A stretch of 29,814 bases of DNA from Gammaproteobacteria bacterium (lineage in GTDB: Bacteria > Pseudomonadota > Gammaproteobacteria > Pseudomonadales > Halomonadaceae), in NCBI GenBank assembly GCA_023485185.1, contig JAMCZP010000063.1, positions 1-29,814 of the forward strand, written 5' to 3'. A program made the position numbers and the translations under genes. Below are positions 1 to 29,814 of the stretch, piece after piece (the stretch's first letter is position 1; every line of letters starts with the position of its first letter). The notes below the pieces were generated by a model. The model saw only the letters and a list, made by a program, of their open reading frames with translations. It searched no databases and was not told the DNA's origin.

Positions 1-1019
1 AAAATGGCCGGGGTGCCGTGAACAATGGTGCCCGCTAGCAGGAAGAACACATTGATCGCCAGCAGCACGATCCAGTAGTTATCGGAGATACCCAGAATGC
101 CTTCGGCAATGTCCTGGGGAATACCCTGGTTGGTTAGGTACCAGCCCAGCAGCGTTGAGGTCGCGACGATAAACATCAGCATGGCGCTGCGCTTGCCTGC
201 TACCCGCAGGGTGTCGAGCAGTGAGCGGAAAGTCAGCGAGCGGTAATAGAGGGTGGCCAGTAAAATCGCCCATAACGCCGCCACGGCACCCGCTTCAGTG
301 GGGGTGAATACGCCACCCAAAATGCCACCAAGAATCAGAATCGGCAGTGTGATCGGGATGATCGCCTCACGGCCAGTACTGAGCACATTCTTGAAGTCGA
401 ACTTGCCCTCAATCGGGTAGCCCTTGCGTATCGAAATAATATAAGCGGTCATAATCAGCGCGAAGCAGACCACGAACCCCGGAATAATCCCCGCTGCAAA
501 TAGCTGAGCAATAGAAGTGTCCGAAACGTAGGCGTAGAGAATCAGGTTAAGGCTCGGCGGTACGATGATTGCCATGGTCGCTGAGGTAGCGGTGACCGCC
601 GCTGCAAACGCCACATCGTAACCGCGCTTTTTCATCTGCGGGATCATCACCGAGCCGATGGCCGCTGCATCGGAGGTTGCGGTGCCGGAAATCTCGGAGA
701 AGAACAGAGAGGTAAGAATATTAACGTGGGCTAAACCGCCGCGAATATGCCCCACTAACGAGCTGGCAAAGTTGATCAGTCGCTCGGCGATGCGGCCCTG
801 GTTCATCACTTCACCGGCGATCATAAACAGCAGCGCTGCCACTAGCAGGTAATTGTTAGCCCCGCCAAAGGGCACCATGCCCATGATTTGTGGCATCACG
901 TTAGGGTCGAGCATAATCATGACCATGGCGGTCACGCCTAAAACAAAAGCAATCGGCATCCCGGTGAATAGGAAAATCACCAACATGGTCAGGATAAGGT
1001 AGCCAGGATCCATGGGCAT
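1..1019 (-). CDS. dctM: TRAP transporter large permease DctM (3' end beyond window)
   Basis: This is the large membrane subunit (12-TM class, DctM/SiaM type) that moves substrate with sodium after delivery by the periplasmic binding protein. About 339 of the usual ~425 residues are present; the C-terminus lies outside the left edge. The reading starts MPMDPGYLI, is strongly hydrophobic throughout, and contains the family hallmarks GGANNYLLVAALLFM, SEISGTATSDAAAIGSVMIP, an IVPPSLNLI loop and GGVFTPTEAGAV. The start ATG (1017-1019) overlaps the TAA stop of dctQ as TAATG, which implies translational coupling. It is the last gene seen of a P-Q-M operon on the minus strand. The substrate cannot be read from the sequence. 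Confidence 0.93.
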   Translation of the reverse strand, partial: MPMDPGYLILTMLVIFLFTGMPIAFVLGVTAMVMIMLDPNVMPQIMGMVPFGGANNYLLVAALLFMIAGEVMNQGRIAERLINFASSLVGHIRGGLAHVNILTSLFFSEISGTATSDAAAIGSVMIPQMKKRGYDVAFAAAVTATSATMAIIVPPSLNLILYAYVSDTSIAQLFAAGIIPGFVVCFALIMTAYIISIRKGYPIEGKFDFKNVLSTGREAIIPITLPILILGGILGGVFTPTEAGAVAALWAILLATLYYRSLTFRSLLDTLRVAGKRSAMLMFIVATSTLLGWYLTNQGIPQDIAEGILGISDNYWIVLLAINVFFLLAGTIVHGTPAI

Positions 1020-1531
1020 TAGTCGGTCTCCGGGTAGAGGTCAGTGGGGTGGACTTTGCCACTCACCAGGCCGATTAGCCGCCAGGCTGAAATGATAGCG
1101 ATTAGCGCGAAACCGACCGGCATTGCCCAGCGAAACAGTGCCAGCGGTAGATCGATAGAGATTAGTGAGCGCCCATGGAAACCGAGACTTGCAAGAGAGC
1201 CGTAATAGAAGACGGCCACGGCGAAAGCCAGCATGAAAGCGTGGTTGATGCTCAGCACAATGCGTTGCCATAGCATCGGCATCAGCCGCAGCACACTATC
1301 GAAGCCGAGGTGTTCGTTGTTTTTGGTTAGGTAAGCAGCACCGATGAATGTGAGGACGGCCAGCAAGTTGGCTGGCAACTCCTCCCCCCATGACACCGAC
1401 GAGTTGAGTACAAACCGCGAAAACACGGCGTAGTTGAGTAATATCAGCAGCACACCTGCCAGCAAAATCACTACCGCATCCAGCATCCGTAACACCCACT
1501 GTTCAACGAGTGAAAAAAAGGACGGCGTCAT
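1019..1531 (-). CDS. dctQ: TRAP transporter small permease DctQ
   Basis: The 170-residue product is the four-TM small membrane subunit of a TRAP transporter, which joins DctM to form the translocation unit. It begins MTPSFFSLVEQW, has hydrophobic segments near residues 17-37, 50-68, 90-112 and 130-152, and carries the family-typical 'SWGEELPANLLAVLTFIGAA' stretch followed by a charged loop and 'LGFDSV'. A GAGGGA ribosome site sits eight bases before the ATG. It lies ten bases after the dctP stop and overlaps dctM by one base, so the three genes are cotranscribed. DctQ proteins are poorly conserved, so the call rests on position as much as on sequence. Confidence 0.9.
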   Translation of the reverse strand: MTPSFFSLVEQWVLRMLDAVVILLAGVLLILLNYAVFSRFVLNSSVSWGEELPANLLAVLTFIGAAYLTKNNEHLGFDSVLRLMPMLWQRIVLSINHAFMLAFAVAVFYYGSLASLGFHGRSLISIDLPLALFRWAMPVGFALIAIISAWRLIGLVSGKVHPTDLYPETD

Positions 1532-1541
1532 GTTGGCTCCC

Positions 1542-2552
1542 TCAGCGGTCGCGCATGGTGTTTAGCGTGGCGTCGATCATGTCCTGGCCGATAGCGTCAA
1601 CGAATACTGATTCCTCATAGAGCGGAAGCGCTGCTTCTTGGAAAGCAGCGAAGTCGACGTCGTTGATCTCCAGGTGTTGCTCCAACTCGGCTAGGACCGA
1701 TGCATCGGCCTCATCACCCCAGTTAAATGTCCAGGTAGTCATCTCTTGGGCAACCCGCTCAAGCACGTCCACATCCTCAGCGGCAAGGCGGTTTAGGAAA
1801 GGTTCGCCGAAGACCAGGAAGGTAGGCAGGTAGATATGATTGGAAACCGACAGGTACTCCTGCACTTCGTAGAGGCGTGACGACATAGCCACGTGGGCGG
1901 GATTCTCCTGGCCGTCAATCACACCTTGATCAAGCGCCGAGTAGACTTCGCCGAACGCCAGCGGCGTGGCATTGGCGCCTAGCGCGTTGAACATCGCCAC
2001 CCGCTGACGGCTATTGGGGGTACGAATGCGCAGCCCGTCGAGATCATCAGGGGTTACGATTGGCCGCTGCTTATTGGTGATAACCCTGAAGCCGTTGTCC
2101 CACATCGCCAGCAGGCGCATGCCGGTTCCATCGAATCCTTCGCGCAGCATGTCGCCGGCTTCACTGTCGATGAAGTGGGCAACATCCTCCCGATTCTCAA
2201 ATAGGTAAGGCAGATCGAAGATCGAGGTGCGTGCATTGAATTGTGTCACCGCCGAGGCAGCGAGGGAGGCGTGGTGAGTTCCCATGCCTAGCCCCTGCAG
2301 TACATCTTCTTCCGTGCCTAGGGTGCCACCCATAAACAGCCTGACATTGAAGCGTCCAGGTGCTTCCTCCTCAAGGCGCTCGCTGAACTCTTCCAGGAAG
2401 GTATGGGCGAAAGAGCCGGTGGGAAGGGTATTGTTGATCTGGATATCGATAGGGTTAGCGAAGGCAGCTGGCGCAGTAGCCAGTGCCGCCAACGAAGTAG
2501 CGGCGACCAGCTGTTTTAGGGTGAAGCGGCGAGTTCGGATAAGCATGGACAT
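1542..2552 (-). CDS. dctP: TRAP transporter substrate-binding protein DctP
   Basis: Periplasmic receptor of the DctP/SiaP family, 336 residues from the start chosen here. That start (MSMLIRTRRF) has a GAGGT ribosome site eight bases upstream. An in-frame ATG 60 bases earlier would add a hydrophobic leader that does not look like a normal signal peptide. The chosen N-terminus is twin-arginine-like (RTRRF) and is followed by a hydrophobic stretch ending in TAPAAFA, a plausible signal-peptidase I site. The ligand-contact signature is present: GLRIRTPNSRQRV (conserved Arg) and FGEVYSALDQGVIDGQENP (conserved Asn). The gene is first in the PQM operon and is preceded by the MurR/RpiR regulator on the same strand. 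The ligand is unknown; organic acids or sugar acids are usual for the family. Confidence 0.93.
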   Translation of the reverse strand: MSMLIRTRRFTLKQLVAATSLAALATAPAAFANPIDIQINNTLPTGSFAHTFLEEFSERLEEEAPGRFNVRLFMGGTLGTEEDVLQGLGMGTHHASLAASAVTQFNARTSIFDLPYLFENREDVAHFIDSEAGDMLREGFDGTGMRLLAMWDNGFRVITNKQRPIVTPDDLDGLRIRTPNSRQRVAMFNALGANATPLAFGEVYSALDQGVIDGQENPAHVAMSSRLYEVQEYLSVSNHIYLPTFLVFGEPFLNRLAAEDVDVLERVAQEMTTWTFNWGDEADASVLAELEQHLEINDVDFAAFQEAALPLYEESVFVDAIGQDMIDATLNTMRDR

Positions 2553-2596
2553 GGGGGTGACCTCAATCGGTGTCGAAGGCAAAATGAACACCAAGA

Positions 2597-2639
2597 GAAA
2601 TACATTTTTCATTCTATTTTTATAAGAAAATATTTTTTC
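2597..2639. promoter_or_regulatory. Two tandem A/T-rich inverted repeats, candidate RpiR operator
   Basis: Two 14-base elements, GAAATACATTTTTC at 2597-2610 and GAAAATATTTTTTC at 2626-2639, share the form GAAA-W-A-Y-ATTTTTTC (one base shorter in the T run of the first) and are imperfect palindromes. Their starts are 29 bases apart. They lie in the 207-base gap between the regulator gene and dctP, 45-87 bases upstream of the dctP start, where the dctPQM promoter should be. Short GAAA...TTTC palindromes are common for MurR/RpiR proteins. Assigning these to the neighbouring regulator is inference. Confidence 0.4.
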
Positions 2640-2759
2640 ATGATGGGTGGCAGTACGATAGCGACAAACAACGATTATTTTTATCGCCAGATGTCACGCT
2701 ATAAAGTGGAAAGGTGCACACAGGTTGAGCGCTATTTCCTCGCCGTGCACCAGATGTGA

Positions 2760-3608
2760 TCACTGCAACTCGTCAAGAGCCTCGTGAATCGCTTCAATGC
2801 CGGTCAGCCGATGTCGCCCCTTAGCTCCCGAAAGCTCAATCACCCGGGTGGCCAGAAAATGACACAGCGTCAGCACTGCCACATGGTTAAACAGCGGGCC
2901 AGGCGCCGCCGTGCGACATACTGCATGCCAGCTCACCTGAGTATTGCTGGGGGCGCTCTCATCGGTGATATACAGCACTTTGGAGTTGCTACGCGCAAGC
3001 TGCGCTAGAACTGCTTCAAGATCAGCAGTACGGCGCTTGAGACCAAACAAGATCACGCAGTCGTCAGGTGTGATACTGACCAGACTCTCGGCCAGGGTCT
3101 CTCCAGCTCGCGGCAGCAGGGTAGTGTTCTCGATCACCTGCAATATCTGCCAGTTGAGGTATTCGGCAAAGGGGTGGCTGCTACGAAAGCCCATCACCCA
3201 CACTTTGCGGGCTGCCAGCATGGCTCCTGCCACTTCATCCAGCATTGCTTGGGAAATATACTGGCTGGCATGCTCGAGGTTTTTGATGCCCTGGTGAATA
3301 TGGCGATGCAGCAGGCTATCGCCATCGTCGTCTTCGTGTCCCTCTACCCGCAGCAGTGCCGCACCCTCTTCGCGATTGTCACGGACGTGCTGGCGCGCCT
3401 CCTCGAAAGAGCGATAGCCGATCTTTTTGACGAAGCGCGAAACAGTCGCATTGGACACACCGGCTAGGTTAGCCAGTTCGGTTGCGGTATAGCTGGCGAG
3501 TTCGCCAGGGAAATTCAGAATAAACTCGGCAAGGCGTCGCTCGGTGGGATGCAGCGTCGGCAACGACTCCTTTACCAACGTCACAAAAGAAGTTTTTTTT
3601 GCATTCAT
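2760..3608 (-). CDS. MurR/RpiR family transcriptional regulator
   Basis: A 282-residue DNA-binding regulator with the two-domain RpiR layout. The N-terminal HTH_6 domain (about residues 8-85) includes LHPTERRLAEFILNFP and the helix-turn-helix LANLAGVSNATVSRFVKKIGY. A C-terminal SIS sugar-phosphate-binding domain (about 125-255) includes WVMGFRSSHPFAEYLN and ITPDDCVILFGLKRR. Regulators of this family usually sense phosphorylated sugars or amino-sugar derivatives, which hints that the adjacent TRAP system may serve a sugar-acid-like or related ligand; this is weak evidence. It lies upstream of, and codirectional with, dctPQM across a 207-base gap containing candidate operators. A GGA ribosome site lies nine bases before the ATG. 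Confidence 0.93.
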   Translation of the reverse strand: MNAKKTSFVTLVKESLPTLHPTERRLAEFILNFPGELASYTATELANLAGVSNATVSRFVKKIGYRSFEEARQHVRDNREEGAALLRVEGHEDDDGDSLLHRHIHQGIKNLEHASQYISQAMLDEVAGAMLAARKVWVMGFRSSHPFAEYLNWQILQVIENTTLLPRAGETLAESLVSITPDDCVILFGLKRRTADLEAVLAQLARSNSKVLYITDESAPSNTQVSWHAVCRTAAPGPLFNHVAVLTLCHFLATRVIELSGAKGRHRLTGIEAIHEALDELQ

Positions 3609-3684
3609 ACGCTTATGTCCAGCACCAAAACCGCGTTTGGCTTGATCATTGAGTCTCCATTACGGCCACCGTTTGGCAGGTTAA

Positions 3685-3710
3685 CGAGCGCATAATTGCC
3701 TATGCACTCG
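3685..3710 (-). terminator. Hairpin downstream of the BCCT gene, possible terminator
   Basis: Arms 3685-3694 and 3701-3710 pair over ten positions around a six-base loop. The single imperfect pair is a G-T wobble when read on the minus strand but a C-A mismatch on the plus strand, so the structure favours minus-strand RNA, that is, the end of the BCCT transcript. The run of T after it is poor (GTTAACC), so intrinsic termination is uncertain. Confidence 0.35.
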
Positions 3711-3796
3711 CTGTCAGGCGACGTTGGCCGCTGACTATTCAGCCCTACTTTAACCGATACGCAATCGGCTCACGCGTTTTGTGGTGGATAATAAGC

Positions 3797-5437
3797 TTAG
3801 TGATGTGTTGTTTGCTCCTCCGGCCGCAACTCCTTCGTACTTGGCGGAGTACCCACCCTCACTTCACTCAAATCCTCCTGGGATAAGCCCCGATACAACG
3901 CAAACATCATAATAAACACCAGAATAAACATCGGCAGACCAACAACGGTGATGACCTCCTGCAGGGCAGTAAGCCCGGCATCGCCCGCCAGCACAATCAG
4001 CATGGCGGCCAGCATCCCTTCGGAAACGCCCCAGAAAACCCGCTGATGCCAGGGGCCGGGGTCTGAGCTGCCGGTACACAGCATATCGACGACCAGCGAG
4101 GCAGAGTCTGATGAAGTGGCGAAGAAGATGGCGACGATCACCACCGCGAGCCCCTGAATTAAGGTAGCGGCGGGGAAGTTGTCAAAAAATGCGAACATGG
4201 CGAGGGGGATGCTTTCCGCGACCGCTGCCGACAAGACGCCAGCCTGATCCCCCATGGCTTCGCGGGTAGCGGTGCCAATGCCATCAATCTCCATGGCTGA
4301 CCAACCAAAGATGGCAAACCAGACCAGCGTAAAGATGGAAGGAGCGAACAATACGCCAAGTACGAACTCCCGGATGGTGCGGCCACGGGAGATCCGCGCT
4401 ACGAATATGCCAATGAAAGGCGACCAGGTAACTGTCCAGGCCCAGTAGAAGACTGTCCAGCTACCTTGCCACCCCCAACCGCTGCCGTCATTACTGGTGT
4501 ATCTCGCCAGGGTGTCATTCCAGAACGCCATGGGCAGCAGGTTGGTAATATAGAGGCCAAAGGTTTCCACAACGGCACGTAATAGAAAAACGGTCGAGCC
4601 GGTAAACAGCACAAAAACCAACAGGCCAACTGCCATCCCGATATTCATATTGGAAAGCCGTTTTATACCTGAATCCAGCCCCGCCACAATCGACCCCACG
4701 GCGACAGTGGTCAGCACGGCGATGATCAGCACTTTGGTAAATACGGCGTCTGGAACGCCAAACAATTCCGTTAGCCCCGCATTGATCTGCTGGGTGCCCA
4801 GGCCTATAGAAACTGACACCCCAAACAGGGTGCCGAGAATGGCAAAGATATCGAGGGTTTTACCAACGGGGCCGTAAATGCGTTCGCCTAAAAGGGGATA
4901 GAAGACTGAGCTAAAGCGCATCGGCAGGTTGTAGCGATAAATAAAGTACGCAAACGCCAGGCCCGGCATAGCGAAAATCGCCCAGGTATGCAGCCCTAGG
5001 TGATAAATCGAAAAGCTCATGGCGTCATCTGCGGCTGCCACCGAGAAGGGCTCGACACCCGGCCGAGGGGGCGTTGAAAAGTGGGAAATAGGTTCAGCTA
5101 CACCCCAGAACATCAACACCGTACCAATACCGCCAGCGAACAGCATGGTGAACCAGGAAACATTGGTATAGGCCGGCTTGGCATCATTGCCACCCAGGCG
5201 AATTGCACCGTAACGGCTGATCGCCAGCCACAGCAGGAAGGCCACCCAGCTCGTTACCCCTAAAATAAAGAACCAGCCAAGGTTAGTAACGATCCATTCC
5301 CTACCTGCACCGAAAGCATCGCCGATGGGGTCTGGCGCAATCAGTAGCGCCACTAGGAAAACAACCATGATCCCTGCGGATGTAAAAAAGATCGTGGGAT
5401 CTGTCTTAAGGCCTAGCTTTCGAGCAAGTGCATCCAT
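3797..5437 (-). CDS. BCCT family (betaine/choline/carnitine) transporter
   Basis: A 546-residue, 12-TM secondary carrier of the betaine-choline-carnitine family. Diagnostic motifs are the glycine-rich stretch plus MFWGVAEPISHF (about 102-120) and the aromatic substrate-site segment WTVFYWAWTVTWSPFIGIF leading into ARISRGRT (about 327-354). The glycine stretch reads AGGIGTV, close to the sodium-binding segment of sodium-coupled members such as BetP. The hydrophilic C-terminus is short (ELRPEEQTTHH), unlike the long osmosensing tail of BetP. The start ATG has a clear AGGGAGA ribosome site. It is a single gene, with no betaine or choline enzyme next to it. The substrate could be glycine betaine, choline, carnitine or another quaternary ammonium compound. 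Confidence 0.95.
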   Translation of the reverse strand: MDALARKLGLKTDPTIFFTSAGIMVVFLVALLIAPDPIGDAFGAGREWIVTNLGWFFILGVTSWVAFLLWLAISRYGAIRLGGNDAKPAYTNVSWFTMLFAGGIGTVLMFWGVAEPISHFSTPPRPGVEPFSVAAADDAMSFSIYHLGLHTWAIFAMPGLAFAYFIYRYNLPMRFSSVFYPLLGERIYGPVGKTLDIFAILGTLFGVSVSIGLGTQQINAGLTELFGVPDAVFTKVLIIAVLTTVAVGSIVAGLDSGIKRLSNMNIGMAVGLLVFVLFTGSTVFLLRAVVETFGLYITNLLPMAFWNDTLARYTSNDGSGWGWQGSWTVFYWAWTVTWSPFIGIFVARISRGRTIREFVLGVLFAPSIFTLVWFAIFGWSAMEIDGIGTATREAMGDQAGVLSAAVAESIPLAMFAFFDNFPAATLIQGLAVVIVAIFFATSSDSASLVVDMLCTGSSDPGPWHQRVFWGVSEGMLAAMLIVLAGDAGLTALQEVITVVGLPMFILVFIMMFALYRGLSQEDLSEVRVGTPPSTKELRPEEQTTHH

Positions 5438-5760
5438 CGTTACGTCTCCCTGTGCTTTATCACTATTTTTAAACTGGCCTTAAAAAAAGCCCTTAAAAAC
5501 GCCTTTTAAACAACGTAGGAGCTATAGGCCGATTACGCCAAGCTAGTCTTATTCAACGCTATGCATTCGAGGATGTCGCCAACCGCTAAGTCAGCGATGC
5601 CGGAGGGTATCACTAAGATATAAAAATGATTTATGAACCCGCCAAGCCAGAATGCTCTCATTCAATGAGCCGACTAAAGCGGGCATAGCAATGTGGGTAT
5701 AGGGAGGTGAGAGGAGCTTCAACAAAGCCAGCTGAGTGTGGCTGACTTGCTAGTGTCCTT
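5438..5760. other. Intergenic region upstream of the BCCT gene
   Basis: This 323-base stretch carries no convincing gene. Next to the BCCT start, at 5468-5509, there is an A/T-rich block of degenerate direct repeats (TTAAA followed by GCC-type triplets, roughly 11-13 bases apart). It lies where the promoter of the minus-strand BCCT gene should be and could be a regulator-binding area. The remainder (5520-5760) shows no clear structure. Confidence 0.4.
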
Positions 5761-5847
5761 CTAAAAAATCAACATCAAAAGGCCAATGACCACTAATAAG
5801 CCGATCAAGAAAATGATCCCAACTGTACTAGCTAAAAATTTCAACAT
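5761..5847 (-). CDS. 28-residue single-pass membrane microprotein
   Basis: The small ORF reads MLKFLASTVG then IIFLIGLLVVIGLLMLIF and stop. After the N-terminal MLK it is one continuous hydrophobic helix with a lysine at the cytoplasmic side, which is typical of bacterial membrane microproteins. Translation is well supported: a textbook AAGGAG ribosome site (5855-5860) sits seven bases before the ATG. It is alone in the 580-base gap between the BCCT carrier and the SDR operon, on the same strand as both. I do not recognise a named family. Its role is unknown; modulating a membrane transporter or responding to envelope or osmotic stress are possibilities only. Confidence 0.65.
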   Translation of the reverse strand: MLKFLASTVGIIFLIGLLVVIGLLMLIF

Positions 5848-5918
5848 GTAACGTCTCCTTTGTTTATTTAGTTAGCTCATCCTGAGTTAACAGTAATAGC
5901 TAACATCTATCATAGAAG

Positions 5919-5952
5919 CCTCGGCTGATTCGTGCAAACGAATCAGCCGAGG
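5919..5952 (-). terminator. Perfect 14-bp hairpin after the SDR/TTT operon
   Basis: CCTCGGCTGATTCG at 5919-5932 and its exact reverse complement at 5939-5952 flank a six-base loop. The hairpin lies 64 bases beyond the stop of the last gene of the minus-strand catabolic operon and upstream of the microprotein gene. No strong T run follows on either strand, so it may act as a terminator, a 3' RNA-stabilising element or both. Confidence 0.5.
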
Positions 5953-6016
5953 ACAATAAAAGGTTAGCGGTGACTTATATTGCTTAAACGAAGCCTTTGT
6001 CTGGCAGCTGTATCAA

Positions 6017-6805
6017 TTAAAACGTCCCAGGATACGCGCCGCCGTCGAGCAGAATGTTCTGCCCGGTCAGGTAGCCTGCATGCTCACTGCACATAAACGC
6101 ACAGAAGGCACCAAACTCCTCGGCGGTGCCGAATCGCCGGGCAGGGACGCCTTGTGCGCGCTGCTCTCGGACCTGTTCGATATCTTGCTGGGTATTCTCC
6201 GCGATATTGTTCAGGGTGCTGCGCAGGCGGTCGGTATCAAAGGGACCGGGTAATAGATTGTTGATGGTGACATTACGTGAGGCGAGTTGTGGCTGGCGCG
6301 CCAAGCCTGCAACGAAGCCGGTGAGCCCGGTGCGTGCGCCGTTGGAAAGCCCGAGGATGTCGATGGGGGCTTTTACTGCGCCCGAGGTGATGTTGACCAC
6401 GCGGCCAAAGCCATTGGCGGCCATGCGATCGACGGTGGCCTTGATCAGCTCTATGGGGGTGATCATGTTGGCGTCTACTGCCTGTATCCACGCTTCACGA
6501 TCCCAGTCGCGAAAATCACCCGGCGGTGGCCCACCGTTGTTATTAATCAGGATGTCGATCTGTGGGCAGGCCGCAAGTAACGCCGTGCGAACCTCTTCAC
6601 GGCCAATATCGCCGGGTACAGTGAGCACTTCAATGGCTGGGTTCAGTGCCCGTAGTGCCTCGGCTGTACGTTCAAGCGTCTCTGCATTGCGCGAATTAAT
6701 GGCCAGGTTAACGCCTTCTTTGGCGAGTGCTTCAGCGCACCCTCGACCTAACCCCTTGCTCGCTGCGCATACCACGGCCCAGCGGCCTGTGATTCCAAGG
6801 TCCAT
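6017..6805 (-). CDS. Divergent SDR family oxidoreductase with altered catalytic motif
   Basis: A 262-residue Rossmann-fold protein of the short-chain dehydrogenase family. The start chosen (MDLGITGRWA) has GAAGGAA ahead of it; an earlier in-frame ATG lacks a ribosome site. The nucleotide loop reads AASKGLG (14-20) rather than TGxxxGxG, and NNNGG replaces NNAG. Ser141 of the catalytic set is present, but the YxxxK motif is replaced by Ser154...Arg158 (SNGAR). Known SDR subfamilies labelled beta-ketoacyl-ACP-reductase-like also lack a perfect tetrad, so this is probably a functional divergent lineage and not a decayed gene. It is last in the operon, 31 bases after a canonical SDR. The substrate is unknown. 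Confidence 0.85.
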   Translation of the reverse strand: MDLGITGRWAVVCAASKGLGRGCAEALAKEGVNLAINSRNAETLERTAEALRALNPAIEVLTVPGDIGREEVRTALLAACPQIDILINNNGGPPPGDFRDWDREAWIQAVDANMITPIELIKATVDRMAANGFGRVVNITSGAVKAPIDILGLSNGARTGLTGFVAGLARQPQLASRNVTINNLLPGPFDTDRLRSTLNNIAENTQQDIEQVREQRAQGVPARRFGTAEEFGAFCAFMCSEHAGYLTGQNILLDGGAYPGTF

Positions 6806-6836
6806 AATCTTATTCCTTCTTATTTGAAAGTCAGCT

Positions 6837-7535
6837 TTAGCGTGACGAATAGCCACCATCCACCGGTAATAATATGCCAGTTATAAACTTGGCGCCCGGC
6901 GAGGCTAAGAACAATGCTGGTCCGGCGAGGTCGCTGGGTTCACCCCAGCGGCCCATCGGCGTCCGGCCAACGAGTTCTGCTGAACGTTCGCTATTCTGGG
7001 TGAGTGCCGAGGTAAGCTCAGTGGCGATCCATCCAGGCGCAAGGGCGTTAACTCGAATACCATCGCTGGCCCAGGCGATGGCCAATGAACGAGTGAGTTG
7101 GGCTACACCTCCCTTGGAGGCGGAATAGGCCGGCGCTTGGCCGCTGCCGAAAAACGACAGCATTGAGGCGGTGTTGATGATACAGCCACCCGCCACCTTG
7201 AGCGCTGCATGGGCGGCATGGCAGCAGCGCTGTGTGCCGTTAAGGTTGATGTCGATGACCTCCGCGAAGCCTTTCGGGGTGAATTCTTTGCCACCGCGCT
7301 GGATAACTCCGGCGCAGTTCACCAACACATCAAGCCGCGGGAAACCAGCAAAGAAGCGCTCTACCTGGTCTGGGTTGCGTACATCAAGTTGATGGTGATT
7401 GATCAACGCTTCGTTCAACTGTTCGGCCGTTGGCTCGATGCCGGTGACGTGGACATCGTCGCCCTGCGCGGCAAAAGCCTGCGCAATGGCCTGACCAATG
7501 CCGCTACTGCCGCCGATGACGATAACAGTGTTCAT
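6837..7535 (-). CDS. SDR family oxidoreductase (canonical)
   Basis: A 232-residue NAD(P)-dependent short-chain dehydrogenase. The start MNTVIVIGGSSG is fixed by an AAGGAG site seven bases upstream; the upstream in-frame extension has no support. Key residues are visible: the nucleotide loop GGSSGIG (8-14), NCAG (73-76), Ser124, Tyr137 and Lys141 in YSASK, and the C-terminal LPVDGGYSSR typical of FabG-like tetramers. It probably oxidises or reduces a hydroxyl/keto group in the pathway fed by the TTT transporter. It lies 31 bases after tctA and 31 bases before the divergent SDR, in the same minus-strand operon. Confidence 0.9.
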   Translation of the reverse strand: MNTVIVIGGSSGIGQAIAQAFAAQGDDVHVTGIEPTAEQLNEALINHHQLDVRNPDQVERFFAGFPRLDVLVNCAGVIQRGGKEFTPKGFAEVIDINLNGTQRCCHAAHAALKVAGGCIINTASMLSFFGSGQAPAYSASKGGVAQLTRSLAIAWASDGIRVNALAPGWIATELTSALTQNSERSAELVGRTPMGRWGEPSDLAGPALFLASPGAKFITGILLPVDGGYSSR

Positions 7536-7566
7536 GACGCTCCTTAAAATCGCGAGAATGAAGCAA

Positions 7567-9072
7567 TTAATTCGAGGTGGCTGAAGCGCGCACTTGCCAA
7601 GCGGATCTCGCACTGGTGGCTATAATTGCTAGCCAAACCAGCAAAGCGAGTCCACCTAGCACGGCTGCGATGGGGCGTTCGAAGAGCACCAACAGCTCGC
7701 CGTTGGCCTTGATCATCGATCGCATAAAGTTGCTTTCCACGACCGGGCCGAGAATAACGGCCAGGATCATTGGGCCTATGGGAAAGTCATTTTCAACTAG
7801 GAAATAGGCCAGTAGACCCAACCCAAGCATTAACCAGACATCGAGCAGACTGTTATTTGCGGCGAAGGCACCGACAATGCAGAACAGCAAAATTAGTGGG
7901 TATAGCACGCTGGAGGGCACCGCTAAAATATGGCGCGCGCCACGTATGGCGAGCAGGCCAAGTGGTAGTAATAACAGGTTGGCTAGGATGAAGACGATAA
8001 AGATGGCATTGACCAAAGTGGCGCTGGAGGTGAAAACATCTGGTCCTGGCGTGATGCCTTTCATCATTAGAACGCCGATAATGATAGCGGTGATGGTGTC
8101 GCCAGGAATGCCGAACACCAAGGCGGGAATGTAGGCACCCGAAAGCGCCGCATTATTTGCCGAGCTAGCTGCGATCAGTCCTTCGGGGTGGCCTGTGCCA
8201 TATTTCTCAGGCGTGCGCGAGAGCTTGCGCGATAGGGCGTAGCTGATCCATGAGGCAATATCAGCTCCAGCGCCAGGAAGTGCACCGATGAGGGTGCCAA
8301 GGACGCCACTGCGTGCGATGCCTCCCTTGTTCTGCCACATGAGGCCACCAACGCCGCTAAACGGCTTCCTTACTGGCGGAGGTGGTGGAAAGTGGGTGTA
8401 GCCGATTTCTGGCATACGTCGCAGTAGCTCAGCCACGGCGAACAGGCCAATGAGTACTGGCAGGATTGAGATCCCGCTTAGGAGATCAGAAATGCCGAAA
8501 GTAAAACGGATCTGGCCTGAGACTGAGTCCATGCCTACCATGGCAATCAAAAGGCCGATCAACATTGAGATAGCGCCTTTTAGTGGATCCGTTCCTGATA
8601 CCAGCACAGCACAGGAGAGCCCGAGCAAGGCCAGCCAGAAGTACTCATCGCTGGTGAAGCGAAGGGCGAAATCGGCTACTAGGGGTGCGAAGAAAACCAG
8701 GATCGCAACGCCAATGAGCCCGCCAACGACAGAGCAGGCCAAGTTTACGCCAAGCGCTTGGCCGATCTTACCTTGACGGCCCATCAGGTATGCTTCGTCG
8801 GTATAGGCGGCCGAGGCAGGTGTGCCAGGAATACGTAGGAGAGCACCGGGAATGTCGCCAGCTACGATGGCCATCGCCGTGGCAGCGACGATGGCGCTAA
8901 TTGCAGGTAGCGGTTCCATGAAGAATGTCACCGGGACAAGCAGAGCTGTCGCCATAGTCGCGGTCAGGCCTGGAATAGCGCCGATCAGCAGGCCGAACAG
9001 CGAAGCGCATAGGATGACCACGAGTACATCCCAGGCGAATACCATGCCGAGGGCAGCGTATAGATCTGCCAT
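7567..9072 (-). CDS. tctA: Tripartite tricarboxylate transporter large permease TctA
   Basis: A 501-residue, roughly 12-TM membrane protein of the TctA family. Typical segments are GAIPGLTATMATALLVPVTF near the N-terminus, GIPGTPASAAYTDEAYLMGRQGK-like sequence around 80-105, and GALPGAGADIASWISYALSR with GTGHPEGLIAASSANNAALSGAYIP in the centre, all strongly conserved in this family. Its start overlaps the tctB stop as TAATG, so the two are translationally coupled. The protein works with TctB and the periplasmic receptor TctC to take up carboxylates, citrate being the type substrate; Bug-family receptors vary widely in ligand. It is encoded between the transporter genes and two SDR genes of one operon. 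Confidence 0.95.
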   Translation of the reverse strand: MADLYAALGMVFAWDVLVVILCASLFGLLIGAIPGLTATMATALLVPVTFFMEPLPAISAIVAATAMAIVAGDIPGALLRIPGTPASAAYTDEAYLMGRQGKIGQALGVNLACSVVGGLIGVAILVFFAPLVADFALRFTSDEYFWLALLGLSCAVLVSGTDPLKGAISMLIGLLIAMVGMDSVSGQIRFTFGISDLLSGISILPVLIGLFAVAELLRRMPEIGYTHFPPPPPVRKPFSGVGGLMWQNKGGIARSGVLGTLIGALPGAGADIASWISYALSRKLSRTPEKYGTGHPEGLIAASSANNAALSGAYIPALVFGIPGDTITAIIIGVLMMKGITPGPDVFTSSATLVNAIFIVFILANLLLLPLGLLAIRGARHILAVPSSVLYPLILLFCIVGAFAANNSLLDVWLMLGLGLLAYFLVENDFPIGPMILAVILGPVVESNFMRSMIKANGELLVLFERPIAAVLGGLALLVWLAIIATSARSAWQVRASATSN

Positions 9073-9542
9073 TAGTAGAACGCCTTTTCAAGAACGCCAA
9101 GGTCAAGTGGCACTTGCAGCAACAACGCGAAGACGCTCCATACCACCGCGCTAGCCACTATCGCGACCGTAAAAGCCAGCGCCCACCGGCCACAGGAAAG
9201 CCAGCCTATCAGCACGGTGAGCATGAGCGGGGCGACTAGCAGGAAGCCGAGAAGTGGTGTGAGCAGCGCGTAGCCTGTCACTGAGGCGATCACGGCGAAT
9301 AAACATATAAAAGTCCGTGATAATGCCACTTGTCCCTGCCAGACGAACAGGACGCCTCGCTGTTGCCAGCCGCGTAGCGCCAGCAGCAAGCCAAGGCAAA
9401 CTAGAAAGGCCCCGACCAGGGTAGGAAAAGTGCCAGCACCGTAAGGCTGGCGTGCCAGCGGTGCAAAATCCTTAGAGGCCCAGATGGTGACGGCTCCAAG
9501 CAGCGCCATCACCAAGCCTATAGCGAAGTCGTTAATGCGCAT
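9072..9542 (-). CDS. tctB: Tripartite tricarboxylate transporter small permease TctB
   Basis: A 156-residue protein with four hydrophobic segments (about 8-26, 42-60, 78-110 and 120-145), matching the DUF1468/TctB small subunit in size and topology. It carries the family-like N-terminal 'ARQPYGAGTFPTLVGAFLVCLG'-type segment (YGAGTFP is the conserved part). It lies directly after tctC, with four bases between tctC and the ATG, and overlaps tctA by one base. Sequence conservation in TctB is low, so gene order supports the call. Confidence 0.88.
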   Translation of the reverse strand: MRINDFAIGLVMALLGAVTIWASKDFAPLARQPYGAGTFPTLVGAFLVCLGLLLALRGWQQRGVLFVWQGQVALSRTFICLFAVIASVTGYALLTPLLGFLLVAPLMLTVLIGWLSCGRWALAFTVAIVASAVVWSVFALLLQVPLDLGVLEKAFY

Positions 9543-9546
9543 TGCG

Positions 9547-10521
9547 TTACTCTGCTAGGCCCAGCTTCTCGATAATTTCGGCATTGTTAGCGTCTGATTC
9601 TGCCATGAAGTCACGAAACCCATCGGGGCCTTCCCACTGCATACCAAATCCCTGCTTGGTCATGAAATCCTGGAATGCGTCAGACTCATAGACAGCTTCT
9701 GCTGCCTCGGCCAGGGTGTTAACCACATCGTCAGGTAGTCCTGCAGGACCAACTAGGCCACGCCAAGTACCTGCTGCCCACTCATCGCCAGTGACTTCTT
9801 CTGAGGTTGGAATATCGGGAAATGCGTCGAGGCGCTCGTTAGCGAATACTGCGAGCGTTTTCACGCGCCCGGCGCTGCGCATAGACTCAGCTTCAGGAAG
9901 CGAGGAGAACACAAAATCAACCCCGCCAGCGGCGAGTTCTTGTAGGCCAGGCGCCGCCCCTTCGCTGGGCACTAGCGATACAGTGTTAGGATCAATGCCT
10001 TGCTGGTTAAGGAAGCCAGCGAATGCTAGGTGATAGGCGGCTCCCGGCGCAGAGCCAGAAACAGTGTACTCATTGGGGTTAGCTTCAATATCTGCTAGCG
10101 CGCTATCGAGGTCTTCCCAGTCAGATTCTGCGCTGACGTTAAATGCAGCGGCATCGAGATTGATCAGCGCGATCGGTGATAGATCCTCATACGACACCGG
10201 GGAGGTGCCGATATGGCGATAGGTAGTGATCTCTGCAGTCACTAGGCCTAGGGTGTAACCATCCGGGTTTGCATTCGCCATGGCAGTATGACCTACCACT
10301 CCGGCACCACCGGTACGGTTGACGACATTGATCGTTCGTCCGAGTTCTTCCTGAAGACCATTGGCAAATTGACGGGCTACGGCATCGGTGCCGCCGCCAG
10401 CAGACCATGGCACGAACAGCTGAATGGGTTTTTCAGGATAATCAGCTTGGGCTATACCAGAGGATAGAGTGAAGGCAAGCAGACTGATGGAAACGGCTAG
10501 CGGGGTTTTATTGAAAATCAT
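9547..10521 (-). CDS. tctC: TTT transporter receptor, Bug family (TctC-like)
   Basis: A 324-residue periplasmic solute receptor. The start MIFNKTPLAV has an AAGGAG ribosome site nine bases upstream and leads into a normal signal peptide ending near SSGIAQA. The mature protein begins with the hallmark YPEKPIQLFVPWSAGGGTD, where the GGGTD loop holds the ligand carboxylate, followed by VNRTGGAGVVG and NPDGYTLG. These are the standard Bug/TctC signatures. It is encoded between the cupin gene and tctB in the same operon. Bug receptors bind diverse carboxylates, so the ligand is unknown; the context suggests a substrate for the cupin enzyme or the dehydrogenases. Confidence 0.94.
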   Translation of the reverse strand: MIFNKTPLAVSISLLAFTLSSGIAQADYPEKPIQLFVPWSAGGGTDAVARQFANGLQEELGRTINVVNRTGGAGVVGHTAMANANPDGYTLGLVTAEITTYRHIGTSPVSYEDLSPIALINLDAAAFNVSAESDWEDLDSALADIEANPNEYTVSGSAPGAAYHLAFAGFLNQQGIDPNTVSLVPSEGAAPGLQELAAGGVDFVFSSLPEAESMRSAGRVKTLAVFANERLDAFPDIPTSEEVTGDEWAAGTWRGLVGPAGLPDDVVNTLAEAAEAVYESDAFQDFMTKQGFGMQWEGPDGFRDFMAESDANNAEIIEKLGLAE

Positions 10522-10610
10522 AGTAAGTGCTCCTTGTCGTATTTTGTTGTTGTTGTTGGCGGTAAGGCGTTGCATCGTACTTGTTATTTGGTTTAAGAGA
10601 ATGTCTCGAC

Positions 10611-11135
10611 TCAGCGAATGAAGCGGTCTACATATTCGCGGCCGAGCCCGCAGGCTTCATAATGTTTGCGGCACATGTCAATCTTGGTAAAGACATCTTC
10701 ATAACCTAGGTGTTTGCCCCACGGGTCGACGTAATACATAACGCCGTTGACCTGGAAGAGAGTAATCATCTCTTCGACATCCTCGTCGACAACTAGGGTA
10801 TGAGTCTCGCCAGGGGGCTCATAGACGTAGCTTCCCTCTGTGGCTTCCCAACTGTGCTCGAGATAGCGCCATTTGCCTTTAAGAACCATTCCATGTACGG
10901 GGTTAGGGTGTCTGTGTCGGCTAAGAACGCCGGATTTGCGAACGCGCAATAAGTTAACCCAATAGCCTTGCGAAACGTTCAGACACAGCGGGCGGAAATG
11001 AACGTTTTCAGCTTGTGGCACCCATATGCGCTCGTCTTGGGGGAGGGCATGTGGTTCAACAATTTCAAGGGCGGCCTCTGCGGGCTGCGGATATTGATAT
11101 GGCATCCGCTGATGTTCATCGGCTTGAACCGTCAT
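10611..11135 (-). CDS. Cupin protein, 2,4'-dihydroxyacetophenone dioxygenase-like
   Basis: A 174-residue single-domain cupin. The start MTVQADEHQR follows a GGAGG ribosome site, and upstream in-frame starts lack one. The first cupin motif (SRHRHPNPVHGMVLKG) supplies metal-ligand histidines, and the second half has YVYEPPGETHTLVV. Length and pattern match the small cupin oxygenases that include 2,4'-dihydroxyacetophenone dioxygenase, which cleave a carbon-carbon bond next to a ketone using non-haem iron. The exact substrate is not determined here. It is the first gene of the operon with tctCBA and two SDRs and is divergent from an IclR regulator, so it probably acts on the imported compound or an early product. 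Confidence 0.82.
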   Translation of the reverse strand: MTVQADEHQRMPYQYPQPAEAALEIVEPHALPQDERIWVPQAENVHFRPLCLNVSQGYWVNLLRVRKSGVLSRHRHPNPVHGMVLKGKWRYLEHSWEATEGSYVYEPPGETHTLVVDEDVEEMITLFQVNGVMYYVDPWGKHLGYEDVFTKIDMCRKHYEACGLGREYVDRFIR

Positions 11136-11145
11136 ACTCCCTCCG

Positions 11146-11158
11146 TCCACAATGTGGA
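11146..11158. promoter_or_regulatory. 13-bp palindrome, candidate IclR operator
   Basis: TCCACAATGTGGA is a perfect odd-length palindrome that sits directly upstream of the cupin ribosome site, between the divergent cupin operon and the IclR gene. Its core ACAATGTG recurs at 11178-11185, 29 bases further on. Both copies would be downstream of, or overlapping, the best minus-strand promoter candidate. Binding by the divergent IclR protein is inference. Confidence 0.45.
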
Positions 11159-11190
11159 TAATAGCGTCATAATATGGACAATGTGTTATT

Positions 11191-11219
11191 AAGGTAAGTG
11201 GCGTGTCTGAATGCGTCAA
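11191..11219 (-). promoter_or_regulatory. Candidate promoter of the cupin-TTT-SDR operon
   Basis: On the minus strand, TTGACG (complement of 11214-11219) and TACCTT (complement of 11191-11196) are 17 bases apart. The -35 is good and the -10 is weak. Transcription would run into the palindromic elements at 11146-11188 before reaching the cupin start at 11135, a layout suited to repression by the divergent IclR protein. Confidence 0.3.
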
Positions 11220-11272
11220 TTGCCAGTGCCTAATTTGTGATTAGACATTCGTATGATATGCAGAGAGGGTTT

Positions 11273-12055
11273 ATGCGGGCTAATGGTGAGAAACTAACGC
11301 AGCGTCCCACTGTTCAAGGTGCGGCGGCAGTAACCAAGGGGTTGCGGCTGTTACAAGTAATAGCCGAGCTAGGAGATGAGGCCACTTTTCGCCACATTCA
11401 GGCGCAGCTGGGGATGCCGCGACCTACTGTTTACCGTTTGCTCAATACGCTAGAGCAGGAGCGTTTTGTTGAACGTAATCCCGTGGGCGGGGAGTATGTG
11501 CTAGGTCGCGAGTTACTGCGCCTTACCCAGCAATCGCTAGCGCGGAGCAGTTTGCAGGAACGCGCTCGGGCCACTTTACGCGCCATTGGTAAACAAACAG
11601 GGGAGACGGTGCATTTGGGAGTACCGTTCGGCTGCCATATGACCTTCGTTGATAAGGTGGAGTCGCCCGAAGCAGTCCGAATGGCATCTTATATAGGCAT
11701 GCCTGTACCAATGCACTCTACCTCCGTGGGTAAGGCTTATCTTGCTGCCCTTGATGAAACCACACGGGAACAGTACTTGGCTCAACTCACGCTTGAGCCA
11801 GTCACAAATCGCACTTTCACAACGCTTGATACGTTTCGCAAGGAACTCACCTTGACGAGAGAGCGTGGCTACGCGGTTGATGATGAAGAGAACGAGTTAG
11901 GCATTATTTGCTTCGGCCAGGCGGTGTGCGGCGCTGATGGGCGAATTGAAGGTGCGATCAGTGTCAGTGTGCCTATTTATCGATTACCTGATGATGGGCA
12001 GCAGCGTATCCTTGAGTGTATCCATTTACTATGTCGCGATGCTGGATTGGTATAG
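11273..12055 (+). CDS. IclR family transcriptional regulator
   Basis: A 260-residue regulator. The N-terminal winged helix-turn-helix (about residues 15-75) includes AAVTKGLRLLQVIAEL and LGMPRPTVYRLLNTLEQERFV. The C-terminal effector domain carries TGETVHLGVPFG, the conserved MHSTSVGKAYLAAL and RGYAVDDEENELGIICFGQAV. Three in-frame starts exist (GTG 11237, ATG 11258, ATG 11273). I chose 11273 because AGAGGG precedes it at normal spacing and the length then fits the family. It is divergent from the cupin-tctCBA-SDR operon, so it is the likely local regulator responding to the transported compound or an intermediate. IclR proteins can repress or activate. Confidence 0.93.
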   Translation: MRANGEKLTQRPTVQGAAAVTKGLRLLQVIAELGDEATFRHIQAQLGMPRPTVYRLLNTLEQERFVERNPVGGEYVLGRELLRLTQQSLARSSLQERARATLRAIGKQTGETVHLGVPFGCHMTFVDKVESPEAVRMASYIGMPVPMHSTSVGKAYLAALDETTREQYLAQLTLEPVTNRTFTTLDTFRKELTLTRERGYAVDDEENELGIICFGQAVCGADGRIEGAISVSVPIYRLPDDGQQRILECIHLLCRDAGLV

Positions 12056-12099
12056 TGTGCAGGCCTACCACCACCGTCAATATTATTAAGCCTGCAGAA

Positions 12100-12162
12100 A
12101 CAAAAAGGGCGCGACTATAAGCATCTGGAGGTTAAGACATCCTGATACTAATAGCCGCGCCC
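12100..12162 (-). terminator. Intrinsic terminator with large loop, for the ATP-grasp gene
   Basis: Arms 12107-12118 and 12151-12162 (GGGCGCG-type) pair at 11 of 12 positions around a 32-base loop. On the minus strand the stem is followed at once by CCCTTTTTGTTT, a good T run. It starts 24 bases after the ATP-grasp stop and also separates that gene from the converging iclR gene. A weaker 7-bp pairing (12058-12064 with 12090-12096) lies just after the iclR stop. Confidence 0.7.
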
Positions 12163-12185
12163 GTAGAGCAAGTACTGATTGGGTT

Positions 12186-13493
12186 CTAGACGTAGAAATC
12201 CAGGTCTTCTTGCGCTTTCAACAAGTCGCGCATGGTGATTGGGTCATCGCCAAAGAAGAACAGTAAGCCCCAATGCGTCCCGAAGGCCGACCGGTCTGGC
12301 ACTGTTTCTTCTGCAGGTGCGACCAGTTCGTGGGACTCGAAGTAGGGATGATTAATCGTTGCTTCGGGCATTTCTAGTTTGCTAACCACCCGACGGCGTG
12401 GGTACACACCGAAGCAACCTGCGTACCCCTTGGCGTCGACCACTTCGCGGGGGAAGAAGGCCGCCACTTCCTCTGGCGTGCTTTTCGGATCGAACACCAG
12501 CATTGACGCCTGATAGGCGTTGAAGCCGTAGGCTTTCTCGATCAGTTCAAACGCCTTGAAGCCGGGGGGACGGTAGGCCACCTCGCCAAAGTACATTTCA
12601 CCATCCGCCGTAACGAAGTACTCGGGGTGAATCAGACCAAACTGAATATCGAACGTTTTGATCAGTAGCTCGATCTGCTTGGTGATCGCGGGGCGCCAGC
12701 TTTCAAGTTCTGCAGTCGCAGGCACGAAAACCGAATAACCCAACGTCACGTATTCCGAAATGTTCAGGAACTGGATTTTGCCATCGTGAATCCAGGCCTC
12801 AACGGCGAACTCCCAGCCATCCAGGTGACTTTCCATCAGCAGGGGATATTCTTCGTCTGGAATGTTGTCGATCTCTTCTATCTTGCGAATCATTCGATGA
12901 CCAAGACAGCCAGCTTTATCGAATGCCTTGACGTGAATCGGATCGTCCGGGTCACCATCCAGTTTCAGCAGCGTTTGGTTAACGCGCTTCATAAAGCGAA
13001 CGATGTCTTCTTTCTCGTGTGCCTCTTCGAAGATCCCAACGCGAATCCCGCCAAGCTGAGCGCGGCGCTTCATCAGGGCCTTGTCACGGAACAGAATGGA
13101 TTGCCCGTACATACGTGGGCTGTCGAGAAGAACAGAGTTGATCGCACCGGACCACTCAACGGTTTCTTCAAATAGCGGAATGGCGATATCGACGCCTTCC
13201 TCTTTCAACCTTTCGGTAATCTCCATGGACCGATCATTCAAGCGGATAAAATCCCACGGTATAAAAGGAATGTTGTTTGCAGTACAGAAATCCGCGGCCC
13301 ATTCTGGAGCTACGACGATATATCGGCGGTCAAATTGTTGCGCAGCCTTAATGGCATTAACGCTCCAGCCCAGCAGGGCGATATAACCTTTGTTTGGATC
13401 CTTGGGGGCTTCGGTGCCTTTTACCGAGTCCATTTCCGGATCAAGCCAGGCCGCTACCGCTTCGGGTAATTGCTTTTCTGATGTGATCGACAT
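12186..13493 (-). CDS. ATP-grasp domain protein, substrate unknown
   Basis: A 435-residue enzyme of the ATP-grasp superfamily, which joins a carboxylate to an amine or other nucleophile through an acyl phosphate. The start MSITSEKQLP is fixed by AAGGAGG eight bases upstream; an in-frame extension to 13595 has no support. The N-terminal part (about 36-125) looks like a Rossmann-type preATP-grasp domain. HVKAFDKAG (187-195), ESHLDGWEFAVEAWIHDG (221-238) and the metal-site strand GEVAYRPPG (303-311) mark the ATP-binding fold. The last has Ala where many members have the Mg-binding Asn (ExNxR), resembling the PurK-type EIAPR. It is monocistronic with its own terminator, so neighbours give no pathway. 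Confidence 0.8.
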   Translation of the reverse strand: MSITSEKQLPEAVAAWLDPEMDSVKGTEAPKDPNKGYIALLGWSVNAIKAAQQFDRRYIVVAPEWAADFCTANNIPFIPWDFIRLNDRSMEITERLKEEGVDIAIPLFEETVEWSGAINSVLLDSPRMYGQSILFRDKALMKRRAQLGGIRVGIFEEAHEKEDIVRFMKRVNQTLLKLDGDPDDPIHVKAFDKAGCLGHRMIRKIEEIDNIPDEEYPLLMESHLDGWEFAVEAWIHDGKIQFLNISEYVTLGYSVFVPATAELESWRPAITKQIELLIKTFDIQFGLIHPEYFVTADGEMYFGEVAYRPPGFKAFELIEKAYGFNAYQASMLVFDPKSTPEEVAAFFPREVVDAKGYAGCFGVYPRRRVVSKLEMPEATINHPYFESHELVAPAEETVPDRSAFGTHWGLLFFFGDDPITMRDLLKAQEDLDFYV

Positions 13494-13792
13494 TCGATGT
13501 CCTCCTTGCTGGTTGACCCAAACCGACTGAGCAGAGATTGGAGCGCACCAAGTGAGCTGAGCTGCAGTCAGTAATAGGGAAGTGCTGTTGAGCAAGCCAG
13601 CATTAGAAAAGTTTTTAGCGCACCCGTCGTAACTAAACTAGTCGATACTGTTACAAATGGCAATTAAACTGTAGAATAGTTGTTGAATAGCTGTAGAAGT
13701 TTTTTGCTGCTCAGAAGAGGATTATTGGCTTTAATTGGATAGCTTCTAAATCAGAGAAATTTCATGTAGTGTTTTTTATTACTTATAAGCTA

Positions 13793-14269
13793 CTAACCCA
13801 GTAAAAGCGCTTTATCTATCGCTATAAACTCACTGGCTTCATTCATTAGCGACGCTGCAGTAAGCTGTGGCACGCCATAAACTTCGACCTTTTTCCCATG
13901 CTTTACACGAATTTTATTTGCGAGAAGATCAAAGTCGCCATCGCCCGATACGAGTACGATAACATCTGCCTGTTCGGCATACTCTATAGCATCGAGAGCA
14001 ATGCCCACATCCCAGTCCCCTTTTGCAGAACCATCTGATCGTTGAATAAAAGGCTTCAGTTTTACATCAAAGCCAATAGCTCTGAGTATATTCTGAAATT
14101 CACGTTGCTTTTGATCACCTCTATCTATTGCGTAACAAAAAGCGCTGATAACTTCTCTATTTTCAGTTGCTTGCGCCCAAAATTTATTATAATCAAAGTT
14201 TTTGCGATACGCTTCCCGCACTGTGTAATATACATTTTGTACATCAACAAATATGGCAACTTTCATCAT
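13793..14269 (-). CDS. NYN domain (LabA/DUF88-type) putative ribonuclease
   Basis: A 158-residue protein consisting of one NYN (PIN-like) domain. The acidic metal site can be read: Asp9 and Asn12 in IFVDVQNVYY, Asp87 in GDWDVGI with Asp93, and Asp110/Asp112 in VSGDGDFDLLA. Such domains are predicted or shown to cleave RNA; related LabA proteins affect gene expression in cyanobacteria. The target is unknown. Two adjacent ATGs exist (14269, 14266); AAGG lies nine bases before the first. The gene and both flanks are visibly richer in A/T than the surrounding genes, which may mean separate acquisition. It is in the same direction as rnk upstream but 103 bases away. Confidence 0.85.
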   Translation of the reverse strand: MMKVAIFVDVQNVYYTVREAYRKNFDYNKFWAQATENREVISAFCYAIDRGDQKQREFQNILRAIGFDVKLKPFIQRSDGSAKGDWDVGIALDAIEYAEQADVIVLVSGDGDFDLLANKIRVKHGKKVEVYGVPQLTAASLMNEASEFIAIDKALLLG

Positions 14270-14372
14270 GAAATATAACCTTGTTAATCAATAATCTCTT
14301 AACTTGTTATTTTTTTCGCAGAGATGCTTTTATCAGTGGCTAGCGGGATTAGTTCAATCTCTTTAACGATAA

Positions 14373-14786
14373 CTATCTGTGGAACTGCTTTTCGCGTTCT
14401 GGTTGCCAATAAATGGCATCGATACGTAGGCGCGCTTCGGTATTATTAGGCAAGGGCCATTCGATGATATCACCGACTTTGAGCCCGATTAAGGCAGCTC
14501 CGATGGGCGCCATGACTGAAATACCATCCGGTACGCTTGCCAAGGAATGCGGGTAGACCAGGGTTCGAATCATCTTGAGCCCACGAGTGAGATCAGTGAA
14601 GCGCACCTGACTGTTCATACTGACCACGTCATCCGGAATATCCTCTGGATCGCGTACCTCACCACGGGATAATTCTTCCTCAAGTAATTGCGCCACCACC
14701 ATATCTTTATCCGATGCATTATCGATCAGGCGCTGAAGACGCTCAGCATCAAGGCGGTTAATAATAATAGCAGGACGTTGTCCCAT
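14373..14786 (-). CDS. rnk: Rnk-type nucleoside diphosphate kinase regulator (GreA/B C-terminal fold)
   Basis: A 137-residue cytoplasmic protein with the Rnk layout. A short N-terminal helical segment (about 1-48, ending LLEEELSRGEV) is followed by the GreA/GreB-like C-terminal domain (about 55-132), including VVSMNSQVRFTDL and APIGAALIGLKVGDIIEWPLP. Rnk proteins bind RNA polymerase near the secondary channel; in E. coli and Pseudomonas, Rnk influences nucleoside diphosphate kinase levels. The N-terminal coiled coil is much shorter than in GreA, so transcript-cleavage activity is not expected. The ATG has a strong AAGGAGA site. It lies downstream of gdhA but is separated from it by a strong terminator, so it is its own unit. 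Confidence 0.88.
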   Translation of the reverse strand: MGQRPAIIINRLDAERLQRLIDNASDKDMVVAQLLEEELSRGEVRDPEDIPDDVVSMNSQVRFTDLTRGLKMIRTLVYPHSLASVPDGISVMAPIGAALIGLKVGDIIEWPLPNNTEARLRIDAIYWQPEREKQFHR

Positions 14787-14821
14787 AATTACTCTCCTTA
14801 GAAAGCAATAAATTTAAATCA

Positions 14822-14857
14822 ATAAAAAACAGTCCTTCCCAATAAAGGAAGGACTGT
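14822..14857 (-). terminator. Strong intrinsic terminator of gdhA
   Basis: ACAGTCCTTCC at 14829-14839 and its exact complement at 14847-14857 form an 11-bp stem with a seven-base loop. On the minus strand the stem is followed by TTTTTTATT. It starts 41 bases after the gdhA stop, so it ends the gdhA transcript and insulates rnk. Confidence 0.9.
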
Positions 14858-14898
14858 GTGCCGTTTACAGTATAAGCGATTTACAAAACAAAAGGTGC

Positions 14899-16263
<1,365 letters not shown>

Positions 16264-16512
16264 TCACCGTATTCAACATTATATTGGCTGGCCAGAGCGT
16301 TGGAATATTTAACTGTGAGTGTGTTGGTTTGCATAGGCTATGCGTGTTCGGTATGAAGTAAAAAAATGCGAAAATTAGACCAAAGTATACAAAATGGCGG
16401 CTTTAGATGATGATTCTTGAAGGAGTGATAAACGATAAATAAACTAAGTAGCTTGTTTTTATTTCTTGGAAATGAACTGCTTTTTATGCGTTCAAAAGAT
16501 CAATGCAGACAG

Positions 16513-17376
16513 TTATCCAGAAGTCGAACGGCTCCTTTTAATTTGATACATATGGCTATCTGCATGGCTCAGCAGAGTGTCGGCATCTTCCCCATCTGCG
16601 GGATAACAAGCCACACCGATACTACAAGAGGGCATGCTAATATCGCCGAACTCAGTGCCTAATGGCTCGTTCATCACCATTAAAATTTGCTCAACTTTTA
16701 CCGTAATAATCTCCATAGACGGGATATCTGTTAACAGCACCGTGAATTCATCACCGCCCATTCGAGCTACGGTGTCTATGGCGCGTACACAGCTTTCCAG
16801 GCGCTTTGCTACCGTACAGAGCACCCGATCACCCATCGCATGCCCATAAGTATCATTAATAGCCTTAAAATCATTGATATCCAGGAACAGTAACGCCAAA
16901 TGATGCTGATGGCGTTGCGCCGAGCTTAAACTTGAAGACAATCGGTCATAGAAAAGTGATCGATTCGTCAGCTTTGTTAGAGGATCATGATGGGCGAGGT
17001 GACGTAACTCTTCTTCAGCTTGCATAAGCGCCGTTACATCCCGCGCGACACCAATTCTAACTTGTTCCTCTTCATACCAACGAGCAGACCATAGGATGTG
17101 AACGATGCCGCCATCCTTACGAAGATAACGATTGCGAAAATCGATATGGGGCTGACCGTTCATAACACGGTGAATGGAGTCGTGAGTAGCCGCTAGATCA
17201 TCAGGGTGCATATAACGGGTGATTGAGGTGCCAATCAACTCACAGGATAGATAGCCGAGCAATGACTCACAGGCATCGCTCACAAAGACAATCTGGTTTT
17301 CTTCATCGACTACGAAGACGGTGTCCAGCATTAGATGAATCAATTTTGGGTAGAGCGCTTGCAGGTCAATGGCCAT
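16513..17376 (-). CDS. PAS-GGDEF diguanylate cyclase
   Basis: A 287-residue signalling protein. Residues 10-120 are a PAS domain (LDTVFVVDEENQIVFVSDAC, followed by a PAC-like RYLRKDGGIVHILWSARW). Residues 125-287 are a complete GGDEF domain beginning at HHDPLTKLTNRSLF and ending in a normal MYQIKRS. The active-site motif GGDEF is intact at 207-211, and an RxxD inhibitory site (Arg198-Asp201) stands five residues before it, so the enzyme should make cyclic di-GMP with product inhibition. There are no membrane segments, so it is cytoplasmic. The PAS ligand is unknown. The start has a poor ribosome site. It is monocistronic, 261 bases from gdhA. Confidence 0.93.
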   Translation of the reverse strand: MAIDLQALYPKLIHLMLDTVFVVDEENQIVFVSDACESLLGYLSCELIGTSITRYMHPDDLAATHDSIHRVMNGQPHIDFRNRYLRKDGGIVHILWSARWYEEEQVRIGVARDVTALMQAEEELRHLAHHDPLTKLTNRSLFYDRLSSSLSSAQRHQHHLALLFLDINDFKAINDTYGHAMGDRVLCTVAKRLESCVRAIDTVARMGGDEFTVLLTDIPSMEIITVKVEQILMVMNEPLGTEFGDISMPSCSIGVACYPADGEDADTLLSHADSHMYQIKRSRSTSG

Positions 17377-17476
17377 AGGCGAGTATCATCCGGTTAGCAT
17401 TCTTCGACTATAGAGCAAATGCGAAAGGAGGTGAGAAGAAATCCTGTAGAGAAGGTGACTATGAGTAAGCCGTAGA

Positions 17477-18520
17477 TTAATTTTTTGACTCTTTTCGAAC
17501 CTGATAGGGCGTTTTTTTTGTCCAGCGTCTGAAAGCCCTGCGAAAATGCGCGCTGTCGCTAAAGCCTAGTCTCGTCGCGATATCGTCCATGTTCATTTTT
17601 GTTGTCACCAGATATTCAGTTGCTAACGTACAGCGGGCATCGTCAAGTATTGCTCTATAACTGCTCGCCTCTGCAGATAGTTTTCTTCTTAAAGTACGCG
17701 ATGTAATACACAATTGGTTTGCTACGGATTCCATATTTGGAAAGCTATTCGGGGACATCATGAGTATCTGATAAACCTCTCCACTAACACCGGATGACAT
17801 TTTGGTGCGGCCAAGTAACTGATTGCAGGTCTCTTGAAGTAATTTAATAGAAAGCTGGTTACCTAACAGGGGAGACTGGTCAAGAATTGATTGTGGGAAA
17901 TGTAGTTCATTTGTTTTTTGATTGAAGTGACATTCACAGCCTAAATAGTGCTCATGTATTTTCTCGACTCCCACACCCGAATAAGTTAGCAAGGCTTTTG
18001 TAGGTAACTGGGTTTTACCCACTACATCACGTATGTGCGTCACATTTTGTGCCATCTGCTGCTGTATCAGAAAATATTTTATTTTTATGTTTTTTATATA
18101 AGAGTGAATTTCTTTAAACTCAAAAATGGCAGACTCTTTTGTTTCTCTCCATGTCATATTTAATGTTGGCGTAGCTAAGGGGTGGTATTTTACTCCAAAA
18201 TTGAAGTAGTCCCTTATGGTCGGGCTTGAAAGAAGAGCGTATCCATACATTCCATATGCAGTTAAATGCAGTTTAGTGCCAGTCTCAAAAGGCGTTGAAA
18301 AGTTTACACCTGCTTCGATAGCGTTCTCGCAAGCGTCGATATACTGCTTTATCGAAACCAGTGTGCCTGGGTGCAGCAGTGCTTCCTGACTTAATCTAAT
18401 CCCTTTCAATATCACGCCAGCCGCAATTCCCTGCTCTGTGGCCGTGGTCACTAAAGCCGCAATTTTATAGGGTGAATAAATCTTTTTATTCAGCAGTTTA
18501 GGTTGGGTTTTTATCATCAT
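17477..18520 (-). CDS. AraC family transcriptional regulator, copy 1
   Basis: A 347-residue regulator with an N-terminal ligand-binding domain of the type found in OruR/ArgR-like AraC proteins (about 20-210; LHLTAYGMYGYALLSSPTIRD) and a C-terminal double helix-turn-helix (about 245-340; SVANQLCITSRTLRRKL and DIATRLGFSDSAHFRRAFRRWTKKTP). It is clearly a paralog of the regulator at 20783-21823, identical over long stretches such as SIKLLQETCNQLLGRTKMSSGV. The recognition helices are almost the same, so both should read the same DNA. It is divergent from the dehydrogenase and binding-protein genes and separated from them by a repeat-bearing regulatory region. The coding sequence is visibly more A/T-rich than copy 2, which suggests different ages or origins. 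Confidence 0.93.
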   Translation of the reverse strand: MMIKTQPKLLNKKIYSPYKIAALVTTATEQGIAAGVILKGIRLSQEALLHPGTLVSIKQYIDACENAIEAGVNFSTPFETGTKLHLTAYGMYGYALLSSPTIRDYFNFGVKYHPLATPTLNMTWRETKESAIFEFKEIHSYIKNIKIKYFLIQQQMAQNVTHIRDVVGKTQLPTKALLTYSGVGVEKIHEHYLGCECHFNQKTNELHFPQSILDQSPLLGNQLSIKLLQETCNQLLGRTKMSSGVSGEVYQILMMSPNSFPNMESVANQLCITSRTLRRKLSAEASSYRAILDDARCTLATEYLVTTKMNMDDIATRLGFSDSAHFRRAFRRWTKKTPYQVRKESKN

Positions 18521-18543
18521 GAATCTTTTTTGAATGTCCGAAA

Positions 18544-18600
18544 AAGGCCTCTTTAAGGCCGCTTTCGACCTTCCTCAGGGCGAGGATACCTTTGTAGAGT
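18544..18600 (+). promoter_or_regulatory. AraC-type direct repeats and activator-dependent promoter, copy 1
   Basis: Three direct repeats of the kind AAGGCC/TCGACC start at 18544, 18555 and 18565, that is 11 and 10 bases apart, one helical turn each. Twenty-four bases after the third repeat stands TAGAGT (18595-18600), the best -10 candidate; no good -35 precedes it. The same repeats, spacing and TAGAGT occur at 21851-21907. This suits an AraC activator bound over the -35 region. The rest of the sequence between the two divergent genes is also conserved between the copies. Confidence 0.6.
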
Positions 18601-18645
18601 AGCGCAACAAAACAAGGCTTCCAAAGCCCTATAATAAGGATTTCC

Positions 18646-19560
18646 ATGAACACTCCTGCCAAAGTATGTGTTGTTGGCGCCGGCCTAATGGGGCACGGAA
18701 TTGCGCAAACGTTCGCCCAGGCTGGGCACCCGGTTTCTTTGTTTGATGTTGACAAGAATACGCTTGAGCTTGCGCCACTGCTTATTGAGAGGAATCTTCG
18801 CCAAATGGGCGTAGAACCTAAACCGATACTCGATAATATAAAGTTATGTTCAGATGTTGCCAGCGCTGCCTTGTCAGCTGGCTTTATAATTGAAGCTGTC
18901 ACTGAAAACCTTTCCTTAAAGCAAACGTTGTTCGCTTTATTGGCAGAGCTAGCTCCTGAACATGCAATTCTGGCAAGTAATACTTCTGTTATACCCATTA
19001 CTGATATTGGTGAAAAACTAAGTGGGCCAGTGCGATCACGGCTTGTTGGTACACATTGGTGGAACCCACCCCATCTGATTCCGCTGGTTGAGGTTATCAA
19101 GACACCTTTCACTGACAATGCTGTTTTTGAAGCTACTTTCGATTTGATGCTGAGTATAGGTAAACAGCCTGTAAAAGTTTTTCAGGATGTGCCGGGATTT
19201 ATTGGTAATAGGCTTCAACATGCTATGTGGCGTGAAGCTTTATACCTGGTCTCAACGGGGGTATGTGATGCCGAAACAATTGATACTGTGGTCAAGAATA
19301 GCTTCGGTATGCGCATGCCTTTTCTTGGTCCCATGGAAAATGCAGATTTAGTGGGGCTTAAACTTATTCAGCAAGTTCATCAATTTATTTTTCCTCATCT
19401 TTGTAATGAGCAATCCCCAAGACCCATGATTGAAGACCTTATTAAACAAGGCTTCTTAGGCATGGAAAGTGGAAAGGGACTGCAAAACTGGCCCCCAGAA
19501 AAAGCGGAGAACGTGCGCAAGAATCTGAGCAATCGCCTCATTGATTCCTTAAAAGACTAA
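18646..19560 (+). CDS. 3-hydroxyacyl-CoA dehydrogenase family protein (NAD-dependent)
   Basis: A 304-residue two-domain dehydrogenase. The N-terminal Rossmann domain has VCVVGAGLMGHGIA (about 7-20) and the acidic LFDVD (32-36) that favours NAD. The catalytic pair appears as His137 in GTHWWNPPHLIPLVEV with Glu149, together with SNTSVIPI and DVPGFIGNR, followed by the all-helical C-terminal domain. True hydroxyacyl-CoA dehydrogenases, L-carnitine dehydrogenase and lambda-crystallin/gulonate dehydrogenase share this fold. The HWWNPPHLIPLVE form and the neighbouring transporter and BKACE gene suggest a free beta-hydroxy acid as substrate (inference). An AAGGA site lies five bases before the ATG. 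The gene is A/T-richer than the receptor gene downstream and is absent from the second module. Confidence 0.88.
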   Translation: MNTPAKVCVVGAGLMGHGIAQTFAQAGHPVSLFDVDKNTLELAPLLIERNLRQMGVEPKPILDNIKLCSDVASAALSAGFIIEAVTENLSLKQTLFALLAELAPEHAILASNTSVIPITDIGEKLSGPVRSRLVGTHWWNPPHLIPLVEVIKTPFTDNAVFEATFDLMLSIGKQPVKVFQDVPGFIGNRLQHAMWREALYLVSTGVCDAETIDTVVKNSFGMRMPFLGPMENADLVGLKLIQQVHQFIFPHLCNEQSPRPMIEDLIKQGFLGMESGKGLQNWPPEKAENVRKNLSNRLIDSLKD

Positions 19561-19630
19561 ACAACCGTAACGCCTGATTTCTACCCAACAATAAACTGAT
19601 TCAAGCTACTTTGATAAGGCAGGAAACAAT

Positions 19631-20740
19631 ATGAAAACTCAGAGCACCCTCACACTGACTGGCATCGCCGCCGGTATAGCACTTGCCTCCATTAGCACTT
19701 TCGCCCATGCGCAGGAGCAGTGGACCATGACCTCCACCTGGCCAGACAATATTGCGCTCATTGAAGTCGACCGCCACTGGGTGGAATTGGTCAATCAACT
19801 GGCCGGCGACGAGCTTGAAATTAACTTCCGCGCTGGCGGTACCCTGATGCCTGGCACGGAAGTGTTCGATGCCACCGAGACCGGCAGTATTGAGGCGGCT
19901 GGTGACTGGCCAGGTTACTGGGCAGGGGTCAGCCCCGCTTTCTCTCCATTGGCCTCCACGCCGAGTTTATTTAACGCCGCTGACTATCTTAATTGGATTA
20001 ACCAGTGGGGCGGCTGGGAGCTCTATCAGGAAGTCTACGGCCAGTTCAATATGGTCTATTTGCCCTACGGCATTCTCAATAATGAATCAGGTTTTATGGG
20101 CCGCACACCGATTGAAAGCATCGCTGATATTGACGGTAAGCGGTTGCGCCTTTCTGGTCGCGATCAGGGGCGAGTGCTTGAGAAACTGGGCGGGTCACAG
20201 GTAACGCTGGCGGGTGGTGAGGTTTACCAAGCAATTGAGCGCGGTGTGGTCGATGCGGGTGAGTTTTCTTCGCCTGGGGTGGATTACTCCGCTGGCTTTG
20301 CTGAAGTGGCCAACCATTGGTCCGTTCCCGGTTGGCACCAGTCTGCTAGCGTTTTTGGGGTAATGATCAATAAAGATGCCTGGGATGCCCTTTCCGAACA
20401 GACGCAAGAGAAACTGAAGACCGCCACCATGGCTACCATGGCTTGGTCATTGGCATGGTCCGAGCGGGAATCAACCGAAGCTACCCAGAAGTTTCTTGAT
20501 GCCGGTATAGCAATTCATCAGCTTCCCGAGGAGGATTTAGCGCGTATTCAGGAGATCACCAACGACGTCATCCTGCAGGGCGCTTGCGAAGATCCAATGC
20601 ACGCCAAGGTCTACCATTCCATGGTTAGCTACATGACACAATACGCGACCTGGCGTGATATCTCTGTGCCTTACAATATGAGCCGCGTTACCGATGACCT
20701 TCCTTCGCTGGAAGAACTTGAAACCTGCATGAACCAGTAA
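19631..20740 (+). CDS. TRAP transporter substrate-binding protein, copy 1 (no own permease)
   Basis: A 369-residue periplasmic receptor of the longer DctP class (TakP/SmoM-like), with a signal peptide ending at STFAHAQ. Conserved landmarks are WTMTSTWPDN at the mature N-terminus, GGTLMPGTEVFDATETG, DGKRLRLSGRDQGRVLEKLGG, LAGGEVYQAIERGVVDAGEF and PGWHQSASVFGVMINKDAWD. An AGGAAA-type ribosome site precedes the ATG. It is a close paralog of the protein at 22028-23137. No dctQ or dctM follows; a hairpin and a converging araC gene come next. It probably delivers ligand to the QM permease encoded 2.5 kb downstream. It lies 70 bases after the dehydrogenase gene, likely in one transcript. Confidence 0.93.
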   Translation: MKTQSTLTLTGIAAGIALASISTFAHAQEQWTMTSTWPDNIALIEVDRHWVELVNQLAGDELEINFRAGGTLMPGTEVFDATETGSIEAAGDWPGYWAGVSPAFSPLASTPSLFNAADYLNWINQWGGWELYQEVYGQFNMVYLPYGILNNESGFMGRTPIESIADIDGKRLRLSGRDQGRVLEKLGGSQVTLAGGEVYQAIERGVVDAGEFSSPGVDYSAGFAEVANHWSVPGWHQSASVFGVMINKDAWDALSEQTQEKLKTATMATMAWSLAWSERESTEATQKFLDAGIAIHQLPEEDLARIQEITNDVILQGACEDPMHAKVYHSMVSYMTQYATWRDISVPYNMSRVTDDLPSLEELETCMNQ

Positions 20741-20749
20741 GCAGAGCGT

Positions 20750-20777
20750 CTAGGTGGGCCTTAACAGGCCCGCCTAG
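20750..20777 (+). terminator. Hairpin between receptor copy 1 and araC copy 2
   Basis: Arms 20750-20761 and 20766-20777 pair over 12 positions with one G-T wobble and a TAAC loop. It lies nine bases after the receptor stop and six before the end of the converging araC gene, so it can end both transcripts. T runs are weak. A homologous hairpin follows receptor copy 2. Confidence 0.6.
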
Positions 20778-20782
20778 TGCGG

Positions 20783-21823
20783 TTAACTTTGCGACTCTTC
20801 GCGAACCTGATGGGGTGTTTTGCCCGTCCAGCGTCTGAATGCTCTGCGAAAGTTGGCGCTGTCGCTAAATCCCAATCTTGCGGCGATGTCTTCAGTGCTC
20901 ATTTTAGTCACCAGCAGGTACTCCGTTGCCAATGTGCAGCGGGCATCATCGAGTATTTCCCGGTAGCTGGTCAGCTCTGCATCGAGCTTTCTTCTTAACG
21001 TGCGAGTAGTGATGCAAAGTAAGTTGGCGACGGCTTCCATGGTGGGGAAACTGTTCGGAGACATCAGCAGTATTTGATACACCTCGCCGGTAACACCGGA
21101 TGACATCTTGGTGCGCCCCAGCAGTTGGTTACAGGTTTCCTGGAGTAGTTTTATCGATAGCTGGTTGCCTAGTATGGGGGATTGATCAAGTATCGATTTG
21201 GGATAGTGGATTTCGTTTACTTCTTGATTAAAGTAACAGTCACACAGTAAATATTTTTCATGTATCTGTTCAACATCTTTCCCTGAATAAGATAGCAGCG
21301 CCTTGATGGGAAATAGACTGGGGCCTGCAGCATCGCGAATATGGGTAATGTTTTGCGCCATCTGTTGCTGAATTAAAAAATTGCGGGTTTTGATACTGGT
21401 GATATACGAGTAAGTTTCTTTGAATTCAAACACGGCAGACGCGTCGGTTTCTCTCCATGTCATATATAACGTTGGCGTGGCTAACGGATGGTATTTCACC
21501 CCGAAACTGAAATAGTCCCGCATGGTGGGGCTGGTTAGTAGGGCGTAACCGTACATGCCATAAGCAGTTAAATGCAGCCGAGTGGCCGTCTCAAAAGGGG
21601 TGGCGAGATTAGCTCCTGCATCAATCACATTCGTGCAAGCGTCCACATACTGTTTGATGGAAACCAGTGTGGCCGGGTCCGCCAGCGCTGCCTGACTTAA
21701 GTTGAGCCCCCGTAAAACCTGATCAGCCGAAATTCCCTGTTCTGCTGCCGTATCCAGTAAAGCGGCGATTTTATAGGGGGCATATATCTTTTGATTCAGC
21801 AGGTTAGCCTGAAAACTGGCCAT
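20783..21823 (-). CDS. AraC family transcriptional regulator, copy 2
   Basis: A 346-residue paralog of the regulator at 17477-18520 with the same domain order: an N-terminal ligand domain (about 18-208; TPFETATRLHLTAYGMYGYA) and a C-terminal double helix-turn-helix (AVANLLCITTRTLRRKL; DIAARLGFSDSANFRRAFRRWTGKTP). Differences cluster in the ligand domain (for example residues 165-200) while the DNA-reading helices are almost unchanged. The two proteins may therefore respond to different effectors but bind the same sites. It is divergent from the dctP2-Q-M-SDR-BKACE-SDR operon and is its likely activator. Confidence 0.93.
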   Translation of the reverse strand: MASFQANLLNQKIYAPYKIAALLDTAAEQGISADQVLRGLNLSQAALADPATLVSIKQYVDACTNVIDAGANLATPFETATRLHLTAYGMYGYALLTSPTMRDYFSFGVKYHPLATPTLYMTWRETDASAVFEFKETYSYITSIKTRNFLIQQQMAQNITHIRDAAGPSLFPIKALLSYSGKDVEQIHEKYLLCDCYFNQEVNEIHYPKSILDQSPILGNQLSIKLLQETCNQLLGRTKMSSGVTGEVYQILLMSPNSFPTMEAVANLLCITTRTLRRKLDAELTSYREILDDARCTLATEYLLVTKMSTEDIAARLGFSDSANFRRAFRRWTGKTPHQVREESQS

Positions 21824-21850
21824 AAGTTGCTCTCAATGAAATGTCCGAAA

Positions 21851-21907
21851 AAGACCTCACGAAGACCGATTTAGACCTTCCTTGAACCTAGCGTAACTTT
21901 GTAGAGT
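21851..21907 (+). promoter_or_regulatory. AraC-type direct repeats and activator-dependent promoter, copy 2
   Basis: Repeats AAGACC (21851), AAGACC (21862) and TAGACC (21872) are 11 and 10 bases apart. TAGAGT at 21902-21907 follows the third repeat by 24 bases, exactly as in copy 1. It should drive the receptor-QM-SDR-BKACE-SDR operon. The transcript would have a leader of more than 100 bases before the receptor start at 22028. Confidence 0.6.
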
Positions 21908-22027
21908 AGCCTCACGCAATAATAAGGACTTGGCCGCAGAAACTAAGTGCAACACCTCAAATAATAGTGGCGGACAAACTTTACAACAAAAGCAGCTTAA
22001 AGCTGACGGTTATCGAAAGGAAAAAAC

Positions 22028-23137
22028 ATGAAAACGCAGCACGCCCTTATGCTCGCCGGATTCGCCATCGGTGCATCCTTGGTTCCCCTTAATGCTAGTG
22101 CCCAAGACCCGCAGAGCTGGACGATGACCTCTACCTGGCCTGAGAACATCGACGCGGTCAAAATTGATCGGCACTGGGCTGAGCTGGTTAACAAGATAGC
22201 CGGTGATGAGCTGCAGATTGAGTTCCACCCTGGCGGTACTCTGATGCCAGGCACGGAAGTGTTCGATGCCACCGAGACCGGCAGCATTGAAGCCTCGGGG
22301 GATTGGCCTGGCTATTGGGCGGGCCTAAATCCTGCTTTCTCGCCACTCGCGACAACAACCAGCCTGTTTAATGCTTTGGACTACTTCAACTGGATTCAAC
22401 AGTGGGGCGGTCGCGAGCTTTATCAAGAGATCTACGGCCAGTTTGGTTTGGTCTATCTCCCCTATGGCGTATTGAATAACGAATCTGGCTTTATGGGCCG
22501 CACGCCGATCGAGAGTATTGCTGATCTGGACGGTAAGCGGCTACGCATTGCCGGTCGTGACCAGGGGCGTGTGATGGAGCAGTTGGGTGGCTCCCAGGTA
22601 ACGCTTGCCGGTGGTGAGGTTTATCAAGCGATTGAGCGCGGTGTGGTTGACGCGGCGGAGTTCTCTGCGCCCGGCATTGATTACAGCGTTGGCTTGGCCG
22701 AAGTAGCGGACTACTGGGCGACACCCGGTTGGCACCAGTCTGCCACGGTGTTTGGTGTGATGATCAATAAAGACGCCTGGGATGCACTTTCCGAAGAGAC
22801 TCAGGAAATGCTTCAAATTGCTGCCGATGCCACCATGGGTTGGTCGCTTTCGTGGTCAGAAAGAGAATCAACGGATGCCACGCAAAAGTTCATTGATGCT
22901 GGCATTACCATCAATCAGTTCTCTGAGGAAGATTTGGCCCGTATCCAAGAGATCACCAACGAAGTAATTGTGCGCGGTGCCTGTGAGCACCCGGATCATG
23001 CCAAGGTTTACCACTCCATGATCAGTTACATGAAGCACTACGCAACGTGGCGTGATATTTCCGTGCCTTTCAATATGAGCCGCGTCACCAATGATCTTCC
23101 CTCGCTTGAAGATCTTGAGGCTTGCATGAACCAGTAA
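22028..23137 (+). CDS. TRAP transporter substrate-binding protein, copy 2
   Basis: A 369-residue periplasmic receptor, paralogous to copy 1, with a signal peptide ending near LNASAQ and the same landmarks (WTMTSTWPEN, GGTLMPGTEVFDATETG, RLRIAGRDQGRVMEQLGG, LAGGEVYQAIERGVVDAAEF, PGWHQSATVFGVMINKDAWD). Both copies end in CMNQ. The AGGAAAAAAC ribosome region is good. It is the first gene of the operon that also encodes dctQ, dctM and three enzymes. Substitutions relative to copy 1 near the pocket region (S to A in DAGEFSS/DAAEFSA, L to I in RLRLSG/RLRIAG) could change ligand preference. TakP-class receptors bind keto acids or related carboxylates; the ligand here is unknown. Confidence 0.94.
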   Translation: MKTQHALMLAGFAIGASLVPLNASAQDPQSWTMTSTWPENIDAVKIDRHWAELVNKIAGDELQIEFHPGGTLMPGTEVFDATETGSIEASGDWPGYWAGLNPAFSPLATTTSLFNALDYFNWIQQWGGRELYQEIYGQFGLVYLPYGVLNNESGFMGRTPIESIADLDGKRLRIAGRDQGRVMEQLGGSQVTLAGGEVYQAIERGVVDAAEFSAPGIDYSVGLAEVADYWATPGWHQSATVFGVMINKDAWDALSEETQEMLQIAADATMGWSLSWSERESTDATQKFIDAGITINQFSEEDLARIQEITNEVIVRGACEHPDHAKVYHSMISYMKHYATWRDISVPFNMSRVTNDLPSLEDLEACMNQ

Positions 23138-23145
23138 GCGGATTT

Positions 23146-23170
23146 GGGTGGGCCCTTAATGGGCCCATCT
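23146..23170 (+). terminator. Intercistronic hairpin between TRAP receptor and dctQ
   Basis: TGGGCCC (23149-23155) and GGGCCCA (23161-23167) form a perfect seven-base-pair core that extends to ten pairs with wobbles around a five-base loop. There is no T run, so it more likely attenuates or protects the 3' end of the receptor message, allowing more receptor than permease. It is homologous to the hairpin after receptor copy 1. Confidence 0.5.
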
Positions 23171-23229
23171 CGTCGACTTACTGTGACTTTAATGCCCTGC
23201 TTGAACTGACCTATTCCGAGATCCTCCTC

Positions 23230-23730
23230 ATGAATGCCATTGCCAGGGCCATCGATGCCCTTAACGAAGGATTCGGTCGCTTGATTGCCCCGCTTCTTGC
23301 CGTCATCACCATGATCGTCATCTACGATATTGCCATGCGTTTCTTGGCCGGGCGCCCGAGTGACTGGGCCTTTGATGTCACCAAAATGCTGTTTGGGGCC
23401 CACTTTATGCTGATGGCCGCCTATGCGTTACGACATCACGCTCATGTCGAGGTCGACGTGCTTAAGCGATTATTGCCGCGTCGTAAGCAGGCAGCTCTCG
23501 AGCTTCTCGGTTACCTGATCTTCTTCGTACCCTTTATTTGGCTGTTGATCACCTATGGCTGGGCATTCTTCGAACGCTCCTTCAGCCGCGGCGAGACCAC
23601 TTACGGCATGGTCTCGCTTCCCGTCTACCCCATTAAAGGGGTGATTATGGTGGCCGCCGTACTGATTTTGCTGCAGGCCGTCGCCATCGTGATCCGCGCC
23701 TCTCAGCAATTACGGGAGGAAGCCGCATGA
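23230..23730 (+). CDS. dctQ: TRAP transporter small permease DctQ
   Basis: A 166-residue four-TM protein starting at MNAIARAIDALNEG; an upstream in-frame ATG overlaps the receptor gene end and the hairpin and is unlikely. The family-typical segment IYDIAMRFLAGRPSDWAFDVTKMLFGAHFMLMAAYALRHHAHVEVDV is present, with hydrophobic segments near 17-40, 52-72, 88-112 and 135-155. The ribosome site is weak, so expression may depend on the preceding hairpin region. The stop overlaps the dctM start as ATGA. It forms the membrane unit with the next gene and probably serves both receptor paralogs. Confidence 0.92.
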   Translation: MNAIARAIDALNEGFGRLIAPLLAVITMIVIYDIAMRFLAGRPSDWAFDVTKMLFGAHFMLMAAYALRHHAHVEVDVLKRLLPRRKQAALELLGYLIFFVPFIWLLITYGWAFFERSFSRGETTYGMVSLPVYPIKGVIMVAAVLILLQAVAIVIRASQQLREEAA

Positions 23731-25061
23731 ACTTAAGCCCTGAACTACTCACGCTGGTGATGTTCGGCGGGCTGCTGATAGGTCTGTTTATGGGCCATCC
23801 GCTGGCCTTTGTGCTGGGCGGCGTCGCTGTGATTGGTGCTTTTCTAGGCCCCGGCGAGCGTGTGCTAGGCACCATCATCAACAACATTTATGGCAACTCC
23901 ATGGACAACTATGTCTTGGTGGCCATTCCTCTTTTCGTGCTGATGGCGCGCTTTCTCAACGACTCGGGCGTCACGGAGAAGATGTTTGAGGCGATGCGCT
24001 TGCTGTTAGCTAACCTGCGCGGTGGCCTAGCGCTGACCGTGGTTATTGTGTCAGTTCTGTTGGCTGCCACCACCGGCATCGTCGGCGCCTCGATTGCCGT
24101 GATGGGTATGATTGCGCTCGTTCCCATGCTGAAGCACTCCTATAACAAGGAGCTCAGTACCGGCGTTATCATGGCCAGCGGCTGCCTGGGTATCCTGATT
24201 CCACCTAGCATCATGCTGATCCTAATGGCCAGCTATTCGCCAGTCTCGGTGGGGGCGCTGTTCGCTGGCGCACTGGTGCCAGGGGTAATGCTAGGGGCGA
24301 TGTATGCGCTTTACGTACTGGTGATCTGCTATTTAAAGCCGAGCTACGGCCCGCCGGTACCGGCTGAAGAGCGCGCCCAAGTCTCCACCTCACAGCTCAT
24401 GGTGATGCTGCTTAAGTACGTGTTGCCGCCGATGGCACTGATCCTGGGTGTATTGGGTTCGCTGTTTGCTGGTATCGCCACGGCCACGGAGGCCTCGGCG
24501 ATTGGTGTCTTTATTGCGTTTATGCTGTTTCTGATCTTCGGTGACCGCAAACTCGCGACCTGCTACCGCACACTGATTGAGGCTAGCAAGACCACCACTA
24601 TGGTGATGCTGGTACTGGTGGGCGCAACCGCCTTTACCGGTGTTTTCTCACGCGGCGGCGGCATGCAGGTCATTCACAATGTCGTAATGGCCATGCCCGG
24701 CGGCACCGCTGGCGCGCTGATCCTAATGCTGTTCTTGGTCTTCATCCTTGGCATGTTTCTCGATTGGACCGGCATCGTGCTGCTTAGCTTCCCGATCATG
24801 CTGCCGATCGTCGCTGATATGGGCGTGGATGTGCTGTGGTTTGTGGTCATGGTGGCGGTGGTACTCCAGACCTCTTTCCTGACGCCGCCATTTGGCTATG
24901 CGCTGTTCTACCTCAAAGGCGTGGCGCCGCCTGGGGTCGAGACGCTTGATCTCTATCGCGCAGTGATCCCTTTCGTGGCGCTGATCTTACTGGCTTGCGT
25001 TCTGATGACCCTCTTCCCGGTGCTGGTGACAGGCCTGCCTGCAGTGTTAATGGGCAGATAA
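23727..25061 (+). CDS. dctM: TRAP transporter large permease DctM
   Basis: A complete 444-residue, 12-TM large permease. Landmarks include FMGHPLAFVLGGVAVIGAFL, LVAIPLFVLMARFLNDSGV, TGIVGASIAVMGMIALVPML, GCLGILIPPSIMLILMA, GIATATEASAIGVF and QTSFLTPPFGYALFYLKGVAPP, which belong to the longer DctM class that pairs with TakP/SmoM-type receptors. It starts inside the dctQ stop (ATGA), so the two are coupled. It is the only large permease in this cluster although two receptors are encoded. Sodium-driven import of an organic acid is the family function. Confidence 0.96.
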   Translation: MNLSPELLTLVMFGGLLIGLFMGHPLAFVLGGVAVIGAFLGPGERVLGTIINNIYGNSMDNYVLVAIPLFVLMARFLNDSGVTEKMFEAMRLLLANLRGGLALTVVIVSVLLAATTGIVGASIAVMGMIALVPMLKHSYNKELSTGVIMASGCLGILIPPSIMLILMASYSPVSVGALFAGALVPGVMLGAMYALYVLVICYLKPSYGPPVPAEERAQVSTSQLMVMLLKYVLPPMALILGVLGSLFAGIATATEASAIGVFIAFMLFLIFGDRKLATCYRTLIEASKTTTMVMLVLVGATAFTGVFSRGGGMQVIHNVVMAMPGGTAGALILMLFLVFILGMFLDWTGIVLLSFPIMLPIVADMGVDVLWFVVMVAVVLQTSFLTPPFGYALFYLKGVAPPGVETLDLYRAVIPFVALILLACVLMTLFPVLVTGLPAVLMGR

Positions 25062-25125
25062 ACCTAACCCTACGGCCTGCCTGCTATGGCAGGGCCAGCG
25101 CTAAGTTTCATGGAGTAAATAGATA

Positions 25126-25899
25126 ATGAAAGTGATTGAGAGTTTGATCCCCCGTTCAGGGCTCAGAGTATTGATTACCGCCGGGGCAAACGGCATCGGT
25201 CTGGCTATCGCTCAGGCCTTCCAAGAGGCGGGCGCCCATGTTCACGTTTGCGATATCGATGAACAGGCGTTGGCCGCACTGCCCGAAGGTATCACCTATA
25301 CCAACGCTGATGTCAGCCAAGAGGCCGATGTCGACCGGCTGTTTGAGGATGCCGCTCATTTAGGCGGGCTAGATGTGGTGGTGAATAACGCTGGCATCGC
25401 TGGTCCCACTGCTAGCATCGAAGATATCGATCCTGAGAGCTGGAACCGTACCATCAATATCAACCTCAATGGCCAGTACCGGGTGGCTAATCGAGCCACG
25501 CCATTGCTGCGCGAGAGCCAAGGGCTGCTGATTAACATGGCCTCGGTTGCTGGCCGCCTGGGGTTTGCTTATCGCACTCCTTACGCGGCGAGCAAATGGG
25601 CGATTGTTGGCTTTACCAAAAGTCTGGCCTGCGAGCTTGGCCCTGAGGGTGTGCGGGTCAACGCCATTCTGCCCGGTATTGTGCGTGGGCCCCGCATCGA
25701 AAAAGTCATCGCCGACCGCGCGGCTAAACGTGGCATCAGCTACGCCGAGATGGAGAAGGAGAACCTCTCAAAGGTCTCTATGCGGCGCATGGTTGAACCG
25801 ACTGACATTGCTGCCATGGCGCTGTTTTTGTCCGCCCCTGGCGGCGCCAATATCTCGGGCCAAGCGCTAAGCGTGTGTGCCAACGTCGAGACTATTTAA
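25126..25899 (+). CDS. SDR family NAD(P)-dependent oxidoreductase
   Basis: A 257-residue short-chain dehydrogenase. The nucleotide loop is AGANGIG (19-25), followed by acidic CDID (about 42-45), which suggests NAD. NNAG is at 87-90 and the catalytic set is Ser140, Tyr153 and Lys157 (YAASK). A GGAG site precedes the ATG. The insertion after the active site (AKRGISYAEMEKENLS) shapes the substrate pocket, and ISGQALSVCANVETI at the end departs from the usual DGG ending. It lies 64 bases after dctM and 46 before the BKACE gene, in one operon. It probably oxidises an imported hydroxy acid to the keto acid used by BKACE (inference). Confidence 0.92.
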   Translation: MKVIESLIPRSGLRVLITAGANGIGLAIAQAFQEAGAHVHVCDIDEQALAALPEGITYTNADVSQEADVDRLFEDAAHLGGLDVVVNNAGIAGPTASIEDIDPESWNRTININLNGQYRVANRATPLLRESQGLLINMASVAGRLGFAYRTPYAASKWAIVGFTKSLACELGPEGVRVNAILPGIVRGPRIEKVIADRAAKRGISYAEMEKENLSKVSMRRMVEPTDIAAMALFLSAPGGANISGQALSVCANVETI

Positions 25900-25945
25900 C
25901 TGGCTTCACGTTTTTTGCGTCACCCTACTTATAAGAGACACCTTC

Positions 25946-26878
25946 ATGGCTACCCAACGCAAAGTCATCATTACCTGCGCCTTAACCGGCGCCATTCATA
26001 CGCCTTCGATGTCACCTCACCTGCCGGTGACGCCGGAAGAAATTGCCGAGTCAGGCATTGCTGCCGCTGAGGCGGGCGCTGCTATCATCCATCTGCATGC
26101 CCGCGACCCGATTACCGGTAAACCGACTCAGGATCCGGCAGTTTTTGAGCGTATTCTGCCACGCATGAAGGGGGCCACTAACGCAGTCATTAACCTTACC
26201 ACCGGTGGCAGCCCGCATATGAGTGTGGAAGAGCGCATGCGTCCCGCCATGGAGTTTAAGCCCGAACTTGCTTCTATGAATATGGGGTCAATCAACTTTG
26301 GCCTGTTTCCTATGCTCAGTCGCTACGAGAGCTTCCAGCATGAGTGGGAAAGAGAGCATCTTGAGAACAGTCGTGACCTGGTCTTCAAGAACACCTTCGC
26401 TGATATCGAAAAGGCCATGACGCTGGGCGCAGCGAACGGCACCCGCTTTGAATGCGAGTGCTATGACATCGGTCACCTCTACAGCCTGCGCCATATGATG
26501 GATCGTGGCTTTATAGGAGGACGAGTTTTCGTACAGAGCGTGTTCGGTATTTTGGGTGGCATCGGGCCGCATCCCGAGGATGTTATCCACATGCGCCGCA
26601 CCGCTGACCGGTTGTTTGGAGACAGCTACGAGTGGTCCGTACTTGGCGCAGGAAGTAACCAGATGCGCATTGCTGCGCAGTCCGCCGCGATGGGCGGGCA
26701 TGTGCGGGTTGGGCTGGAAGACTCGCTGTGGCTATCGCCAGGCAAGCTCGCTGAAAGCAATGCCAGCCAAGTGACTAAGGTGCGTAAAATTCTCGAAGGG
26801 CTCTCTTTTGAGATCGCCACTCCCGATGAAGCGCGTGAAATGCTGCAACTGAAAGGAGCCAGCAACGTCGGCTTCTAA
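25946..26878 (+). CDS. BKACE family beta-keto acid cleavage enzyme (DUF849)
   Basis: A 310-residue TIM-barrel enzyme of the family that includes 3-keto-5-aminohexanoate cleavage enzyme (Kce). The reaction is beta-keto acid plus acetyl-CoA to acetoacetate plus a new acyl-CoA. The zinc site can be read: His49 and His51 in [17 protein letters not shown] and Glu258 in [26 protein letters not shown] and VLGAGSNQM are further family landmarks. The start [16 protein letters not shown] follows AAGAGA; an upstream in-frame ATG lies inside the preceding SDR gene. The specificity of each BKACE member depends on pocket residues; known ones act on dehydrocarnitine, keto-aminohexanoate and simple beta-keto acids. 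The match to this substrate is not determined. Confidence 0.93.
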
Positions 26879-26895
26879 GCACACAGGAATCAACG

Positions 26896-27657
26896 ATGAA
26901 TGTAACTAATAAAGTCATTGCGATTACAGGCGGCGCGAGCGGCCTTGGCTATGCCATGGCCGAGCGCTTAGGCAAGCAAGGCGCAACGCTGGCGCTGCTA
27001 GATAGAAATGCCGCTACGCTAGACGACGCTGTCTCCGCACTCGCGGCACAGGGAATAAATGCGCATGGCTTTCCGGTAGATGTGTCCGATGAGCAGTCAG
27101 TGATTGACGCATTTGCCGATATTGCTGATCGATTAGGTCCCGTGGAGGGGTGTGTCAATAACGCCGGTATTACCGACGACGCGCTGTTCATAAAAGCAAA
27201 AGACGGCGTGATTGCTAAGCGTATGTCGTTGGACGCTTGGAAGAGAGTGATTGATGTGAACCTGACCGGTGTTTTTCTATGTGGCCGCGAAGCCGCCAGC
27301 CAAATGGTGGAATCAGGGAAAGGAGGTGTCATCGTTAACATCTCGAGTATTTCTCGAGCGGGTAACATGGGACAAACCAACTACGCGGCAGCAAAAGCCG
27401 GAGTGCATGCGCTTACCGTAACGTGGGCAAAAGAGCTGGCCCAATACGGTATCCGCACCGGCACTGTCGCACCAGGGTTTATTGCTACCCCCATGACAGC
27501 TGCGATGCGCCCAGATATGTATGAAAAGATTGCGGGCGCGGTACCCCTCAAGCGGCTAGGTCAGCCCGATAATATTGCCCAGAGCGTCGCGTTTATTATT
27601 GAAAATGATTACTTCACCGGCAGAATTATTGAGTGTGACGGTGGTTTAAGAATGTAG
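26896..27657 (+). CDS. SDR family oxidoreductase, FabG-like
   Basis: A 253-residue short-chain dehydrogenase with TGGASGLG (11-18), LLDR (34-37, an acidic NAD-type position), NNAG (88-91), catalytic Ser150/151, Tyr163 and Lys167 (YAAAKAG), PGFIATPM and the classical C-terminus [10 protein letters not shown]. The closest general resemblance is to 3-oxoacyl-ACP reductase and 3-hydroxyacyl dehydrogenases with a long loop after NNAG. CAGGAATCAACG gives a normal ribosome site. It is 17 bases after the BKACE gene and last in the operon. It may act on the beta-hydroxy/keto acid pair or reduce acetoacetate released by BKACE; the direction is unknown. Confidence 0.92.
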
Positions 27658-27686
27658 CACCGGCTTTCTGGGAGGCTGTTTCAGAA

Positions 27687-27715
27687 CCGAGAGCGATGAT
27701 TTACCACGCTCTCGG
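27687..27715 (+). terminator. Hairpin ending the TRAP-BKACE operon
   Basis: CCGAGAGCG (27687-27695) and CGCTCTCGG (27707-27715) make a perfect nine-base-pair stem with an 11-base loop, 29 bases after the last SDR stop. The following bases (CTTGGCTAAAAG) contain no proper T run, so termination may be partial or factor-assisted. Confidence 0.55.
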
Positions 27716-27847
27716 CTTGGCTAAAAGTACCCTTTAAACCAATATTAACATTCAAAAAATATGCTTTATCACACAATATCGTATTGCAACGGGCTGATAT
27801 ATTAGTTGATCAAGGACTGATTTTCGTTGCTAAGTACGGATACGTTA

Positions 27848-29623
27848 ATGAATGCCCAAGAACAGGAGCGTCTGTTCGCACTCCGCCAGCTCAATTTGCT
27901 GGATACTCCCCCTAGTGAGAGCTTTGATCGGATTACGCGAATGGCCAGTCAACTTTTCGACTTGCCGATTTCTGCAGTGTCACTTACCGATGAAAACCGT
28001 CAATGGTTTAAATCCAGAGTAGGGGTCGACCATTGGGAGATTCCCCGTGAGACGGCTCCCTGTGCAGATGTGTGCACTACCTCGCAACCGCTTATTATTC
28101 CAGACCTGCTTATTTCTGATTGTTATCGCAATAGCTACTTAGCGAAGTCGGGCATCCGTTTTTATGCGGGTGCACCGCTAGTCACGCGGGAAGGCCATAC
28201 ACTGGGAGCGATGTGTGTACTGGGCACTGAACCACGTGAAGTGACAGAGCAGGAGCAGGCTACGCTTCGTGACTTGGCCGCCATGGTCATGGCGCAGATT
28301 GAGCTGCAGCACGCTTTTGGGCGGATTGACCCATTAACGGGCCTTTCCAACCGCAACCAGTTTGCTGAAGACCTGCAGGATATGGAGCGAGATAACCCCA
28401 ATGGCCCAAAAGCGGCGATGTTCACCGAGGTGGTCGATGCGCGTGAACTGAGAGTGCTTCATCGCACGATGGGCCCCACTTTTCTTGATGAACTAGCGCG
28501 AATAGCCGCTCGCTGCTTGCAACAGGTTATCAGCCCGGCCGTTAAGCTTTATTATCTTGGCAGCTGTCAGTTTGTACATCTGGTGGAGCGTATGAGCGAT
28601 GCTGCCTTGCTAGAGGAGGCGTTGCGACTGCGCCAAGCACTGCTGGGCTTGGCAGCTTCCCGTGAAGTTCCGGTGTTAGTGCATCCCACCATAGGTATTG
28701 CGCCATTTTATCTTGGCGCGTTAGCGGCTGGGGATGTGTTAAGAAGTGCCTTTGCTGCAGGCCTTGATGCTCGCTTGGCTGAAAAGGGGGCGGGGCTCTA
28801 TTCATCGGATATTGATGCCCATTACCAGCGGCGTTTTATTCTACTGAGAGACATTGAACAAGCGTTGGAACGCGACGATGAGCTGTACCTGGTTTTTCAG
28901 CCACGTATCTCACTTGATAGCGCGCAGTGCTCTGGCGTGGAAGCGCTGTTGCGCTGGCATCACCCAACGTTAGGCGAGGTTTCACCGGGCGAGTTTATTC
29001 CACTGATCGAAAACACGCCGATGGTTAAACCGCTCACACAGTGGGTGTTACGCCGCGCAGTTCGTCAGGCGGCAGCTTGGTACCAACAAGGCAAGAGGCT
29101 CCAGGTGTCGGTCAATGTATCGGCGACCAATCTAGAAGAAGAAGATTTTGCTGCACGACTATTAGATGAAATGGCGCGAATGGCATTGCCAAGCACTGCT
29201 ATCGAGGTAGAACTGACGGAAAGTGCCTTGGTTAGCCAGGGGCAGGAAGCCACTAACCAACTCGAAACACTCATCGCGGCAGGCCTGCGGATTGCCATTG
29301 ATGATTTCGGCACCGGCTATAGCAGCCTCTCCTATCTACACGAAATTCCTGCTCATACCGTCAAAATTGATCGCCGCTTCATCACCGATCTTAATCAGGA
29401 TGCGCGCGCCGAAACCTTGGTCAATTCGATGATCTCAATGGCTCATGACCTCGGCTACCGAGTGGTGGCCGAAGGGGTAGAAAGCGAGGCCGCCTACCAT
29501 CGCCTAGCCCAGTTGGGTTGCGATGAGATGCAGGGCTATTTTATCGCTAAACCGCTATTGCCAGAGGTATTTGAGAAGTGGCTAACGACTTCCTCGTCGA
29601 CCGCGTGGAAGCCCTCCTCATAA
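27848..29623 (+). CDS. GAF-GGDEF(degenerate)-EAL protein, probable c-di-GMP phosphodiesterase
   Basis: A 591-residue cytoplasmic signalling protein. A GAF domain (about 20-155) has LDTPPSESFDRITRMASQLF and ENRQWFKSRVGV. A GGDEF-like domain follows (about 160-310), where the catalytic GGDEF is replaced by LGSCQF, so cyclase activity is not expected. The EAL domain (about 330-585) keeps its active site: VEALLRW, the Asn of SVNVSATNL, VELTES, DDFGTGYSSLSYLH, VKIDRRFI and AEGVE. It should therefore hydrolyse cyclic di-GMP, possibly controlled by GAF ligand or GTP binding. The start is uncertain: ATG 27848 or an in-frame TTG at 27827 that has AAGGA ten bases before it. It is monocistronic. Confidence 0.92.
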   Translation: MNAQEQERLFALRQLNLLDTPPSESFDRITRMASQLFDLPISAVSLTDENRQWFKSRVGVDHWEIPRETAPCADVCTTSQPLIIPDLLISDCYRNSYLAKSGIRFYAGAPLVTREGHTLGAMCVLGTEPREVTEQEQATLRDLAAMVMAQIELQHAFGRIDPLTGLSNRNQFAEDLQDMERDNPNGPKAAMFTEVVDARELRVLHRTMGPTFLDELARIAARCLQQVISPAVKLYYLGSCQFVHLVERMSDAALLEEALRLRQALLGLAASREVPVLVHPTIGIAPFYLGALAAGDVLRSAFAAGLDARLAEKGAGLYSSDIDAHYQRRFILLRDIEQALERDDELYLVFQPRISLDSAQCSGVEALLRWHHPTLGEVSPGEFIPLIENTPMVKPLTQWVLRRAVRQAAAWYQQGKRLQVSVNVSATNLEEEDFAARLLDEMARMALPSTAIEVELTESALVSQGQEATNQLETLIAAGLRIAIDDFGTGYSSLSYLHEIPAHTVKIDRRFITDLNQDARAETLVNSMISMAHDLGYRVVAEGVESEAAYHRLAQLGCDEMQGYFIAKPLLPEVFEKWLTTSSSTAWKPSS

Positions 29624-29713
29624 ACAAGTTAGGTCTAATAAAGCCTGTATCGCATACTAGATTTAGTATTTAAAAAACCATATCAGACACGTTGGTTTCA
29701 GGCAGTAAGCGCG

Positions 29714-29814
29714 TCAAAATAGGCTTAATAACCTGCCCAGTGTTTCCATGCCGCGTTCGCTGCGTTGCGTCCAGGGGTGGCCATAACTTAGTCGCACGCA
29801 GTGGCGAAACTGTT
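29714..29814 (-). CDS. C-terminus of a probable MocR-type / PLP-dependent aminotransferase-like protein (5' part beyond window)
   Basis: The last 32 codons of a minus-strand gene enter from the right edge and end in TGA at 29714. They read QFRHCVRLSYGHPW, then TQRSERGMETLGRLLSLF. The R-x-C-x-RLxxGHPW pattern followed by a helix ending TLGRLL is typical of the C-terminal end of aminotransferase-like domains in GntR/MocR regulators and related PLP enzymes. Only this fragment is visible, so a regulator cannot be told from a stand-alone aminotransferase. Confidence 0.6.
   Translation of the reverse strand, partial: QFRHCVRLSYGHPWTQRSERGMETLGRLLSLF

What the first reader, a model, noticed from the sequence alone, without database searches (positions are those of the whole stretch)
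17477..23170. Tandem duplicated araC-TRAP receptor module, one copy carrying an extra dehydrogenase gene
Two consecutive units share gene order, orientation, regulatory region and 3' hairpin. Only copy 1 contains a 3-hydroxyacyl-CoA-dehydrogenase-like gene, and only copy 2 has dctQM. A whole regulated receptor module has been duplicated and then specialised, a possible way to widen the substrate range of one transporter. The greater divergence in the AraC ligand domains than in their DNA-reading helices fits new effectors with shared target DNA.
Basis: partly seen in the sequence, partly recalled or inferred. Interest (0 to 1): 0.7.

Follow-up and report, generated by a model that had tools for sequence, protein, structure and literature searches.

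The report
Two-operon AraC regulon sharing one transporter
In a salt-loving bacterium, two neighbouring gene units carry look-alike regulators, look-alike DNA switches and look-alike nutrient-catching proteins but only one membrane channel, so they look like two parts of one nutrient-uptake-and-breakdown programme rather than two separate transporters; this is a variant of known biology.

Summary
Unit 1 (araC1–hadh–dctP1, 17477–20784) and unit 2 (araC2–dctP2–dctQM–SDR–BKACE–fabG-like, 20783–27657) share order, divergent orientation, a two-half-site operator and a 3' hairpin. The copies are old (dS 2.0–2.5; AraC 75%, DctP 77% identical). AraC1 and AraC2 belong to one Halomonadaceae clade, but their branching order is unresolved, and DctP1 groups with DctP2 in one tree and with ordinary "core" receptors in another. 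In-place duplication is not proven; a relative has unit 2 alone at the same site. The dehydrogenase is probably no extra: AraC and this HADH appear to share contigs in Pseudomonas and Burkholderiales, so unit 2 probably lost it. The "new effectors" argument fails its test (p = 0.17). Best reading: one AraC regulon in two operons, one DctQM serving two receptors. B. ethanolica has an araC-less hadh–dctP1 operon behind the same operator on another contig; B. lactosivorans has a QM-less receptor with a dctM scar. The substrate is not established.

The parts
17477..18520 (-). araC1: AraC-family regulator, arabinose-binding-type N-terminus plus HTH_18
   Evidence: Pfam PF12625 and PF12833 above cut-off; 75% identical to AraC2
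18536..18574 (+). operator of unit 1: two direct half-sites 21 bp apart (18536, 18557)
   Evidence: cross-species alignment A4
18646..19560 (+). hadh: single-domain 3-hydroxyacyl-CoA/3-hydroxyacid dehydrogenase-like gene
   Evidence: PF02737 and PF00725; best NCBIfam NF042925, below its cut-off; best PDB match 4om8
19631..20740 (+). dctP1: TRAP receptor without its own dctQM, TakP/LctP type
20744..20784 (+). hairpin after dctP1
   Evidence: -28.4 kcal/mol, z -4.62 for 20738-20785
20783..21823 (-). araC2: second AraC regulator
   Evidence: 99% identical to the single AraC at the same site in L001
21843..21881 (+). operator of unit 2: two direct half-sites 21 bp apart (21843, 21864)
   Evidence: alignment A4
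22028..23137 (+). dctP2: TRAP receptor with dctQM downstream
   Evidence: PF03480; 77% identical to DctP1
23146..23170 (+). hairpin between dctP2 and dctQ
   Evidence: -24.4 kcal/mol, z -4.62 for 23135-23180
23231..23730 (+). dctQ (ATG at 23231; the longer TTG ORF from 23122 overlaps dctP2 and the hairpin)
   Evidence: PF04290 on the long ORF; sequence read
23727..25061 (+). dctM
   Evidence: PF06808; TIGR00786 above cut-off
25126..25899 (+). SDR1: short-chain dehydrogenase
   Evidence: PF13561; NF009466 just above cut-off, 226.9 against 222
25946..26878 (+). BKACE: beta-keto acid cleavage enzyme (longest ORF starts 25877 GTG; ATG at 25946)
   Evidence: PF05853; NF053538 550 bits, cut-off 430
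26896..27657 (+). fabG-like short-chain dehydrogenase
   Evidence: NF006072 above cut-off

Best explanation
The two units are two operons of one small AraC regulon for uptake and breakdown of a 3-hydroxy (or 3-keto) carboxylate. AraC1 and/or AraC2 bind the same two-half-site operator and switch on (i) hadh-dctP1 and (ii) dctP2-dctQM-SDR-BKACE-fabG-like. Both receptors hand substrate to the one linked DctQM pair. HADH and SDR1 oxidise the 3-hydroxy group, and BKACE cleaves the resulting beta-keto acid with acetyl-CoA. Unit 1 is thus a receptor-plus-dehydrogenase operon of the same pathway, not a second transporter. Shown: gene content, shared operator, natural araC-less and QM-less variants. 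Inferred: DNA binding, receptor sharing, enzyme order and substrate class.
For: Operator: 9 sites at up to 3 mismatches in 8 of 8 genomes (pattern derived from these loci; backward-read control 0): one beside each araC, the ninth before the araC-less hadh-dctP1 operon of B. ethanolica on a different contig (no araC hit in the 17-kb stretch L027). B. ethanolica has one close DctM (E up to 1e-120) but two complete receptors of this family. B. lactosivorans has two receptors of this family and one close DctM; its contig C11 reads dctP 3' end - dctM scar (13 of 15 residues) - SDR1 - BKACE. Pathway link: HADH-like, SDR and BKACE genes recur together in a second Billgrantia locus (L126, L127) and in 4 of 6 plasmid regions opened. 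PMC6365646 (passages and section 11) reports SDR, BKACE, transporter, araC-family and HADH genes clustered in P. bryophila and important on deoxyribonate. PMC12599236 (passages) suggests that a TRAP receptor serves a non-cognate paralogous QM.
Against: No binding, expression or transport data. The window's own genome is not held, so a second DctQM elsewhere is likely and could serve DctP1. HADH may work on a CoA ester, as PMC6365646 suspects for its homologue, rather than feed BKACE. In the other HADH-BKACE clusters the HADH is distant (36-39% in Billgrantia and Caballeronia, 48-52% in Aminobacter and Azospirillum, where the SDR is 30-33%), and 2 of 6 plasmid regions (L130, L131) have BKACE with no HADH match. 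The B. lactosivorans contigs are not joined in the assembly; pairing rests on synteny. B. ethanolica's third receptor (L046) lies at a contig end, so a missing dctQM there is possible.
Confidence: 0.55

Rival explanations
1. Duplicate and specialise: in-place tandem duplication, then DctP1 and AraC1 evolved a new ligand and effector, widening the range of one transporter.
For: Both pairs are 75-77% identical; DctP1 and DctP2 clades are sisters at 99/98 in the 66-row tree; 15 fixed differences between the DctP1 (4 rows) and DctP2 (14 rows) clades.
Against: The AraC domain contrast is not significant; at 7 of the 15 sites only the DctP1 state is seen in 18 core receptors, against 2 for the DctP2 state, so DctP2 rather than DctP1 looks derived; candidate pocket positions do not differ.
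Confidence: 0.2
2. Unit 1 is a xenologue: it was gained from another Halomonadaceae lineage and landed beside a resident unit 2; no in-place duplication occurred. The mechanism of the best explanation would still hold.
For: L001 has unit 2 alone at the same site, with the flank homologous up to the junction. AraC1 branches in a trichotomy with the Vreelandella-type and Billgrantia AraC2s. araC1 and hadh are AT-richer (GC3 0.40, 0.39) than araC2 (0.53). Unit 1 is rare: this HADH in 2 of 275 family genomes at E up to 1e-90, an AraC1-clade AraC in none.
Against: A 10,581-base metagenome contig (inferred from equal contig lengths) holds AraC1- and AraC2-clade proteins, both DctP types and an HADH, so the paired set is not unique; loss of unit 1 in L001 explains the site equally. 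dctP1 and dctP2 have the same GC3, 0.60.
Confidence: 0.4
3. DctP1 works with the ubiquitous core DctQM encoded elsewhere, not with the DctQM of unit 2.
For: The core dctPQM is common in Halomonadaceae; DctP1 resembles core receptors as much as, or more than, DctP2 and groups with them in one tree; in B. lactosivorans the only close DctM has core-type flanks.
Against: Co-regulation by the shared operator puts DctP1 with unit 2; in B. ethanolica the only close DctM is that of unit 2.
Confidence: 0.3
4. Unit 1 mainly raises receptor and regulator dose for the same substrate; there is no change of specificity.
For: Same operator; candidate pocket residues invariant or nearly so.
Against: Saturated synonymous divergence with purifying selection on both copies (dN about 0.15, dS 2.0-2.5) suggests some lasting difference.
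Confidence: 0.25

Closest known systems
IctPQM/DctPQM of Pseudomonas aeruginosa (PMC12599236, passages seen)
   Same: Paralogous TRAP receptors; the authors suggest the non-cognate DctP serves IctQM, and call IctPQM a lineage-specific duplication with specialisation.
   Different: There the whole PQM was copied; here one receptor lacks QM, and regulator and operator are copied as well.
Oxidative deoxyribonate cluster of Paraburkholderia bryophila (PMC6365646, passages and section 11 seen)
   Same: AraC-family regulator, BKACE, transporter, beta-hydroxyacyl-CoA dehydrogenase and SDR in one cluster.
   Different: One cluster with a single transporter gene named in the passages (its type not stated there), no second regulator or receptor mentioned; its sequences were not compared here, so orthology is untested.
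TakP / LctP type TRAP receptors (PDB 2hzk/2hzl, 2zzv; 7ug8)
   Same: Best PDB matches of DctP1 by sequence, and among the top ten by fold.
   Different: 25-27% identity over the aligned fold; ligand of DctP1/2 unknown.
Several binding proteins on one ABC membrane complex (Thomas 2010, seen only as a reference in PMC12599236)
   Same: Many receptors to one membrane part.
   Different: ABC and not TRAP; not read here.

Membership tests
TRAP receptor, DctP family | PF03480 match over the mature protein | tested here: met
   DctP1 133 bits, DctP2 147 bits, cut-off 23.4
TakP/LctP-type receptor | closest solved structures and fold are the keto-acid and lactate receptors | tested here: met
   DctP1; DctP2 not searched or folded
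TakP/LctP-type receptor | binds a 2-oxo or 2-hydroxy acid with a cation | not testable with these tools
   no ligand assay
BKACE | PF05853 and an equivalog above cut-off | tested here: met
   358 bits; NF053538 550 bits against 430
Complete TRAP transporter (unit 1 alone) | own dctQ and dctM | tested here: not met
   hadh, dctP1 and hairpin only, before the convergent araC2
Oxidative deoxyribonate cluster | AraC, BKACE, HADH, SDR and transporter together | tested here: met
   gene types all present within 17477-27657; gene content only
Oxidative deoxyribonate cluster | orthologous SDR and BKACE; growth on deoxyribonate | not tested
   P. simiae and P. bryophila sequences were not obtained; no phenotype
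In-place tandem duplication | both gene pairs are sister clades in a consistent history | tested here: inconclusive
   DctP sisters 99/98, broken in a 47-row set; held together they cost 3.5 log units, AU p 0.42; AraC sisters 91/81 in 58 rows, trichotomy in 21 rows

The most novel reading that the evidence does not exclude
TRAP transport in Halomonadaceae is modular: one DctQM pair serves a changing set of receptors that plug into an AraC regulon through a common operator. Operons such as hadh-dctP1 can sit beside or far from the DctQM, lose their own regulator (B. ethanolica) or shed dctQM leaving a scar (B. lactosivorans), contrary to the usual one-receptor-one-membrane rule for TRAP systems.
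Probability: 0.4. Interest if true: 0.55.

Novelty: new variant of a known kind. Interest (0 to 1): 0.36.

Why it matters
Interactions between receptors and membrane parts are described as usually unique (PMC12599236, passages). A natural series of full unit, araC-less receptor operon, QM-less receptor with a dctM scar, and tandem makes receptor sharing in TRAP systems directly testable, and gives a compact operator for reading this regulon in other genomes.

Tried and rejected
Looked for whole-genome context of the window: none held. Searched more distant genomes for the HADH: 0 of 390 (order) and 0 of 369 (class) at E up to 1e-100; these draws contained no known positive, and only up to six candidates per listed genome were scored, so they show little. 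HADH in plasmid records: 26 records, all under 60% identity. BKACE in plasmid records: 160. I opened 2 of the 26 and 4 of the 160: four regions (L122, L123, L129, L132) have HADH-like, BKACE and SDR-family genes, two (L130, L131) have BKACE without a HADH match. Rejected: HADH as an insertion specific to copy 1; ligand-domain divergence as evidence of new effectors; a simple sister-clade story for the receptors (DctP1 looks mosaic between L027-like and core-like stretches). The sigma-70 scan gave fewer sites than shuffles (2 against a mean of 7.2) and the terminator scan did not list the two hairpins. No Rfam family at gathering score and no tRNA in the window. PADLOC on two upstream genes gave an NYN match and a weak HEC-09 match for one, nothing for the other. 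Literature searches for two TRAP receptors on one membrane pair gave PMC12599236 as the nearest that I opened; only listings were seen for the others except passages of PMC5812351, PMC9007349 and PMC11961710. The library lacks most subscription journals, so this is no proof of absence. Deoxyribonate as the substrate was considered and left as a lead.
Full report
What is there. The window carries two consecutive units in the order araC (minus strand), operator, then plus-strand genes ending in dctP and a hairpin. Unit 1 is araC1 | hadh–dctP1; unit 2 is araC2 | dctP2, followed by dctQ, dctM, SDR1, BKACE and a fabG-like gene. End-to-end alignment finds two collinear blocks of 72.7% and 74.6% nucleotide identity. 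Proteins are 75% (AraC) and 77% (DctP) identical. dS is saturated (2.5 and 2.0) and dN about 0.15, so the copies are old and under purifying selection.

Shared control region. Upstream of each araC lies a direct repeat of two half-sites, 21 bp apart, and the block is conserved in all eight rows aligned, two from the window and six from relatives. Scanning eight genomes with a pattern derived from it gave nine sites at up to three mismatches, and none for the pattern read backwards. Eight sit beside an araC. The ninth, one mismatch, is in Billgrantia ethanolica, upstream of a hadh–dctP1-like operon with no araC match in the 17-kb stretch fetched, on a different contig from the genome's single matching araC. 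That is the strongest evidence that the operons form one regulon by operator.

Distribution. Of 275 Halomonadaceae genomes, 8 hold an AraC matching AraC1 at E up to 1e-90, all 8 of the AraC2 clade, and 2 hold this HADH; up to 8 candidates per listed genome were scored. So the window's tandem was seen in none of the 275. Of 80 receptor loci kept out of 251 found, 4 have an araC2-type gene next to the receptor and 1 has this hadh. In 71 of the 80 a tmcA-like gene (name recalled, not from a call) lies in the fetched stretch, mostly just upstream of an araC-less "core" dctP; it is missing from the four araC2 loci and from L027. MAG HyVt-328 (L001) has unit 2 alone at the same chromosomal site as the window's tandem; the left flank is homologous up to the junction. 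Gain in the window or loss in L001 cannot be told apart. Equal contig lengths point to one metagenome contig of 10,581 bases with two AraCs, one HADH and two DctPs; P0128 groups with AraC2, P0132 with AraC1 on a long branch, P0242 with DctP1 and P0326 with DctP2.

Trees. AraC1 and AraC2 lie in one Halomonadaceae clade (100/100) with Pseudomonas AraCs outside; within it the AraC1 rows are sister to the 17 AraC2 rows at 91/81. In a 21-row tree AraC1, the Vreelandella-type AraC2s and the Billgrantia AraC2s form an unresolved trichotomy. For the receptors the 66-row tree gives DctP1 and DctP2 clades as sisters at 99/98, but a 47-row tree puts window DctP1 with the core receptor of H. korlensis (90/83) and L027 with DctP2 (98/94). 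Holding the 18 DctP1 and DctP2 rows together costs 3.5 log units (AU p 0.42); holding the four DctP1-clade rows with the 21 core rows is rejected (p 0.017), and the DctP2 set with the core rows is not (p 0.128). Windowed identities suggest a mosaic dctP1. I therefore do not claim a clean whole-module duplication.

The dehydrogenase. Sixteen contig lengths recur between the 120 AraC and 120 HADH homologues listed (of 426 and 7914 hits; read by eye, equal length taken as same contig), including contigs named Pseudomonas and Noviherbaspirillum; eight are under 14 kb. The HADH tree has the same main groups as the AraC tree, as far as rows are named: Halomonadaceae, Pseudomonas, Burkholderiales. 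B. lactosivorans (G072, named through P0021 on a contig of the same length) has hadh and dctP beside an AraC of the AraC2 clade. The simplest reading is that AraC–HADH is the older pairing and that unit 2 lost hadh.

One membrane pair, several receptors. Unit 1 has no dctQM. B. ethanolica has one DctM at E up to 1e-120, that of unit 2, but two complete receptors of this family (L094, L027) plus a nearly complete one at a contig end (L046). In B. lactosivorans four contigs end inside dctP: C44 (araC–hadh–dctP start), C3 (tmcA-like–dctP start), C45 (dctP end–dctQ–dctM) and C11 (dctP end–SDR1–BKACE). Between dctP and SDR1 on C11 is a short dctM remnant, 13 of 15 residues identical to window DctM. 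The first 124 bases of C11 and C45 are 96.8% identical, which would explain the assembly breaks and points to recombination between the two receptors. The tmcA-like gene marks C3 as core, and the 1.5 kb beyond dctM on C45 matches 6 of 7 core loci and 0 of 5 araC-unit loci tested (blastn), so C3 pairs with C45 and C44 with C11. If each 3' end belongs to one of the two 5' ends, one of two receptors has no QM of its own under either pairing, and the genome has one close DctM.

Function. DctP1 is of the TakP/LctP kind. By alignment to TakP, likely pocket positions (their pocket role is recalled) E152, R173, E211, F212, H236 and Q237 are the same in DctP1 and DctP2 and invariant or nearly so across 42 receptors, so any change of specificity would be subtle. 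BKACE passes NF053538. HADH-like, SDR-family and BKACE genes recur together in a second Billgrantia TRAP locus (L126, L127) and in 4 of 6 plasmid regions opened; the HADHs are 36-39% identical in Billgrantia and Caballeronia and 48-52% in Aminobacter and Azospirillum, where the SDR is only 30-33%; two further regions have BKACE alone. PMC6365646 (passages and section 11) describes the same gene types in the deoxyribonate cluster of P. bryophila. I take a 3-hydroxy or 3-keto carboxylate as the substrate class (likely) and 2-deoxyribonate as one candidate (about 0.2).

The AraC ligand domain is 130/185 and the HTH domain 61/77 identical, Fisher p 0.17; five of the six other pairs compared (AraC1–P0133, AraC2–P0133, AraC1–P0131, AraC2–P0126, AraC2–P0128) lean the same way, and AraC1–P0122 the other.

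Verdict. The most economical mechanism is one AraC regulon in two operons around one TRAP membrane pair. This is a new variant of known kinds (duplicated receptors, regulon by shared operator); its interest lies in the natural series of variants.

Noticed in passing
L126 7914-11843; L127 8475-14009: A second TRAP cluster in B. lactosivorans and B. ethanolica with a distant DctM (28-29%), SDR1 (86-87%), another HADH-like gene (38-39%) and a BKACE (86-88%).
   Followed up: partly
L125 1-124 and L134 3391-3514 (reverse): The 3' ends of two dctP genes in B. lactosivorans are 96.8% identical over 124 bases, as if recently recombined.
   Followed up: partly
L096 13310-17059 (same as L002): dctQ, dctM and BKACE of Halomonas olivaria TYRC17 match in several pieces; either frameshift errors in the assembly or broken genes.
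   Followed up: no
window 16513-17376 and 27827-29623: The locus is flanked by a PAS-GGDEF gene and a GAF-GGDEF-EAL gene, both c-di-GMP signalling types.
   Followed up: no
window 12186-13595: 469-aa ORF with only a sub-threshold ATP-grasp hit; no NCBIfam hit at 1e-15 and no PADLOC hit.
   Followed up: no
window 7567-11219: TctA and TctC tripartite tricarboxylate transporter genes with a ChrR-type cupin gene beside them, and an IclR regulator at 11237-12055 on the other strand.
   Followed up: no
P0132 (contig of 10,581 bases): AraC1-clade protein on a very long branch (1.19), perhaps a decaying copy in a second locus with both units.
   Followed up: no
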